NCBI RefSeq assembly: GCF_003122325.1
Contig: NZ_QFBC01000019.1
Location: forward strand, 1-64,000
Source: Rhizobium album
GTDB taxonomy: Bacteria > Pseudomonadota > Alphaproteobacteria > Rhizobiales > Rhizobiaceae
Direction: 5' to 3'
DNA: 64,000 nt
Program-made: the position numbers and the translations under genes
Notes under the pieces: model-generated
Seen by the model: the letters and a program-made list of their open reading frames with translations, nothing else
Databases searched by the model: none
What the model was told of the DNA's origin: nothing
Shown: positions 1 to 64,000 of the stretch, piece by piece
Position numbering within the stretch: position 1 is the first letter of the stretch
Layout of the letters: each line of letters starts with the position of its first letter

Positions 1-105
1 CCTGTGCCCGACGCTGAGGATTGACGGGCAACGAGCTTATTATGTGCAGGTGAAAGTCGAGGATGCTCTGCAAAGCAGGGCGATCGAGCCTGAGGTGAAC
101 ATAAG

Positions 106-273
106 TCACCACGGCTCATATTCGTGCACGATCTCAAGATCGTCTTCGTCATCGAGTTCATCGGACGGAAGGACGCCGAATTCGTCGCCGGATCTGAACA
201 GAGTGATTGGGACCATCAGGTTGTTGCAGAGGTGGAAGGCGTGAAACTGGGCGAGAGAAAGATCGTGTGCCAT
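106..273 (-). CDS. small acidic hypothetical protein
   Basis: A 55-residue ORF whose C-terminal half is strongly acidic (DELDDEDDLE) and ends in HEYEPW. I do not recognise a named family. I chose the second in-frame ATG because a GGAG lies nine bases upstream of it; an ATG at 288 in the same frame has no such site. The N-terminal half is hydrophobic and aromatic with no signal peptide or membrane segment. It stands alone, with no gene on the same strand close by. Protein-like composition and the ribosome site are the only support, so it may be spurious. Confidence 0.4.
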   Translation of the reverse strand: MAHDLSLAQFHAFHLCNNLMVPITLFRSGDEFGVLPSDELDDEDDLEIVHEYEPW

Positions 274-289
274 CTTGAGGTGCTCCATC

Positions 290-664
290 GGAAGCGGGCC
301 AATTCCCGCTGATGGCTCCTCAAAGGAACAGGGACGGTCGCGATCACCGCGGAGACGAAGACGGAGCGGCGGCAGCTTGCTAGCCGACCCCTCGAGGGTT
401 GATCGACGGAGATCCGGACCTGGTCCAGGACGCCATCACAAGAAGCGGGATTGGAGTGCTTCAGATGCTGTGAGGGTTTGGCGCGGGTCTTTTGGCTTTC
501 AGTGCTGCCGAGTCTCGCAGAAAGAGTTGGAATGCCCGTGGCTCGACAGAGTTCAAAGTTGGCAAGGTCGCCGCACAGCACACCGACCAGCCCAGATCTG
601 AGCGGCTGATTCCGGGCCAATCTGGTAGTCGACGGCGTGTCCCTGACCTTGCGGCCATTGCGGC
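290..664. other. gene-free stretch
   Basis: About 375 bases between the small acidic ORF and the VOC gene. Open frames exist on both strands, but their translations are rich in Arg, Ser and Pro, lack ribosome sites and show no protein-like pattern. I see no clear terminator or promoter. Confidence 0.4.
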
Positions 665-1294
665 CTACATCATGACACGAGGATCGTAGGGAACATCGGG
701 AGCGAACTCACCAGCGCGTGCCTTGGTATGCAGGTCCCATGCGGATGTTCCTTCTGCATATGCGGCCACCAGCTTGTCCGGATCGACGTACGCGCCCATC
801 GGGTTGGCCGCGAACTCCGGCGACGTCCTGATGTACTCGCTGGACGTAAGCGGGTTGCCGAAATTGTCTACGTTGATCTCAACAGTGTTCCCGTCCGGGT
901 CCTGGTAGTAGAACGCGGTTTGCAGCCCAGCATCAGTGCAGAGGACTGGCACAATCCCACCTTCCTTCAATCGCAGATAGGTTCCAAGCAGATCGCCGAG
1001 CGTGTCGTACTCGAACGCGAAATGTTGGACGCGACGGTGATGGGAGCGCTCGGTGTCAGCTTCAAGGCCGGGTATCTCTACTAAGGCGATGCGGTGGTTG
1101 GCTTCGTCGTTGGTCATCCACGTCGACTTGATGGAAGGCGCACCTTGCTGCCCTGGATTAGCCGAAGCGGTCTGATGAACAATCGTCATGCCAAGCACCG
1201 TTCGATACCAGTCAGCCATCGCATCGGTGTTTGCGGTGGTCACTCCCAGGTGGTGCAAACGCAGATGAACGATAGTCTGAGTATTGAGTGGCAT
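665..1294 (-). CDS. VOC-family (glyoxalase/extradiol dioxygenase-like) protein
   Basis: A 209-residue protein of the vicinal oxygen chelate superfamily. The first beta-alpha-beta half holds HHLGV with H15 and the second holds VQHFAFEY with H91 and GNTVEINVD with E139. These form the usual His-His-Glu metal triad, so metal binding is likely intact. The DPDGNTVEI signature resembles catechol 2,3-dioxygenase-type ring-cleavage enzymes, but the substrate cannot be read from sequence. No signal peptide is present, so it is cytosolic. It is transcribed away from an HxlR-type regulator that starts 92 bases off, an arrangement usual for a regulator controlling an aromatic or aldehyde detoxification gene. 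Confidence 0.85.
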   Translation of the reverse strand: MPLNTQTIVHLRLHHLGVTTANTDAMADWYRTVLGMTIVHQTASANPGQQGAPSIKSTWMTNDEANHRIALVEIPGLEADTERSHHRRVQHFAFEYDTLGDLLGTYLRLKEGGIVPVLCTDAGLQTAFYYQDPDGNTVEINVDNFGNPLTSSEYIRTSPEFAANPMGAYVDPDKLVAAYAEGTSAWDLHTKARAGEFAPDVPYDPRVMM

Positions 1295-1362
1295 GGGTAG
1301 CTCCTTCTTCAGATCGCGCGTAGGTCGCGTCGCTTGTGGAAGGCAGGATATCGAGTGTACAG

Positions 1363-1395
1363 TTGATGCTTCAAGTAGGATGAATTTTGATACTT
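1363..1395. promoter_or_regulatory. possible operator: direct repeat TTGATRCTT
   Basis: TTGATGCTT at 1363-1371 and TTGATACTT at 1387-1395 lie 24 bases apart in the divergent VOC/HxlR promoter region. HxlR-type regulators often bind repeats in such intergenic spaces. The second copy overlaps the TTG proposed as the regulator's start. Binding is inference. Confidence 0.3.
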
Positions 1396-1746
1396 AGGAC
1401 GGATACAGACACCGTGGATGACCTGAACGAGGAGATTATAACTACCCGCAACGGGGTCCGTCGAGCCGTGAGCCTGTTCAGCGGCCGGTGGAAGCTGGAA
1501 ATACTTTGGCTCCTGAACCAGCGCATGCATCGGTTCAATGAGCTGCGGAGGGCGATCCCCGGAGTCACGCAGCACATGTTGACAGCCCAGCTTCGCGAGT
1601 TGAAAAAAGACGGCCTTGTGCGGCGGACGGCCTATCCTGAAGTTCCTCCGAGGGTCGAATACGAGCTTTCCGACGACGCCAGGCGCTTGCAGCCCGTGTT
1701 CGAGGCCATCCTTAAATGGGCTGGACACGACCCAGTACTGACGTAA
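1387..1746 (+). CDS. HxlR-family transcriptional regulator
   Basis: A 119-residue winged-helix protein. The segment FSGRWKLEILWLL, followed by RFNELRRAIPGVTQHMLTAQL and the wing with VPPRVEYELS, is the HxlR pattern. The N-terminal cysteine usual in redox- or aldehyde-sensing HxlR proteins is absent: the place where CP would stand before the core reads GVRRAVSL. It therefore probably senses a ligand by another route. The start is TTG at 1387 with AGTAGGA upstream; a stop codon precedes it in frame, and GTG at 1414 is an alternative. It is divergent from the VOC dioxygenase gene, its probable target. Confidence 0.88.
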   Translation: MILRTDTDTVDDLNEEIITTRNGVRRAVSLFSGRWKLEILWLLNQRMHRFNELRRAIPGVTQHMLTAQLRELKKDGLVRRTAYPEVPPRVEYELSDDARRLQPVFEAILKWAGHDPVLT

Positions 1747-2030
1747 GCAAGAGCAACAAGCGGCGTCTGCGATTGCAAGCTAAAACAGCGATCTTGTGCG
1801 AATTCCTATGATCCAAAGAGAGCAACGCCCTCGGTCTCTCCTTCGAAGCGAAGACCTTCGATCGCGTTCTGGTGAAAAAACTGGGCAGCGCCCGCATAGC
1901 GTTGATTTCACTCAAACGACCCTGCTCTTCGACGTCGGCTCTGACCTCCGGAGACAAGACATACTGCGACACCTCCCCGCGGGAGGTCTGCGTTCGTCTC
2001 TATCCGGGCGTCTAATTTGTCGCTAGAGAA
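1747..2030. other. gene-free stretch
   Basis: About 280 bases after the HxlR gene. Open frames here have no ribosome site and no recognisable pattern. Nothing else was identified. Confidence 0.4.
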
Positions 2031-2053
2031 GGAGCCCGCCGGTCGCGGGCTCC
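2031..2053 (-). terminator. hairpin terminator of the decayed gene
   Basis: A perfect 9-bp stem (GGAGCCCGC at 2031-2039 pairing with GCGGGCTCC at 2045-2053) with a 5-base loop. It lies 14 bases past the reconstructed stop of the minus-strand pseudogene. On that strand it is followed by TTCTCT, a weak T tract. Confidence 0.6.
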
Positions 2054-2066
2054 CGATTGGACCGTC

Positions 2067-2609
2067 TCAACTAAACAGGTGACTCAGGTCATTCGGCTGC
2101 TGCTGGACCTGAGACCCGGCGAAAGAGCTGGCGCCGAGATTACCGGTAGATGAAGTAACGGTTGGGATGACGTTGAGAAACCGACCTCGTCCGCAGGCCC
2201 TGGGGTGCTCTCGGCTCCTTCTGTCGTGACCGGCACATGCGTACCTAGTGAAAGAGCGGCAAGTTGCCCGGCAAATTTGATCGTTGCTCCCGAAGGCACG
2301 CCTGTTACGGCGGACTGAGCGCCGGACCCGAGCGAGAGCGAGCCGCCGTTATTCCCCTGAGAGGGTGCTGCCGCGAGATTGTCGTGGGGTCTGCTAATTC
2401 TGGGGGTCGGACGAAAGGGCTTTGAGACTGGTGATTTTCAGATTGGGGTCGATGAGGGAAGAATATTGCGCGTTAAGAGCGGAAATAATATCCATTGTCA
2501 GACTCACAGTAAGATTGATGTTACACGCCCCGAGGGCGAAGGCAAAGTACGCCATAATGAGTTGGAAGAGCGTTCCCTTTACTTGAGCAAGGATTAGCCC
2601 ACGCATCAT
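2067..2609 (-). pseudogene. hypothetical gene broken by two frameshifts
   Basis: Three consecutive open segments in different frames read as one protein of about 180 residues. The first starts at 2609 and runs through MDIISALNAQYSSLIDP to a stop just after a run of five G (plus strand 2402-2406). Removing one base there joins it to a segment containing GGSLSLGSGAQSAV and GVPSGATIKFAGQL. A second slip near 2180-2195 joins that to a tail ending QQQPNDLSHLFS at 2067, directly before a hairpin terminator. The start is uncertain; a hydrophobic stretch ending LGAC near the N-terminus might be a membrane or lipoprotein signal. The family is unknown. Decay and sequencing error at short homopolymers are both possible. 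Confidence 0.55.
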
Positions 2610-2735
2610 AAAGCCTATATTAATGCGCTATTCTTTCAATATATTGGAATACAATACCTTACGAAAGTAAGCCGCATTTTACCGGTCGCCCGCGAAGTCA
2701 AAAATGAGAAGAGTGGCTAGATGAAAGAACATAAT

Positions 2736-4619
2736 TCATGCCGCGGTCCGAGGCTGCGGCGAAGCATGCCGGTCGGCTGAGGCCGTATAGGTGTTTCGAC
2801 CAGCGGCCTTGGCCTCGTACAAGGCAGCATCCGCCCTGTTGACAAGATTCAGGCCCGAGGTGTCGTGCTCGCAAAACAGATCGAGCGATGCGATACCAAT
2901 GCTGACGGTCGCGATGCCCCACGGCAAATTTGCATGATGTTCAATGTTCAAGGCAGCAATCTTGTCGCGAATGTCCTCTGCGATAGCCAGTGCTCCACCC
3001 AGATCGGTATCTGAAAGAATCACAGCGAATTCCTCGCCACCATATCTGGCTGCCAAATCGGTGCGGCGTCGAGTGTTCCCCTGAAGAACGTCGGCTATTG
3101 AGCGCAAGCACTCGTCACCCGCTGTGTGTCCATAGGTGTCGTTGTAGACCTTGAAATTGTCCGCATCGATCATCAACAGTGATAAAGGCCGGACCTTGTT
3201 GAGCGAATCAGTAACCATTTCGGGAATGCGCTCATCGAATACGCCTCGGTTGGCGAGACCGGTCAGCGCGTCCGTGTTTGCTGTCGCCAACAGCTCCTCG
3301 TAGCGTTCCTTGCTTTTTGTAACGTCGCGAACAATCGCCACTATGCCGTCATTCTCTTCGCCCTTCGTTGATCCCAGCCTGCTGACTGTCGCTTCCAACC
3401 AGACTACACCGCCATCTTTCCGGAGAGCGCGGAACTCCAGACGTTTACGATGGTGGCCTGAATGGAGCTGCGCCAGCGCCTTTTCAACGGCCGCGGCGTC
3501 ATTGGGATGGGTCACCTCCACCAATTTTTGTCCGATCAGTTCTTCTGGCGGACAACCCAATATGGCTTCCGATGCTGCTGAAGCATAATCACAAGAACCC
3601 TGATCGCCTAAGCGCAGGATAAGATCGCTTGATGCCTCCGCAAGTTGCTTAAATTCGTCCTCGCCCCTAGCCCGTAGCCGCTCGCTTTTCCGCCGCATTT
3701 TTTCCTGGAAATTTAGCCTGTTGGACAGCAGGCTCGTGACCACGACAAGCACGGCGGCCAGAAGCCACCGCGGCCAAACATTGGAAATCCAGTCATGCAG
3801 AGCGTCTGCCTGGGACATCCCGACGATCATGACCAGATCGCTCCGGGGGCTTTCCGCCACGCCGCCGATCCTTGGCGCGTCCGTCGCGGTACTCAGATAG
3901 TGGTGTGAGAAGAAGGGCGGCTGGGATTGGCTCGAAAGAATGCCCTGCAGCTTGCTAATCGAACTTATCCTTGCCTGATGGGAGGGGAGAGTTGCCAGGA
4001 TGCGGCCGTCCGAATGCGTAAGCATCAGCACGTCGTCAGGGCGCATTTTGGCATTCTCGTATATCTTGGCGAAATACGCGCTCTCGAAAAGAGCGACGGC
4101 AACACCGCCGAAATGGCCGTCCGGAGTGTTAACCCGCTGGGTGACCGGAATGACCCACCCTTGACCGAACGGGTTCAAGAGCGGTTGACCGATCTTGAAC
4201 TGTTGTGAAACCGAGGACCGATGGGCTCCGAAGAAATTTTGTTCGGAGAAGTCCCGCTTTCGTTGATCACCTCCCAGCCCCGCCAAAACCCGACCATCCG
4301 CTCCCAGCACGAACAGCTTGCTCAACCGGCCTGAAGCGTTCACCTGTCGCGTGATCCTCCGATCCAAGGCCGCAAGTCCTTCTTTCGTGATACGGTATGC
4401 TTCCAGGTCCTCAGCGATGGCCACCAATGGCAAACGAGCGGATTCGAATGTCTCCCGAGCGTGCTGCAGCAAACGTCGCGCTGTTCCGACGACTTCAAGT
4501 TCGTAGCGGGCGACCGTAGAGCGCCAGGTTGCCACCTCTCCGGCGCCTAAGAGAACAAGGAAAGCAGCTAAAACCGCCGACATGGCTAAGCGCGAGCGAA
4601 AAGGGAATAGCGTCGTCAA
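2736..4619 (-). CDS. membrane diguanylate cyclase (Cache-PAS-GGDEF)
   Basis: A 627-residue sensor that should make c-di-GMP from two GTP. A first membrane helix at about 12-30 and a second at about 283-300 flank a periplasmic Cache-like sensor domain. A PAS domain (about 322-437) follows, then a GGDEF domain (about 445-610). The active-site motif is GGEEF at 527-531, an accepted variant. An RxxD inhibitory site (R518-D521) lies five residues before it, so product inhibition is expected. There is no EAL domain. It is the last gene on the minus strand after chemosensory cluster A and is separated from the gene upstream by about 190 bases, so it probably has its own promoter. Confidence 0.95.
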   Translation of the reverse strand: MTTLFPFRSRLAMSAVLAAFLVLLGAGEVATWRSTVARYELEVVGTARRLLQHARETFESARLPLVAIAEDLEAYRITKEGLAALDRRITRQVNASGRLSKLFVLGADGRVLAGLGGDQRKRDFSEQNFFGAHRSSVSQQFKIGQPLLNPFGQGWVIPVTQRVNTPDGHFGGVAVALFESAYFAKIYENAKMRPDDVLMLTHSDGRILATLPSHQARISSISKLQGILSSQSQPPFFSHHYLSTATDAPRIGGVAESPRSDLVMIVGMSQADALHDWISNVWPRWLLAAVLVVVTSLLSNRLNFQEKMRRKSERLRARGEDEFKQLAEASSDLILRLGDQGSCDYASAASEAILGCPPEELIGQKLVEVTHPNDAAAVEKALAQLHSGHHRKRLEFRALRKDGGVVWLEATVSRLGSTKGEENDGIVAIVRDVTKSKERYEELLATANTDALTGLANRGVFDERIPEMVTDSLNKVRPLSLLMIDADNFKVYNDTYGHTAGDECLRSIADVLQGNTRRRTDLAARYGGEEFAVILSDTDLGGALAIAEDIRDKIAALNIEHHANLPWGIATVSIGIASLDLFCEHDTSGLNLVNRADAALYEAKAAGRNTYTASADRHASPQPRTAA

Positions 4620-4807
4620 TCGGAGACCTCAGTCAAACGAAATGTTCGATCATTGATGTGAACATGTACGCGGTTAGTCTCGGCCATCGAAGAGCTAGCT
4701 CGGCCAAAGGCGGCCATCCTGCAAGCCAACTGCCGAAATGGAGTCGCCTCTATAACCGGGTCCGCTACCAGAACTCTAATAATACATGAGAACGGGACCG
4801 TATGGAC
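4620..4807. other. intergenic region upstream of the cyclase gene
   Basis: 188 bases between the cyclase start and the stop of the coiled-coil protein gene. It must hold the cyclase promoter if that gene is independent. GGCC-containing repeats near 4680-4715 could form a hairpin, but I see no clean terminator and no EcfG-like motif. Confidence 0.4.
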
Positions 4808-6535
4808 TTAGAGAAAGACTCCCAGCATCTCATCATCCTCAACATCTGTCCCTGGGAATGTCACTAGCGGCGTGGTTTGTGATACCGAAAGAAACCGGCG
4901 GTGAATTTCACGCTCCTGGGTCATCGTGTAGATTTGGAAGATCCGCGCTGAGAGCTGTTCGATAGCGGCAATGCCTGCGTCGATGGGGGTGCTCGGCATA
5001 ACATCACCTGAGCCAGCAACAGCAAGGCAATCATCCAGAACGTCACCAAGATCGCTTCTGAAATCAAGCCTCCTGATTGCTTCAGCGATGCAAGCAAACA
5101 CAACCTCGCCTTCACCCGATAAGGCAACTAGGCCTGCGGACATTTCATTTGCCGCGGTATCGACTTCGCGCCGTGCCACATCGAGTGGATGGCTTCCACC
5201 ATCGGCAGAAATCATACAAATGGATGTCAGTTTTAACTTCGCAGCGTCTATATCCTGCATCGCCAGGATAATACCTTCCGCAGGCCCTTCGAGCCTGTCT
5301 GCGAAGGTCCGCAGCTCGCCGCTGACTACATTGACGGCGCGACCAGCCTCACCGAGCTTGTTGCAGGCCAGATTGGAGTTCAGGGCCATGTAAAAGATAT
5401 CGAGCTTGATACGACGGATAGCAGCAATGCCGGCGATTAACGACTGTGTCGACTCTTCAACGGTCGATGCGACAGTATCTAGATCGCGGGTTCGGGTTAG
5501 AACCTGATTCGACAAGTCCGCTGCTTGGGCAAGGTCTCCCTGCATCTGCCTCAAAACATTATCTTCTGCTCGATTATGGCTACCAGCGAGTTTGTCGCGC
5601 AACGTCATGACTCGGCTGGTATCGGCGGAAAAGCTAGCGATCGTTCCCGCGATAGTCCCGCACTGCTGGTGAAATTCAACGACGCTCTCCTCCAGCTGAG
5701 CTCTGACGAGCCCGACGATAGCCTTTTCGAGATGGAGTACCTGCACAACGTCAATTGATCCAATTTGCTCTGAAGTCTTGAATTCCTCGTAGTAGGTCAG
5801 CAACGTAATAATGTGCTCGATACGTTGTCTGGTAATATCGCCAATTTGCAGCGCTGAAAGGATCGTGGCGAGCTTCATCTGGATCGAACCGATGATGTCC
5901 TTGAGCTCGTTCGCGGTTTCTGTCATCCGCGTTTGCTGATCCGATAGCGCGACGGATCCACGATCGAGATTGGCGACGAGGAGCGGGATGGTCGCCGAAA
6001 AGTCGCGAATAACGCTTTCCGAACTTTGGGTTGCCTCTGAAAGACGGTCGCGCATTGCCACTAATTCACGAGCGAAACGGTCGACTTCCTCTGACACCCT
6101 CTGAATTCGCTCACGGATTTCATCAGCAAATCCGGAGAATTCCGGGATACCGGCTCCGGTGATTTTCACGGTCACAGCTATGGTGCGCAGATGTCGTATA
6201 ACCTCCCGCATCTCGTCCACGTTCTTGTGAACGCTGTCGCAAAGGGCCGCGATGGTGGTAAAAGCATCTTGTTTGGTATCCGCAGCTGCCGGCAAGCCAG
6301 CGAGTTCATCGACAGCCTGTGTCATTCCATCGACGACTGTCCGGGTCGCTTGCGGGCTGAAGAAACCAGTTATGCTGTCAAGAGTTTGTGTGAGACCACT
6401 TACTGCTTCCATCACTGCGATCAAGACGCTTCCGCCTTCCAGAAAAGAGCGCTCGATCCGTTGCTGGGCAACGGCCAGCCTCTGAGCCAGAGGATGAGGC
6501 GAAAATGTTGTTTCGAATTGATATGCTACGCTCAT
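4808..6535 (-). CDS. soluble coiled-coil chemotaxis-associated protein with CheZ-like motif
   Basis: A 575-residue, almost all-helical cytoplasmic protein with no membrane segment and no canonical MCP signalling tip. In its centre, about residues 230-240, is QIGDITRQR followed by IEHI. This resembles the QDLTGQ-type motif of CheZ phosphatases and the CheZ-related CheT of Sinorhizobium meliloti. Long helical arms flank it on both sides. I take ATG 6535 with GTGGGG upstream as start; GTG 6562 in the same frame is an alternative. It lies just beyond CheB of cluster A, so a role in dephosphorylating or scaffolding CheY is plausible, but that is inference. Confidence 0.6.
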   Translation of the reverse strand: MSVAYQFETTFSPHPLAQRLAVAQQRIERSFLEGGSVLIAVMEAVSGLTQTLDSITGFFSPQATRTVVDGMTQAVDELAGLPAAADTKQDAFTTIAALCDSVHKNVDEMREVIRHLRTIAVTVKITGAGIPEFSGFADEIRERIQRVSEEVDRFARELVAMRDRLSEATQSSESVIRDFSATIPLLVANLDRGSVALSDQQTRMTETANELKDIIGSIQMKLATILSALQIGDITRQRIEHIITLLTYYEEFKTSEQIGSIDVVQVLHLEKAIVGLVRAQLEESVVEFHQQCGTIAGTIASFSADTSRVMTLRDKLAGSHNRAEDNVLRQMQGDLAQAADLSNQVLTRTRDLDTVASTVEESTQSLIAGIAAIRRIKLDIFYMALNSNLACNKLGEAGRAVNVVSGELRTFADRLEGPAEGIILAMQDIDAAKLKLTSICMISADGGSHPLDVARREVDTAANEMSAGLVALSGEGEVVFACIAEAIRRLDFRSDLGDVLDDCLAVAGSGDVMPSTPIDAGIAAIEQLSARIFQIYTMTQEREIHRRFLSVSQTTPLVTFPGTDVEDDEMLGVFL

Positions 6536-6962
6536 GCTGAGCCCCACTGCTTTAGGCGACACTACCGGGAGATCCGAAACGAGTTATGAACGGACGAAAA
6601 TAGTCCGCGGATTAGTTTACAAGATCTTTCAATCGAGGATCCGACGATGCAGCGACGCCTATCTCCACCAGTTCTAGCCAATATCTTGACTGCCTCGGTC
6701 TGATCGCGTGATCTGTGCTTAATTGAGAGTTTTCTCAGTATTCGTAACCGCTGGAACAACTCGACGCTTCGATCGTGGAGTGTGGGGAGCCAGACGCGGA
6801 CGCCGCGTCTGGCAAGGATATGTACGATATCTAAGAGTCCCCCGGGAAGTGCGGAAATTCACGCGCGATAAAGGCCAGCGTTGAAAGCCCATAGTTGTCG
6901 CCGCCCTTTTTGGGTCACGGGCATTCATTCGCATATGTCACCTAACAAGATGGGATGACTGG
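6536..6962. other. intergenic region with strong hairpin
   Basis: About 430 bases without a convincing gene; short open frames on the minus strand have no ribosome site. Inside is an 11-bp perfect inverted repeat (listed separately). The promoter of the coiled-coil protein gene should lie in the left half. Confidence 0.4.
6789..6813. repeat. 11-bp perfect inverted repeat with 3-base loop
   Basis: GCCAGACGCGG at 6789-6799 and CCGCGTCTGGC at 6803-6813 are separated by ACG. No T tract follows on either strand, so it is not a classic intrinsic terminator. It could be a protein-binding palindrome or an RNA hairpin past the 78-residue ORF. Confidence 0.6.
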
Positions 6963-7199
6963 TCAGTTTGGACGAACAGTCAATTTGATGACATTGGTGG
7001 CGCTTCCGCAGAACTTCATGTCGCCAAGCTCGGTCCAACAGTCTTCGCCGCCCCTGCGTTCCTGGCAAACCTCTGAAATACCGGTTGCCGTCTTCCGGTT
7101 GGCAGTACGGTGAAGCTGCACGACGAGCTTCTTGTAGTAGGCAACGATCGAATTGTGTTCTTCACGACTAATGTAGCGTTCTCGGAATTGTGGTGTCAT
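6963..7199 (-). CDS. small hypothetical protein
   Basis: A 78-residue, basic protein starting MTPQFRERYISREEHNS. It holds three cysteines (CQERRGGEDCW and FCGS) and no membrane segment. The start is well supported by GAGGAAAG six bases upstream. A GGAAC-N17-CATT motif lies about 30 bases before the start, so it may be transcribed on its own under stress rather than with cheB, whose stop is 91 bases upstream. I do not recognise the family. Conserved Trp/Cys and the charged N-terminus suggest a small soluble protein. Confidence 0.65.
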   Translation of the reverse strand: MTPQFRERYISREEHNSIVAYYKKLVVQLHRTANRKTATGISEVCQERRGGEDCWTELGDMKFCGSATNVIKLTVRPN

Positions 7200-7228
7200 T
7201 CTTTCCTCATCTGGAGCATCGAGAACAA

Positions 7229-7254
7229 AATGCTCTTCGGATGGGGACAGTTCC
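7229..7254 (-). promoter_or_regulatory. possible EcfG-type stress promoter
   Basis: On the minus strand GGAAC (7254-7250), 17 bases, then CATT (7232-7229), 30 bases before the 78-residue ORF. The -35 box is exact; the -10 box is weak. Confidence 0.3.
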
Positions 7255-7290
7255 GGCAGAGATTACACCGTCCTTAATGCCTGGTTAATA

Positions 7291-8379
7291 TCAACGTTTG
7301 CGATCCGCAATCATGATCTCGCCCGCGAGATGATTAAGTGGCAACACCTTTGCGACGCCACCGTGGGCAATGGCCTCTTTCGGCATCCCGAACACCACGC
7401 AGGATGCCTCGTCCTGGGCGATCGTATAGGCACCCGCCTCCTTCATTTCCTTCATCCCGCGCGCACCGTCGTCACCCATTCCCGTCATGATCACGCCCAT
7501 GGCATTACTTCCCGCAGAACGTGCGGCAGATCGGAATAGCACATCGACTGAAGGGCGGTGTCTCGATACAAGAGGCCCCGCCTTAACCGCGACGTGATAA
7601 CGAGCACCCTGGCGCTCCAGCAACATATGCCGATCGCCGGGCGCGATAAGGACATGCCCCCGTAGAACGGGGTCACCGTCCTCTGCTTCCTTCACCTCGA
7701 CTTCGCAGAGGCCGTTCAGACGCTTTGCGAAGGCCGCGGTGAATTTCTCCGGCATGTGCTGAACGATGACAAGGCCCGGCGCATTGGCAGGGAGTTGTTC
7801 GAGCATCTCGCGCAGTGCCTCCGTTCCTCCTGTTGAAGCACCCACACACACCACCATTTCTGTCGTTCTCGCCATCGCCTTCCCCGACGGAGGCGGCAGA
7901 ACTGCATCAGCCGTCAGTTTGGCCGTAGGTTCGAGCCCGCTGGTTCGAACGGGCAGCCGTCTTTGGGTGCCCAGCCGTGCAACGGCCGCGCTTTTCACCG
8001 CATCACATATCCGCTGGCCGGCTTCGGCTAAGTGATCCGCCGCTCCGATCCTGGGTTTGACGATGATATCGACGGCCCCTGCCTCAAGCGCTTGCAAGAG
8101 CGTCTCTGATCCCGCCTCGGTCAAGGACGAGCACATTACGACCGGGATCGGTCGTTGCGCCATAAGCTTTCGGAGAAAGGTGATGCCGTCCATTTTGGGC
8201 ATCTCGACGTCGAGAGTAATGACGTCGGGTATTTCTTCCTGGATCTTCTTTGCGGCCATGAACGGATCTGATGCGGTGCCGATGACCTCGATTTCGGGAT
8301 CGGATTGCAATACCGAAGCGAGTGTCTGTCGAACGCTGGCAGAGTCATCGATAATGAGGACACGGATCTTCTTGCCCAT
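7291..8379 (-). CDS. cheB: CheB protein-glutamate methylesterase (cluster A)
   Basis: A 362-residue response regulator with an N-terminal receiver and a C-terminal methylesterase/deamidase domain. It removes methyl groups from receptor glutamates to adapt the array. The receiver has DDS at 11-13, phospho-acceptor D57 (TLDVEMP) and K108. The catalytic triad is S182 (GASTGGT), H208 (VQHMP) and D304 (GMGDDG). Length and order match the family. It follows cheR by nine bases, so the two are cotranscribed. It is the first of three CheB proteins in the window. Confidence 0.97.
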
Positions 8380-8388
8380 TGAGGACCT

Positions 8389-9240
8389 TTATTGTTTCTG
8401 GAACACGGTGTTAGCAACCTGGCGAACGGGAAGATCAATTCCAGCTATCGACTCGGAGTGGCCAATCATGAGGAAACCGCCGGGCAAAAGATTCTTACAG
8501 AGTTCCTGCAAAACGTGAGTCTGCGTCTGTTTATCGAAGTAAATAAGGACGTTCCTGCAGAAAATGATGTGAAAGGCATCGCCAACCGAATAGGTCTCGT
8601 CCATGAGGTTGAACCGAGCAAACGCCACCTTGGCACGTAGCGAGGGAACGATGCGCATTTCGTGCCTTTTGGGGTCGATCGACCGCATTACGTACCGCCG
8701 CATGAGATCAGCGGGAACCGGCTGGAGGAGCTCAGGAGCATAAAGTCCCGAATGCGCCTTCTTCAGCACATCTGTCGATAGGTCTGTCGCCAAAATACGG
8801 TAATCAATTGCCTGATTGGCTCGAGCAAACTCCGCGAGGAGCATGGCGATCGTATAAGGTTCCGCGCCCGTCGAGCACGCGGAGCTCCATACGCGGATAT
8901 TCCGCACGCCGTCCGCTGCAATGTCTGGCAGAGCCTTTCGGACCATAAAGTCGAAGTGGTTTGGCTCGCGAAAGAAGTCCGTCTTGTTGGTGGTGACGCA
9001 GTCAATCAAGAAAATGACCTCGCTATCGAGACCACCGCGCTTGAACAGGAAATCGCAGTAATCGTCCAACGAAACGGCGCCGGTATAACGTAGCCTTTTG
9101 CGAAGACGTCCTTCGAGCATCGTGCGCTTCGTGGGCGGCATCTTGATGCCGCTATAATCATATATGAACTTGGCCAAGATCTCGAAATTTCGCGCGGAGA
9201 GGCCATCTCCGAACGTTTCGACACGAGCTAAGGCTCCCAT
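8389..9240 (-). CDS. cheR: CheR chemoreceptor methyltransferase (cluster A)
   Basis: A 283-residue SAM-dependent methyltransferase that adds methyl groups to receptor glutamates. The N-terminal helical domain (to about 75) is followed by the SAM-binding fold with VWSSACSTGAEPYT, a later ATDLS acidic loop and IIFCRNVLIYFD. The family's C-terminal GHSES is present. I use ATG 9240 with GGGAG upstream; a TTG lies six bases further out. It is separated from cheW by about 100 bases that contain a hairpin, so cheR-cheB may be made at a lower level than the upstream genes. Confidence 0.96.
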   Translation of the reverse strand: MGALARVETFGDGLSARNFEILAKFIYDYSGIKMPPTKRTMLEGRLRKRLRYTGAVSLDDYCDFLFKRGGLDSEVIFLIDCVTTNKTDFFREPNHFDFMVRKALPDIAADGVRNIRVWSSACSTGAEPYTIAMLLAEFARANQAIDYRILATDLSTDVLKKAHSGLYAPELLQPVPADLMRRYVMRSIDPKRHEMRIVPSLRAKVAFARFNLMDETYSVGDAFHIIFCRNVLIYFDKQTQTHVLQELCKNLLPGGFLMIGHSESIAGIDLPVRQVANTVFQKQ

Positions 9241-9306
9241 ACGCAATACTCCCGCCGTCGCTGAGGTCTCGCTGTCTCAGCTGTCGCTTATCTGAATGAA
9301 GTGAAA

Positions 9307-9326
9307 GGGCCGGCTTACACCGGCCC
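9307..9326 (-). terminator. hairpin between cheW and cheR
   Basis: A 7-bp GC stem (GGGCCGG at 9307-9313, CCGGCCC at 9320-9326) with a 6-base loop; on the minus strand it is followed by TTTCACTTC. Its place inside the operon suggests partial termination that lowers cheR-cheB expression. Confidence 0.5.
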
Positions 9327-9347
9327 AGGAACGTCAACGGGTTTCGA

Positions 9348-9842
9348 TCAGGCGACGTTCGACAATGCAAAAGGCGTCGCCTCGGAGATCCCTGTTGGTT
9401 CGCTGAACAGTTGCGGGAGGTCAAGGATGACGACAAATCCGCCGTCTCTTCGCACGACACCAGCGATGTAGTTGGATTTCCATCGAGCACCGATATCCGG
9501 CGCCTTATCCAACTGCTCAGCACGGAAAGCAACGACTTCAAACACCCTGTCCGCGACAAGACCCAGTGACAAAACGCGCTCGTCCAAAGGGATGTCGAGA
9601 ACGAGAATTCTGGTGTTCTGGGTTCTGACGGACGCATCCATGCCCAGCTTCAGGCGAAGATCGATGATCGGAACGCCCTGCCCCCGCACGTCGCGAAGAC
9701 CAAGGAGGAAGTTCGGACCATGGGGAATCTTAAACGCTTCCTCATGGTCGAGAATTTCCCTCACAACACCGACTGGCAGCGCGAAGACTTCCTGTCCCAG
9801 TCCGAATGTTACGAACTGCAACTCAGCGTTTTGGTCTGCCAT
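9348..9842 (-). CDS. cheW: CheW coupling protein (cluster A, second copy)
   Basis: A 164-residue single-domain CheW that links receptors to CheA. It shows the typical VTFGLGQEVFALPV start, the RDVRGQGVPIIDLR core and a long acidic or polar tail. The ATG at 9842 shares a base with the stop of the MCP gene upstream and has GGGAGAG before it, so translation is coupled. The cluster has a second CheW between CheA and the first MCP; the two differ clearly in sequence, suggesting each serves a different receptor or array position. Confidence 0.93.
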   Translation of the reverse strand: MADQNAELQFVTFGLGQEVFALPVGVVREILDHEEAFKIPHGPNFLLGLRDVRGQGVPIIDLRLKLGMDASVRTQNTRILVLDIPLDERVLSLGLVADRVFEVVAFRAEQLDKAPDIGARWKSNYIAGVVRRDGGFVVILDLPQLFSEPTGISEATPFALSNVA

Positions 9843-11668
9843 CACGCGCTCTCCCGGAAGTTTGCATCGTCGGAATCGGGACCACCGAGCGAAAGATCGA
9901 GAGCGAACCCTTTCACGCGGGCCTGCTGCCCCCCGATCGAGTTGTCCGAAGTCGTCCTCGCGGCTGGCTTCGACATCGGTGCTGATACGGCGCGAGGCGC
10001 AGCGGGCTTGAAGGAGGCGCTTCTAGCGACGGGACGAGCAGGAGCCTTGCTAACACCAGCCTGATCGACTTTGAAAAAGGCGATTGATGCCTGAAGCTCT
10101 TCTGCCTGTGCTGCCAACTCCTCGGACGTCGCGGACATCTCTTCCGAGGCGCCGGCATTCTGCTGGGTCACCTTGTCGAGCTGCTGGATCGCCTCGTTGA
10201 TCTGGCTGGCGCCGATATCCTGTTCGCGGCAGGCGGCTGAGATTTCGGACACGAGTTCCGCCGTCTTTTGGATATCCGGTACCAGACGGTTCAACATTTC
10301 GCCGGCCTCAGTGGCGACTTGGACAGTTTCGCCGGAAAGAGCGCTGATTTCCGCAGCAGCTGCCTGGGAGCGCTCGGCAAGCTTGCGGACCTCCGAGGCC
10401 ACTACGGCAAAGCCCTTGCCGTGCTCCCCAGCGCGAGCTGCTTCCACAGCGGCATTCAGGGCAAGAAGGTCGGTCTGGCGGGCGATCTCCTGAACGATGG
10501 AGATCTTCTCGGCAATCGTTCGCATTGCACCGACGGCGCGATTGACTGCCTGGCCCGAAGCTTCCGCATCCTTGGAAGACTGGCGGGCGATCTTCTCGGT
10601 CTGTGCCGCATTGTCAGCGTTCTGCTTGATATTGGATGCCATCTCTTCCATCGATGCAGACGCTTCTTCCGCGGAGGACGCCTGCTCTGTCGCACCCTGG
10701 CTCAACTGCTCCGAGCTCGACGACAACTCCTGACTACCTGAAGAAACGTTGTCGGAGGCTGCCAGCGCGTCGGCAACGACGCTTCGAAGGCGCTCGACCA
10801 TGCTTTCCAACGCCAGGCCCAGCGTATCCTTGTCCGAGAGTGGTTTCGGTTCGACAGTCAGATTGCCATTCGCGATCTGGCTAGCGATATCCGCCGTCTT
10901 GCGCAGATTGGCGGTCATCGTATTGATGCGATCGACGAGATCCTTGATCTCGTCATTGCTCTTGATTTCGACATTCTGGTTCAAGTCGCCGATAGCGACA
11001 GCGTCCGCAACACTCATCACCCGACGAAGACCGGCGCTGATTCCGACGGCGATCCAGAAGGCGGCGGCCGTCGCGATTAGCGCCGCAATAGCTGCGACGG
11101 TGATCATGAGTGTGCGCGTGGTTGCATATTGATCGTTGGTGTCGACATCCGCCTGATGCATTCCGTTTTGCTGGATTTTCAGGAGGTCGTTGAGCGCCGT
11201 GTCAAGCGTATCCGCAATTTCGCGCCCCCTCCCTGCCGAAAGTGCTTGTGCGCCGGCTGCGTCACCTCGCGACTTCAGATCCTGTATCTGGCGGTCGACG
11301 GCCGCAAAATCTACCGCTAGCGATTTTGCCTTCTCCCAGATCGGTTTGCCTTGTTCCGACGCAATGGCGAAACCAGAGTCCAGGGTCGCAATCATCTCCG
11401 ATCGAGCGGCCTCGCCGGCGTCACGGAATCTGTTTGCCTCCTCGGACGTCTGGGAAAGAATCAGGTTTTTCTGAGCCCGCACCATCTCGAGCATACGAAC
11501 GTTGCTGGTCAACGCGTATTCGAGGCGCTTTGCGGGACCTGCTATCAGATCCGTAATAGCTTGATTGAGCGACCCGAGGCTGGTGATCCCATAAAATGCC
11601 GTTCCCACGAGAAGTGCAATAATCAGACCGAAAGCCAGTCCGAGCTTCATTTTGATCGTAAAGCGCAT
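9842..11668 (-). CDS. methyl-accepting chemotaxis protein with 4-helix-bundle sensor (copy 2)
   Basis: A 608-residue inner-membrane receptor. Membrane helix 1 (about 7-29) and helix 2 (about 190-212) flank a periplasmic four-helix-bundle sensor. A HAMP domain and a long signalling domain follow, with the tip motif [20 protein letters not shown]. There is no C-terminal pentapeptide for CheR docking; the tail is acidic. I chose ATG 11668 (MRFTIK) because GGGGGAA stands just upstream and the sister receptor starts at the same point; the frame opens further but that part has no signal. It is close in sequence to the receptor upstream, indicating tandem duplication. Confidence 0.95.
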
Positions 11669-11788
11669 GTATTCCCCCATGCAAGATAGTGTTAGTGGTC
11701 CGAAGCCCCCCTGGAGCATCGGTGACGTATGGGTGCAGCATCCTGAGACGAAGTCATTCATCCCCGCCGGTTTGCCGCCGCTCCACGA

Positions 11789-11840
11789 TCACGGGCGCCA
11801 ACGCATACACACGTTGGTATGGAAGGTCTGTCGCCCGTGA
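11789..11840. repeat. nested inverted repeat between the two receptor genes
   Basis: TCACGGGCG (11789-11797) pairs with CGCCCGTGA (11832-11840); inside, CCAACG (11798-11803) pairs with CGTTGG (11812-11817). It lies in the 203-base gap between the two MCP genes and may be an attenuator or mRNA-stability element. No T tract follows. Confidence 0.5.
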
Positions 11841-11871
11841 CCGGCGACAGACTCAGCCTTTTCGCGCGGCC

Positions 11872-13584
11872 TTATGCAGCCCGCGCGTCAATTTCCGAGA
11901 GATCGGTCTCGCCCAGTTCGACGCTGCCGGCTTTCCGACTCTTCAGCGGCGATGCTCTTCTTTTGTCTGACGCTGACTGGTTGACCTTGAAGAAGTTGAT
12001 CGATGCCTGCAACTCCTCGGCTTGGGCGGCCAGCTCTTCCGAGGTCGACGACATCTCTTCTGAGGCGCCTGCGTTCTGCTGGGTGACCTTGTCAAGCTGC
12101 TGAATCGCCTCGTTGATCTGTGCGGCGCCAATGTCCTGCTCTCGGCAGGCAGCCGAGATCTCGGAAACCAGTTCGGCAGTTCGACGGATATCAGGGACAA
12201 GACGGCTCAGCATTTCACCGGCTTCGGTTGCTACAGTGACCGTATCTCCTGACAAGGCGCTGATGTCGGCTGCCGCGGTCTGGCTACGCTCTGCCAGCTT
12301 TCGAACTTCAGAGGCGACGACAGCGAAGCCTTTTCCATGTTCTCCCGCCCGAGCGGCTTCGACCGCGGCATTAAGCGCAAGTAGATCAGTCTGACGTGCG
12401 ATCTCCTGTACGATCGAGATCTTTTCGGCGATGGTGCGCATCGCACCGACGGCTCTGCCGACCGCGTCGCCGCTTGCTTCAGCATCCCTTGACGACTGTC
12501 GGGCAATCTTCTCGGTCTGAGCGGCGTTATCGGCGTTCTGCTTAATATTCGCCGCCATTTGCTCCATCGCTGCAGATGCCTCTTCTGCAGAAGCGGCTTG
12601 TTCGGTCGTTCCCTGCGAAAGCTGCTCGGCGCTAGCCGAAAGTTCCTGGCTGCCCGAGGCGACGTTGTCAGCGGCAACAATGGCATCTGCCACGACACCG
12701 CGCAGGCGATCAACCATGGTACCCAACGCCAGGCTGAGAGTGTCTTTTTCGGAAAGTGGCTTCGGCTCGACCGTCAGATCACCGTTAGCTATCTGATCAG
12801 CGATATTGGCGGTATTGCGCAGATTACCCGTCATGACATTGATCGTATCGACCATGTCCTTGATCTCGTCGTTCGTTCGTACGGAGATCTCTTGGTTGAG
12901 GTCCCCGATTGCGACAGCGTCGGCGGCATCCATCACCTTTCGAAGCCCGCGGCTGATACCGATTGCGATCCATGCCGCTGCAACCATCGCAATGAAAGCG
13001 GCCACGCCGGACGCCGTCATCATGGTCACGCTTGTCGACGCATACTGTGCATTGGTAGCCTTGTCGGACGCGACCATGTCTGCCTGTTGAACTTCCAGGA
13101 CCTGGCGTAGAGCAGCATCGAGCTTGTCGCCGATCTGACGTCCCTCGCCCGCTGAAAGACGTTGTGCCTCAACGGTGTTGCCCTGCTCGTTAAGCTGGGC
13201 CACGCGCAGATCGACCGCGATAAAGTCGTCGGCCAACTTCCGCGCGTTCTCCCATATGGGACGTCCCTCCTGCGAAGCGATTGAGAGGCCATTTTCAAGG
13301 GCACCGATCAAAAGAGTCTTCGCAGCTTCGCCATTTTTACGGAATTGTGCAGCATCCGCAGCGTTGTCCGCCAAGATGAGGTTCTTTTGCGCACGAACCA
13401 TCTCAAGCTGCCGTACACTTGTTTCGAGTGCATACTCCAGCCGCTTCGCCGGGCCGGCTACCAGCCTGCTAACAGCGTCGTTGAGTGAGCCGAGGCTTAA
13501 CATGCCATAGGCGGCCGTGCCGACCAGAAGTACGATGATCAGCCCGAAAGCCAACGCGAGTTTGGTTTTGATCGTTAAGCGCAT
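11872..13584 (-). CDS. methyl-accepting chemotaxis protein with 4-helix-bundle sensor (copy 1)
   Basis: A 570-residue membrane receptor starting [14 protein letters not shown]. Its layout is the same as that of the downstream copy: membrane helices at about 9-29 and 190-212, a periplasmic four-helix bundle with [19 protein letters not shown], and a signalling tip [20 protein letters not shown]. The signalling parts of the two are nearly identical while the sensor helices differ, which fits duplication followed by divergence in ligand range. The tail lacks a CheR pentapeptide. It starts 22 bases after the cheW stop and so belongs to the operon. Confidence 0.95.
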
Positions 13585-13606
13585 ACTTGTCCCCTTTTGC
13601 CCTAAA

Positions 13607-14122
13607 TCAGTCGGAAATCCCGTTCCCGCTCAGCCGCTCCTCATGTGCGAATATTGCCTGGAGGTTTGGAATGATGATGAATTCGCTGCCTCGCTTGACG
13701 AGGCAGTGGATATAGTCCTGTCGCCACCGCATCCCCACGCTCGGGGTGGGCTCGCTATCGGTGCGTGAAAGCGCCGTGACCTCATGCACCTTGTCGGCCT
13801 TAACGCCGACGAGAGTGGCCTCGCCCGACACATCGACTTCGATCACGATAAACCGGCTGTCAATCGAGCTCTCTCTCGGTTCCATTCCGAATGCGATCCG
13901 GATGTCAGCGAGCGGGATGACCTTTCCGCGAAAATTGATGACGCTGTTGACGAAGCTGGGGCTACCCGGCACCCGCGTCTCTGGCATCACATCGAGGATT
14001 TCCTGAACAACCTTTGCATTGAGCGCGAATGTCTCGCGGTTCAGTTCGAATAGGAGCGCCTCGATCTGCTGCGCCTCTGGCCAAATCGGGTCGGGTCTCG
14101 AGGTTTCGAGCACCGACGTCAT
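13607..14122 (-). CDS. cheW: CheW coupling protein (cluster A, first copy)
   Basis: A 171-residue CheW domain protein. After a 20-residue lead it has [14 protein letters not shown], the [14 protein letters not shown] core and [11 protein letters not shown], all typical of CheW. Its start overlaps the cheA stop in an ATGA arrangement, so translation is coupled to CheA. It should bridge CheA to the two receptors encoded next. Near the C-terminus [16 protein letters not shown] is the expected last strand pair. Confidence 0.94.
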
Positions 14123-16110
14123 ACTGCGGCTCGCATCAGCGCCTCCTTACTTTGCCCGCGCAAAACGAGCTGGTTAACGTCCATGATCAAAGCCACGCCG
14201 CCGTCGCCGAGGATCGTCGCGCCTGAGAACATGTCAGCGGTGCTGTGGAGCTTCGACATCGATTTGATAACCGTCTGGTGGTCGCCGATGATCTGATCGA
14301 CAACCAGTCCGACGCGCTCGTTCCCGGTCGAGACGATCACACATTTCTGATGGAGTTCAGGTTCTGTCCCCGTCGCAAAGAGATCGCGCAGGCGCAGGAA
14401 CGGAACAAGGCTATCCCTGAGCGAGATAAAGCTCCGTCCCCGCGAGCGAATATCCTCTTCAAGTGAAAGTTCGAGGCACTCTTCGACTGCAGAGAGAGGG
14501 ATCACATAGCGAGAGTCGCCAACACGAACCAGGAGGCCGTCGATGATTGCCAACGTCAAGGGTATTCGGAGGTTTACTTCCGATCCGACGCCGAATTCGC
14601 TTCTGATGTCGATCGTACCGCGAAGCTCATCGATCGTCCGTCTAACTACGTCCATTCCAACGCCACGGCCGGAAAGGTTCGTGATTTTTTCGGCGGTTGA
14701 GAAGCCCGGCTTGAATATCAGCTGCAGAAGCTCCTGATCCGACATTACCGCGCCGGGTTGAACAAGCCCGGCCGCTTCGCCCTTTGCTCGAACGCGTTCG
14801 CGATTGATGCCGCGTCCGTCGTCCTTGATGGAGATGACAACCTCGCCGCCGGCCTGCGTCGCGGAAAGGCTGACTATCCCTGTGCTGCTTTTGCCATTGC
14901 GCAGGCGCTCCTCCGGACCTTCTAGGCCATGATCGATCGCGTTGCGAACGAGATGCACCAGCGGATCTGCCAGCCGCTCAATGACGGTCTTATCGACTTC
15001 GGTGCTTTCGCCATCGGTCTGCAGTTCGATCGTTTTCCCGGTTTCGCGTGAGAGGTCGTGCACGAGGCGGCGGAAGCGTGAGAAAAGGCTTCCGACCGGG
15101 ACCATACGCAGGACCATCATCGTATCACGCAATTCGCCCGACAAACGATCGACATCCTCCGAAACATCGCGAAGCTGTCCGTTTCCAATCGAAGCGGCAA
15201 GTTGCGAAAGCCTTGATTGCGCAATGACGAGCTCACCGACCCGGTCCATCAGCTCATCGAGACGTTCGGCAGGAACCTTCACGTTATCGCCGGCCTTGGA
15301 GCCTGACTTGGTGTCGGTGAGTTTACCGGCGGCGACCGTCTCAACTGACTGTGGTGGGCGTGGTGCCGAACCGTCGCCGACCGCTCCGGCGGGGACGGAG
15401 CGCATGGGCAGCTCTTGGATTTCAAGCTGCATGTCATCAATGACGAACATGAAGACGTCTTCGATCTCGCTGCGCGATCGTTCGGTTGTCAGCGTCACGT
15501 CCCAAGCGAGATGCAGATCAAGAGGCGACAGGTTCAGAAAATCGGGAAAACTTGTTCGGTCGGCGGTAATTTCGCATTCCCCAACGCCCCGGAGCTCGTT
15601 CAAGAGCCCGAGCGGATTTGTGCCATTGGCCATCGCATTTTTTGGAAGCCGTATCTTGAGGCGCCAGGTTGTGGAGCCGGTCTTCGTCGAGGGCGCTTTC
15701 CCTTCGATGGCTATCTGACCATCCGCGGACGCACTTGAGGAGCCACCAAGAGCCGCATTGAGGGTCAGAAGCAAGCGTTCGCTCTGCGCGTCGTGGTGTG
15801 GACCGGGGCTTTCGATCAAGGCCTTCATATGATCCTGAGCGTTCAGGATTGCCGAGACGAGAGCCTCGGTTGCGGGGACCTCGCCCTTTCGGACCTGGTC
15901 AAAGGCTGTTTCGCAGTGATGAGTGAATGACGCCAGTCCCTCGAACCCGAACATTGCGCCGGACCCTTTAAGGGTATGGAGTCCCCGAAACACAGCGTCG
16001 ATCTGATCTCGGTCTGACAGATCATGTAACAAATCGAGCAGTCCCGATTCGATCTGCTCGAACAGCTCGCTGGCCTCAGTGCGAAAAACCTGAATAGGAT
16101 CGTTCATCAT
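14119..16110 (-). CDS. cheA: CheA sensor histidine kinase (cluster A)
   Basis: A 663-residue kinase that phosphorylates CheY and CheB in response to receptors. The order is an HPt domain with phospho-accepting H45 (LHTLKGSG), a linker domain, a dimerisation helix pair (ERLDELMDRVGEL), an ATPase domain with HLVRNAIDHGLE and GRGVGMDVV, and a CheW-like P5 domain. There is no receiver fused. I chose ATG 16110 as start because it overlaps the cheY stop; the open frame continues upstream into cheY without a signal. ATG 16107 is equally possible. Confidence 0.96.
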   Translation of the reverse strand: MMNDPIQVFRTEASELFEQIESGLLDLLHDLSDRDQIDAVFRGLHTLKGSGAMFGFEGLASFTHHCETAFDQVRKGEVPATEALVSAILNAQDHMKALIESPGPHHDAQSERLLLTLNAALGGSSSASADGQIAIEGKAPSTKTGSTTWRLKIRLPKNAMANGTNPLGLLNELRGVGECEITADRTSFPDFLNLSPLDLHLAWDVTLTTERSRSEIEDVFMFVIDDMQLEIQELPMRSVPAGAVGDGSAPRPPQSVETVAAGKLTDTKSGSKAGDNVKVPAERLDELMDRVGELVIAQSRLSQLAASIGNGQLRDVSEDVDRLSGELRDTMMVLRMVPVGSLFSRFRRLVHDLSRETGKTIELQTDGESTEVDKTVIERLADPLVHLVRNAIDHGLEGPEERLRNGKSSTGIVSLSATQAGGEVVISIKDDGRGINRERVRAKGEAAGLVQPGAVMSDQELLQLIFKPGFSTAEKITNLSGRGVGMDVVRRTIDELRGTIDIRSEFGVGSEVNLRIPLTLAIIDGLLVRVGDSRYVIPLSAVEECLELSLEEDIRSRGRSFISLRDSLVPFLRLRDLFATGTEPELHQKCVIVSTGNERVGLVVDQIIGDHQTVIKSMSKLHSTADMFSGATILGDGGVALIMDVNQLVLRGQSKEALMRAAV

Positions 16111-16475
16111 CGCCCCAACACCTTCTGCACGATCTTTACAAGGCTTTCCGCATTGAATGGCTTTGTGATCCACCCTGTTGCTCCCGCCGCCTTCGCACGT
16201 GTTTTCAGCTCAGCATCCGATTCTGTCGTGAGAAAGATGATCGGAACGCCGACGTTCGAACCTGACTGACGAAGAGCCTCGATCATCTGCAGACCGTTCA
16301 TGTTAGGCATGTTCAGGTCGGTAATGATAAGGTCGTAGTTGCCCGCTTTCGCCTTATTCAGTCCGTCGAGACCGTCGACGGCCTCCGTGACCTGGTATCC
16401 GGCGTTGGTCAAAGTAATCTTCGTCGTCATCCGAATGCTGGCGGAATCGTCCACGGTAAGAATTTGGGCGTCCAT
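16107..16475 (-). CDS. cheY: CheY single-domain response regulator (cluster A)
   Basis: A 122-residue receiver starting MDAQILTVDDSASIRMTTK. The acidic pocket is DD at 8-9, the phospho-acceptor is D53 (IITDLNMP), the switch threonine stands in FLTTES and the lysine is in ITKPFN. It has no output domain, so it should act on the flagellar motor or another target by binding. The ATG 16475 has AGGAGG seven bases upstream; a TTG two codons earlier is unlikely. It shares one base with the STAS gene stop upstream and overlaps cheA downstream. Confidence 0.95.
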   Translation of the reverse strand: MDAQILTVDDSASIRMTTKITLTNAGYQVTEAVDGLDGLNKAKAGNYDLIITDLNMPNMNGLQMIEALRQSGSNVGVPIIFLTTESDAELKTRAKAAGATGWITKPFNAESLVKIVQKVLGR

Positions 16476-16816
16476 CAGCAAGCCTCCTGATGAAACCAGA
16501 AACGATGGAATGCGCCATCAGCGTTCTTCAAAAAACCAGCAACCTCGAGCTTGTCGCGAACGAGGGGAGAGGCGGGGTTTTCCAGCGCGAACGGCTTGCC
16601 CTGCGACGCCGCATATTCGCGCGCGATTTCGAGGAGCTGAAGAAAGCTGAGATCTGGCTCAGTGTCAGCGGCCAAATCTAATCGGACGCCGCCGTGATCG
16701 AGAATTGCCTCACGAATGGCTTCGTAATGCTGTTGAACATTGCGGATCGTATAGGGGGCCGGCAATGACAGAGGCTGCTCTCCCGCTTTTTCATGGCTCT
16801 CAGGCGAATTTTTCAT
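16475..16816 (-). CDS. STAS-domain protein (cluster A)
   Basis: A 113-residue soluble protein. After a 15-residue polar lead come a strand (YTIRNVQQHYEAI), DHGGVRLDLAADTEPDLSFLQLL and a region ending in KLEVAGF, which together look like a STAS fold as in anti-sigma-factor antagonists. The usual phosphorylatable serine position reads PDLSFLQLL. It sits between the HD-GYP regulator and cheY with overlapping ends on both sides. A second small STAS-like protein sits next to cheY and cheA in cluster C, so the association is probably functional, perhaps as a partner of the kinase or of CheY. Confidence 0.8.
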   Translation of the reverse strand: MKNSPESHEKAGEQPLSLPAPYTIRNVQQHYEAIREAILDHGGVRLDLAADTEPDLSFLQLLEIAREYAASQGKPFALENPASPLVRDKLEVAGFLKNADGAFHRFWFHQEAC

Positions 16817-17910
16817 GACGCGACCGCCTCCGGTACTCGATTTTGAACACTATCCGATGGTGGCGTGGAGGCAGGCGCCGCTGCGGGCTCGCTGCCCATC
16901 AACCGACAGATCTGCCGCCACTGCCGGGAGAACGCAGCCACGCACTCCGGATCGAAATGCGTGCCGCTGCATGCCACGATTTCATTATATGCCGCTTCTA
17001 GTGACCACGCCTTTTTGTAAGGCCGTTCGGAGCAAAGCGCTTCGAAAACGTCTGCTATCGCCACGACACGTGCCTCCTGTGGGATGCTGTCTCCCACCAG
17101 GCCATTTGGGTATCCACTTCCATCCCATTTTTCGTGGTGACCACCGGCAATGGCGCACGCTACTTTCAGCAGCTCCGTGGATGCATCGCCGAGAATCTGG
17201 ACCCCAAACTCGACGTGCTGCTGCATCTGCGCGTATTCTTCGGCACTGAGCCTGCCTGGCTTTCCGAGCAACGCGTCGGAAATGCCAATCTTTCCCACAT
17301 CGTGGAGAGGTGCTGCGAGATAGATCATATGGGCTTGCTGAGCGGTAAGCCCCATCTCAAGCGCGATGATCCGCGATATGTCCGCGACGCGGGTCACATG
17401 ATTTCCGGTATGCCCGTCCTTGAACTCGATTGCGCGAGCGAGGCGCCATATGATCTCTTCTTCACGAGCCGCAATTTCGGCCGTCGCGGCTTTCACAGCC
17501 GCTTCCAGGTCGGATGCCCTCGATTCCAACTGCATCTGAGCCCGCCGAAGCGCTAACAGATTGATGGCACGGGCCCGAAGTTCGATGGGATCCACTGGCT
17601 TAGCGACAAATTCGGTAGCGCCCGCACTGATTGCCTTGATCTTGACATCGTTGTCAGTCTCTGAGGTGAGCATAATGATCGGCACGGAAGCATGACGCGG
17701 ATCCGCTCGAAGCGCGCCGATCACCTCTGCCCCGTTGATCCGCGGCATGGTATAGTCCACAAGAACAAGATCGAATTGCATGTCCTTCGCGGCAAGCAGC
17801 GCGTCAGCTGGGTCTAGAAACCCATGCAAGAAGATACTGTCGATGGCGTTTAGACTATGTATAAGGGCTGCGACCACAGATCTACTGTCGTCGATTATGG
17901 CGACGTTCAC
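16813..17910 (-). CDS. receiver-HD-GYP response regulator (c-di-GMP phosphodiesterase type)
   Basis: A receiver domain followed by a helical linker and an HD-GYP domain, about 365 residues. The receiver has IIDDSRS, a phospho-acceptor D in LVDYTMPRING and a lysine in VAKPVD. The HD-GYP domain has LHDVGKIGI and HHEKWDGSGYP, the expected metal- and GYP-motif residues, so hydrolysis of c-di-GMP is likely. I take GTG 17910 as start because the receiver begins right there; the frame stays open to an ATG at 17970. Its stop overlaps the STAS gene, making it the first gene of the operon. It would oppose the GGDEF cyclase encoded at the other end of the cluster. Confidence 0.92.
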   Translation of the reverse strand: MNVAIIDDSRSVVAALIHSLNAIDSIFLHGFLDPADALLAAKDMQFDLVLVDYTMPRINGAEVIGALRADPRHASVPIIMLTSETDNDVKIKAISAGATEFVAKPVDPIELRARAINLLALRRAQMQLESRASDLEAAVKAATAEIAAREEEIIWRLARAIEFKDGHTGNHVTRVADISRIIALEMGLTAQQAHMIYLAAPLHDVGKIGISDALLGKPGRLSAEEYAQMQQHVEFGVQILGDASTELLKVACAIAGGHHEKWDGSGYPNGLVGDSIPQEARVVAIADVFEALCSERPYKKAWSLEAAYNEIVACSGTHFDPECVAAFSRQWRQICRLMGSEPAAAPASTPPSDSVQNRVPEAVAS

Positions 17911-17970
17911 AATGCGCTCGATTTGACAGGAAGCGTAGGACGTGAGGCCGCGAACGGCGCTCGGCGGCAT

Positions 17971-18273
17971 TTGTTAGTCGCACGGGATCAACATCACCCC
18001 GCCATTCGAAATCTTCAGATAGACAACACTAAGTTGGTTAATAAATCTCTAAAGGAAAGTATAAGACGACGCTTTCCTTGTGCTCGTGCGCGTCGCAACA
18101 ACAACGAAGCTGCCCGCGCGGGGAGGCTGGCTGATCCTCGTCCCACACAACGCGGGTTTCCTGCGAAGGCGCAGATCAAAGAAGAGTATATTTTTACGGA
18201 AAACCTCTGAGCAGGGAGCTTCCAAAGACCCAGGTCGGTGGGACCGCGGATGGACGCAACACCTTTCTCCGCA
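17971..18273. other. intergenic region upstream of cluster A
   Basis: About 300 bases between the ArsR gene stop and the HD-GYP gene. It must hold the main promoter of cluster A. It contains an AT-rich part near 18010-18065 (many A and T runs, AGATAGACAAC-like), the likeliest place for the promoter. No gene is convincing here. Confidence 0.45.
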
Positions 18274-18591
18274 TTATTTATGCACGGCGTTTCGATCCGA
18301 ACCTTGTTTCATGATCGCACCTAGGGTCTGTAGCATTTTTTCGACGCCCTGGTGATTGCAGACATAGTAGATATTCTGCGCGTCTCGCCGCGACTCAACA
18401 AGTCGGCCGTCCCGAAGCTTCTTGAGGTGCTGCGAAAGGGCCGATTGGCTCAGTCCGACATCTCGGGCGAGGGCTCCGACATCCCATTCACCTTCCGATA
18501 GCCGACACAAAATCTTCAGACGAGCAGCGTTAGAGAGCAGAGACAGGAAGTCAGCGCCCCAAGTCGGACATAAGGATAAATTCGGATTCAT
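18274..18591 (-). CDS. ArsR-family regulator, NolR-like
   Basis: A 105-residue winged-helix repressor. The core DVGALARDVGLSQSALSQHLKKLRDGRLVESRRDAQNIYY, described here in pieces, matches NolR of Sinorhizobium: VGALA, GLSQSALSQHL and SRRDAQ are shared by memory. The metal-binding CxC of ArsR/SmtB proteins is absent: the helix that would carry it reads EWDVGALA. So it is probably not a metal sensor. A cysteine pair exists at the N-terminus (LCPT) and in KILCRL. It stands alone upstream of chemosensory cluster A; whether it controls that cluster is unknown. Confidence 0.88.
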   Translation of the reverse strand: MNPNLSLCPTWGADFLSLLSNAARLKILCRLSEGEWDVGALARDVGLSQSALSQHLKKLRDGRLVESRRDAQNIYYVCNHQGVEKMLQTLGAIMKQGSDRNAVHK

Positions 18592-19556
18592 TTTCCCCTC
18601 CCGCGGAAACTTGCCGATTCGCTTTTAGACCCCAAGGGTGCGAATATTATGTCGCCTGATTGCGACCGATGCGTATCAAAGACGGCTGGGCTTTGACTTC
18701 GTGCGTGATTGCACGACAAACGCGAGAGAAGTCAACAGCCCGACGTTATGACCGGCGCGTCGAACTCCTCGGGATGCCGGACATGACCCAGTCGGTCACC
18801 CATAAGTTCGTGAATATCTTCACTCGAGCAGTGCTCGTACCAAAGGAGTGAAAGTATAGTCGATATCGTCGGCAGTGGTCCCGGCTGAACCGGCTAACGG
18901 GCCATGCGTTTCGCTTGCTGCTTTCCCGTGCCGTTCGCTGCGTAGCCCATTCGCCAATCTGCATAGTTCTCCCGGGCCTACACCGCCGAGAAACTCACGC
19001 AGCCATCAATCAACTGTACGAGAAAGGTTGAATGACCGCCCAAAGGATTATGAAGGCAGATGTTCGCGGGAAGTGGGCATTAGCTTAACGGAGCTAATCA
19101 GCTGGTTTCAGCAAATTCAACGAACCAGGCTATGATGATCGAAGCACGCGCAGCGATACAATATCTTGCGCTCCTAATATGGGTTGCCTGAGGCTACTGT
19201 AACTCATTGCCCACAAGTCATTGCAGGAGGCTGCCGACCATGGGTGGCGTCTTCCGGTATCGTTTCTCCGATCACTACTAGACTGAGCTTTGGGGACGCT
19301 TCGCCTAGGCCCTTGACGAGGCCAGTTGTCGCGACCATTGTATGGTCATGCTGATTTCCTGCCTAAATACAATTTTTGCAGAAGTGTTTCCCATCGCGGG
19401 AAGCTAGCCCCCGGCCCGGTTGCGTCGTCCCCGGCCGAGGGGCGCAGGTGTTCGGTCTGATCAGCGGCCGAACACAATTGAGCGACATCATCCCCCGCAC
19501 AACATCGTTATAGCCCCAGCGCCGGAAGTCCGGCTGCCAGCGGCAGGAGAACTGAC
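18592..19556. other. 965-base gene-poor stretch
   Basis: No open frame here has a ribosome site plus protein-like composition on either strand. Near 19449-19474 TGTTCGG pairs with CCGAACA around a 12-base loop, and near 19387-19402 TTCCC pairs with GGGAA. The last 100 bases must hold the promoter of the rnk-like gene. A small RNA or a decayed gene cannot be excluded. Confidence 0.4.
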
Positions 19557-19955
19557 ATGGCCTCCAAGACTGCACGCAAGCCCTCGATCGCTATCGCACG
19601 TTCGGAGCACGAACGCTTGACGAAGCTCGCCGAATCCCTTGCGAACCGAAATCCCGAAGTATCTGACGAACTCATGGCAGAACTGGAACGCGCGCGTGTC
19701 ATTGATGACGCCAATCTTCCAGATGGTGTCGTCCGGATGGGATCTTCTCTTCGATATACCAGCGACCTCGGCGAAGACCGGTCGGTCACTCTCGTATATC
19801 CGGGCGAAGCGGATATCGCAGCGGGCAGGATTTCAATCATGACGCCGATCGGCGCCGCGCTTATCGGTCTGTCTGCGGGCCAATCCATCGACTGGACGGC
19901 TCGCGACGGTCGCATTCATCGCCTGACAGTGCAGGAGGTCACGGAGTTCAGTTGA
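19557..19955 (+). CDS. rnk: Rnk / GreA-GreB C-terminal domain protein
   Basis: A 132-residue protein. The N-terminal helical part (HERLTKLAESLANRNPEV) precedes a FKBP-like domain with SLRYTSDLGEDRSVTLVYP and ISIMTPIGAALIGLSAGQ, the pattern of regulator of nucleoside diphosphate kinase and of the C-terminal domain of transcript cleavage factors. It lacks the long coiled coil of GreA, so it should bind RNA polymerase without cleavage stimulation. The start is well supported by GGCAGGAG. It is a single-gene unit convergent with a hybrid kinase gene. Confidence 0.88.
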   Translation: MASKTARKPSIAIARSEHERLTKLAESLANRNPEVSDELMAELERARVIDDANLPDGVVRMGSSLRYTSDLGEDRSVTLVYPGEADIAAGRISIMTPIGAALIGLSAGQSIDWTARDGRIHRLTVQEVTEFS

Positions 19956-20125
19956 ACGATGGCTGTGCACAGATCGAATACGATCCCTTAGGCTCACTTT
20001 TCAGGTAGCCGATCAAGGAGCTCTGACACCCTTGCCAAAAGTGGCTTCCTTTCGCTTGATAGCTAGTGAACCACAGGAGTGCGAAGCTTTGCTGATAGAT
20101 CGTCCAGCATCTCCACCCGCGACTG

Positions 20126-22210
20126 TCAGACTTTGAACGACGGATTCAACCGTATAACATTGCTGTGGTCGCGGACATGAGAGCGCGCTGAGGCCAGAGC
20201 TGCCGCCAACTCATCATTCTTGAAAGGTTTCGCGACGACGGGCCACATGATTTCCAACCCCGCCTCAAGCCGGTCACTGTATCCGGTCATCAGCACGACC
20301 GGCGTCTGCGGGTGCCTGCGACACAGTTCTTCCGCAAGTTCGATGCCGGACATGTCCGGCATCATGATGTCACTTAATACGGCTTCGATGTCGGCATGTT
20401 GCTCGAGGATTGAAAGGGCCTGCTGGCCGCCATCCGCAGTATATATTGAAGGCACCAGTTCCTCCAGCGATATACGAGCGGACTGAAGCGATGCCGGCGT
20501 ATCATCGACAATGAGGATTTTCTGCGGAAATTTGCGGTCTGGATGCGTGATCTCGCGCGGAGCCCGCGGCTGACTCGATTTCGGGAGCATAAGCGTAAAC
20601 GCGCTGCCATGGCCGAACAGGCTCGTAACCTTGACCACACCGCCGGCGGCTTTTGCGAAACTATGGACTTGCGTCAGGCCAAGACCTGCTCGCCCGCTCT
20701 CCTTTGTCGAAAAGAACGGCTCGAAAACCCTGTTCAGGTTGGCGGGTTCCACACCTTTTCCCGTATCCGCGATCGTCAGCGCCACAAACGCGCCGGCAAT
20801 TGTGGGATCCTCCGCTGCGCCCTCCGGGACGTTCCTGGCCGTAATAGTGACCCGGCCACCATTTTTCATCGCTTCTCGCGCATTGGTAAGCAGGTTGATG
20901 AGAGCGATCTCCAAACCCGCCGAATCCACATGAACGGGCCAGATATCATCGGGGATGACGAGGTCCATAACCACGGCATCGTTCAGCGCCTGCCGCAACA
21001 GTGAGCTCATTTCGGGAAGCCTGGAGTCCAGTTCGACGTGCGCTGCTCCCTGATTGGATCGCCGGGAGAAGGACAGGAGGCGTCGCGTAATCGACTTTCC
21101 CCGAGTGATGCCGTTCGACATGTGATCAAGCAGTTGCGTCACCCGTTGTTCATCGCTCCTGCGGCGCTTGATGCCCTCGACGCCTGACTGGAACACCATC
21201 AGGAGATTGTTGAAATCATGTGCCGCCTGGCCCGTGAGCTTCCCGAGGGCATCCATCCGCTGCCAGTTCGCCATGCTCTCCCGCTCGCGATTACGCGCAT
21301 TTACCTCTCGCAGAAATAGCAAAGCGGCTGCGCCCGACAGCAACAGCGTCACCGAGCAACCGACGACCGCAAACACCCAGGCTTTGCGCGCCAACCTATC
21401 ATATTCTGCGATCGGCAGTCCCACCCTCACCCGCCAAGGCATCTCCTGGAAGGTGGCCTCTCCTACCCGGATATCGCCTCCTCCAGTCAAAGTAGCAAGA
21501 CCGGGATCGGTGCCTGACAACCGGGCGAATTCTTCTCCCGTCTTGCCGGCCAGCTCCGGTGCGCCGGTGGACGCCACCAGCCGGCCCTGCCCGTCGACAA
21601 TCCAGGCTGACCAGGTATCAGGCAGGCCGCCGGCATGCAGCAGGTCCTTTACCATTGTTGGGCGAATGACCGCCGAGACAACCGCTCGAAGATTATTGTT
21701 GCGCTCGATGGGAACACGGATGGCGAACCCAGCCTGTCCCTTCGATCCGGTCACGATGTTGCCGATGACAGCGCTCCGAGACTGAAGAAGCCTCTCATGG
21801 CTCTCGATGTCTACGACACGCTTGCTTGCGGAGGCATCGAGCGGCGGAAAGGCTAGGACGACATTGCCTTCCTCATCTGAGACACGGATCTGCTGCCATC
21901 GCGGAACACGCTCCCGCAGCCGCCGGGCGGTCTCGGCGAAGCTCGAGCGAGAAATCGGAAGATCGAACCGCGGTGAATCCGCGATCACCGACAGGAGCTG
22001 GATCTGTGTATGCAGTTCCCGCTGAACTGTCGCCGCAATAGTTTGCGCCCTCACACGCACGTCTTCGTCGAGCGAATTTCGCTGCTCCGTTACGAAAAAC
22101 CATGCCATTCCTGCGGCCAGAATGATGACTGGTATAAGAGAGGCGCTCAGAAGGAGAAGCGCTGGCCGGGCCTTGTTCAAGCGAAGTAAGTCCTGTTCGT
22201 CACGTTCCAA
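20126..22210 (-). CDS. membrane hybrid histidine kinase (Cache-HisKA-REC)
   Basis: A 694-residue sensor. Membrane helices at about 17-40 and 279-300 flank a periplasmic double-Cache-like domain. The kinase part has phospho-accepting H331 in AHDFNNLL, an N box in LINLLTNAREAM and a G box in GRAGLGLTQVHS, and ends in a receiver (about 566-680) with LSDIMMPDMSG and VAKPF. The AHDFNN type is common in alphaproteobacterial hybrid kinases. It lies 75 bases downstream of the receiver-HWE kinase gene on the same strand and is likely the last gene of cluster B. Its ligand is unknown. Confidence 0.94.
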   Translation of the reverse strand: MERDEQDLLRLNKARPALLLLSASLIPVIILAAGMAWFFVTEQRNSLDEDVRVRAQTIAATVQRELHTQIQLLSVIADSPRFDLPISRSSFAETARRLRERVPRWQQIRVSDEEGNVVLAFPPLDASASKRVVDIESHERLLQSRSAVIGNIVTGSKGQAGFAIRVPIERNNNLRAVVSAVIRPTMVKDLLHAGGLPDTWSAWIVDGQGRLVASTGAPELAGKTGEEFARLSGTDPGLATLTGGGDIRVGEATFQEMPWRVRVGLPIAEYDRLARKAWVFAVVGCSVTLLLSGAAALLFLREVNARNRERESMANWQRMDALGKLTGQAAHDFNNLLMVFQSGVEGIKRRRSDEQRVTQLLDHMSNGITRGKSITRRLLSFSRRSNQGAAHVELDSRLPEMSSLLRQALNDAVVMDLVIPDDIWPVHVDSAGLEIALINLLTNAREAMKNGGRVTITARNVPEGAAEDPTIAGAFVALTIADTGKGVEPANLNRVFEPFFSTKESGRAGLGLTQVHSFAKAAGGVVKVTSLFGHGSAFTLMLPKSSQPRAPREITHPDRKFPQKILIVDDTPASLQSARISLEELVPSIYTADGGQQALSILEQHADIEAVLSDIMMPDMSGIELAEELCRRHPQTPVVLMTGYSDRLEAGLEIMWPVVAKPFKNDELAAALASARSHVRDHSNVIRLNPSFKV

Positions 22211-22284
22211 GACATAAGGTCCTGCGTAATTCTTGCAAGCGGGTTAACATCATGGGGGCTTGCTTCAGCGACGGCGGGTAGGCG

Positions 22285-23343
22285 TCACGTTACCAGGCTC
22301 GTCAACGGAACGTCGAGCGACAATGACAACCCATCGTTCGTCCACTCCCTTTCTATGCTGCCTTTCAGACCTTGCAGCGCGGCTTTTTCCAGGGTGGTGC
22401 CGAAACCTTCACGCGCCGATACATCGAGGGCCGCCGTAACGCCTCGCTCCTCCCACGTCAGACGGAGGATCTCATCGGCTACCGAGACATCTATTGTTAG
22501 TCGGCCGGTCGCAGCGGAAAGGGCGCCATATTTGGCGGCATTGGTCGTCAGCTCATGGAGCAGCAATGCAAGCGAGGTCAGCGCATTGCCGTTGAGCGGC
22601 GCATCCGCACCTTCGATCACAACATGCGGCCCATCTTCGTGTTCATGCGGCGCCACGATGGCTTTCAAAAGAGCGGTTACCGTCGTGGCTGTCCAGGCAG
22701 CCTCGTTCTCATTACCGGGATCAGGAAGCGTCAGCTCATGGGCGCGCGCCAGCGCCTGCACCCGTGACCTGAGATCGCTTTCAATTTCCTTGACGCTGGT
22801 GGCAGTCCTGGCGCTCAAGGAAATCAGGCCCGCGGTGAGGCTGAACAGGTTCTTGATGCGGTGGTTGATCTCGCGCAGGAGGATGTCCTTGTGGCCGGCC
22901 GCTTGCCTCAGCGCGTCCGCCTGCAAGGCAAGTTCGTCGCGCTGTGCTGCCATCTGCTGGCGCTGGCGATAGAGTTCGAAAAACACATCCACCTTGCTGC
23001 GCAGGATATCCGGCTCGATCGGCTTCTGGATGAAGTCGACCGCCCCCGCCTCGTAGCCGCGAAAACGACGTTGACCATCGGACGTGCCCGCCGTGACAAA
23101 GATAATCGGAATGCGGCGCGTGCGCTCGTTGCCCCGCATCAGTTCGGCAAGCTCAAAGCCGTTGAGACCAGGCATCTGCACGTCGATCAGCGCCAGGGCA
23201 ACGTCGGTCTGAAGCAGGAGCTCGAGCGCCTGGTCGCCGGAGCGGGCTTTCAGGAGAAGGAGGTCGTCGCGCCGAAGCAGCGCTTCAAGCGAAAGGAGAT
23301 TTTCCTCCAAATCGTCGACCAGCAAAAACGGAACAGGTCCCAT
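22285..23343 (-). CDS. receiver-HWE/HisKA_2 histidine kinase
   Basis: A 352-residue soluble protein with an N-terminal receiver and a C-terminal HWE-type kinase. In the receiver, phospho-acceptor D54 is in LIDVQMPG and the lysine is in IQKPIE. The kinase has H161 in INHRIKN and HELTTNAAKYGAL as N box. This order lets an upstream kinase switch it on. I take ATG 23343 as start because it lies nine bases past the cheB stop and directly before the receiver. Together with CheR, CheB and the CHASE3 kinase it forms cluster B, a set seen in many rhizobia and pseudomonads. Confidence 0.92.
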   Translation of the reverse strand: MGPVPFLLVDDLEENLLSLEALLRRDDLLLLKARSGDQALELLLQTDVALALIDVQMPGLNGFELAELMRGNERTRRIPIIFVTAGTSDGQRRFRGYEAGAVDFIQKPIEPDILRSKVDVFFELYRQRQQMAAQRDELALQADALRQAAGHKDILLREINHRIKNLFSLTAGLISLSARTATSVKEIESDLRSRVQALARAHELTLPDPGNENEAAWTATTVTALLKAIVAPHEHEDGPHVVIEGADAPLNGNALTSLALLLHELTTNAAKYGALSAATGRLTIDVSVADEILRLTWEERGVTAALDVSAREGFGTTLEKAALQGLKGSIEREWTNDGLSLSLDVPLTSLVT

Positions 23344-23351
23344 GACTTGTC

Positions 23352-23915
23352 TCAAACCTCTTTCAAATATTGGGTAATTGCTCCCAGCGACATGACATTC
23401 GCGCTGGGGCACATTAGAATTGCGGCTTCCGGCATGGCCGATGCGAAAGCGGTCGCAGGCTCCTGGACGACGGCTGTTCCTCCGGCCTCAACGACAGCCT
23501 TCAGACCCCTTGCGCCATCCTGATTGGCGCCGGTGAGCACGATTGCAATCAGCGCCGGGCCATAGGCGTCGGCCGCAGTTTCGAACAGCACGTCGATCGA
23601 GGGCCGGGAAAAAAGAACCGGCTCGTCGCTCGACAGCGATACCGTCCGATCCACCTCAACCAATAGATGATAAGCTGGTGGCGCGAAATAGATCGTGCCG
23701 CCGGTGATCGGCTGCTTGTCTTCCGCCTCCTCGACCGGAAGCTTGCACTTGGCCCGAAACAGTTCGGCCAGTGCGCTGCGCCGGTCCGGCGGAACATGGA
23801 CCACGACCAGGACCGGCATCCGGAAGCCGGCCGGCAGAGCGGGAAGAATGGCCGAGAGCGCTTCGAGGGCGCCCGCCGAAGCTCCGATCACCACAGCCTC
23901 TGGTTCGATCGTCAT
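23352..23915 (-). CDS. cheB: CheB methylesterase domain, no receiver (cluster B)
   Basis: A 187-residue free-standing methylesterase domain. S13 is in GASAGALEA, a histidine in VVVHVPPDR and an aspartate in LTGANQDGARG give the catalytic triad. The receiver normally fused in front is missing, so its activity cannot be gated by CheA through phosphorylation. The true start is ATG 23915, overlapping the cheR stop as ATGA; the frame is open for 63 more codons upstream inside cheR but reads as non-protein. As no CheA is encoded in this cluster, it may act on a non-receptor target or on the CHASE3 kinase's signalling partner. Confidence 0.92.
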   Translation of the reverse strand: MTIEPEAVVIGASAGALEALSAILPALPAGFRMPVLVVVHVPPDRRSALAELFRAKCKLPVEEAEDKQPITGGTIYFAPPAYHLLVEVDRTVSLSSDEPVLFSRPSIDVLFETAADAYGPALIAIVLTGANQDGARGLKAVVEAGGTAVVQEPATAFASAMPEAAILMCPSANVMSLGAITQYLKEV

Positions 23916-24754
23916 CAGTCGCCCCGCCGCTGATAGAGTTTCTCTTCCCTTACGAAGTCCTCGAACGCACCGGCATGGCGTGAGAACCGTAGGCTTTCCT
24001 TGGCGCCAAGCCCCAGAAACCCTTTTCGGGCCAGCGAGTCCTTGAACAGCCCCAGTGCCCGATCCTGCAGATCTCTGTCGAAATAGATCAGCACGTTGCG
24101 ACATGAGATCAGATGCATCTCGGCGAAGACCGCGTCGGTCACCAGACTGTGGTCGGCAAAAACCACGTTGCGCCGCAACGTTTTGTCGAAGGTGACCTTG
24201 CCATAAGCCGCCTGGTAATAATCGGATAACGAAGACTTGCCGCCTGATCTGCGGTGGTTCTCCGTGAAAAGCTGCAGCCGATCCAGAGCGAATATTCCTG
24301 CCTCTGCCGTCTTGAGCGCCTCTGGATTGATATCGGTGGCATAGAACAGCGTCCGTTCTTCCAGACCCTCTTCACGGAACAGGATGACCAGGGAATAGAG
24401 CTCCTCGCCGCCGCTGCAGCCGGCGATCCACACCTTGATCGACGGATAGGTCCGCAGATGCGGCACGACCTTTTCCCGTATCGCCTTGAAGTAGGAAGGG
24501 TCGCGAAACATTTCGCTGACCTGTACCGTCAGGAACCGCAACATCTGGGGCAACATGTCGGGGTCGCGCAAGAGGCTTTCCTGCATGGCGGAAAAGGTGG
24601 TGAACCCCAGTTGCTCGCGCGCCTGCTTGAGCCGCCTTTTGATGGACGCCATCGCATAGCTGCGGAAGTCATAGTGATATTTGAGAAACAGCGCCTCCAG
24701 CAGGAGCCTGATCTCGATGTCCTCTATCTTTTCCGACGCAAGCATCTCCGTCAT
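23915..24754 (-). CDS. cheR: CheR-type methyltransferase (cluster B)
   Basis: A 279-residue SAM-dependent methyltransferase. An N-terminal helical domain with HYDFRSYAMASIKRRL leads into the SAM fold with VWIAGCSGGEELYSL, YATDINPEAL and ISCRNVLIYFD. It diverges from the CheR proteins of clusters A and C (for example GAKES in place of GHSES near the end). The start overlaps the hybrid kinase stop by four bases and the stop overlaps cheB, so all three are translationally coupled. Its methyl acceptor is unknown, as no receptor is encoded within the cluster. Confidence 0.93.
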   Translation of the reverse strand: MTEMLASEKIEDIEIRLLLEALFLKYHYDFRSYAMASIKRRLKQAREQLGFTTFSAMQESLLRDPDMLPQMLRFLTVQVSEMFRDPSYFKAIREKVVPHLRTYPSIKVWIAGCSGGEELYSLVILFREEGLEERTLFYATDINPEALKTAEAGIFALDRLQLFTENHRRSGGKSSLSDYYQAAYGKVTFDKTLRRNVVFADHSLVTDAVFAEMHLISCRNVLIYFDRDLQDRALGLFKDSLARKGFLGLGAKESLRFSRHAGAFEDFVREEKLYQRRGD

Positions 24755-27700
24755 TTGGGCATCCAGACGCGAACGAGCGACAGGAGTTTTTCAACGTCTA
24801 GCGGCTTTGCCATGTAATCATTGGCGCCGGCCTCGACACAGCGCTGCTGGTCGTCCGGCATGGCCTTGGCTGTCAAGGTTATGATCGGCAGCTTTCTCCA
24901 TTTCGAATTGCTGCGGATCTCACGTGTCGCGGTAAGCCCGTCCATGACCGGCATCATGACATCCATGAGCACGAGATCGACCGGCGCGTCTGGCGCCGAT
25001 TTTTCCAGGACATCAAGTGCCTCTCGGCCGTTTCGGGCGATCTCAATGATCGCACCCCTCGGCTCGAGGATGTTGGTGAGCGCATAGACATTGCGCACGT
25101 CGTCCTCAACTACGAGGATCCGTCGACCTTCGAGAAGGGCGTCGCGGCTGCGAGCTTTGCGGATCATCTTTTGCTGCTCGGCCGGCAGTTCCGAAACCAC
25201 CTGGTGCAGGAAGAGACTTACTTCATCCAGCAACCGTTCGGGTGACTTCGCCCCCTTGATGATGATCGACTTCGAATAACGCCGCAGCCGTTGCTCGTCA
25301 TCGGCCGTAAGGTCGCGGCCGGTATAGACGATGACGGGCGGGAAAGCGTAGGCACTTTCCTGGCTGAGCGTTTCCAGGAGAGAGTAGCCGGATGCATCCG
25401 GCAGGGAGAGATCCAGAACCATGCAGTCGAAGGTTTCCCGCTTCAGGAGTTCCAGGCACTCTGCCGCCGTGCTTGCCGTTACGGTCTCTACGTCGTGCGA
25501 GGCCAGCAGTTTGCCGACGGCCTCGCGCTGCACTGGGTCGTCCTCGACAATCAGCACCCGGCGCACGCCTTGCGAAAGCCTGGCTTCAAACTTCTGCAGC
25601 ACGTCGACGAGTTGTTCCCGGTTTACAGGCTTAAGGAGATACCCCACGGCACCGAGCGAATAGGCGGTTTCGGTATGGTCGCTTGCCGAGACGACGTGAA
25701 TGGGAATGTGGCGCGTCTGCACGTCGTGCTTGAGACGGTCGAGAACCGCAAGACCGGATTGATCCGGCAATCCGACATCAAGCACGATCGCGCTCGGCCG
25801 GAATTCCTTCGCGAGGTTCAGCGCCTCCTCGGCAGTTCCGGCAACGATCGACTGGAAGCCCATCTCGCGCGACAGATCGCGTACAATGGACGCAAAGGCT
25901 TCGTCGTCTTCGATCACGAGAAGAACGCGCTTTTCCTCCGTCAGCGCATGGCGATCGTCATCGACCTTGCGAACCGGCATTGCTTGACGAGCAGGTTCCG
26001 CCTGCGATGTGATCGGCGCAACCGCAGTGCTGGGTCTCACATCGCGCGGCGTGACCTTCGCCGGATCGTAGATTTGCGGAACGGTCACCGTGAACGTGCT
26101 TCCCTCGCCCGGCTGGCTTTCAAGGTCGATGGCACCGCCGAGCAGGCGTACGAGCTGGCGAGAGATGGAAAGGCCGAGCCCCGTACCGCCAAACCTGCGG
26201 CTGATGGTGCCGTCGGCCTGGTGGAAGGCATCGAAGACACTCTGCTGCTGATCGGCGGCAATACCAATTCCCGTGTCGGCTACCGAAAACGCGATGTGTT
26301 TGTCAGGCATGCTCCGAACCGACATGGAAACTTGGCCCGCTTCGGTAAATTTGATGGCGTTGGACAGGAGGTTCTTGAGCACCTGTTCAAGCCGCTGCGG
26401 ATCCGTATCGATTGTTTGCGGGCAATCCGGATCGACCTCGATGACGAAACTCAGCTTCTTGTCGGCCGCCAGCGGCTGGAACATTTGGCGGAGATTGGTC
26501 GTCAGCCGCTCGATCGAAACAGTCTCGGGCCGGATTTCAACGTGGCCAGCCTCGATCTTCGACAGATCGAGAATGTCGTTGATCAGGTTCAGAAGGTCAT
26601 TGCCGGATGACTGGATCGTCTTCGCATATTTGACCTGTTCCTCGGTCAGGTTGTCCTCCGGATTATCGGCCAGCAGCTTGGCGAGGATGAGGGAGGAGTT
26701 CAGGGGGGTACGAAGCTCGTGAGACATGTTGGCGAGGAAGTCGGATTTGTATTGGCTCGCCTGCTCGAGTTCACGCGCCTTGAGCTGGACGGCGGCGTTG
26801 GCCTGTTCGAGAGTGTCGCGTTGTCCCTCCAGTTGCTGCGCCTGTTCTTCAAGTTGCGAGTTGGTCTGTTCGAGCTCGACCTGCTGCTGTTCGAGGCGCG
26901 CCTGCGATTCCTTGAGCGCCCGGCCCTGTTCCTCCAGTTCCTCGTTGGAGACCCTGAGTTCCTCGCTTTGCGTTTGCAGTTCTTCAGACTGCCTCTGTGT
27001 TTCTTCCAACAGGTTTTGCAGTTCGCTGCGATAGGTGGCCGACCGTACGGCAACGGCGACTGCTTCCGACGCGCGGTCCAGAAGGGCGATCGTGCTTTCA
27101 TCGACCGGCCGCAGGAAGCCGAGTTCGATCACGGCGTTGACGGCGCCGTCGACGCTGCCTGGCAAGATGACGAGGTGTCGTGGCTTATCCGAGCCGAGCG
27201 CCGACCCGAAGGACAGATAGCCGTCCGGCACGTCATCGACCACCATGGCTCTGCCCTCCGCGGCCGCCTGTCCGAGCAAACCCTCTCTCGACCGGAACCC
27301 GGCCGGGATGACTTTTTCATCGGGGACACCATAAACCGCGGCACGCTGGAAGTTGTTATGGTCACCGGAATAGGCGGCGCCGGCGACGGCGCCAACATAG
27401 CGCGCCAGAAAGTCGAGAATGCTGTTGCCGAGCCGTTCGATCGGCTGGTCGCCCAGCATGGCATTGGCGAGACCGACCTGACCGGACTGGAGCCACTCCT
27501 CACGGCGGCGAGCAATCGTCGCACGCCTGACCAGGAACCCGATCGTGCCGGTCAACAGCAGACCGAGAGCCCCTGACAGCAGTGTGCTCCAAAGCGCCTG
27601 TCGTTGGGCGCTTTTCATATCCGTTAGCCGCTGCACACGGACTTGTGCTTCCCCCTCCGCCATCGCCGCGATCTGGGCTCGGATCGCGTCCATCTCCAGC

Positions 27701-28173
27701 TTGCCGCTATCCGAGTTGACGAGGGCCAGTGCTCCTTCAAGACCTTGGGATCGACGGACCTCGATCGTCTGAGCGAGTTCGGCAAGTTTCGCGTCAACAT
27801 GCCGCTTCAGCGTCGTCAGCCTCTGGCCTTGGCCCGGATTAGCGCCTGTCAACTCGCCGATCTTCTCCAGTTGCGGAGGGATCGCTCGAAGGGCTGCATT
27901 GTAGGGCGCGAGATAGCCATCATTGTTCGTCAGAAGGAAGCCGCGTTGACCGGTCTCGGCGTCCTGGACGTGCGAAAGCAGTTCGTCCAGCGCGACGATC
28001 GCAACGTGTGTCTGCACAACCCTCTCGTTGCCGTCTTCCAATGACAGCAGATTGAAGTATGCCACCACGCCGCTGATGAGGAAGAAGACGACTGCGCCGA
28101 CAAGGCCGACCGCGACAGCAGGGTCGAGCCCCAAGGTCTTTTTTGAGAGATTGGAGCGACCTGGCTGCTTCAT
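24751..28173 (-). CDS. CHASE3-GAF hybrid histidine kinase with three receivers
   Basis: An 1140-residue membrane sensor kinase. Helix 1 (about 20-42) and helix 2 (about 195-216) flank a CHASE3 domain. A GAF domain (about 235-380) and a long coiled coil (about 385-475, rich in Glu and Gln repeats) follow. The kinase has H485 in MSHELRTPLN, N box in LKNLLSNAIKF and GTGLGLSISRQL. Three receivers finish the protein, with LDVGLPDQSG, LDLSLPDAS and LMDVMMPVMDG. The coiled coil can transmit a methylation or stalk signal. It is the first gene of cluster B and is followed by cheR and cheB; multi-step phosphorelay to the receiver-HWE kinase is likely. Confidence 0.95.
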   Translation of the reverse strand: MKQPGRSNLSKKTLGLDPAVAVGLVGAVVFFLISGVVAYFNLLSLEDGNERVVQTHVAIVALDELLSHVQDAETGQRGFLLTNNDGYLAPYNAALRAIPPQLEKIGELTGANPGQGQRLTTLKRHVDAKLAELAQTIEVRRSQGLEGALALVNSDSGKLEMDAIRAQIAAMAEGEAQVRVQRLTDMKSAQRQALWSTLLSGALGLLLTGTIGFLVRRATIARRREEWLQSGQVGLANAMLGDQPIERLGNSILDFLARYVGAVAGAAYSGDHNNFQRAAVYGVPDEKVIPAGFRSREGLLGQAAAEGRAMVVDDVPDGYLSFGSALGSDKPRHLVILPGSVDGAVNAVIELGFLRPVDESTIALLDRASEAVAVAVRSATYRSELQNLLEETQRQSEELQTQSEELRVSNEELEEQGRALKESQARLEQQQVELEQTNSQLEEQAQQLEGQRDTLEQANAAVQLKARELEQASQYKSDFLANMSHELRTPLNSSLILAKLLADNPEDNLTEEQVKYAKTIQSSGNDLLNLINDILDLSKIEAGHVEIRPETVSIERLTTNLRQMFQPLAADKKLSFVIEVDPDCPQTIDTDPQRLEQVLKNLLSNAIKFTEAGQVSMSVRSMPDKHIAFSVADTGIGIAADQQQSVFDAFHQADGTISRRFGGTGLGLSISRQLVRLLGGAIDLESQPGEGSTFTVTVPQIYDPAKVTPRDVRPSTAVAPITSQAEPARQAMPVRKVDDDRHALTEEKRVLLVIEDDEAFASIVRDLSREMGFQSIVAGTAEEALNLAKEFRPSAIVLDVGLPDQSGLAVLDRLKHDVQTRHIPIHVVSASDHTETAYSLGAVGYLLKPVNREQLVDVLQKFEARLSQGVRRVLIVEDDPVQREAVGKLLASHDVETVTASTAAECLELLKRETFDCMVLDLSLPDASGYSLLETLSQESAYAFPPVIVYTGRDLTADDEQRLRRYSKSIIIKGAKSPERLLDEVSLFLHQVVSELPAEQQKMIRKARSRDALLEGRRILVVEDDVRNVYALTNILEPRGAIIEIARNGREALDVLEKSAPDAPVDLVLMDVMMPVMDGLTATREIRSNSKWRKLPIITLTAKAMPDDQQRCVEAGANDYMAKPLDVEKLLSLVRVWMPK

Positions 28174-28456
28174 AGTGTCCTCGTTGGTAGCGACGGCGGG
28201 ACGTCGCGCATGGGTTCATCCGCGGGCCGCGATGGCAGGCCTACGTCTGTGTCTGCGATGATCTGGGAGTGGGATATCAGATATGTTAGGCGCAGCGTAT
28301 AATATTTAGCCGAGCTTGAAGCAGATTCATCGTCCGGTGGCCCGGCCGCTTCGATCCCGCAGTGGAACAAATATGGCGGAAACGTGTTAACGGCGCATGG
28401 TGGCACGACACCGGCAGTTCCGCCAATACGGCACCATTCTCTCGTAGGAGTTCACT
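28174..28456. other. divergent promoter region
   Basis: 283 bases between the divergent hybrid kinase and KatE-tail genes. The right part holds a GGAAC-N16-TGTT motif, listed separately. An AT-rich segment at 28275-28310 could carry the promoter of cluster B. Confidence 0.45.
28364..28388 (+). promoter_or_regulatory. EcfG-type general stress promoter, candidate
   Basis: GGAAC at 28364-28368, 16 bases, TGTT at 28385-28388. The known alphaproteobacterial EcfG consensus is close to GGAAC-N16/17-CGTT. It lies 68 bases before the KatE-tail gene. Confidence 0.5.
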
Positions 28457-28732
28457 ATGGCGACTCACCAGGCGATCGATGACTTGGTCAAGGAAGCAAC
28501 CGCCCGCGACTTCGTTGCCGACGCTTTCCAGCACTGCAAGTATATCGGCTATGATCAGTCCGCGCTGCCACTCCTCGACAAAGCTGGCATCTCCGGCTCC
28601 CTCGATGAAGGCACCCTCACGATCAAGAACAGCAACGAGATCGCGGCTTTCATCCAGGAGCTCGGCAAGCTTCGGGTCTGGGGGCGTGAACCTTCGGTCA
28701 AGCTTGGCAAGGCTTCTCCTCCCGTTGTGTAA
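28457..28732 (+). CDS. free-standing KatE C-terminal tail paralogue
   Basis: A 91-residue protein that matches the last 86 or so residues of the catalase at 61372-63522 over its whole length: both have [19 protein letters not shown], then QHCK, YIGYD or FIGYD, and both end in [11 protein letters not shown] and LGKASPPV. By eye about three quarters of positions are identical. In large catalases this segment belongs to the DJ-1-like C-terminal domain and has no haem site, so this protein is not a catalase. A clear ribosome site (TAGGAG) and a stress-type promoter precede it, and a hairpin follows, so it is an expressed gene rather than debris. Its role is unknown; it may bind KatE or another partner. 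Confidence 0.85.
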   Translation: MATHQAIDDLVKEATARDFVADAFQHCKYIGYDQSALPLLDKAGISGSLDEGTLTIKNSNEIAAFIQELGKLRVWGREPSVKLGKASPPVV

Positions 28733-28740
28733 TGACTCTG

Positions 28741-28762
28741 GGGCGCGGCTACAGCCGCGCCC
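28741..28762 (+). terminator. hairpin terminator of the KatE-tail gene
   Basis: A perfect 10-bp GC stem (GGGCGCGGCT, AGCCGCGCCC) with a 2-base loop nine bases past the stop, followed by AAAATTGTT. A related GGGCGCG hairpin follows katE itself. Confidence 0.65.
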
Positions 28763-29022
28763 AAAATTGTTGCCTGCTGATACGGATTAGGCGCAGGAAC
28801 TTTGCGAAGTATGAGCTGCCGAGCAGAACTCCCTTCCTCTGAAAACCCTATGACATCAACCGTCATAAACCATATCCGTGAGCTGATGCTTTACCCGGGT
28901 CGGAAAGATTGCTTTGCGCAGGCCTTTAAGCCATAAAAATCTAAAGAGTTAGCTGCCGTGTGAATGCTCGGCGCCATACTGCGCAAGCATGCATCTTAGG
29001 CCCACAGACATTGGACATTCCT
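28763..29022. other. intergenic region before cluster C
   Basis: About 260 bases that must hold the promoter of the cluster C operon. AT-rich around 28930-28950. No gene and no EcfG-like motif seen. Confidence 0.4.
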
Positions 29023-30960
29023 ATGGCACTGGTAAAGACTTCCCAACTGGGCGCACAGCCGGCCGCGAGCAAAGTGTTGACATCAGGCTCCAGGGCGAAC
29101 AATGGAGGGGACAAGTCAGCGGTTTCACGCCGCACCCATGATCGGTCCCGCATGCGCCAGGAAAAGGCAGCCGAGCGGATCAGTGCAGCGACGGAAGAGT
29201 TATCGACCGGCGTTACCGAGGCGGCTTCGGCCGCCGAAGAGCTTCGCCGCGCGCTCGAGCAAATCGCCAGCGGCGCGGAAGAAGCAGCTGGCGCAGCGCA
29301 CGAATCCCTTTCTGCCACCACGCACCTTTCCGCGCGGTTCACCGATGCCCGATCCGAAGCAGAGGCCGCCCGCAAACGCGCCGAGGAACTCCAGGTCTCC
29401 GTGCTGGAAGCCGCAGCACAGATCGACACGTCGGTCATCGCCATCGACACCAACGCCTCGCGCCAGATAGCCTCGGTCGCAATCGTAGAGAAGCTGCAGT
29501 CGCAGGCTGAGATGATCGGCGCGACCACAGTCGCCGTTGCCGATATATCCGATCGCACCAACCTGCTTGCGCTTAACGCCGCGATCGAGGCCGCACGCGC
29601 CGGTGATGACGGTCGCGGCTTTGCCGTGGTCGCCGACGAAGTCCGCTCGTTGGCAGAAGTTGCCGAGCGCAGCTCGCGTGACGTCAACCAGCACGCCGAG
29701 ACGATCGTCGACGGCGTCCGCCGGATTGCCGCTCGGTCGAATTCCGCTGCGACCAAGGCGCGCGAGCAAACGGCCTCTGGACGGGCTGTCGCCGAAGAAC
29801 TGCACGCCATCCGTTCGGGCCTGAGCGCTCTTTCGCAAAACAGCCAGAAAATCCTGATAGCGGCTGTCGAGGCTGAAGTGGCGACCCGAGAGGCGCAGAA
29901 GGGTGCCGAAACGGTCGCTGCCGCCGCAGAAGAACAGTCGGCGGCGGCGACAGAAGCGCAACGCGCGGTACAACAGCAGAGTTCGGCGCTGGAGGAAAGT
30001 CAGAAGACGGCTCAGGCGCTGGCCACTCTTGCCGACGAACTGATGAACGCAGGAGGCCGGTCCTCACGGGCGGAAGAACTGAGTTCGGCCGCCGAAGAAC
30101 TCTCAGCAACCGTCCAGGAGCTTTCCGGCGCCGCCGGCGAAATCCTGATCGCCGTTGAGCAGATAAGCCGCGGCGCTGAAGCCCAGGCGGCCGCCACCCA
30201 GCAGGCCAATGCAGCGATGGTCCAGATCGAAAAAAGTGCCTCGCAGGCTCAGACAGGTGCCGAACAGGCAAGCGGGCGGAGCCAGGAAATCAAGGCCCTA
30301 CTGGCAAAGAACAAGGCCAACCTGATGGGCATCGCATCTGGAATTTCCGACGCCCTGACCGAAACCCGCAATGCCTTGGCGGACCTCAACTCGCTTAGCG
30401 AGATCGGTTTTCAGATAGAGCGCATTGTCGACCGGATCGTGCTTGTCGCCGTCCAGACCAACATGCTGGCGGTCAGCGGCTCGGTGGAAGCGGCCCGAGC
30501 CGGTGAGGCCGGTCGCGGATTTGCCGTCGTCTCCACTGACATCCGCAAGCTCGCCAAGGATGCCGCGGAAAACATCGAAGGCATCAAGGATAACGTGCGG
30601 TCGATACAAGCCCAGATGCTCGCCGTTCAGCGCGAGCTCGAAGCGACCGTGGCGGCTTCCGAAGCGGAGATCGCCAAGGGCAAGCTGATCGTCGATCTTC
30701 TGTCCGCAGCGGAAGCCGACGTCGAAGCGATAGTGCGCGGCAATGCCTCCATTCTGGAAGCCGCGCAGGCAATTCTCATTGCGGCCACGCAGGTTCAGGC
30801 CGGCACGCAGCAGATCGCCTCCGTTGCCCAAGAGGCAAGCGCTGCCTCGGAACAGGCCGCCACCGCGGCGCGACAGCAGTCGCGCAGTGCGGAAGACTTG
30901 GCCGCAGCCGTGGAGGAAATCGCATCGCTGGCAGACGAACTCCAGATGTCGGGAAGCTGA
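29023..30960 (+). CDS. cytoplasmic chemoreceptor with two signalling tips
   Basis: A 645-residue soluble, Ala/Glu-rich helical protein with no membrane segment and no recognisable sensor domain. It has two MCP tip motifs: [18 protein letters not shown] with [15 protein letters not shown] at about 177-210, and [18 protein letters not shown] with [15 protein letters not shown] at about 476-510. Each is flanked by coiled-coil repeats, so the chain looks like two receptor hairpins in tandem. The second tip departs from consensus (AVSGSVE for ALNAAIE). I take ATG 29023 as start; GTG 28960 is in frame too and neither has a strong ribosome site. It leads the cluster C operon. Confidence 0.9.
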
Positions 30961-30964
30961 CACG

Positions 30965-32389
30965 ATGGAAAGCTCCCCTTTGACGGCGGACCTACGACGC
31001 CGGCTCGTATTCAGGGTCGGACGGCAAAGCCACGAGATTGACGCCGCTGGGGTTCTGGAAGTGGTAAGAGCCGGCCACATCACCCGGGTGCCCAATGGTC
31101 CGGCGGCCCTGAAGGGTATCACAAACCTGCGGGGGCGGCCGGTACCGGTCCTTTCGATGGGGCAGATCCTATCCCGAGACGACCATGCCTCCCGCCACGG
31201 CGGCAAGATCATCGTCTATGATCACGGCGGAGCTGTCGGCCTGCTCGTTGACGACGTGCTCACGCTTTCCGAGGATACGAGCGCAACACCGCTCGAGGGC
31301 TTAGGCAATCTTCTCGATGCCGCTTTCAAGACCACACGGCGGGCGCCGTTAGGGCGAACGGACTCCATCGAGCGCGACGCTGGCAGCCGGTCAAGCTTGA
31401 CGCTAATGCCTGTTTTGTCGTTTCGCGTCGCGGGTCAGCTTTACGGACTGCCCCTCGAACAAGTGCGTGAAGTCGCTATCATTCCTGATGATCTTGCAGT
31501 ACTGCCTAACGGAAAGGAAGCGGTAATCGGACTAATGTCCCTGCGCAACGGCGTCCTGCCGCTGGTGTCGCTCGCGTCGCTGATGGCTCTCGAAGTCACA
31601 AAATCGTCCGCTGACCATGGGCGAATCGTCGTTGTTGAGCATAAGGGTGACCTGATCGGTCTTGTCGTCGACGCTATAGAGGTCATCAATCGCCTACCGG
31701 AGCACGCTATCGATTCCGTTCCCGCAGTCCTGCAGCGTGGCGGCGGCGATGCGCAGATCGCGGCGATCGGCAGAATTGCGGGTGGCGGACGACTGATCTC
31801 TATCCTGTCACCAGATAGGCTTTTCGGTCATGACGAGGTCGCAAAGGCCATTGGCCAGAGAGCAGGAGCCGTATCGATGGAGACAGCGCCGGAAGCAATT
31901 GAACAGTTCCTGATCTTCCAGCTGGGCGAGGAAAATTACGGTCTTCCTATCGCCTCTGTGGACGAAGTTATCAGGGTGCCAGTCGATGTCACCCGTATGC
32001 CCGGCGCGCCTGCCTTCGTGACAGGGGTCATCAATCTGCGTGGCAGGCCCATCCCATTGATCGACCAGCGAAGCCGCTTCGACAGCCCGGCCTCGGTGCA
32101 GGCAGCAGCGGCACGCGCGATCGTCGTGACGATCGGCAAGCTGCAGGCGGGCTTCGTCGTGGACGCCGTGACGGAGGTCAAGGCCCTCCCCGCAGCCGCT
32201 CTCACTCCAGCGCCCGAGTTTTCTTCCGAGCAGACGGATGTTTTCGACCGCATCGCCCATATCGAAGCGGATGGACCCATGGTGCTTCTGCTCGATCCGC
32301 AGGAGCTTCTGACGAGAGCGGAGCGGGACGTGGTCGCCGCCATCACCGAGCGCAAGGCCGGTACCGAGGAAAAGACGGGCGACATCTGA
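30965..32389 (+). CDS. triple-CheW coupling protein
   Basis: A 474-residue protein made of three CheW domains in tandem: about 10-140 (LVFRVGRQSHEID, NLRGRPVPVLS), 150-295 (SFRVAGQLYGLPLEQ, SLRNGVLPLVSL) and 305-455 (FQLGEENYGLPIASV, NLRGRPIPLID). Most CheW proteins have one domain. Three in a chain could hold receptor and kinase in fixed ratio; the two tips of the preceding receptor fit such a multivalent adaptor. The start ATG is five bases after the receptor stop. The stop is two bases before cheB. Confidence 0.93.
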   Translation: MESSPLTADLRRRLVFRVGRQSHEIDAAGVLEVVRAGHITRVPNGPAALKGITNLRGRPVPVLSMGQILSRDDHASRHGGKIIVYDHGGAVGLLVDDVLTLSEDTSATPLEGLGNLLDAAFKTTRRAPLGRTDSIERDAGSRSSLTLMPVLSFRVAGQLYGLPLEQVREVAIIPDDLAVLPNGKEAVIGLMSLRNGVLPLVSLASLMALEVTKSSADHGRIVVVEHKGDLIGLVVDAIEVINRLPEHAIDSVPAVLQRGGGDAQIAAIGRIAGGGRLISILSPDRLFGHDEVAKAIGQRAGAVSMETAPEAIEQFLIFQLGEENYGLPIASVDEVIRVPVDVTRMPGAPAFVTGVINLRGRPIPLIDQRSRFDSPASVQAAAARAIVVTIGKLQAGFVVDAVTEVKALPAAALTPAPEFSSEQTDVFDRIAHIEADGPMVLLLDPQELLTRAERDVVAAITERKAGTEEKTGDI

Positions 32390-32391
32390 CC

Positions 32392-33477
32392 ATGATCCGT
32401 CTCCTGATTGTTGAAGATTCCGCCCTGATGCGGAAGCTGCTCGGCCAGATTTTCGGCGCGGAGCCGGATTTCGAGATCGGGTTTGCCCGCGACGGCGACG
32501 AGGCGTTGAAGCTTATCTCGGACTTTCGCCCCGACGTGGTCACGCTAGACATCCATATGCCGCGGATGAACGGCCTGGAATGTCTCGACCGCATCATGCT
32601 CGAGCACCCCTGCCCCGTGGTGATGGTCTCGTCGCTCACCGAGGAGGGAGCGGAGGAGACTTTGGTGGCTCTCGAAATCGGCGCCGTCGACTTCATCGCA
32701 AAACCGAGCGGGGCCATTTCCCTCGGCATCGAGGAACTGGCCCCCCGCCTGGTAGAAAAGGTCCGCATCGCCGCCTCCGTGCGCATCCGGCGCAGCCGCC
32801 GGCTCGCAGAGCGCGTCCGCCTCGCGCAGCCCCTGCCGTCCGCACCGATATCCCCTTCCAAACCTCGGCACACCGCGTCCCGTCCCATGACCGAAGGTGT
32901 GGCGGGCCATGGGCTGGTGCTGGTCGGCACGTCGACAGGTGGCCCTCCGGCGCTTGATGCGGTGCTTGCCCGGTTGCCGTCCGGGTTCAAATGGCCAATC
33001 GTTGTCGCGCAGCACATGCCCGCCTCTTTTACCGGCCCCCTTGCCAAGCGCCTCGACAAGATTTGCGCGATGAGCGTTACGGAAGTCGCGCGGCCAACGC
33101 GGCTCGAGCCAGGCAATATCTACATCGCCCGGGGTGACGCCGATATCCTGATCTCTTCCCGCGCCGGGGCTCTGGTGGCGATGGCGGCGCCGAGCGACCC
33201 CGAATTTCGGTGGCATCCGAGCGTCGATCGCATGGTACGCTCGGCGATGAAGCACCTGCCGGCGCAATCCTTGATCGGCGTCCTGATGACCGGCATGGGC
33301 AACGACGGCGCGACATCCATGGCCGAACTCAGGTCTGCCGGCGGCTACACGATTGCCGAAGCCGAGGAGACTGCCATCGTCTGGGGAATGCCGGGCGAGC
33401 TGGTACGGCGCGGCGGAGCGTCAGAGGTGAAGCGACTGGACCAAATCGGGCAACACCTTGTGGATCGGGTCTGCTGA
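32392..33477 (+). CDS. cheB: CheB protein-glutamate methylesterase (cluster C)
   Basis: A 361-residue protein with receiver (DS at 9-10 region, phospho-acceptor D53 in TLDIHMPRMNG, lysine in IAKPSG) and methylesterase domain. The triad is a serine in VGTSTGGPPALD, a histidine in AQHMPASFTG and an aspartate in TGMGNDGATS. It should demethylate the cytoplasmic receptor of the same operon. The stop and the cheR start overlap by one base. It differs from the cluster A CheB throughout the linker, so the two do not look like recent duplicates. Confidence 0.97.
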   Translation: MIRLLIVEDSALMRKLLGQIFGAEPDFEIGFARDGDEALKLISDFRPDVVTLDIHMPRMNGLECLDRIMLEHPCPVVMVSSLTEEGAEETLVALEIGAVDFIAKPSGAISLGIEELAPRLVEKVRIAASVRIRRSRRLAERVRLAQPLPSAPISPSKPRHTASRPMTEGVAGHGLVLVGTSTGGPPALDAVLARLPSGFKWPIVVAQHMPASFTGPLAKRLDKICAMSVTEVARPTRLEPGNIYIARGDADILISSRAGALVAMAAPSDPEFRWHPSVDRMVRSAMKHLPAQSLIGVLMTGMGNDGATSMAELRSAGGYTIAEAEETAIVWGMPGELVRRGGASEVKRLDQIGQHLVDRVC

Positions 33478-34343
33478 TGGCCGTGCCGCCAATCATCTCC
33501 CAGAAATACCAAGAAGAGCCTCTTTCTGCGGGCGACCTCGAGGAAATCTGCGCGCTCATCTACAAGCGCAGCGGCATGGTGTTTGGTGAGACGAAGCGCT
33601 ATTACATCGAGCGCCGCATCACTGATCTGGTGCGTCAGCGGCGGGCGCAATCGGTAAGGGACTACATTTCGATACTGCGTGGCGATCTTGGTGAATCCGA
33701 ACGACTGATCAACAGCGTCACGGTCAATGAGACCTATTTCTATCGCGAACTGCACCAGCTCGCATGCCTGAGCAATTCGATCCTTCCCGACCTCATCCGC
33801 GCGAAGGATCCGGGCGACCGGATCCGCATCTGGTCGATGCCCTGCTCCAGCGGAGAGGAACCCTACTCCATTGCAATCTGGCTGCTCGAAAACTGGGCGC
33901 TGGTCGATGCCTACAATATCGAGATCGTCGGTACAGATATCGATACCGACATTCTGCGCCGCGCGGTCGACGGTTATTTCGGCGAGCGGTCGCTCTCCAA
34001 ACTTCCCTCCGATCTTCTCGATCGCTATTTTGAACCCGAACGGGATCAGCAGCGTCGGCTGATCGACGATCTCAGGGAATCGGTCACTTTCGCCAAGGGC
34101 AATATCGTCGATCGCCAGAGCCTTGCCGCGATCGGTCGTTTCGACGTGATCTTCTGCCGCAACCTGCTTATCTATTTCGACGAGGCTGCCCGCGAGGCTG
34201 CGGCGCGGAACATTCATGAAATGCTCTATCCCGGCGGCTATGTATGCCTTGGCCATACCGAGTCGATGTCGAGGATATCGGAGACCTTCGAACCGGTGCG
34301 TTTTCCCGATGCCATCGTTTATCGCGAGACGAGACACAGATAG
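33477..34343 (+). CDS. cheR: CheR chemoreceptor methyltransferase (cluster C)
   Basis: A 288-residue methyltransferase. It has an N-terminal helical domain with YYIERRITDLVRQRR, the SAM fold with IWSMPCSSGEEPYS, GTDIDTDILRRA and DVIFCRNLLIYFD, and the C-terminal GHTESMSRI. The start ATG shares a base with the cheB stop and the stop is followed at once by the cheA start, so expression is coupled. No tetratricopeptide or other extension is fused. Confidence 0.96.
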   Translation: MAVPPIISQKYQEEPLSAGDLEEICALIYKRSGMVFGETKRYYIERRITDLVRQRRAQSVRDYISILRGDLGESERLINSVTVNETYFYRELHQLACLSNSILPDLIRAKDPGDRIRIWSMPCSSGEEPYSIAIWLLENWALVDAYNIEIVGTDIDTDILRRAVDGYFGERSLSKLPSDLLDRYFEPERDQQRRLIDDLRESVTFAKGNIVDRQSLAAIGRFDVIFCRNLLIYFDEAAREAAARNIHEMLYPGGYVCLGHTESMSRISETFEPVRFPDAIVYRETRHR

Positions 34344-36299
34344 ATGGATGAATTGATCGAACAATTCGCCATCGAGGCGCGCGAACTCGTCCAGCAGGCC
34401 TCGGACGATCTGATGGCACTTGAAGCGGATACCGGGAATCGCGAACATCTGGAAAGCGCCTTTCGGGCGGTACATACGCTGAAGGGCTCCGTCGGCCTTT
34501 TCGACCTCGGCCCGATGCAGGACGTCCTGCATCGCGGCGAAGACCTCCTCTCGCAAGCGAGAGCAGGCACCATTGCAGTGGACGCGACCCTCGTTGATCC
34601 GCTTCTATCGGTGATCGAATGGGTGGAAGACAGCATCGACGCAATCGTGGAGACCGGGCATCTGTCCGACGCTCAGGAGAAGCAAGCCTCCCGGCTGCTG
34701 GGACTTTTGACCAGCGAAATGATCGGGCGCGAAACCCACGAACCGACGGGCCCATCGACAACAATACCGGATTGGGCGATCTCACTTGCCGAACTACTCT
34801 CCTCCGATGCCCACGGGGCGGCGATCGCCATTCGCTACGAACCGCACCCGGAATGCTTCTTCAATGGCGACGATCCTCTGGCGTTGGTCGCGCGCCTGCC
34901 CGGGCTTCGACATCTGTCGCTCTCGCTCAGAGAGCCACCTCCTTCTCTGAGAGACTATGATCCCTTCCGCTGCACCCTGGTGATCGAGGCGATCTGCGAT
35001 GGGCCGCTGTCGAAGCTGCAAGCCGAATTTCGCCTCATCCCCGATCAGGTGACGCTGGCGGAGTTGCCGCGGCCGGACGATCAGCGGAAATCCGCCGCAA
35101 CAGATCTCCCGCCTGAACGCTCGGCCGATCGCCAGACGACGATGCGGGTGGATGCGGCGCGGATCGACAGGCTGATCGAGATCGCCGGTGAACTGGTCAC
35201 CGCTAAGAACGGCTTGGTGCCGCTCGCCGAAGCAGCGCGAATCCAGGGTGACAGCGCGCTCGCCAGACGCATCAGCTCCAGCCACGAGGAGATCGAAAGG
35301 CTGGTGGGATCGCTGTACAGCGCCGTCACCAAGGCCCGGATGATCCCTCTGGAGCGGACGTTCCGCCGTTTTCCGCGGCTGGTCCGAGAGACGTCGACGA
35401 AGCTCGGAAAGGCGCTAGATCTGGTGATCGAAGGCGAGACTGTCGAAGCCGATCGGGAGATCGTCGAAAACCTGTTTGAGCCCCTGCTCCATCTCATCCG
35501 GAACGGGCTCGACCACGGTATCGAACACGAAGGCGAACGGGTGCAATCATCGAAGCCGGCGAGAGGGCGCATCCTTCTGCGCGCACGGCAGCGGGGCGAT
35601 CAGATCGAGATCGAGGTGACCGACGACGGCCGGGGCATGGACCCGGAGCGAATCCGAAAAGCCGCCGTGGACCGCGGCCTGCTGACCGCCTCGCGCGCGG
35701 CGGCCCTGAGTGACGGCGATGCTTTGCAGCTCGTCTTCTCGCCGGGCTTTTCGACTGCCGCCGCGGTATCGGACCTCTCGGGCCGCGGCGTCGGCCTCGA
35801 TGTCGTGCAGCGTTCGATCCAGCGGCTCGGCGGCACGCTCGACATGCAAAGCAGGCCTGAAACCGGAACGTCCTTCACGCTCAAGCTCCCGATCAGCTTC
35901 TCGATGGCACAACTGATGGTAGTTGAAGTTGGTGGCGAACGTTACGGGATTCCGATTTCCGACATCCTTGAAACCGTGAAAGTGCCAACACAGGCCATTC
36001 AGCCAATCAGGGCGGGCCGTGCATTCATTTTGCGCGACCGCACCATCCCCTTGCTTGATCTCGCCGACTTGCTGCAGATCCCGCACGCGAACGCCGCGGG
36101 TTCGGACTTGAAGGTTCTGGTGGCCCGAGCCGGGGAAGACCGGATCGGCGTGGTTGTCGATGCAATTGCCGAGAGGGCCGAAACCCTTTCGCGACCGCTG
36201 TCGGGTCTGCTGCAGGGTGTGACAGGCATAGCCGGCACAACACTCCTCGGCGACGGCAGGGTGCTGCTCGTCCTGGATCTCAAGGAGTTGATCCGATGA
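34344..36299 (+). CDS. cheA: CheA sensor histidine kinase (cluster C)
   Basis: A 651-residue kinase. The HPt domain has H44 in VHTLKGSV. A poorly conserved middle region (about 130-250) stands where P2 would be. Dimerisation helices follow (ARIDRLIEIAGELV), then the ATPase domain with HLIRNGLDHGIE, DDGRGMDPE and GRGVGLDVVQ, and the CheW-like P5 domain ending in LVLDLKELIR. No receiver is fused, unlike in many Frz-type systems. It should phosphorylate the CheY two genes downstream. Its stop overlaps the STAS-like gene. Confidence 0.96.
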   Translation: MDELIEQFAIEARELVQQASDDLMALEADTGNREHLESAFRAVHTLKGSVGLFDLGPMQDVLHRGEDLLSQARAGTIAVDATLVDPLLSVIEWVEDSIDAIVETGHLSDAQEKQASRLLGLLTSEMIGRETHEPTGPSTTIPDWAISLAELLSSDAHGAAIAIRYEPHPECFFNGDDPLALVARLPGLRHLSLSLREPPPSLRDYDPFRCTLVIEAICDGPLSKLQAEFRLIPDQVTLAELPRPDDQRKSAATDLPPERSADRQTTMRVDAARIDRLIEIAGELVTAKNGLVPLAEAARIQGDSALARRISSSHEEIERLVGSLYSAVTKARMIPLERTFRRFPRLVRETSTKLGKALDLVIEGETVEADREIVENLFEPLLHLIRNGLDHGIEHEGERVQSSKPARGRILLRARQRGDQIEIEVTDDGRGMDPERIRKAAVDRGLLTASRAAALSDGDALQLVFSPGFSTAAAVSDLSGRGVGLDVVQRSIQRLGGTLDMQSRPETGTSFTLKLPISFSMAQLMVVEVGGERYGIPISDILETVKVPTQAIQPIRAGRAFILRDRTIPLLDLADLLQIPHANAAGSDLKVLVARAGEDRIGVVVDAIAERAETLSRPLSGLLQGVTGIAGTTLLGDGRVLLVLDLKELIR

Positions 36300-36538
36300 C
36301 TGTTAGCGTCGATGACAAGGCAATCCGGCTGACTGGGCCATGCGGCGTCGAGGAAGTCGAAGTGCTGGTGGACTACATGGATCGCCATCCTGACCTACAT
36401 ATAGATCTGAGCGCCGCGACGACGATCCATACAGCCCTTTGGCAGGCATTGATGGTTTTCAGGCCGAGGATAGCAGAGACCTCCGTCTCAACCTTGATAT
36501 CGGATAAGGTCTTGGCTTCGGTGAAAGTCAGTCTATGA
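36296..36538 (+). CDS. small STAS-like protein (cluster C)
   Basis: An 80-residue protein with an N-terminal strand (VSVDDKAIRLTG), a helix (VEEVEVLVDYMD) and a strand DLHIDLSAATTIHTALWQAL, close to a minimal STAS fold. The position where a phosphorylatable serine normally stands reads TTIHTALWQ. It overlaps the cheA stop as ATGA, so it is made together with the kinase. The cluster A counterpart also sits next to cheY and cheA. Some 105 bases separate it from cheY. Confidence 0.7.
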   Translation: MTVSVDDKAIRLTGPCGVEEVEVLVDYMDRHPDLHIDLSAATTIHTALWQALMVFRPRIAETSVSTLISDKVLASVKVSL

Positions 36539-36643
36539 GAAAGACGCCTGAGGATCGTCTCTCGAACTTGCGAAAGCGTCTTCAGGCAAATAAGTGTTCC
36601 AGCATATATGCGGCCCGATGGTCGCGAGGACTTCGGGGGTAAA

Positions 36644-37027
36644 ATGACGGTCACGGTTCTGGTCGTAGATGATAGTAAATTGGCTCGAATCGTGGCAGGT
36701 AAGGCGCTTGCCGCTTTGCAGCCTGACTGGACGCGTGTGGAAGCTGGCAGCGCTCAGGATGCCTTGGCCCTTGTCGGATCTCAGCAGATCGACGTCGCCA
36801 TACTGGATTTCAACATGCCCGACAAAGACGGGCTGGAGTTGGCAGCTGAATTGCGCTCCGCGCATCCTCACATGCCGATCGCAGTCATCACAGCCAATGT
36901 TCAGGATGAAATTATCGCCCGGGTCCGTGCCTTAAACGCCACGTTTGTCGCAAAACCCGTTACCCAGGATGCACTCGGTCCGTTCATATCAGGAGCTGCT
37001 CTTCGGCTCAAGAAGGCAGGCACATGA
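36644..37027 (+). CDS. cheY: CheY-like single-domain response regulator (cluster C)
   Basis: A 127-residue receiver. It has VVDDSKLAR with DD at 9-10, phospho-acceptor D55 in ILDFNMPDKDG, the switch threonine in VITANVQDE and a lysine in VAKPVTQ. No output domain is present. I take ATG 36644 as start because GGGGGT stands just before it and the receiver begins there. The stop overlaps the cheC start (ATGA), which supports a phosphatase partnership. Confidence 0.94.
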   Translation: MTVTVLVVDDSKLARIVAGKALAALQPDWTRVEAGSAQDALALVGSQQIDVAILDFNMPDKDGLELAAELRSAHPHMPIAVITANVQDEIIARVRALNATFVAKPVTQDALGPFISGAALRLKKAGT

Positions 37028-37662
37028 TAGCGGACACGACAGATCTGAACGAACTGGAGCGCGACGCGCTCACAGAGCTTGTTAATATAGGGGTTAGCCG
37101 TGCCGCAGCAAGCTTACGAAAAATGGTCAACAAGGAAGTCCTCCTTTCTGTACCTTCAGTCGAGATCGTCACACGAAGGTCCGCAGCGTCGTTGATTGGG
37201 CAGCGGGAGAGCGAATCCCTCATCGCAGTACAGCAGCAGTTCGACGGCCCCTTTTCCGGACGCGCGCTCCTGATTTTCCCGCAGAGCAATGGGCTTTCGC
37301 TCGTGCGCGCAATAGTCGGCGACGAGATGCAAGAGGCTGAACTTCTCGAAATGGAAGACGAAGCCCTGGCCGAGACCGGCAACGTCATTCTGAATGGCTG
37401 TCTAGGCTCTATGGCGAATATGCTGCAGCACAGCCTAAAAATGTCCCTGCCGGATGTCCGGCGCGGCGACAGCACCCTATTGTTTGATGCACACAACAGC
37501 AGCCGAGACGCAAGCTTTGTGTTGTTTCTCTATATCAACTTCTCGGTACGGGAACGAAATATTCGCGGATATATCGCGATGATCATGGACCTGCCCTCTC
37601 TGGAGAAGCTGAAGCAGCTCATTTCTGATTTCATCGAACGCGTGATGAACGAAACCGATTAG
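37024..37662 (+). CDS. cheC: CheC-type CheY-phosphate phosphatase
   Basis: A 212-residue CheC-family protein with two active-site helices of the ExxN type: ALTELVNIGVSRAA near residue 17-24 and ALAETGNVILNGCLG near 116-128. These Glu and Asn residues are the ones that dephosphorylate CheY-P in this family, and both sites look intact. Location directly after cheY, with overlapping codons, suits this role. CheC is not usual in alphaproteobacterial chemotaxis operons, where several CheY proteins act as a phosphate sink. Confidence 0.88.
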   Translation: MIADTTDLNELERDALTELVNIGVSRAAASLRKMVNKEVLLSVPSVEIVTRRSAASLIGQRESESLIAVQQQFDGPFSGRALLIFPQSNGLSLVRAIVGDEMQEAELLEMEDEALAETGNVILNGCLGSMANMLQHSLKMSLPDVRRGDSTLLFDAHNSSRDASFVLFLYINFSVRERNIRGYIAMIMDLPSLEKLKQLISDFIERVMNETD

Positions 37663-37690
37663 GCAAGTCTGATGAATGTGAGCTGAGTTG

Positions 37691-40057
37691 ATGGCTGATA
37701 ATGCCGATGGGCCGAGAATTGAAGAGTTACATGCGGACCTAAACGCTGCTCAGCGACGTCTGCAGTTAGTGCTTGACGCAGCCGGTGCGACCTGTGGGTG
37801 GGAATGGGATATCAGTAAAAAGCGTTTCGTCGCGGATGCGTTGTTTGCCGGTATCACGAACCAGGATCCGGTCGAACTGGCCGACGGCGTCTCGCCCGAT
37901 CGCTTCTTCGTATCCATCCACCCTGAGGATCTTAAACGGGTAAAGATTGCGGTTGCCGGGATAATTGCCGGATCAGAAGTTTTTTCCAGGGAATACAGAC
38001 TTTTACGCGCCGACGGTGGGTATCGCTGGGTCCGCGCCAGCGGCCGCGCGATACGCGATGCGGAAGGCGAGCCAGCCAAATTTGTTGGATCCTTGATCGA
38101 CATTACTGAACAAAAGCGTGTCGATGAGCAGCTCCGCATTGCCCAATCAGCCGGTGGAATCGGTACCTTCGAATACATTGTGGGCTACGGGACGATCAGC
38201 GTTTCGGAGCAGCTATGCCGGTTATTCGGTTTGCATCCCAACAAAATGCTGCCGGTCAGAACTCTTAATGGTCTCATCCATCCCGACGACAAACCTGTCA
38301 TCGATCTCACCAGGCCGGATGAGCTTCAAAGCGAAGGCAATATTGAGTTCCGGATCAGACGCGCAAGTGACGGACAAGAGCGCTGGCTCGCGCGGCGCGG
38401 CGAGTATGTTGACGACATCCATACAGACGGGCGCCGCTATGTTGGCGTGATATTCGATATTACCGAAGCCAAGCATACACAAGAAAGCTTGCGTGAAGCG
38501 AACGACATGCTTGCAGAGCTCGCTCGTGAAAGCCTGCGCGAGCGTGACCGGGTATGGAAGAACTCCCGAGACCTCCTTGTCGTGATCGATACGGCAGGTG
38601 TGTTTCGGGATGTCAGCCCCTCGTGGTTCGACATCCTTGGTCACGCGCCTGATAAGGTTACTGGCAGCAAAGTGATCGACGCTGTATGGCCAGAGGATCG
38701 CGACCAGGCGAAATCGGACCTGAGGAAAGCCGCCGAGAACATCCACACCGAGATCGAGGTGAGGATGACTCACGAGGACGGGTCCCCTCGGACGATTTCA
38801 TGGATGACGTCCCGGGAAGACGACCGTGTTTACGCCTATGGTCGTGACGTGACCGTCGAACAGCAGCAAAAGGTCGCCCTGGAAGAAACGGAAGCCCAAT
38901 TACGACAGGCGCAGAAGATGGAAGCCGTCGGCCAGCTAACCGGCGGTATTGCACATGATTTCAATAACATGTTGACTGGAGTGATTGGCGCTCTGTCTAT
39001 AATTAAGCGAAGGATTGCGGCCCGCAGAACGGAAGATCTCGACAAGTTCATCGACGCCGCGACCTCCTCCGCGCATCGCGCGGCCTCGCTAACCCACCGG
39101 CTACTTGCTTTTTCTCGGCGCCAATCGCTTGATCGGCAATCTGTTGACGTAAAGCAGCTCGTCACGTCCATGGAGGAGCTCTTTCAACGCACCCTCGGCG
39201 AGCAGATCGAACTTGCGATCAACGTTGCCGCCGAGACTTGGAAGGCCGAAACCGATGCCAATCAGCTGGAAAGCGCCATACTCAATCTGGTGATCAATGC
39301 CCGCGACGCCATGCCGAACGGCGGCCAATTGACGATCGAAACGAACAACGTAGCTTTCACCGAAGCCGACCTTGCCAAGGGCGAGACCCTTGAGCCTGGA
39401 AGCTACGTTGTGATCGCTGTGAGTGACACGGGTACCGGTATGTCACAGGCGACCATCGCTAAGGCATTCGATCCCTTTTTCACCACAAAGCCAATTGGTC
39501 AGGGAACCGGTCTGGGTCTCTCGATGATCTACGGCTTCGCGCAGCAGTCCGGGGGGCATGCCCGAATCTACAGCCAGCTCGGAATGGGAACGACCATCAA
39601 GCTTTATATTCCCGCCAGCCACGCAACCGGAGAGCAATCGGCATTTGAGAAGGAAGAGGAGGCCATTCTTCCCCGGGGCAAGGGTGAAACTATACTCGTC
39701 GTAGAAGATGACGATTCTGTTCGCATGCTTGTCGTCGATACCCTGAAAGAGCTTGGATACAGGGTATTAGAAGCCATTGATGGTGCGCAGGCATTGCCAT
39801 TCATTGAAGGCAAAGGGCGAATTGATTTGCTTGTCTCCGATGTAGGTCTTCCCGGCTTGAATGGTCGACAACTCGCGGAAATCGCGATAGCTGCGCGTCC
39901 CGCGCTGAATGTTTTGTTTATCACCGGTTATGCCGCAGCGGCCGCTGCACGTGCTGAGTTTCTAGCGCCGGGGATGGAAATGATCACGAAGCCGTTTGCC
40001 ATTGATGACCTTGCCCAGAAGGTGACAGAGATGCTCAAGCCTTCGAATCCTCGATAG
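37691..40057 (+). CDS. multi-PAS hybrid histidine kinase (AHDFNN type)
   Basis: A 788-residue soluble hybrid kinase. Three PAS domains (about 20-145, 150-270, 285-400), each with a PAC-like tail such as GSLIDITEQK or GVIFDITEAK, lead to the kinase with IAHDFNNMLTG, N box in ILNLVINARDAM and G box GTGLGLSMIYGF. A receiver ends the protein (VVEDDDSVR, VSDVGLPGLNG, ITKPFA). There is no membrane segment, so the signal is likely cytosolic, perhaps redox or light by analogy with PAS. It follows cheC by 28 bases, apparently the last gene of cluster C. I use ATG 37691. Confidence 0.93.
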   Translation: MADNADGPRIEELHADLNAAQRRLQLVLDAAGATCGWEWDISKKRFVADALFAGITNQDPVELADGVSPDRFFVSIHPEDLKRVKIAVAGIIAGSEVFSREYRLLRADGGYRWVRASGRAIRDAEGEPAKFVGSLIDITEQKRVDEQLRIAQSAGGIGTFEYIVGYGTISVSEQLCRLFGLHPNKMLPVRTLNGLIHPDDKPVIDLTRPDELQSEGNIEFRIRRASDGQERWLARRGEYVDDIHTDGRRYVGVIFDITEAKHTQESLREANDMLAELARESLRERDRVWKNSRDLLVVIDTAGVFRDVSPSWFDILGHAPDKVTGSKVIDAVWPEDRDQAKSDLRKAAENIHTEIEVRMTHEDGSPRTISWMTSREDDRVYAYGRDVTVEQQQKVALEETEAQLRQAQKMEAVGQLTGGIAHDFNNMLTGVIGALSIIKRRIAARRTEDLDKFIDAATSSAHRAASLTHRLLAFSRRQSLDRQSVDVKQLVTSMEELFQRTLGEQIELAINVAAETWKAETDANQLESAILNLVINARDAMPNGGQLTIETNNVAFTEADLAKGETLEPGSYVVIAVSDTGTGMSQATIAKAFDPFFTTKPIGQGTGLGLSMIYGFAQQSGGHARIYSQLGMGTTIKLYIPASHATGEQSAFEKEEEAILPRGKGETILVVEDDDSVRMLVVDTLKELGYRVLEAIDGAQALPFIEGKGRIDLLVSDVGLPGLNGRQLAEIAIAARPALNVLFITGYAAAAAARAEFLAPGMEMITKPFAIDDLAQKVTEMLKPSNPR

Positions 40058-40159
40058 GCATGGCCGATCGAGACATTTGAAGCTCTTGAAGGGATCTGAA
40101 CTGTCGGCCTAGCCGTCCACCCCCGCGTCTTTTTTAGAGTATGTACAAGGACTTATAGC

Positions 40160-40531
40160 TTAATCTTTGTTCCAACATGTGAGGTCTGCGTACCAATCGG
40201 CGTAGTGGGTATTTGCCGCCAGATGCCGGTTGAAATCTGGCGCCCCGTCATTCCACCAGACCGGCCCACGCTCGCCGAGCGCGACCTTGACGGCATCAAC
40301 CCGCTCACGCGCTTCGGACATGCGTTGCGGGTCTCCCTTGAATTTCCGAACGTCGCGGCGCGCTGACATGAGCTCCTTCACCAGCTCGTCGCGGAGCGAT
40401 GGTGACAGCGCCGGGTTGCTTTTCCGCCAAAGCCGGCCTCGAACGACAAAGTAACGTCCATCGGGCGTGTCGGGGTATTTCGTCTCCGAGCTGGACTTGC
40501 CACCCTTTCCAACCGAGGACTTCGCGCTCAT
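40160..40531 (-). CDS. conserved hypothetical protein next to xth
   Basis: A 123-residue soluble, basic protein starting MSAKSSVGKGGKSS with a flexible Ser/Lys/Gly lead. The middle has YPDTPDGRYFVVRGRLWRKS and the end WWNDGAPDFNRHLAAN. I believe similar proteins are common beside DNA-repair genes in rhizobia, but I know no assigned function. Its start lies four bases past the exonuclease stop on the same strand, so the two are cotranscribed. The positive charge hints at nucleic-acid association. Confidence 0.75.
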   Translation of the reverse strand: MSAKSSVGKGGKSSSETKYPDTPDGRYFVVRGRLWRKSNPALSPSLRDELVKELMSARRDVRKFKGDPQRMSEARERVDAVKVALGERGPVWWNDGAPDFNRHLAANTHYADWYADLTCWNKD

Positions 40532-40534
40532 TCT

Positions 40535-41304
40535 TCAATCCACTTCGATCCACGCGGGCGCATGATCGCTGGTTTTTGGCAGGGCGCGAACCCAACGATC
40601 GACACCGGCCGATTTCAGGTTGGTCGCCAGCGATGGGCTGAGAAGAAAATGGTCGATGCGCAGGCCGGCATCTCGCTCGAACGAATTGCGCCAGTATTCC
40701 AGAACGTGTAGATCCGCTCGTCTGGATAGAGCGTGCGAATGGCGTCCGCCCACCCCTGTTTAAGCATTGCGGCATAGGCGCGGCGGACCTCCGGTCGGAA
40801 TAGCGCGTCATCGCGCCAGCGCTCTGGTTTATAGACGTCGAGATCAGTCGGCATGACATTGAAATCACCGATCAGCGCTACGGGTACCTCAAGGTCGAGC
40901 AATTCCTGAGCGTATTTTTGGAGACGCTTGAACCAACGGAGCTTGTAGTCGAATTTTGGCCCCGGCGCCGGGTTGCCGTTCGGAAGATAGAGGCATCCGA
41001 CGATGATGCCATCGACTGCCGCTTCGATGTAACGACCCTGATCATCATCTGCGTCGCCAGGCAGGACACGGCGCGTCTCGATCGGATCTGCATCGCGCGC
41101 CAAGATCGCGACCCCATTCCAGCTTTTCTGCCCACGCCAGATCGCGCCATAGCCAGCTTTCTCGATCGCCCGTCGCGGGAACTTTTCATCCGGCGCCTTG
41201 AGTTCCTGCAGGCAGACGACATCTGGGGCGGCTTCCTCCAGCCATTGCGAGAGGATGTCGAGCCGCCCATTGATGCCGTTGATGTTGTAGGTCGCGAGCT
41301 TCAA
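40535..41304 (-). pseudogene. xthA: exodeoxyribonuclease III gene with a frameshift
   Basis: The first 225 codons from TTG 41304 encode an exonuclease III/AP endonuclease with TYNINGINGRL, LQELKAPD, GDFNVMPTD and DAIRTLYPD. Then the frame slips: YTFW is followed by an unrelated tail, while the true end (EYWRNSFERDAGLRIDH, SDHAPAWIEVD) continues in another frame to 40535. Adding one G on the coding strand at plus-strand 40699-40700, within the Trp codon, restores YTFWEYWRNS. The catalytic histidine of the SDHAP motif is in the lost part, so the protein as read would be inactive. Decay and a sequencing slip are both possible. Confidence 0.85.
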
Positions 41305-41309
41305 AACGG

Positions 41310-41492
41310 TCAGTGCTTGGCGTGGTGATCACCTCTATCGCCTTCACCGGGCTTCGCTTCGTTCTTGGCCTTGTGGCGCTTGTCGGCGGAGAGGGATTTG
41401 CCAACATCGACGCTTTCCTTGAACTTGCCATCCTCGTCACGGCGGACATAGCGTTTATCGGTTCCAGTATCGATCAGTTCGCGCTTGTTCAT
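41310..41492 (-). CDS. small charged hypothetical protein
   Basis: A 60-residue, very hydrophilic protein starting MNKRELIDTGTDKRYVRRD and ending in a His/Asp/Lys-rich tail (GDRGDHHAKH). The start is strongly supported by AAGGAG seven bases upstream; the frame is open further out but lacks a site. It is the first gene before xth with a six-base gap, so it is part of that operon. No fold or function is recognised; the composition suggests a disordered protein. Related small proteins occur in rhizobial stress regions as far as I recall. Confidence 0.75.
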   Translation of the reverse strand: MNKRELIDTGTDKRYVRRDEDGKFKESVDVGKSLSADKRHKAKNEAKPGEGDRGDHHAKH

Positions 41493-41631
41493 GGCTTTCT
41501 CCTTATGGGTGTAGCGATGAGAAAACGCACCGGGAGACCAAAAGATGCATGGAATCATCAGGCTAGTGCAGACTCGCATAACGGGCACAGAAACTACGCT
41601 TAAGTCTTTGAAATCAGATTCATTTCGACTC

Positions 41632-41657
41632 GGAACGATTCGCCGGGTGATTCGGTT
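41632..41657 (+). promoter_or_regulatory. EcfG-type general stress promoter, candidate
   Basis: GGAAC at 41632-41636, 17 bases, GGTT at 41654-41657, 33 bases before the first Ku gene. It would drive both Ku genes and the ligase. Confidence 0.5.
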
Positions 41658-41690
41658 GAATCGCCATGGTTGCGTAGGAGTTCGAGCGTC

Positions 41691-42587
41691 ATGGTGTCAC
41701 CGCGGGCGAATTGGAAAGGCTATATCAAGTTTGGAGAAGTCTCCTGTCCGGTGGCGCTTTACACCGCCGCGTCGTCGTCGGAGCGCATCGCCTTCAACAC
41801 GCTCAATCGGAAGACAGGCAATCGCGTGAAGCGCGAGTTTGTCGATAGCGAGACTGGCGATGCCGTGGAACGTGACGACCAGGTGAAGGGCTACGAAGTC
41901 GAAAACGGTCAATACGTCATTTTGGAGCCCAACGAGGTGGCCGCGGCCATCCCCGACAGCGACAAGACGCTGAGGGTTGACGCCTTTATCCCATGCTCCC
42001 AGATCGATACGACATACTTCGACAAGCCGTACTATCTGGCGCCAGACAAGATGGGCAAGGAAGCCTTCGTTCTGCTTCGCGATGGCATGAAGCAGGCGAA
42101 GGTGGCAGCCATCGCCCGGACCGTTCTGTTTCGCCGCCTGCGCACCGTTCTCATCCGTGCGCACGGCAAAGGCCTGATCGCGTCGACGCTCAACTTCGAT
42201 TACGAGGTTCGATCGTCGAAGGACGCCTTCGACGAGATGCCCCACCTGAAGATCGAGGGCGAGATGCTGGACCTGGCCGAGCATATCATCGGCACCAAAA
42301 AAGGCAGTTTCGATGCCAGCAAGTTCGACGACCGTTATGAGGCGGCTGTAGCCGAACTCGTGAAGGCCAAGATCGAGGGTCGGCCGCTGCCAAGGAAAAA
42401 GGCACCGGCCGCGTCGAAGCCGAGCGATCTTCTTCAGGCACTGCGCGAGAGCGCGGGAATGGGCACAAAGCCAGCCCGGCCGAAGCGCCCGGCTGCGAGT
42501 GCCAACCGCGGCACATCACGCAAGGCAGCATCGAAAACTGCAAGCAAGACCAAGCAATCGTCCGCGCCATCACGTCGCGCCGGTTAA
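41691..42587 (+). CDS. ku: Ku protein, non-homologous end joining (copy 1)
   Basis: A 298-residue bacterial Ku. The core starts ANWKGYIKFGEVSCPVALY and has the beta-barrel ring with FNTLNRKTGNRVKREFVD and FDKPYYLAPDK, followed by the basic C-terminal tail (about 240-298, Lys/Arg/Ala-rich) that binds DNA and LigD. Ku forms a homodimer or heterodimer ring on broken DNA ends. The ATG 41691 has GGAG ten bases before. A second Ku follows 15 bases after its stop, and the two may form a heterodimer. Confidence 0.96.
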   Translation: MVSPRANWKGYIKFGEVSCPVALYTAASSSERIAFNTLNRKTGNRVKREFVDSETGDAVERDDQVKGYEVENGQYVILEPNEVAAAIPDSDKTLRVDAFIPCSQIDTTYFDKPYYLAPDKMGKEAFVLLRDGMKQAKVAAIARTVLFRRLRTVLIRAHGKGLIASTLNFDYEVRSSKDAFDEMPHLKIEGEMLDLAEHIIGTKKGSFDASKFDDRYEAAVAELVKAKIEGRPLPRKKAPAASKPSDLLQALRESAGMGTKPARPKRPAASANRGTSRKAASKTASKTKQSSAPSRRAG

Positions 42588-42602
42588 AGGGGAGATACGT
42601 TC

Positions 42603-43415
42603 ATGGCCGTTCGCCCTTACTGGAAAGGCTACCTCAAGCTTTCGCTCGTCACATGCCCGGTGCAGATGATGCCTGCGACATCGGAAAGCGAAAAGGTTCG
42701 TTTCCACACGCTTAACCGCCAAACACAGAACCGCGTCGTCAGCCACTATGTCGATTCCGTCACCGGGAAAGAGGTGAAGGAAGATGACGAAGTGAAAGGC
42801 TACCAGCGCGGCGAAGACGACTACATCATGCTGGAAGACGACGAACTCGAGAATGTCGCACTCGACAGCACCAAAACGATCGACATCTCTACGTTCACAC
42901 CGCGCGACAGCATCGAATGGATCTGGCTCGACACACCTTACTACCTCTCCCCCAACGATCCCGTCGGCCAAGAGGCCTTTTCGGTCATCCGTGACGCGAT
43001 GGAAGCGCAGAAAATGGTGGGCATATCCAGGCTAGTGATCTCTCGTCGCGAGCGCGCCATCATGCTGGAGCCACGCGACAAGGGTATCGTACTCTGGACG
43101 CTGCGCTATGGCGATGAGGTACGCGATGAAAACAGCTACTTCGAGGGCGTTGGCGACGAAAAGGCGGATTCAGACATGATGCCGCTGGTTCAGCAGTTGA
43201 TCAAAAAGCAAACGAAGAACTGGTCGCCGAAGATGGTCGTCGATCCTGTCCACGACCATCTGCTGGACCTGATCGAGACCAAGAAGAAGGCCCTGAAGAA
43301 GCCCAGCCGGAGCAAATCGAAGGAACCGTCCTCAAAGCCCGGCCCGAGCAATGTGATCAACATCATGGATGCGCTGAAGAAGTCGGTCGCGGCCGAGACT
43401 CGGTCCAGCAAGTGA
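42603..43415 (+). CDS. ku: Ku protein, non-homologous end joining (copy 2)
   Basis: A 270-residue Ku with RPYWKGYLKLSLVTCPVQM at the N-terminus and LDTPYYLSPND in the ring. It shares about half its residues with copy 1 by eye, so the duplication is old. The Lys/Ser-rich C-terminal tail (about 225-270) is shorter and differs from copy 1. It overlaps the start of the ligase gene by four bases, so Ku and ligase are made together. In Sinorhizobium several Ku and LigD pairs are known and used in different growth states. Confidence 0.96.
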   Translation: MAVRPYWKGYLKLSLVTCPVQMMPATSESEKVRFHTLNRQTQNRVVSHYVDSVTGKEVKEDDEVKGYQRGEDDYIMLEDDELENVALDSTKTIDISTFTPRDSIEWIWLDTPYYLSPNDPVGQEAFSVIRDAMEAQKMVGISRLVISRRERAIMLEPRDKGIVLWTLRYGDEVRDENSYFEGVGDEKADSDMMPLVQQLIKKQTKNWSPKMVVDPVHDHLLDLIETKKKALKKPSRSKSKEPSSKPGPSNVINIMDALKKSVAAETRSSK

Positions 43416-44458
43416 GCCGCCGCGCCAAGCCCCTCCTGCAGGATGACCAGGTCGCTAAATCAAAGCCGCGCAAACCGCGTGATCCCGCACAGCCAAACCT
43501 GCCGTTCGATCCCATGCCGGATCGCGTCGAGCCTTGCCTTGCAACGCTGAAGCCGTCTCCCCCTGTCGGAGATGATTGGGCATTCGAGGTGAAATGGGAC
43601 GGTTACCGGCTGGCGGTCCACATCGAACCCAAGGGGGTGCGCCTGATCACGCGGGGCGGCCATGACTGGACGAACCGCTTTCCCAGGATTGCCGAGGCGG
43701 CGAAAAAACTCGGCGTTGGCACGGCGATCCTCGACGGCGAGGCTGTCGTACTAAACGACCAAGGCACGTCAGACTTTGGCGCTTTACAGCGATCGCTCGG
43801 AGGTCGCGGCGGCAAGCGCGCGTCTTCGGAAGCGGTTTTGTTCGCCTTCGACCTTCTCTATTTCGACGGGCATGATCTAACGGGTACCGAGCTATCGGTC
43901 CGCCGGCATTTGCTGGAAGACCTGCTCGACGGGGAAGTTGGAGCAATCCAGCTTTCCGAGGAAGTTAGCGGTGACGGCCACGACCTTCTCGGCAATGCCT
44001 GTTCACTTGGCCTCGAAGGGATCATCGCGAAGCACCGTGACCGACCGTACCGCTCCGGGCGAAGCGGCGACTGGCTGAAAATCAAGTGCGTCCAGAGCGA
44101 GAGTTTCATGATCGTCGGTTACGAGCAATCGTCTGCCGCGCGGGGCGGACTGGGCAGCCTGCTTCTTGCCGCTCGCAAACGGGACGACTGGGTCTCGGTC
44201 GGGTCCGTTGGCACAGGGTTTAGCGCCAAGGATGCCGCCTGTCTCCGCAAAACCCTCGATGAGCTAACGACGAAGAGACCTGTTGTCCCGCTTAAAGGCA
44301 AAAATCTTGTTTTTGCCCAGCCCACACTCATTGCCGAGATTGAGTTCAGAGGCTGGACTGCGGACGGCAACCTTCGACATGCGTCGTTCAAAGGGCTGCG
44401 AGACGTTCAGGACAATGCCGCCGTCTTCGAACTGACGGACAGAGCCATTCCCAAATGA
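43412..44458 (+). CDS. ligD: ATP-dependent DNA ligase, LigD ligase domain only
   Basis: A 348-residue protein with only the ligase part of LigD: adenylation domain (about 35-225) with active-site lysine in EVKWDGYRL, ILDGEAVV, GLEGIIAKH and WLKIK motifs, and an OB-fold domain (about 230-345). The polymerase and phosphoesterase modules of full LigD are absent. It starts at GTG overlapping the Ku stop. It should seal the ends held by Ku; end processing would have to come from the full LigD encoded on the opposite strand. Confidence 0.94.
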   Translation: MSRRAKPLLQDDQVAKSKPRKPRDPAQPNLPFDPMPDRVEPCLATLKPSPPVGDDWAFEVKWDGYRLAVHIEPKGVRLITRGGHDWTNRFPRIAEAAKKLGVGTAILDGEAVVLNDQGTSDFGALQRSLGGRGGKRASSEAVLFAFDLLYFDGHDLTGTELSVRRHLLEDLLDGEVGAIQLSEEVSGDGHDLLGNACSLGLEGIIAKHRDRPYRSGRSGDWLKIKCVQSESFMIVGYEQSSAARGGLGSLLLAARKRDDWVSVGSVGTGFSAKDAACLRKTLDELTTKRPVVPLKGKNLVFAQPTLIAEIEFRGWTADGNLRHASFKGLRDVQDNAAVFELTDRAIPK

Positions 44459-44492
44459 ACAGGGCGCTCAACCCTTGCGGGGAGCGCCCTGT
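44459..44492. terminator. hairpin between convergent ligD and GXWXG genes
   Basis: An 11-bp perfect stem (ACAGGGCGCTC at 44459-44469 with GAGCGCCCTGT at 44482-44492) and a 12-base loop right after the ligase stop. No T tract. The stem and part of the loop recur, inverted, at 50299-50332. Confidence 0.55.
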
Positions 44493-44595
44493 CGACCCGG
44501 ACGACCGTGCGATGCAGGAAACCTGCGCGGCAGGCGATCATCAAAACGGGTGATAGTCGATAGATGGTTGGCGCAAGCCCGTTTCGCAAGTGTCG

Positions 44596-45105
44596 TCAAC
44601 GATCCTCCTTCACACGTTCAAGCTCGAAGAAAAATCGGCGATCATCACCCTTGATGACCATCATTCCCATCACCGTGTCCGCGTCGATCCGGCGGAAATA
44701 GTCCGCGATCGGGTTATGATCATAGACCATCGCGGCGCTTGAAACGCCTTCGAACGGCAAGAGCCTTAGCGTCGCAACAGGCCCCTGCGCAGTCAAGCGC
44801 CGTTGAAGATATGAGAACAGATTGCGCGCCGCACGTGTTCTGCCGAAGCGATGGAAGCGAAGAGCCAATCCCACGGGTACGAGCGACGGATTGATAGCGA
44901 TCAGCCGTCGCTCACCCGATTTGAACAGTAGGGCATCGGCTCGCAGGTCCGGAGCAAAGCGTTTACCGAACCATCCGAGGTTCTCGAGGACGCCATCGAA
45001 AGGATGCCCGGTCGCAATACCACGTCCTTTCCAAAGGCCGACAAGTTCGACGGGCGCGATCGCCTGCAGATGCCTGAACTCCTCAAATACTGTCTGTTGG
45101 TTCAT
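44596..45105 (-). CDS. GXWXG / DUF4334 domain protein
   Basis: A 169-residue protein. ELVGLWKGRG contains the GXWXG motif (GLWKG) followed by HPFDGVLENLGWFGKRF; the second half (VYDHNPIADYFRRID, VMGMMVIKG) matches the DUF4334 domain. Biochemical function is not established for the family; it is often near stress genes. It overlaps the upstream gene by 23 bases, so it is the last gene of the LigD operon. No membrane segment or signal peptide. Confidence 0.85.
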   Translation of the reverse strand: MNQQTVFEEFRHLQAIAPVELVGLWKGRGIATGHPFDGVLENLGWFGKRFAPDLRADALLFKSGERRLIAINPSLVPVGLALRFHRFGRTRAARNLFSYLQRRLTAQGPVATLRLLPFEGVSSAAMVYDHNPIADYFRRIDADTVMGMMVIKGDDRRFFFELERVKEDR

Positions 45106-45982
45106 CCGAAGACGCCCCCTCCAATCGGCGTTGGCGGGACTTTTCCCGTGATCTAGCCTTACGTCGAGCTATGCACAATTCGTCTAGCGTCGGCTGCCAC
45201 CAGCCGCGCTGGCGCTCCTCTGCCGTCGGGTCAGACTTGGCGGGCCATGTCGTAACAAGCTCCTCAAGTGTGCCGACACGCCACGAGACCCAGGGGTAGT
45301 CGCTGCCAGCGGTGGGTGAGAAATAAAAGGATTCGATCGTCTCGGCTTCAGCCAACTCCCCATCAAGTGCAGCAAAGACGACGATGCCGATTGAGGTCGA
45401 AATCGCCCGGTCGAAAGGCGGTACTTGGTCGGAAGGAACGGGATAGCGCTTGCGGCGCCGCTCCCGGCTCCGTGCTTTGGCGAGCTCTTCCTCTTGCGTT
45501 CCGCGGATTGCTTCCCGTCGTTCTTTCCTAGCCTCCGGCTCGCTTCTTGCGGCGATCGCCTCGATAACCGGCCACCGGCTGCGAAGATCCTCGTAAGACC
45601 GATACGGCACGCTCCACAGACGACGATCTGCATCCCAGCGGGCGTCCCGGATCTCGCGGATTTCCGACACGAGCGTCCTGGAATAGGGCGTTCGGATGAG
45701 AAGAGCGGCGCTTCCAGCCTCAAGATATCGGCTTTCGATCGGATCAAAGGCGAAGGCGTCACGACCCTTATCGTCAGCAAATGCATCGGCCTCAGCCTCG
45801 ATCTCCGCCGGCCAACGGCCGATACGCCTCTGGGCGGTGCGGCCTGGCACAAACCAGGCCTTCCGGCTTTCGCTCCAGCGGGCGCGCGGGAAGGCCTCGC
45901 GAAACCGCTCGACGGTCATCCGATCATGCGGAAGGTCCATGGTCGCGCCGACAGGGGTTTCTTTTTCGCTTCGCTCGCCCAT
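45083..45982 (-). CDS. hypothetical protein with Trp-rich HARP-like repeats
   Basis: A 299-residue soluble protein. Two short segments, ARWSESRKAWFVPG and ARWDADRRLWSVPY, look like copies of one motif (R-W-x5-x-W-x-V/F-P) and resemble the HARP/HepA-related DNA-annealing motif, though this is a weak likeness. A basic stretch (KARSRERRRKRY) precedes a C-terminal domain of unknown type with WVSWRVGTLEELV. I use ATG 45982, 15 bases after the LigD stop; the frame is open further upstream. Position between LigD and a stress gene suggests a repair role, by inference only. Confidence 0.7.
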   Translation of the reverse strand: MGERSEKETPVGATMDLPHDRMTVERFREAFPRARWSESRKAWFVPGRTAQRRIGRWPAEIEAEADAFADDKGRDAFAFDPIESRYLEAGSAALLIRTPYSRTLVSEIREIRDARWDADRRLWSVPYRSYEDLRSRWPVIEAIAARSEPEARKERREAIRGTQEEELAKARSRERRRKRYPVPSDQVPPFDRAISTSIGIVVFAALDGELAEAETIESFYFSPTAGSDYPWVSWRVGTLEELVTTWPAKSDPTAEERQRGWWQPTLDELCIARRKARSREKSRQRRLEGASSDEPTDSI

Positions 45983-45996
45983 TCGTTTTCCGCTGC

Positions 45997-48633
45997 TCAC
46001 GCAGCCTTTCGTGCCTTTCCAAGCCGCTTGATCGCCTGCTCCAGCGGGCGCTGTCCATCGCAATAGTCTTGCCAGGCGGATGATTTCGCAAGCAGTGAAG
46101 GCACGGTTCTGACCGTGAAGCGCTTGGGGTCGAGATCGGTCTTCACCTGCGTCCAGGTGAGCGGCATGGAGACCGTCGCGCCTGGACGAGCGCGCGGCGA
46201 CAGTGGCGCCACCGCTGTCGCCATGCGATCGTTGCGCAAGTAGTCGAGGAAAATGCGGCCGTTGCGCAGACTTTTTGTCATCTTGATCAGATAGCGGTCA
46301 GGATCCTCCGCAGCCATCTGTTGACAGACGTCATGGGCAAAGCCCTTGGCCTGGTCCCAGGACAACGGCTTCCTCTTGTTCACAGCGAGCGGCGTCACGA
46401 CGTGCAGCCCCTTGCCGCCGGTCGTCTTGCAAAAACTGATGAGGCCAAGTTCGTCGAGGCGGTCCCGCATCTCGCGCGCGGCTTCCACCACCGCCGAAAA
46501 TGGCACGTCCGGCCCAGGATCGAGGTCGAACACAAGTCGGCCAGGCACCTCGGGCTGTCCCGGCTCGCAATTCCACGGATGGAGCTCAAGGCCACCAATT
46601 TGAGCGATGGCGATAAGCCCCTCGATGCGGTCGACCTGCAGGTAAGGTTTTTTGTCGCCAAAGACCTTCACCAGTTCGAGCAGGTTCGACGTCCCCGGCA
46701 TGGCGTGGCGCTGGAAAAATTGCTCGCCCCCTATCCCGTCCGGCGCCCGAATGATGGAACAGGGGCGGCCTTTGACGTGGTCGATGAGCCAGGCACCGAC
46801 GGCTTCATGATAGTGAGCGAGGTCTTCCTTCGTGACGGGTTCACTGTCGCCGGCATCAGGCCAGAGAGGCTTGTCCGGACTAGAAATCATCACACCCATG
46901 ACCTCAGCCTTAGCCCCTTTGCGGCGGGTCGGCCTTTCGGCGACCTTTGCCGGCTGAGGCGTATCGGCCTTTGCAGGCGATACCGGCTTTTCCGCTTCGA
47001 CCTCTTCGGCCGGCTTATCCTCGCGCAGACCCTTGAACGCCGCCTGTCGCACCTGACCGTCGGCTGTCCAGCCCGCAAACTCGATCTCGGCGACCAACTC
47101 CGGTTTCAGCCAGACAATGTCAGCGCTCTTCTTTGGCGCACCAATGCCCGTGAACGGCGACTTGGATGCTTCATGCTCCTGCAGTTTTGGCAGCAGCTTC
47201 TCGACGACCTTGGCGCCGTAGCCTGTGCCGACCCGACCGACATAAACGAAGTGGTTGCCGCGATTAACGCCGACGAGCAGAGACCGGAATTTTCCATTGG
47301 TCTTAGCGTAGGCGCCGATGATAACCTCGTGGCCCGCCCGGCACTTCGATTTTGCCCAGGTGTCCGTACGGCCAGACTGGTAAGGTGCGTCGGCTTCTTT
47401 CGAGACGATCCCTTCAAGGGAGAGGCGACAGGCCGACCTCAGGACTGCATCGCCGCCGGTCTCGAAATGCTCGACAAATCGAAGCCGCGGATCGTCGCCC
47501 GAGTCTGACAGCAGTGTCTGCAGGCGGTCCTTCCGCTCGGTCAAGGGTAGATCGCGAAGATCATCCTCGCCGGAAAACAGCAGGTCGAAGGCGAAGAAGA
47601 CGAGGTCGTCGGTCTTCTGTTCCGAGAGGGCGGCCTGAAGCGCGGCGAAGTCTGGCGCACCGTTTTCGTCTAGCGCGCAGATTTCGCCATCAATGATGCT
47701 GTCCGGAAGTTCGGACGCCGAAGCGGCGATCGCTGGCCACTTGGCAGTCCAGTCGAGGCCCTTGCGGGTCTTAAGTGTCACTTCACCATCCTCGACACGC
47801 ATCTGGATGCGGTATCCGTCGAACTTGATCTCATGAACCCACCCACCCGCAGCAGGCGGGCGGTCAAGGCTCTCACATAGCTGCGGTGGAATGAAGTCGG
47901 GCATGCCAGAGGTCTTAGGCTTTGTTTTCGGCTTCAGATTCTTGCCAGCCCTGCGCTCCTCATCTGCAAGGCCCTCGTTACTGTCCCAGACCGCGTCGGC
48001 TTCGATCGCTGGGGCGCTCAACATGAATGGCTTCGGCTTGCGCCCCTTCCCGGAAGCGATCGCGTCCATCTCCCGTCCGGAAGCGACGGATGTCAGATTA
48101 TCGTCCAGGATCGCGGCGCCATTTTCCTCAACGGAAAATTCGTCGTGATGCTTGATCAGCAGCCAGTTTGTGCGCTTGCCACCGTTGCGATCATGGCGCA
48201 TGCGCACCAGGACAAAACTGCCATGCAGCCGATCGCCCTCCAGCGTGAACTTGAAGTCGCCTTTGGCCAGAGCTTCCTCCGGCGTTTTGGATCCTTCGGG
48301 TTTCCAATAACCTCTATCCCAGAGCATGACAGTGCCGCCGCCATACTGTCCTTTCGGGATCGTACCTTCGAAGTCACCATAGTCGAGGGGGTGATCCTCC
48401 ACCTCGACCGCCAATCGCTTGTCGTGCGGGTCGAGCGACGGCCCCTTTGTGACCGCCCACGATTTGAACACTCCATCCAACTCGAGGCGAAGATCGTAAT
48501 GCAGCCGCGTCGCATCGTGCTTTTGAATTACAAAGCGACGTCTGTTCGAGGATTTGACCGAAACCTCACCACTCGGTTCCTTCGTTTTCTTAAAGTCCCG
48601 TTTCTGACGATACTTGGAAAGTTTGTCGGTCAT
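45997..48633 (-). CDS. ligD: LigD, three-domain NHEJ DNA ligase
   Basis: An 878-residue enzyme in the order 3'-phosphoesterase (about 30-180; [18 protein letters not shown]), ligase (about 245-545; lysine in [14 protein letters not shown]-like [17 protein letters not shown]) and polymerase/primase (about 590-870; [12 protein letters not shown] and LHVVTPL). This is the Pseudomonas-type order rather than the mycobacterial one. All catalytic motifs appear intact, so it can process, fill in and seal ends held by Ku. I use ATG 48633; TTG 48642 is in frame. It follows the 97-residue gene by 44 bases in one operon. Confidence 0.97.
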
Positions 48634-48677
48634 GTCGAACAACCCTCACGCAAAATAGATGTCCCGGCTGCGTCGGA

Positions 48678-48971
48678 TCATTTTCCCGAAACCCGGATTG
48701 CACCTGAATCGGTTAGACTCTTTAGGACGTCCTGCATCTTGCTTGCAGCGATATCAGCGGATACCTCGATCACGCCTTCATGCGTCGCATCGCTGCGTGC
48801 AACATCGCCGCGAGATGAATGTGTGCCGGTGGTGTTCTGATCGGACGCCGACTGGATAAAAATGTCGGGGCGGGAAATCCCGTGCTGCTGGACCAGATGC
48901 TCGACGGCGAGATCCGCCGCCTCACGTGTGTCGAACATGGCCCGGATGGTCGCCGTGCTGTCGTCTGCCAT
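48678..48971 (-). CDS. small stress-type hypothetical protein
   Basis: A 97-residue soluble protein starting MADDSTATIRAMFDTREAADLAVEHLV. The alternation of helix and strand (IRAMFDTREAADLAVEHL, then VIEVSADIAASKMQDVLKSL) resembles small ferredoxin-like or general-stress proteins, in which a short chain pairs two beta-alpha-beta units. The start is certain: GGAGGAGGG stands six bases before. A GAAAC-N16-CGTT motif lies 29 bases upstream of it. Long open frame upstream on this strand is the shadow of the DUF3833 gene. It is the first gene of the LigD operon. Confidence 0.85.
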   Translation of the reverse strand: MADDSTATIRAMFDTREAADLAVEHLVQQHGISRPDIFIQSASDQNTTGTHSSRGDVARSDATHEGVIEVSADIAASKMQDVLKSLTDSGAIRVSGK

Positions 48972-48999
48972 TGCTTCCCTCCTCCGTTTCAAGGAGGCA

Positions 49000-49024
49000 A
49001 ACGCTGGTGGAGGCCGGTAGTTTC
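49000..49024 (-). promoter_or_regulatory. EcfG-type general stress promoter, candidate
   Basis: On the minus strand GAAAC (49024-49020), 16 bases, CGTT (49003-49000). The -10 box is exact and the -35 differs at one base. It lies 29 bases before the first gene of the LigD operon. Confidence 0.5.
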
Positions 49025-49181
49025 CTCGAAGAGACAACATGAGCGTAAATGCTGCCAAATGAGACTCGCTGATTAAGCCGAGGTACTGATTTATTATCTT
49101 GCCCAGACGGTGGGATGCATGGAACCTGGAAGCAAGGCGACGGTTCGGTTGAAGGCGTATCTCAACTGTGGAGGAAGCCTC

Positions 49182-49658
49182 GTGAACATTGAAGACTTCG
49201 CCGACCAGCGCCCGCTTTTTATTCTTGAAAAATTCTTCTCCGGCGCGCTCCGTGGATGGGGCGTAACGCTTAGCCGTATGGGTAACCTTCAGAACCGATT
49301 CACGATCGAGGCCGACGGACGCTACGACGCATCGGCGAACACGCTGTCGCTGAAGGAAACTTACCTCTTCGAGGACGGTCATCGCGACATCCTCACGTGG
49401 ACGATCATCAACCGTGGGGATGGGCGTTACGAGGGGCGCGAGACGCTGGTCGACGGAACAGCCGACGGCAGGCAGGACGGCAATGCTTTCCAATGGAAGT
49501 ATCATCGGGAGGTCCCCGCAGCCGACGGTTCCAAAACGAAATTCGGCTTCAACGACTGGTTCTTCCTCCATGACGAGAACCATATGACAGCTCACGCCTC
49601 GCTGACGAAACTCGGCATCGAGTTCGCCACCATCCAGGCCTTCTACGAACGGTGCTGA
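49182..49658 (+). CDS. DUF3833 family protein
   Basis: A 158-residue protein with NIEDFADQRPLFILEKFFSG, GALRGWGVTLSR and YLFEDGHRDILTW, a pattern of DUF3833, a lipocalin-like family of unknown role. I take GTG 49182 as start because GGAGGAAGC precedes it; the frame opens at 49110 but that part does not look like protein. Most family members start with a lipoprotein signal; here it is missing, so this one should be cytosolic. It stands alone between the LigD operon promoter and the ferritin-like gene. Confidence 0.82.
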   Translation: MNIEDFADQRPLFILEKFFSGALRGWGVTLSRMGNLQNRFTIEADGRYDASANTLSLKETYLFEDGHRDILTWTIINRGDGRYEGRETLVDGTADGRQDGNAFQWKYHREVPAADGSKTKFGFNDWFFLHDENHMTAHASLTKLGIEFATIQAFYERC

Positions 49659-49690
49659 ACAACGTCGGGCTGTCACCTTACAAGAATTCG

Positions 49691-49715
49691 GGAACTTATC
49701 ATCGCTGCCTCGGTT
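49691..49715 (+). promoter_or_regulatory. EcfG-type general stress promoter, candidate
   Basis: GGAAC at 49691-49695, 16 bases, GGTT at 49712-49715, 32 bases before the ferritin-like gene. Confidence 0.55.
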
Positions 49716-49747
49716 TGCGACCTGCCAATTCAAACGAGGAGAAACCA

Positions 49748-50197
49748 ATGGTCACCATGGTCGGCAATGAATCCAAGATCGAAGAGCTCGTCACGAACCT
49801 CATTTATCTCGAGCACGATGCAATCGCCGCGTATGAATCAGTCATCGAACGTCTCGACGACAAGCAGCTCAGCGCGCAGGTCGCCACATTCCGTGACGAC
49901 CATCTCCAGCATCTCCAAGTCCTCAAGGAAATGGCGCGCGAGATCGGCACGGAGGCGCCGACCGAAGGTGACATGAAGCAGATGCTGACCACGGGCAAGA
50001 TCGCCCTGGCCGACCTGTTCGGCGATGCCGCCATCCTGAAGGCGATGAAGACCAACGAAGACGATACCGTTACGGCTTACGAGCGGGCTTCCCGGCACGA
50101 GGACGCGATACCGGAATCGAAAGCCTTCTTCCTGAAGGCTTTGCACGACGAGCAGCGTCATCGCGAGTGGTTCGAGACGACAGCAAAGGCCCTTTGA
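49748..50197 (+). CDS. ferritin-like (DUF2383-type) stress protein
   Basis: A 149-residue four-helix protein. The helices carry EHDAIAAYE, RDDHLQHLQVLKE, DDTVTAYERA and ALHDEQRHREWFE, giving the Glu and His pattern of a diiron ferritin-like bundle. It may bind iron or act in oxidative-stress protection; this family is usually stress-induced. The start has GAGGAG eight bases before. A candidate stress promoter precedes it and a hairpin follows, so it is a single-gene unit. Confidence 0.85.
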   Translation: MVTMVGNESKIEELVTNLIYLEHDAIAAYESVIERLDDKQLSAQVATFRDDHLQHLQVLKEMAREIGTEAPTEGDMKQMLTTGKIALADLFGDAAILKAMKTNEDDTVTAYERASRHEDAIPESKAFFLKALHDEQRHREWFETTAKAL

Positions 50198-50298
50198 TCT
50201 TGAAATCGAGCAATCGAGTCCGCATCTAAGGCTCACACCCCGATTGATAGCCGCCTGCTGCGACGATACCGTCGCGCGTTCGTGGCTGTCCGGGTCTG

Positions 50299-50332
50299 AA
50301 GGGCGCTCCCCTCGAGTGGGTTGAGCGCCCTT
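50299..50332 (+). terminator. hairpin after the ferritin-like gene
   Basis: A 10-bp perfect stem (AAGGGCGCTC at 50299-50308, GAGCGCCCTT at 50323-50332) with a 14-base loop, 100 bases past the ferritin-like stop. Read in reverse it matches the hairpin at 44459-44492 in stem and in the loop part AACCC, so both are copies of one palindrome. Confidence 0.55.
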
Positions 50333-50495
50333 CGCGTGTCCAGCCGAATGACAAAATCTGCCGCCCGTTGCGGCCTTTTCAAGGACAGCAAGTTGAAGCA
50401 GAGCTCAGGGAATTTCCTTAAATCCGCCATTGCACTCTTTCTGGCAATGACATCGCTGTCCCATCCTATGGAGGCAATGGCGTCGGAACGCGCTG

Positions 50496-51149
50496 ATGTT
50501 TCCGCTGGCCGCCGTTAGCGATGCTGATGTGGATGGCGGGTCGGTGGAGACCCGGCAATCCCGGCGTCTGGTGATATTCTTCCATGGCATACGCGGGCGC
50601 GGTTCGGTCATGGCTGCGATCGGCGAGTCATGGAAAGCGACGTTGCGCGAGACAGAATTTGTGTCTCCAGACGCGCCTTTTGCACATCGGTCTGGCGGAC
50701 GGCAATGGTTCACCGTCGATGATCAGGTCCTCCGTCCGGATCGCATCCGGGCGGCGCGTCGTGCTTTCGACGAGTTGGTCAGCGATATAATCGAACGTGA
50801 AGGTTTCCAGAACGACTTGCAGCACGTCGCATTTGTCGGCGTCTCACAGGGTGCTATTGTGGCACTCGACGCGGTCACCTCAGGACGCTGGAAAATTGGC
50901 GCCGTCGTGAGTTTTGCTGGCCTCATGCCGCTACCTCCGGCATCATCGTCATCCGACACATCCGTCATGCTCATACATGGGGGAGCCGATAGGACCATAC
51001 CATCGTCGGCATCCGTGACGGCCAGCGGACAGCTCAAATCCGCTGGTTTTGACGTCACGCTCAAAATCTTCCCAAATGTCGGTCACACGATCTCGTCAGA
51101 GCAGGCAAAGGACGCAGCTCGGTTCCTAAAGCAGCGGCTGGACGGCTGA
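50496..51149 (+). CDS. alpha/beta hydrolase (phospholipase/carboxylesterase type)
   Basis: A 217-residue enzyme. LVIFFHGIRGRG is the oxyanion-hole strand, GVSQGA the nucleophile elbow with the catalytic serine, GGADRTIP the aspartate and VGHTIS the histidine, so the triad is complete. It belongs to the small carboxylesterase/phospholipase B-like group; the substrate is not clear. No signal peptide. The start at 50496 has no strong site; later ATG codons exist but would remove part of the first strand. Convergent with the large hybrid kinase gene. Confidence 0.88.
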   Translation: MFPLAAVSDADVDGGSVETRQSRRLVIFFHGIRGRGSVMAAIGESWKATLRETEFVSPDAPFAHRSGGRQWFTVDDQVLRPDRIRAARRAFDELVSDIIEREGFQNDLQHVAFVGVSQGAIVALDAVTSGRWKIGAVVSFAGLMPLPPASSSSDTSVMLIHGGADRTIPSSASVTASGQLKSAGFDVTLKIFPNVGHTISSEQAKDAARFLKQRLDG

Positions 51150-51178
51150 CTGGGGCGGACGCTCACTCCGATACTCAT

Positions 51179-51207
51179 GTGCGCCGCTCCGACCTCGTTC
51201 GGCGCAC
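51179..51207. terminator. hairpin between convergent hydrolase and kinase genes
   Basis: An 8-bp stem (GTGCGCCG at 51179-51186, CGGCGCAC at 51200-51207) with a 13-base loop, placed between two stops. No T tract; it may serve both strands. Confidence 0.5.
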
Positions 51208-51295
51208 GCACCGTCCCCTCATGCAACCGATCGCAACGTCTACCGGAAGCGACCACCGCAGGTGGGCTCGCTGTTGGGTGTAGCTATCGACGGAT

Positions 51296-54200
51296 TTATT
51301 CATCTTGCAGTCTGGTAACAGCGTCCAACGCGGTTTTTACATCATCCAGCCCATGCGGTTTTCTGAGTAGAGCCGTTCTCGCGTTATCTTCCAGGTCCGG
51401 TGCAATGTTCTGCCCGGTGGAGAACACGATCCCTATCTGCGGCCACCGACGGCGAACCTCGCGCGAAAACTCCTCGCCCGACATTCCTGGCAGACCGAGA
51501 TCGGTAACAAGAATGTCGACGTCACCTGTCTCCAGCAGTGGCAGAGCCTCCTCCGCCGAGCCTGCTTCGAGGACCTCGTACCCGAGATCCCCGACCATGT
51601 CTGCGTCAGACATACGGATGAGAGCGTTATCTTCTACGAGGAGCACGCGGAGGAACGAAGCTCCGACTTGAAACGGTGAGTCATTAGAGTTGTCAGCGCG
51701 ATCCGGCTTCGGCTCGCCCCTCGCCGACTGAACGACTTGCTGTTCGTTGTTGAGCACGTGGCGAATTTTTCGTGCCAGCGCCTCTCGTGTGTAGGGCTTG
51801 GATAGAAGCTGGACACCGGGATCGAGCCTGCCCCCATGCACGATCGAGTTTTCTGTGTAGCCCGATGTAAACAGGATGGCGATGTGAGGGAGCCGCTCTT
51901 TCGCTTTGCGAGCAAGCTCGGCACTTTTCAAAGGGCCGGGCATCACGACATCGGTGAACAGCAGGTCGATTGGCATACCACTCTCCAAAATGCTGAGCGC
52001 AGCGCTGGCGTCGGGCGCCTTGAGGACGCGATAGCCCAGTTCTTGCAGCATCTCGACGACGGTTGCCCGCACACCCTCGTCATCCTCAGCGACGAGGATG
52101 GTCTCGGGGCCGCCTTCAATGGGGCCATCAAGGGTCACGACCTCAAGATCTTCCTGCCCCATTGAGCGAGGCAGATACATTTTGATGGTCGTGCCGTGGC
52201 CCACCTCGCTGTAGATCTTGACGTGGCCGCCGGTCTGTTTGACGAAGCCATAGACCATGGAAAGGCCAAGACCGGTCCCTTTCCCTTCCGGCTTTGTCGA
52301 AAAGAAGGGCTCGAAGACCTTTTCGATCAGGTCAGGGGACATGCCTGTGCCTGTGTCGGTGACCGCCAACACAACATACTGCCCCGGTTGCACGTCCTGG
52401 TGCAGCCTCGCATAGGCATCGTCGATATAGCCGTTTCCGACTTCGATTGTCAGCTTGCCGAAACCGTCCATCGCGTCGCGAGCATTAATTGCGAGGTTGA
52501 GGATCGCGTTCTCGATCTGCATCGGGTCGACGAGCGTGTTCCAAAGCCCGCCCGAAACGATGGTCTCGACCTCGACGCCCTCTCCGATCGTCCGGCGCAA
52601 CATTTCGTCCATACCCCGCACGAGGCGGCCGATGTTGAGAACGCGGGGATCCAAAGCTTGTCGACGCCCGAAGGCCAGCAGTTGCGACGCGAGCTTCGAA
52701 CCACGGTCGACGCCAGCCAACGCATTTCCGATCCGGCGCTGCGCCTGGTCGTTGCCTGAAACGTCTTTGGCCAAAAGCTGCAGGTTGCCGGCGACGACCT
52801 GAAGAAGGTTGTTGAAGTCGTGAGCGACACCGCCCGTGAGGTTTCCGATGGCCTCCATCTTCTGCGCCTGCTGGAGTGCCGTTTCCGTTCTTTTCAACGC
52901 CAGCGCCGCTTCGCGTTCTTCGGTAACGTCACGCCCGACGGCATGGATGAATGCGTCATCAGGCACTGCTGTCCAGGAAATTGTTCGATAGCTGCCGTCC
53001 CTTGCCTGGTACCGGTTCTCGAAGAGGAAAGTCGTCACGCCCTGCCCGAGCTTACCCACTTCGTCGAGCGTGGACTGCCTGTCGTCCGGGTGAACCAGGT
53101 CCATGAAGGAGCGTCCGATCAACTCATCGTCCGCCCAGCCAAATACCGATTTCCAAGCCGGATTGACCGCAGTTATCCTTGCGGAGAAGTCCGCGACAAG
53201 CATGATATCGGTCGACAGCCGCCACATGCGGTCGCGGTCGGCGGTTCGCTCCGCCACGCGTCGCTCGAGCGTCTCGTTCATCTCCTGTAGTGCCTGTTCC
53301 GCCTTTCGGCGCGCGGTGACATCCTGACAGATGACCGCAATCTGGCGCCGGCTCGGCGGCTCAACACGGAAGGCACCGACATCGAGGATGCGCTTGGTCT
53401 CGTCAAATGCGAGTTCAAGCCGCCGCGGTACCCCTGTCTCCAAGACAGTGCGATAGAACTCGACCCATTTATCGGCCTCCTGCGGAAAGGCCTCGCGAAC
53501 TGTTTTCCCGATGATGTCAGGCACACCAGACTGCCGCTTGTAAGCATCATTATATTCGAGATGGACGTAGTCACTCAGCGGTCCGTTGGGACCGTCGAGA
53601 AATTCGATCATGCAAAGGCCCTCGTCCAGAGAGGCAAACAGACTGCGATAGCGCAGTTCACTCTCCCGAAGGGCGGCTTCCGCTTCCTGCACGCGGGTAA
53701 GATCGAGCATTGCGCCGATCATGCGAATTGCGGTGCCCTTCTCATTCCGAATGATATGTCCGCGATCCAGCACGGGCGCATAGGTCCCGTCGACACGGCG
53801 GAAGCGATATTCGCCGCTCCAGTCCGCATTGGATCCGTCGATCGCCGCATGGATGGATTGGTCGATCCGGACCCGGTCGTCCGGGTGGATGTGCTCGATC
53901 CACCACTCCCCTGTCGGCTTCACATCCTCGATGGCATGACCGTATGCCTTCGACAGTGCCTCGTTCCACAGCACAAAGTTCGTGGAGAAATCCCAGTCCC
54001 AAATCGCGTCGTTGGTAGCCCGGCTCGCCAGACGATAGCGCTCCTCGGTCTCCCTGTGCGCCATCTCTTCCAGCCGCGCCTGCGTCACATCGCGGACTGT
54101 CCCGATAAAACGGAGCGCTGTTCCATTCTCGAAAAACGTCCGGCCTTTTGCCGCGACCCAGCGGACAACACCGTCCACGACGCCGACCGTACGGTAGGCG

Positions 54201-54847
54201 ACGTCATAATCTCCGTCGCCCTCAACGCTGACTGCTGCCTTGACGGCAGCATCAATCTCGTCCCGGTCATCCGGATGCAAACCGCTCAGGAACGTGTCGT
54301 AGGAGACTGGAGCCCCGACCGGAAGCCCGAACAGCTCGCGACACCTGTCATCCCATTCAAGGATGTCATGGACGAGATCATAGTCAAACGTCCCTACTCC
54401 GGTCGCTTCCAGAGCAAGCGCGAGCTTCTCCTGCGTTTTCCGCAGATTATCCTCTGCGACCCTTCTAGACGTTACGTCACGGGCGATACCGATAAATCTG
54501 ACAGGACTGCCGCTCGCATCCCGCTCGAATTCACCCTTTCGGGCGATCCAGCGGATTTCCCCGTTGTCTTGCCTGCGAACACGATATTCTACCTCGGTCG
54601 CGGCGTTCCCATCTCTGCGCGTTCCTGGGTGCGACACGATCGCTTCGTCGTCGGCGAGAACAACTGCTTCGAAATCGGTTGCCGGTCTTACAGCGACGTG
54701 GGAAAAGCCGTAGAGTTTCGAGAACTCCGGTGTGGCGGTGACGAGATCATTCGTGATGTCGATCGAAAAGCTTCCGACTCCGCCCGCCGCTTGAGCCGCG
54801 CTGAGCCTTTCGACTATCTGCTGGTGCATGTCTTTGGTCGTGGTCAC
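51296..54847 (-). CDS. very large multi-PAS hybrid kinase with two receivers
   Basis: About 1183 residues, soluble. Five PAS domains stand in line (about 15-115, 130-240, 260-375, 390-500, 520-635), each with a PAC-like end such as GIARDVTSRR, GTVRDVTQAR or AVGRDVTEER. The kinase follows with VAHDFNNLLQV, ILNLAINARDAM and GTGLGLSMVYGF. Two receivers finish it (FTDVVMPGPLKS and VTDLGLPGMSGEE). I take GTG 54847; ATG 54829 is also possible, and the frame opens into the neighbouring receiver gene. It lies 79 bases after that receiver gene on the same strand, so phosphotransfer between them is plausible. Confidence 0.92.
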   Translation of the reverse strand: MTTTKDMHQQIVERLSAAQAAGGVGSFSIDITNDLVTATPEFSKLYGFSHVAVRPATDFEAVVLADDEAIVSHPGTRRDGNAATEVEYRVRRQDNGEIRWIARKGEFERDASGSPVRFIGIARDVTSRRVAEDNLRKTQEKLALALEATGVGTFDYDLVHDILEWDDRCRELFGLPVGAPVSYDTFLSGLHPDDRDEIDAAVKAAVSVEGDGDYDVAYRTVGVVDGVVRWVAAKGRTFFENGTALRFIGTVRDVTQARLEEMAHRETEERYRLASRATNDAIWDWDFSTNFVLWNEALSKAYGHAIEDVKPTGEWWIEHIHPDDRVRIDQSIHAAIDGSNADWSGEYRFRRVDGTYAPVLDRGHIIRNEKGTAIRMIGAMLDLTRVQEAEAALRESELRYRSLFASLDEGLCMIEFLDGPNGPLSDYVHLEYNDAYKRQSGVPDIIGKTVREAFPQEADKWVEFYRTVLETGVPRRLELAFDETKRILDVGAFRVEPPSRRQIAVICQDVTARRKAEQALQEMNETLERRVAERTADRDRMWRLSTDIMLVADFSARITAVNPAWKSVFGWADDELIGRSFMDLVHPDDRQSTLDEVGKLGQGVTTFLFENRYQARDGSYRTISWTAVPDDAFIHAVGRDVTEEREAALALKRTETALQQAQKMEAIGNLTGGVAHDFNNLLQVVAGNLQLLAKDVSGNDQAQRRIGNALAGVDRGSKLASQLLAFGRRQALDPRVLNIGRLVRGMDEMLRRTIGEGVEVETIVSGGLWNTLVDPMQIENAILNLAINARDAMDGFGKLTIEVGNGYIDDAYARLHQDVQPGQYVVLAVTDTGTGMSPDLIEKVFEPFFSTKPEGKGTGLGLSMVYGFVKQTGGHVKIYSEVGHGTTIKMYLPRSMGQEDLEVVTLDGPIEGGPETILVAEDDEGVRATVVEMLQELGYRVLKAPDASAALSILESGMPIDLLFTDVVMPGPLKSAELARKAKERLPHIAILFTSGYTENSIVHGGRLDPGVQLLSKPYTREALARKIRHVLNNEQQVVQSARGEPKPDRADNSNDSPFQVGASFLRVLLVEDNALIRMSDADMVGDLGYEVLEAGSAEEALPLLETGDVDILVTDLGLPGMSGEEFSREVRRRWPQIGIVFSTGQNIAPDLEDNARTALLRKPHGLDDVKTALDAVTRLQDE

Positions 54848-54926
54848 TGAGTATCTCTGGCGTGGGAAATCGATCAGTCGGGAATAAAGCCCATCGGCTG
54901 GTTCAGCAAGGAGGATCGGTGACGCA

Positions 54927-55295
54927 TCAGGCTGCCAACGCATTCAGCGATGACAGGACCTCTCGTTCAGAATAGGGCTTGCCGACAAAGCCAACCGGAT
55001 TCCATTGTTGTGCCCGCGCGCGCGCCACCTCATCCAAATTGCCGGACACGAACAAAGACGGGATATTCCAGCGCGTTCGAAGAGCGCCGGCGGTTTCGAC
55101 GCCGTTGGAGCCGCGGGCTAGATTGACGTCCATAATCGCCACATCAATCTGCCCCCCGGCTTTCTCGGCGAGCGCGATAGCCTGATCCATGTCGGTCGCT
55201 TGCCCCACGACCATGAAGCCGGCGTCAAGCAACATATCCTCAAGGTCAAGAGCAAGGAGCATTTCGTCTTCGACGATCATCACGCGCAACGGCAT
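54927..55295 (-). CDS. single-domain response regulator
   Basis: A 122-residue receiver starting MPLRVMIVEDEMLLALDLED. It has EDE at 9-11, the phospho-acceptor in IMDVNLARGSNG, a serine switch in LFVSGN and a lysine in VGKPYS. The form with VEDE, long loop and FVSGN is typical of receivers that partner HWE kinases in alphaproteobacteria. No output domain is present, so it may act as a shuttle in a phosphorelay. It overlaps the stop of the HWE kinase gene by one base. Confidence 0.93.
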   Translation of the reverse strand: MPLRVMIVEDEMLLALDLEDMLLDAGFMVVGQATDMDQAIALAEKAGGQIDVAIMDVNLARGSNGVETAGALRTRWNIPSLFVSGNLDEVARARAQQWNPVGFVGKPYSEREVLSSLNALAA

Positions 55296-56677
55296 CAGAA
55301 CTCCGCCTTTGGGAACAGCAAAACAGCGTGGTACGTGCCGCCTTCATGGCTCTCCTCGAAACTGCCCCTGATCTGGGCAGCCATTGTTGCAATCAGCTTT
55401 ACACTCAGTTCGCCGAGAGGCTTCGACGCAGGTCGCCCATCGACTTCGAAACGAAGCTCCAACTGCCCGTCCGTTGGCTCCTGAAGAAAAATACGAACCT
55501 GTCGGCCCGTTGCCTGGATCCAGTGAGCCAGAAGCTCATTGACGATAACCGACAGCGGAATGGCCCGCTCAGGCGGCAGCTCGATAGGAGCGACCTCCAC
55601 TCGTAACCTATCAGCCATATCGTCGCCGACAATATCGAGGCACAGTTTTCGCAGATGGTTGGCCATATCGACGGTCAACACGTTTCCCGTGCGATACAGC
55701 CGTTCGTGAACCGATACAATCGCCCGGACCCTGGAGATGGCTTCTTCAAAGGCGCCGACCGTTACCGGGAAATGAAGGCGACGTGCTTGCAGTCGCAGGG
55801 TACTGATAACGAGCTGCAGACTGTTTTTTACCCGGTGATTGACTTCAGCAAGCAATAATTCCTGCTGCCTCAACGCATTCTCAAGCTCAGTCTCCCGCTC
55901 GCGATCGGCCGTCACATCCATGAGAACGCCTATCATCCTGACCCTGCCACTGGACGTGCGCAATATCTCGCCACGCGATGCAACGTGCCTGATCCCACCA
56001 CTCGGAAGGGAAATGCGATAATCAAAGTTCATGGCTGTCTGGTCGGGGCAGTCCATTGCGCCATGCATCGCCGCCTTGACGGTACTCAAATCATCCGTAT
56101 GGATCCGGGCGAAAAAGGGTGCTGCGACTGCACCTGCCTCGCCGATCCTAAACCCGAACAGCTCGTCGACCGCGTGGCTTCTGCGCCAGATGTCCGTGTC
56201 GGGCTCGTATTCCCAGGATGCAAGATCGGCAGCGTGCAGAGCAACCCGCAGCCGGGCGTCTGCTTCGCGACTGCGCAGCACGCTCTCCGTCACATCCATG
56301 GGATTTTGGATGATGAACGCGACCTTTCCGTCATCGCCAGGGACAGGTGTGTGGATCGGCGTCCAGAACTTCTGCGAAAACCCGCCACCGAGGCGGGGAA
56401 TATCGTACTGAATGACAGCCATCTCATGCGGCTTGCCGGTCGCCAGGACGTGACGCAAGGAAACCTCCAGAGGACCTTGCTCAACGGTGCCCGCCTCTTC
56501 CGGATTTTCCGGGAACGCTTCGAGGATGTGGCGGCCCACGATATCCTCGCGGGTTCGCGAGGTCACCGCGAGATAGCTGTCGCTTGCGGCGACGATGTGA
56601 AGATTGGGATCGAGTACCAGATAAGGCTGCGGCATCCCGCTGAGGATGGCGGCGAAATTGACGGCTGTGTTCGGCAT
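55295..56677 (-). CDS. PAS-HWE/HisKA_2 histidine kinase
   Basis: A 460-residue soluble kinase. Two PAS domains (about 8-130 and 135-260) precede an HWE-type kinase with phospho-accepting histidine in LAEVNHRVKNSLQ, then a divergent ATPase domain (ELLAHWIQATG, FEVDGRPASKP). The N box is degenerate compared with the other HWE proteins here (usually LVNELVTNA), so ATP binding may be altered. The coupled receiver gene next to it is the likely substrate. Its promoter must lie in the 208-base gap shared with the divergent GAF kinase gene. Confidence 0.9.
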   Translation of the reverse strand: MPNTAVNFAAILSGMPQPYLVLDPNLHIVAASDSYLAVTSRTREDIVGRHILEAFPENPEEAGTVEQGPLEVSLRHVLATGKPHEMAVIQYDIPRLGGGFSQKFWTPIHTPVPGDDGKVAFIIQNPMDVTESVLRSREADARLRVALHAADLASWEYEPDTDIWRRSHAVDELFGFRIGEAGAVAAPFFARIHTDDLSTVKAAMHGAMDCPDQTAMNFDYRISLPSGGIRHVASRGEILRTSSGRVRMIGVLMDVTADRERETELENALRQQELLLAEVNHRVKNSLQLVISTLRLQARRLHFPVTVGAFEEAISRVRAIVSVHERLYRTGNVLTVDMANHLRKLCLDIVGDDMADRLRVEVAPIELPPERAIPLSVIVNELLAHWIQATGRQVRIFLQEPTDGQLELRFEVDGRPASKPLGELSVKLIATMAAQIRGSFEESHEGGTYHAVLLFPKAEF

Positions 56678-56885
56678 TCAGTCTCGCATTCCTGCATTTT
56701 CCCTTGGTCTTCGGAGCAGGATACGAGATACCGGTTTTCCGAAACGCCATTTTTCTGTCATTTAGGGCGGCTGGACAGGCTCGACAAGAATATGCGCGCT
56801 CGCTAATGAGCCTGATCCGCCGATGAGTGAACTTTCGTGCGCCGTAATTGTTTCCATCGGATGTAGCAAATAAAAGGCTTTCGCA
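56678..56885. other. divergent promoter region between two HWE kinases
   Basis: 208 bases between divergent HWE kinase genes. At 56828-56852 TGAAC-N16-TGTT, 34 bases before the GAF kinase start, is one base off the GGAAC -35 box of stress promoters. Confidence 0.4.
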
Positions 56886-58079
56886 TTGCCCGAACTCGAT
56901 ATCCATGAGGAAGCCTCTCCTCATCCAGACGTAAAACCCCTCCACGAAGAGCTCTCGTACAGGCTTCGCCAGCAGCGCATTGCGGCCGACTTCGGGTACC
57001 TGGCCCTCAAAACGGAGGATTTGGGTGAACTGCTTCAGGAAGCGGCCAGGTTGTCGGCTGTCGGCCTCAACGCGACGCATGCCAAATATCTACAGCACCT
57101 GGGGCATGGAGCGGGATTCTTAGTCACCGCTGGTGTCGGATGGAAGCCGGGCGTGGTGGGAGAGGCGAAGGTTGGGGATGATCTGGAAAGCCCGGCGGGA
57201 TATGCCTTTCATACCGAAAAGGCCGTGATCTCGAACCACCTCGCCAACGAGGAGCGTTTCAGAACACCGACCCTGCTGGTTGAACACGGCATTAAACGGG
57301 CTTTGAATGTGATCATCCGCAGCGAAAGCAAGAGCTATGGGGTGCTTGAGGTGGACAGCCCCGGTGAAGGTCGTTTCGATGAAGAAGATGTCGCCTTCAT
57401 GGAGAGTTTTGCCTCGATCCTCGGCGTCGCGATGCAGCGAGAAGAGCGCGACATGAAGTTGCGCGAAGCGGTGCGGCACCAGGAAGTCCTCACGCAGGAA
57501 GCGAGCCACCGTGTCAAGAATTCCTTGAGCATCGTGGCAGGCCTCCTGTCGATGCAGGCGCGTTCCGCTGACAACGAGGACGTATCCCGCGCGCTGCGGG
57601 ATGCCGGCCATCGGGTGCAGACCGTCGCAGCCGTGCACGACAGGCTCTGGCGGCACAACGATGTGCGCTCGGTCGACCTCAGCAGTTTCCTATCCGAACT
57701 GTGCGATCAGTTGGGCGCCGCTGGCACGGGTGCGGCCATTCACTGTCGGGGCGAAACGGTCAAAATCAATACTGACCAGGCTGTCACGATCGGACTGCTT
57801 GTCAATGAGCTGGTGACCAACGCCATCAAATACGCTTTTGCTGACCACGCTGGCGAGGTGAACGTGCAGGTCGCTTCGACGAAAGACGGTCACCTCAGGC
57901 TCTCGGTGCAGGACAACGGCGCAGGGCTCCCCGAGACGTTCGATCCGAACGGAAAAAACGGTCTGGGCGTGAAGCTCATAAGGTCTCTTAGCAAACAGCT
58001 CGGTGGAGTGCCGGCATGGGAAACGCTCGATCCCGGGACCCGTTTCGCACTCGACTTTGTTCCCGTTAAGCCGCAATAG
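56886..58079 (+). CDS. GAF-HWE/HisKA_2 histidine kinase
   Basis: A 397-residue soluble kinase. A GAF domain (about 20-185; GVGWKPGVVG, YGVLEVDSP) precedes the kinase with histidine in ASHRVKNSLS, then LVNELVTNAIKYAF and DNGAGLPETF, and a terminal LGVKLIRSLSKQLGG. It starts at TTG 56886 with AAAGG upstream; ATG candidates downstream would cut into the GAF domain. This class phosphorylates PhyR or similar receivers in relatives. Next to it on the same strand is another GAF-PAS HWE kinase. Confidence 0.9.
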   Translation: MPELDIHEEASPHPDVKPLHEELSYRLRQQRIAADFGYLALKTEDLGELLQEAARLSAVGLNATHAKYLQHLGHGAGFLVTAGVGWKPGVVGEAKVGDDLESPAGYAFHTEKAVISNHLANEERFRTPTLLVEHGIKRALNVIIRSESKSYGVLEVDSPGEGRFDEEDVAFMESFASILGVAMQREERDMKLREAVRHQEVLTQEASHRVKNSLSIVAGLLSMQARSADNEDVSRALRDAGHRVQTVAAVHDRLWRHNDVRSVDLSSFLSELCDQLGAAGTGAAIHCRGETVKINTDQAVTIGLLVNELVTNAIKYAFADHAGEVNVQVASTKDGHLRLSVQDNGAGLPETFDPNGKNGLGVKLIRSLSKQLGGVPAWETLDPGTRFALDFVPVKPQ

Positions 58080-58191
58080 CGGCGAAGCTCAGCGTAACAC
58101 TGGCAATACCGGTGCACGGGCACTATTTTCGTGGCAAGCACTTTAGAGCTGTTATAGCTGTAATCGGCACATTGATAAGAGATCGAGGCTT

Positions 58192-59700
58192 GTGATCGGT
58201 ACGATGGAAGAAATTTCCTCATCCGCATGGGATGAAACAGCACGCTCGGGAGCGCTGCATTCCTACAACGTGCTAGATACGCCTCCGGAACAGGATTTCG
58301 ACGACATCGCCAAAGTGGCAGCGCGGGTTTGCGGCGCGCCAATCGCCGTTGTCAATCTCGTCGACACGAGGCGGCAATTCTTCAAGGCCGAGGTCGGTCT
58401 CGGGGTGAGGTCCACGCCGCTCGAAACCGCTTTCTGTCGGCATGCTCTACTGGAAGACGACGTTCTTGTCATTCCGGACGCGACCAGGGACCATCGGCTC
58501 GAATGCAATCCACTGGTGACTGGCGAGCCCCACATCCGATCCTACGCGGGCGCATTGTTGAAAACCGAAGACGGCTTGCCGATCGGAACCGTCTGCGTGC
58601 TCGATTATGCCGTTCGGGATTTTAGCGACGACCAGGTGGAAATGCTGAGGTTCCTGGCTCGGCAGGCCATGACCCAGCTTGAACTGCGTCGGACCGTTAC
58701 GTCCCAACGGCAGCTGCTGGCGAGAACTCGGGCAGCCGAGCGCGCCAAAGCGAATTTTGAGCGGGTCGTTCGGCAGGCCTCCGATTTTATCGGGATTGCC
58801 GATCGGCACGGCAAGGTCATCTTTCTCAACGACGCGGCTCGTGAGCTGGTCGGTCTTGAACACGATGAGCCATTGCCGCCTGACGTGCTGGATTATGTAG
58901 CCGAAGCAGATCACCAGGTTTTCAAGGAGCGTGTGGTACCGGCAGTAAAGTCTGGAGAGAGCTGCGAACAGCAGATCAGGCTGACCCACTTTCGCACCGG
59001 CGAAATCGTGCCGGCGCTCTACACGATGTTTCCGATGCGCGATGAAGATGGCGAGACGGTCGGATACGGAGTGGTGACGAAGGACATGACCGAGCTGAAG
59101 GCAGAAGATGCCCGACGTACCGGCATGATGGCGGAAGCTGCGCACCGCATCAAGAATACGCTTTCGATCGTGCAGGCTATCGTGTCTCAGTCACTGCGAA
59201 ATGCCGGAAACATCGAGGAGGCCAAGGATGTCATCTCGAAGCGAGTGATGGCACTGGCCAAAGCGCAAGACATCCTCACGACAGCCGAAGGTGCTATCGC
59301 AGATATCGTTGACGTCGTTTCCAGTGCGCTTGCACCACACGATTCCGGGCTTGGTCGATTTTATATGCAAGGCCCGTCGAGAAACCTGGATCCGCGTCAG
59401 GCGCTTGGGCTGTCCCTTGCTTTGCACGAGTTGGCAACGAACGCTGCAAAGTACGGGGCGCTATCGGGAGAGCAGGGTAAGGTGGAGATCGACTGGACCG
59501 TCCATGACGACGGGACATTCGCATTCCAGTGGGCAGAAAGCGGCGGCCCTCCGGTGTTTCCTCCGACCCGGACCGGCTTCGGTTCGCAATTGATCAATCG
59601 AATGGTCGCGCCGTACTTCAAAGGAGCGGCGAACGTCGAATATCATCCGTCGGGCATCCGCTTTAGCCTCAAGGGCCAATTGAGCCGCGAATTATCGTAA
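58192..59700 (+). CDS. GAF-PAS-HWE histidine kinase
   Basis: A 502-residue soluble kinase. A GAF domain (about 20-170; FCRHALLEDDVLVIPDA, GALLKTEDGLPIG) is followed by a PAS domain (about 195-310; DFIGIADRHGKVIFLNDAA) and an HWE kinase with histidine in AEAAHRIKNTLSI, ALHELATNAAKYGAL and TGFGSQLINRM. Domain order is the same as in blue-light or redox LOV-HWE kinases, but I do not see the LOV cysteine motif, so the cofactor is unknown. GTG 58192 and ATG 58204 are both possible starts. Confidence 0.9.
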   Translation: MIGTMEEISSSAWDETARSGALHSYNVLDTPPEQDFDDIAKVAARVCGAPIAVVNLVDTRRQFFKAEVGLGVRSTPLETAFCRHALLEDDVLVIPDATRDHRLECNPLVTGEPHIRSYAGALLKTEDGLPIGTVCVLDYAVRDFSDDQVEMLRFLARQAMTQLELRRTVTSQRQLLARTRAAERAKANFERVVRQASDFIGIADRHGKVIFLNDAARELVGLEHDEPLPPDVLDYVAEADHQVFKERVVPAVKSGESCEQQIRLTHFRTGEIVPALYTMFPMRDEDGETVGYGVVTKDMTELKAEDARRTGMMAEAAHRIKNTLSIVQAIVSQSLRNAGNIEEAKDVISKRVMALAKAQDILTTAEGAIADIVDVVSSALAPHDSGLGRFYMQGPSRNLDPRQALGLSLALHELATNAAKYGALSGEQGKVEIDWTVHDDGTFAFQWAESGGPPVFPPTRTGFGSQLINRMVAPYFKGAANVEYHPSGIRFSLKGQLSRELS

Positions 59701-59736
59701 CTTTCACACGAGATCTCTTTGTTGGCGCGACCAACG

Positions 59737-59761
59737 GGAACATTCCTGCACGCGGGCACTT
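59737..59761 (+). promoter_or_regulatory. weak EcfG-type promoter candidate
   Basis: GGAAC at 59737-59741, 16 bases, ACTT at 59758-59761, 30 bases before the dehydrogenase start. The -10 box is poor. Confidence 0.35.
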
Positions 59762-59790
59762 ATCGTAAGCGCCTCGTACTGGAGAAGATC

Positions 59791-60711
59791 ATGACTGCTC
59801 GTCCCGATACTTTGCAAAATCTTGTCGTAGTTGTTGCCGGGGCCTCGAGCGGCTTTGGGAGAGGGGCCGCGGTTAAACTCGCAGCTCACGGCGCGAAAGT
59901 AGTCCTCGCTGCTCGACGCAAGAACGTTCTCGACGAGATTGTTCAGGAAATCGTGGCGTCCGGCGGAACGGCAATCTCGGTCGAGGCTGATGTTAGCGAC
60001 GTCAACCAAGTGGCAGAGATCCATAACGCTGCCGTCGGGACGTTCAACCGTATCGATGTCTGGGTCAACAGCGTCGGTGTCGGAGCGATCGGATTCTTCT
60101 GGGACATTCCCCTCGAGGATCACGCCCGGGTAGTCGATGTCAACCTCAAGGGTCTGATCTACGGTGCGCACGCCGCTTTACGGCAGTTCCGCACTCAGGG
60201 TTATGGCACACTCGTCAATGTCGGATCGATCGACAGCGAAGTGCCGCTCGCACTTCAAAATACGTATGCAGCGACAAAAGCGGGCGTCCTGAGTTTAAGC
60301 CGCTCCTTGAATGAAGAGTTGAGGCTGGCGGGTGAGGATGACATTAAGGTTGGCACCATCATGCCGTGGGCGGTCGATACGCCGTGGTGGACGCATGCGG
60401 CCAACTACACAGGCCACGAGCCGCGCATGGCAATGATGGACGATCCGGAGATTGTCGTCGACGCGATCGTTACGGCTTGCCTTCATCCAAAAGAAGAGCA
60501 GCCAGTTGGATGGAAGGCAAAGACCTCCGATATCTCGCATCACCTCATGCCTGATCTGACAGAGAGACTGTCGGCCGATATCGCGAAAAAAGAGTCTGAC
60601 AAGGCATCGCCCCGTGCACCGAACCAGGGAGCGATCCACCAGCCGGTCCAGGACGGCTTGGGGGTGGATGGCGGTATCCGCGCACGCATGCGCAAGGAAG
60701 ATGGTCGGTAA
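59791..60711 (+). CDS. short-chain dehydrogenase/reductase
   Basis: A 306-residue SDR oxidoreductase. AGASSGFGRG is the NAD(P)-binding glycine motif (with A for the usual T), AARR an NADP-type loop, NVGSID holds the catalytic serine and YAATK the Tyr/Lys pair. Substrate unknown. A 45-residue hydrophilic tail after the fold is longer than usual. ATG 59791 has GGAGAAG before it. A weak stress-type promoter lies 30 bases upstream, and the gene is next to the DUF892 gene, so a stress role is likely. Confidence 0.92.
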   Translation: MTARPDTLQNLVVVVAGASSGFGRGAAVKLAAHGAKVVLAARRKNVLDEIVQEIVASGGTAISVEADVSDVNQVAEIHNAAVGTFNRIDVWVNSVGVGAIGFFWDIPLEDHARVVDVNLKGLIYGAHAALRQFRTQGYGTLVNVGSIDSEVPLALQNTYAATKAGVLSLSRSLNEELRLAGEDDIKVGTIMPWAVDTPWWTHAANYTGHEPRMAMMDDPEIVVDAIVTACLHPKEEQPVGWKAKTSDISHHLMPDLTERLSADIAKKESDKASPRAPNQGAIHQPVQDGLGVDGGIRARMRKEDGR

Positions 60712-60730
60712 CGCTTTTGTTATCGAGGCT

Positions 60731-60755
60731 GGAACCTTCCACGTTGGCCTGAGTT
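60731..60755 (+). promoter_or_regulatory. EcfG-type general stress promoter, candidate
   Basis: GGAAC at 60731-60735, 16 bases, AGTT at 60752-60755, 35 bases before the DUF892 gene. Confidence 0.5.
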
Positions 60756-60790
60756 GAGTCGCTCGAAACCACACTCAGGAGGACCCCCCC

Positions 60791-61294
60791 GTGGCAGCAA
60801 CCAAGACATTGGACGATCTTTTCCTCGACACGCTCAAGGACATCTATTTCGCAGAGAAGCAAATCCTGAAAGCTCTCCCGAAGATGGCCCGTGCCGCTCA
60901 GTCGGAAGAGGGCAAGGCCGGCTTCCTTCAGCATCGCGACGAAACCCAGGGCCAGATCGAACGACTGGAACAGGTCTTCGAACTGCTGGGTAAGCCCGCG
61001 CGCGGCAAGACCTGCGAAGCCATCCAGGGCATCATCGCCGAAGGCGAAGAGATCATCGAGGAGTTCAAGGAGTCGCTGGCCCTCGATGCAGGTCTGATCT
61101 CGTCGGCCCAGGCGGTCGAGCACTACGAAATCGCCCGTTATGGCACGCTCATCGAGTGGGCGAACCAGCTCGGCCTGAAGGACGCCGTGCCGCTGCTGCA
61201 GGCGAACCTTGCCGAAGAAGAAGCGACGGACAAGAAGCTCACGCAGCTCGCCAAGGCGTCTGCAAATGCCAAGGGCAAAAGCAAGGCTGCCTAA
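60791..61294 (+). CDS. DUF892 (YciE-like) ferritin-like protein
   Basis: A 167-residue four-helix protein with LFLDTLKDIYFAEKQIL, HRDETQGQIERLEQVF, AQAVEHYEIARYG and LAEEEATDKKL, the Glu/His pattern of the DUF892/YciE group, probably able to bind two metal ions. These proteins are induced by osmotic and general stress in relatives. Start is GTG 60791 with CAGGAGG before. The Lys/Ala-rich tail (ANAKGKSKAA) is probably disordered. A rho-independent terminator follows, so it is not read together with katE except by leak-through. Confidence 0.92.
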   Translation: MAATKTLDDLFLDTLKDIYFAEKQILKALPKMARAAQSEEGKAGFLQHRDETQGQIERLEQVFELLGKPARGKTCEAIQGIIAEGEEIIEEFKESLALDAGLISSAQAVEHYEIARYGTLIEWANQLGLKDAVPLLQANLAEEEATDKKLTQLAKASANAKGKSKAA

Positions 61295-61313
61295 AGCCAC
61301 GTGAACTCTCGAG

Positions 61314-61341
61314 AGGCCGTCCATAATAGGGCGGCCTTTTT
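61314..61341 (+). terminator. rho-independent terminator after DUF892 gene
   Basis: AGGCCG (61314-61319) pairs with CGGCCT (61332-61337), followed by TTTTT at 61337-61341. The best classic terminator in the window. Confidence 0.75.
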
Positions 61342-61371
61342 GACATCCGGCCACCATCATCGGGGACAACC

Positions 61372-63522
61372 ATGGCAACGCGTACGACACGGGCGTCTAG
61401 CTCGACCTCATCCAATGATACAGTCACCATCCATGACCAGCAGCTTCACCGCGGCGCAGGCGGCGAGCTGCATCAGATCGCCGAGGACGGCGCCGACGTA
61501 CTGACCACCGCCCAGGGCGGGCCAGTCGCGGACGATCAGAACTCCCTTCGCGTCGGCGCTCGCGGTCCGCTGCTGGTCGACGACTTCCATTTCCGAGAGA
61601 AAATCTTCCACTTCGACCACGAACGCATTCCGGAGCGCGTCGTGCATGCACGCGGTTACGGCGCGCATGGCTTCTTCGAAACGTATGAATCCCTGTCGGA
61701 CGTGACCCGCGCCGACATCTTTCAACGGCCGGGCGAGAAGACGCCAGTGTTCGTCCGTTTTTCGACCGTAGCCGGAAACAAGGGATCGGCCGATCTCGCG
61801 CGCGACGTCCGCGGCTTTGCTGTGAAGTTCTACACGCAGGAAGGCAATTGGGACCTCGTCGGAAATAACATTCCGGTTTTCTTCATCCAGGATGCGATCA
61901 AGTTTCCCGACATGGTGCATGCTGCCAAGCAGGAGCCGGACAGGGCCTTCCCGCAGGCTCAGACGGCCCACGATAACTTCTGGGACTTCATCAGCCTGAC
62001 GCCCGAAAGCATGCACATGGTCATGTGGATCATGTCCGACAGGACGATCCCCCGCTCCTTCCGCTTCATGGAGGGCTTCGGCGTCCACACCTTCCGTTTC
62101 GTCAACGAGAAGGACGAATCCACATTCGTGAAGTTCCACTGGAAGCCGAAGCTCGGCTTGCAGTCGGTCGCGTGGAACGAGGCCGTCAAGATCAATGGCG
62201 CCGACCCCGACTTTCACCGGCGCGATCTCTGGCAGTCTATCCAGTCCGGCAATTTTCCGGAATGGGAGCTCTGCGTACAGCTTTTCGACCAGGAGTTCGC
62301 CGACAGCTTCGATTTCGATATCCTCGACCCGACGAAGATCATTCCGGAGGAGGTCTTGCCTGTCAGGCCGATCGGTCGACTGGTACTCGACCGGATGCCG
62401 GACAACTTCTTCGCAGAGACCGAGCAGGTCGCGTTCATGACGCAGAACGTGCCGCCTGGAATCGACTTCAGCAACGATCCGCTGCTGCAGGGCCGGAACT
62501 TTTCCTACCTCGATACCCAGCTCAAGCGCCTTGGCGGCCCGAACTTCACGCACCTGCCGATCAACGCACCGAAGTGTCCCTTCCACAATTTTCAGCAGGA
62601 CGGGCACATGGCGATGCGCAACCCGGTCGGCCGGGTGAACTACCAGCCGAACTCCTTTGGGGAAGGCCCACAAGAGTCCCCGTCGCGAGGTTATCGCCAC
62701 TTCCCCTCCGAGGAGAACGGCCAGAAGGTCCGGCTGCGCCCGGAGAGCTTCGCCGACCACTACAGCCAGGCCCGCCAGTTCTTCCTCAGCCAGACGCCAC
62801 CGGAGCAGCGGCACATTGCGATGGCGCTAACCTTCGAACTGAGCAAGGTCGAGACGGTCGCCATTCGGGAACGGATGATCTCGCACCTTCTCAACATTGA
62901 TGAGACGCTCGCCACCACAGTCGGGCAGAAGCTCGGCATCCAGAACATGCCGAAGGCAGCGGACGCCGCCATGCCGACGCGTCAGGATCTCGAGCCCTCT
63001 CCGGCCCTCAGCATCGTTGAGCGTGGACCGAAGCGGTTCGAGGGTCGCAAGCTCGGCGTGCTTGTCGCGGACGGTGTCGATGCGAAGCTCTTGAAGGGGC
63101 TGAAGACGGCCATCGAGAAGGAGAAGGCTCTGGTCGAGCTCATAGCGCCCAAGGTCGGTGGGGTGACCGCATCGGACGGATCATGGATCGAGGCGCAGCA
63201 CATGATCGACGGCGGGCCGTCGGTGCTGTTCGACGCCGTCGCCGTTCTCGCCTCTCCGGCGGCAATCGACGATCTGGTGAAGGAGGCCACCGCGAGGGAT
63301 TTTGTGGCGGACGCATTCCAGCACTGCAAGTTCATCGGCTATGACGAGAGCGCCTTCCCGCTCCTTGCAAAGGCCGGGATCGCCGACGATCTCGACGAGG
63401 GCACGATGCCTCTTCCGGGTGAGGATGGACTTGCCGCGTTTGTATCCGAGCTCGGGAAGCTCCGTGTCTGGGGACGTGAACCCGCCCTTAAGCTCGGCAA
63501 GGCTTCACCGCCAGTCAAATGA
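61372..63522 (+). CDS. katE: large-subunit haem catalase (KatE, HPII type)
   Basis: A 716-residue clade-2 catalase that turns hydrogen peroxide into water and oxygen. The active-site histidine is H92 in [10 protein letters not shown], the asparagine is N165 in [11 protein letters not shown], and the haem-ligand tyrosine is in [12 protein letters not shown]-terminal DJ-1/PfpI-like domain (about 560-716; [10 protein letters not shown]) marks the large form. The last 86 residues match the free-standing protein at 28457-28732. ATG 61372 has GGGGA upstream. I found no EcfG-like motif directly before it; the DUF892 promoter with read-through might serve it. Confidence 0.97.
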
Positions 63523-63530
63523 ACCGATAC

Positions 63531-63552
63531 GGGCGCGTCTCTCGGCGCGCCC
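63531..63552. terminator. hairpin after katE
   Basis: GGGCGCG (63531-63537) pairs with CGCGCCC (63546-63552), loop of 8, nine bases past the katE stop and before the convergent DUF421 stop. Its stem start matches the hairpin behind the KatE-tail gene. Confidence 0.55.
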
Positions 63553-63600
63553 GGACACTTACTGGAAACGCGTCTCATGCGCCTCGTCTATCAGGAGCGG

Positions 63601-64000
63601 TCACGTTTCCCGCGGAATTATGCTAACGGCACCATCCGCTTCGAGTACAGCAGACTTGATTTGATCCAGGCGCTCCAGGCCCTGCTCGACCCTTGCAGTG
63701 GTTAGCACATCCTCCAGGCTCACGCGTGCTCGGGCGAATGCTCTGAGATCCGGTTTCCCATCGGAGATCAGCACGGTTGGCGTACCGTCGATTATCCTTC
63801 CAATCCTCGGCGCCCACTGCTTCACGTAGGAAAGGCCGATGTCGAGGCTAAACAGCACGATGATCAAAAGCGCTGCATTGATGAGGGAAAAATCGTCGCC
63901 AAGCAACGCTTGCTGCGTGGTTTCGGCGATGATGAGCAGAAGTACCAGGTCAAACGGTGTCATCTGAGCGACCGTGCGCCGGCCAGACAGCCGCAGTGCT
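63601..64000 (-). CDS. DUF421 membrane protein, 5' end beyond the window
   Basis: The C-terminal 132 residues of a DUF421 (YetF/YcaP-like) protein. The frame runs off the window edge: codons before MTPFDLVLLL read LRLSGRRTVAQ, the usual family sequence, so the ATG at 63963 is internal. Two membrane helices (about LVLLLIIAE and INAALLIIVLFSLDIG) precede the soluble domain with GTPTVLISDGKPD and VSLEDVLTTAR. The function of the family is unknown; such genes often lie near stress genes in rhizobia. Convergent with katE. Confidence 0.88.
   Translation of the reverse strand, partial: ALRLSGRRTVAQMTPFDLVLLLIIAETTQQALLGDDFSLINAALLIIVLFSLDIGLSYVKQWAPRIGRIIDGTPTVLISDGKPDLRAFARARVSLEDVLTTARVEQGLERLDQIKSAVLEADGAVSIIPRET

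What the first reader, a model, noticed from the sequence alone, without database searches (positions are those of the whole stretch)
29023..32389. Cytoplasmic receptor with two signalling tips paired with a triple-CheW adaptor
The receptor has no membrane or sensor domain yet two separate MCP tip motifs (about residues 177-210 and 476-510) on one chain, the second non-canonical. The next gene fuses three CheW domains. A receptor that holds two hairpins and an adaptor with three couplers would give a fixed-ratio array unlike the usual trimer-of-dimers lattice. I know of no described system with both features together. It is the most likely place for an undescribed signalling device in the window.
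Basis: partly seen in the sequence, partly recalled or inferred. Interest (0 to 1): 0.8.

Follow-up and report, generated by a model that had tools for sequence, protein, structure and literature searches.

The report
F9 chemosensory cluster: DosM plus CheW3
These genes encode a known but rare kind of free-floating bacterial sensor sandwich, in which a rod-like receptor with two signalling tips works with a three-part adaptor; here it is a relative of the one already seen in the cholera bacterium, with some features of its own.

Summary
The receptor (29023-30960, 645 aa) carries two MCP signalling domains and no membrane or sensor domain. The next gene (30965-32389) carries three CheW domains. 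This pair is the published hallmark of the F9 chemosensory class: DosM plus triple CheW, which in Vibrio cholerae build a cytoplasmic sandwich with two baseplates on the usual hexagonal lattice. The window also has CheB, CheR, CheA, CheY, CheX/CheC and a PAS hybrid kinase.

All 88 loci examined (86 distinct) have the two-tip receptor; 87 have one ORF with three CheW domains. Tip-to-tip spacing is exactly 300 residues in 73 of 77 measurable proteins. The second tip is a conserved, specialised tip, not a decayed one.

Features of this branch that my searches did not find in print: a shortened first CheW domain lacking the interface-2 segment, a shared change in tip 2, CheX in the cluster, and no single-tip receptor nearby. 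Weak covariation hints that tip-1 and tip-2 units pack together, as in an antiparallel dimer; this is exploratory.

Verdict: new member of a known kind, modest interest.

The parts
29023..30960 (+). dosM-like gene: double-signalling-domain chemoreceptor, 645 aa, no membrane span, no sensor domain
   Evidence: Pfam MCPsignal x2; full-length relatives L032-L038 and 80 genome-contig loci; AlphaFold all-helix, pLDDT 90.4
29545..29652 (+). signalling tip 1 (residues 175-210), canonical hairpin tip
   Evidence: conservation in 70 aligned sequences; helix break at residue 193 in the model
30046..30057 (+). break between the two 300-residue units (residues 342-345)
   Evidence: AlphaFold helices end at 341 and restart at 346; repeat period 300
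30445..30552 (+). signalling tip 2 (residues 475-510), conserved variant tip
   Evidence: residues 464-529 align to the receptor fragments of entries 3ur1 and 4jpb; covariation axis; conservation
30965..32389 (+). cheW3: adaptor with three CheW domains, 474 aa
   Evidence: Pfam CheW x3; AlphaFold pLDDT 86.6, pTM 0.83
30998..31327 (+). CheW domain 1, shortened: lacks the last two strands
   Evidence: Pfam positions 3-90 of 138 only; matches E. coli CheW only up to its residue 112; strands in the model
31406..31840 (+). CheW domain 2, full length
31898..32329 (+). CheW domain 3, full length, keeps the E. coli 'PAPEF' stretch of interface 2
   Evidence: alignment to 2ho9 residues 17-155
32392..33477 (+). 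cheB: receiver plus methylesterase
   Evidence: Pfam
33477..34343 (+). cheR methyltransferase (start inferred from relatives)
   Evidence: Pfam; relatives of 288 and 291 aa align from residue 90 of the longest ORF
34344..36299 (+). cheA: Hpt, dimerisation, HATPase and CheW-like domains
   Evidence: Pfam
36608..37027 (+). cheY-like single receiver
   Evidence: Pfam Response_reg
37024..37662 (+). CheX/CheC-type phosphatase
   Evidence: Pfam CheX E 2.1e-10, CheC E 1.4e-6
37688..40057 (+). hybrid histidine kinase with PAS domains
   Evidence: Pfam; a receiver-bearing ORF of 500 aa or more follows cheX in 44 of 55 CheX-bearing loci

Best explanation
The locus is an F9-class chemosensory cluster. 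The receptor is a DosM: a tandem duplication of one MCP signalling hairpin (two units of 300 residues) that forms a rod with a signalling tip at each end and no sensor of its own. Both tips dock into baseplates made of CheA and the triple CheW, so that the rod holds two parallel baseplates together in the cytoplasm. Signals enter through other receptors that join the sandwich; CheA then phosphorylates the CheY next door, CheX/CheC removes the phosphate, and CheB/CheR adapt the receptors. Shown here: gene content, domain counts, tandem duplication, constant 300-residue spacing, conserved linkage, and covariation that fits a hairpin at tip 2 (and, less firmly, at tip 1). Inferred from the V. cholerae homologue: the rod and the double-baseplate sandwich. 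Inferred from what Che proteins generally do: the phosphorylation and adaptation steps. Unknown: which receptors give the input and what CheY controls.
For: Two MCPsignal domains and three CheW domains in adjacent genes. In print these two proteins are the signature of class F9, with cytoplasmic double-layer arrays stabilised by DosM (passages; geometry). The V. cholerae gene numbers put CheA at VC1397, CheW3 at VC1402 and DosM at VC1403. All 88 loci examined have a two-tip receptor and 87 an ORF with three CheW domains; in L105 they are split 1+2 over two ORFs (two records were met twice, so 86 are distinct). Tip spacing is exactly 300 residues in 73 of 77 proteins where both tips could be measured (299, 299, 301 and 302 in the other four; 12 of 89 not measurable with the motif used), and in 6 of 6 more measured among eight loci tried. 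Tip 2 keeps the residues equivalent to Tsr E385, R388 and F396 in 70 of 70 sequences (Tsr numbering recalled). Residues 464-529 match the receptor fragments of 3ur1 and 4jpb, entries that also hold a CheW chain. Covariation peaks where a hairpin at tip 2 predicts in every version of the coupling test, and at or near the top for tip 1.
Against: No array has been seen in this organism. Two mutual-information scans did not single out the tips. No single-tip receptor was found beside this F9 cluster, although V. cholerae arrays appear to need one. No class-specific CheA model or CheA tree was used to confirm F9.
Confidence: 0.85

Rival explanations
1. Fold-back receptor: the chain turns at the glycine-bearing linker (residues 342-345) so that both hairpins lie side by side and both tips meet the same baseplate. 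One chain would then act as a covalently linked receptor 'dimer' in a single-layer array.
For: The linker is a predicted helix break. Covariation between unit-1 and unit-2 arms is suggestive: inner arms p 0.05 and 0.03, outer arms p 0.08 and 0.08, with three and five smooth components removed.
Against: V. [quoted passage not shown] The same covariation is predicted by an antiparallel dimer of extended rods. The signal is weak and fades with ten components removed (p 0.09 and 0.13).
Confidence: 0.1
2. A wholly new signalling device with a fixed receptor:adaptor ratio and a non-hexagonal lattice.
For: Two tips per chain and three couplers per chain would constrain stoichiometry if all are used; CheW domain 1 is shortened, so the couplers are not equivalent.
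Against: The same architecture is already described as class F9, with a hexagonal lattice in V. cholerae.
Confidence: 0.03
3. Tip 2 is a relic: only tip 1 signals, and unit 2 is a spacer.
For: Tip 2 departs from the usual MCP tip at several positions, including the equivalents of Tsr N381 and E402 (numbering recalled).
Against: The departures are themselves conserved: G486 and D506 in 70 of 70, beside E489, R492 and F500 in 70 of 70 and R508 in 69 of 70. The hairpin covariation is strongest in this unit (rank 1 of 179, p 0.001 or less).
Confidence: 0.04

Closest known systems
Vibrio cholerae cluster I (F9): DosM VC1403, triple CheW VC1402, CheA VC1397
   Same: Two-signalling-domain receptor and a CheW with three CheW domains encoded side by side, with a CheA.
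   Different: Here the first CheW domain is shortened, and a CheX/CheC phosphatase and a PAS hybrid kinase lie in the cluster. The V. cholerae proteins and gene cluster were not themselves compared here, so differences from that organism are not established.
F9 clusters surveyed across bacteria (64 full and 8 partial sets among 2781 species, PMC9321776, passages read)
   Same: dosM and cheW3 as signature genes; patchy distribution; 98% of DosM homologues with only the two signalling domains.
   Different: The passages read do not describe a CheX-bearing branch, a shortened CheW domain or tip-2 differences; its supplementary tables were not read.
Rhodobacter sphaeroides cytoplasmic cluster
   Same: Cytoplasmic double-baseplate array (passages).
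   Different: As recalled, built with single-tip receptors and single-domain CheW proteins; not compared here by sequence.

Membership tests
F9 chemosensory class (DosM/CheW3) | Receptor with two MCP signalling domains in tandem | tested here: met
   Two Pfam stretches, period-300 duplication
F9 chemosensory class (DosM/CheW3) | Adaptor with three concatenated CheW domains | tested here: met
   Three Pfam stretches, AlphaFold model; domain 1 is shortened
F9 chemosensory class (DosM/CheW3) | Full set: CheA, CheB, CheR, CheY in the same cluster | tested here: met
F9 chemosensory class (DosM/CheW3) | Receptor without sensor domain (98% of published DosM homologues) | tested here: met
   No other Pfam family; no membrane span by hydropathy
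F9 chemosensory class (DosM/CheW3) | CheA falls in the F9 class by class-specific models or phylogeny | not tested
   No such model was used and no CheA tree was built
F9 chemosensory class (DosM/CheW3) | Receptor is an extended rod with a tip at each end | tested here: inconclusive
   AlphaFold single chain without coordinates; covariation does not fix this
F9 chemosensory class (DosM/CheW3) | Cytoplasmic array with two baseplates | not testable with these tools
   Needs cryotomography

The most novel reading that the evidence does not exclude
DosM works as an antiparallel dimer: tip 1 of one chain pairs with tip 2 of the other at each end of the rod, so that both baseplates receive the same mixed tips. 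This would explain why the two tips carry different invariant residues, why the spacing is locked at 300, and how a sandwich with two equal faces is built from one polar chain. In the CheX-bearing branch, the shortened CheW domain 1 would be a non-equivalent coupler that cannot form the usual interface 2, leaving that contact to domain 3.
Probability: 0.3. Interest if true: 0.6.

Novelty: new member of a known kind. Interest (0 to 1): 0.3.

Why it matters
F9 arrays are rare, and the review read here calls the V. cholerae one functionally still poorly understood. A genome with a complete, conserved F9 cluster outside the vibrios offers another place to study them. The features found here (shortened CheW domain 1, conserved tip-2 signature, 300-residue spacing, CheX in the cluster) are concrete handles for asking how a two-faced array is built and which of the three couplers does what.

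Tried and rejected
Chance match for tip 2: rejected. Gene-order or sequencing artefact: rejected, same order in relatives. AlphaFold as proof of geometry: not usable; no coordinates, and the tip-2 turn is not marked as a break. Foldseek against PDB gave receptors as the best hits (9a65, 9a69, 2ch7, 3zx6) and did not tell which half matched.

Covariation, told in full. Mutual information with 70 and then 100 sequences: the tips were among several scattered peaks, not the largest; the largest peak lay at the linker and neither tip stood out. Mean-field couplings with 114 sequences (effective 72) peaked near both tips, but two control blocks had peaks of z above 3 at meaningless places. Over 18 settings the tip-2 block was rank 1 of 179 each time, the tip-1 block rank 1-5, inner cross block rank 1-5, outer cross block rank 1-18. 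Test positions 393/993/693 were set after seeing (first guess 385/985/685), so the p-values are somewhat optimistic. With one smooth component removed all four blocks, and also the two parallel tests at offset 300, reach p 0.0005, a sign of a variability artefact; I rely on the stricter versions. There the parallel tests at offset 300, which a mixed bundle might also show, are not significant (p 0.08-0.24). With ten components removed only the tip-2 block stays significant (tip 1 p 0.135, cross blocks p 0.09 and 0.13).

Partner receptors: 7 of the 30 single-tip MCP loci fetched from the own genome show no membrane span by simple hydropathy, one of them a short fragment; none was tied to this system. 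Of 26 single-tip receptors in the CheX-lacking loci, 19 have at least one hydrophobic span, so they are not simply cytoplasmic partners.

Counts by branch: CheX in 55 of 88 loci (54 of 86 distinct). Among 63 CheW3 proteins aligned (window plus 62 of 79 loci), a short domain-1 tail (81 residues or fewer) in 44 of 47 with CheX and in 1 of 16 without. Tip-2 residue 485 is S in 41 and N in 2 of 43 with CheX; N in 24, S in 2, T in 1 of 27 without. A single-tip MCP in the stretch examined in 0 of 55 with CheX and 23 of 33 without (22 of 32 distinct). Of the 33 without CheX, 9 also show no CheA, most likely because the stretch ends or is broken, so lack of CheX is uncertain there. These traits follow the tree and are not independent events.

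Full report
What is there. The receptor gene runs from ATG 29023 to the stop ending at 30960 and gives 645 residues; the adaptor gene begins at 30965 and ends at 32389, 474 residues. Pfam finds MCPsignal twice in the receptor and nothing else at E <= 0.01, and CheW three times in the adaptor. A simple hydropathy scan finds no membrane span in the receptor. The following genes are cheB, cheR, cheA, a cheY-like receiver and a CheX/CheC-type phosphatase, then a hybrid kinase with PAS domains.

It is a tandem duplication. Comparing the receptor with itself, an offset of 300 residues stands out: mean BLOSUM62 1.20 against 0.41 for the next best, with 87 of 300 residues identical. Each unit is one MCP hairpin. 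AlphaFold (70 aligned sequences, mean pLDDT 90.4, pTM 0.75) gives helices 34-192, 194-341 and 346-644: a break at tip 1, a break between the units, none marked at tip 2.

It is a known kind. Passages of PMC7534058 describe V. cholerae cluster I/F9: a concatenated triple CheW (VC1402), a receptor DosM (VC1403) with two signalling domains, arranged as a rod with one signalling domain at each end, and arrays with two baseplates. Passages of PMC9321776 name these two proteins as signature components of class F9 and report 64 full and 8 partial sets among 2781 species. Passages of PMC3964821 give hexagonal trimers of dimers at 12 nm between baseplates 35 nm apart. The founding paper (PNAS 2016) is not held and was not read.

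Relatives. In the same family 8 of 199 genomes have a full-length relative, this one included (102 have some match, nearly all ordinary receptors); in the genus 1 of 3; in the class 5 of 385; in the phylum 9 of 398 by a bit-score gap between 380 and 165 bits (41 pass the looser limit). In three other families 10 of 246, one of them broken by a stop, 1 of 18 and 9 of 119. In most genomes only the best few candidates were scored, so these are lower bounds. The scan of named genomes gave 80 loci, the best of a list that had reached its limit. All 88 loci analysed for gene content (window, 7 of the family, 80 named; 86 distinct) hold a two-tip receptor, and 87 an ORF with three CheW domains; L105 has them split over two ORFs. 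These loci were chosen by likeness to the second half of this receptor, so they show conserved linkage within one family, not independent origins.

Spacing. The distance between equivalent residues of the two tips is exactly 300 in 73 of 77 proteins and 299, 299, 301 and 302 in the rest; 12 of 89 could not be measured with the motif (two records counted twice).

Tip 2 is specialised, not decayed. In 70 aligned sequences tip 1 is close to the usual MCP tip. Tip 2 keeps the equivalents of Tsr E385, R388 and F396 in 70 of 70, and has its own fixed changes: M481, G486 and D506 in 70 of 70, V484 in 68 and S487 in 64 (Tsr numbering is recalled). Residues 464-529 align to the receptor fragments of 3ur1 and 4jpb, entries that also hold a CheW chain.

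Covariation. With 114 sequences (effective 72), coupling scores peak where hairpins at tip 1 and tip 2 predict: rank 1 of 179 for both after removal of one or three smooth components; with five removed, tip 2 is still rank 1 (p 0.0005) and tip 1 rank 4 (p 0.02). With ten removed only tip 2 stays significant. Pairs between units, which a mixed tip-1/tip-2 bundle predicts, are weaker: inner arms p 0.05 and 0.03, outer arms p 0.08 and 0.08 with three and five components removed. Of six negative controls none fell below 0.05 in those two versions, though one came to 0.054; the parallel tests at offset 300 were not significant there. Test positions were adjusted after a first look, and earlier mutual-information scans did not single out the tips. 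I take the tip-2 hairpin as supported and the mixed packing as a hint.

Two branches. Loci with CheX (55 of 88) have, as a rule, a CheA of about 650 residues, no single-tip receptor in the stretch examined (0 of 55), S at tip-2 position 485 (41 of 43) and a shortened first CheW domain (44 of 47). Loci without CheX have mostly a longer CheA, often a single-tip receptor (23 of 33), N at 485 (24 of 27) and a full first domain (15 of 16). Nine of the 33 are short or broken stretches without CheA. The tree of 76 receptors largely separates the branches (quick method, no bootstrap). The window belongs to the CheX branch. In its own family 4 of the 8 genomes fall in each branch.

The shortened coupler. 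In the adaptor model (pLDDT 86.6, pTM 0.83) domains 2 and 3 have the full set of strands, domain 1 lacks the last two. Domain 1 aligns to E. coli CheW only up to residue 112. Domain 3 aligns through residue 155 and keeps 'PAPEF', with T in place of R117. Domain 2 reads SVPAVL at that place and did not match E. coli CheW in the search. In E. coli, CheW residues R117 and F122 belong to interface 2, which links core units into arrays (passages of PMC5181776). So domain 3 alone looks able to form the usual interface 2. What replaces it in domains 1 and 2 is unknown; the covalent link within the chain is my guess.

Literature on the branch. I saw no description of the shortened CheW domain, of the CheX branch, or of an antiparallel DosM dimer in searches (open-licence papers only). 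Apart from the papers whose passages are cited above I saw listings and abstract openings only; papers on other alphaproteobacterial systems that came up (for example PMC8563088, PMC8561660, PMC7617929) and the CheA survey PMC10542144 were not read (one look into each of PMC8563088 and PMC10542144 failed), and supplementary tables were not read.

Noticed in passing
window 7291-16173 (-): A second chemosensory cluster in the same window: CheB, CheR, CheW, two membrane receptors with 4HB and HAMP domains, another CheW, and CheA (CheB and CheR by eye from the translations). A similar set (CheA, CheW, two receptors) lies on contig C7 of the genome.
   Followed up: partly
window 4808-6562 (-) and L068:8786-10537 (+): Beside each of these two other chemosensory clusters lies a long membrane-free protein (584 and 583 aa) whose clearest receptor-like trace is a degenerate MCP tip (17.3 and 28.2 bits, below the Pfam cut-off of 34.6). 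Role unknown; possibly a receptor-derived accessory protein.
   Followed up: no
window 28457-28732 (+): A 91-aa ORF just upstream of dosM resembles the C-terminal domain of long catalases (24.2 bits, just under the cut-off of 24.6); possibly a remnant.
   Followed up: no
window 23352-28173 (-): CheB- and CheR-like genes next to a 1140-aa CHASE3-GAF hybrid kinase with three receivers, facing away from the F9 cluster; a similar set lies beside the F9 cluster in L073 and L075.
   Followed up: partly
L136: Two dosM-cheW3 pairs on opposite strands in one burkholderial MAG, suggesting a duplicated F9 cluster.
   Followed up: no
L102: A MAG titled Klebsiella pneumoniae whose receptor groups tightly with that of a MAG titled Betaproteobacteria; probably mislabelled.
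   Followed up: no
plasmid hits H1-H5: Close relatives of the receptor (78-82% identical) lie on large plasmids of Agrobacterium vitis (four records) and a Rhizobium (one), so the gene occurs on plasmids.
   Followed up: no
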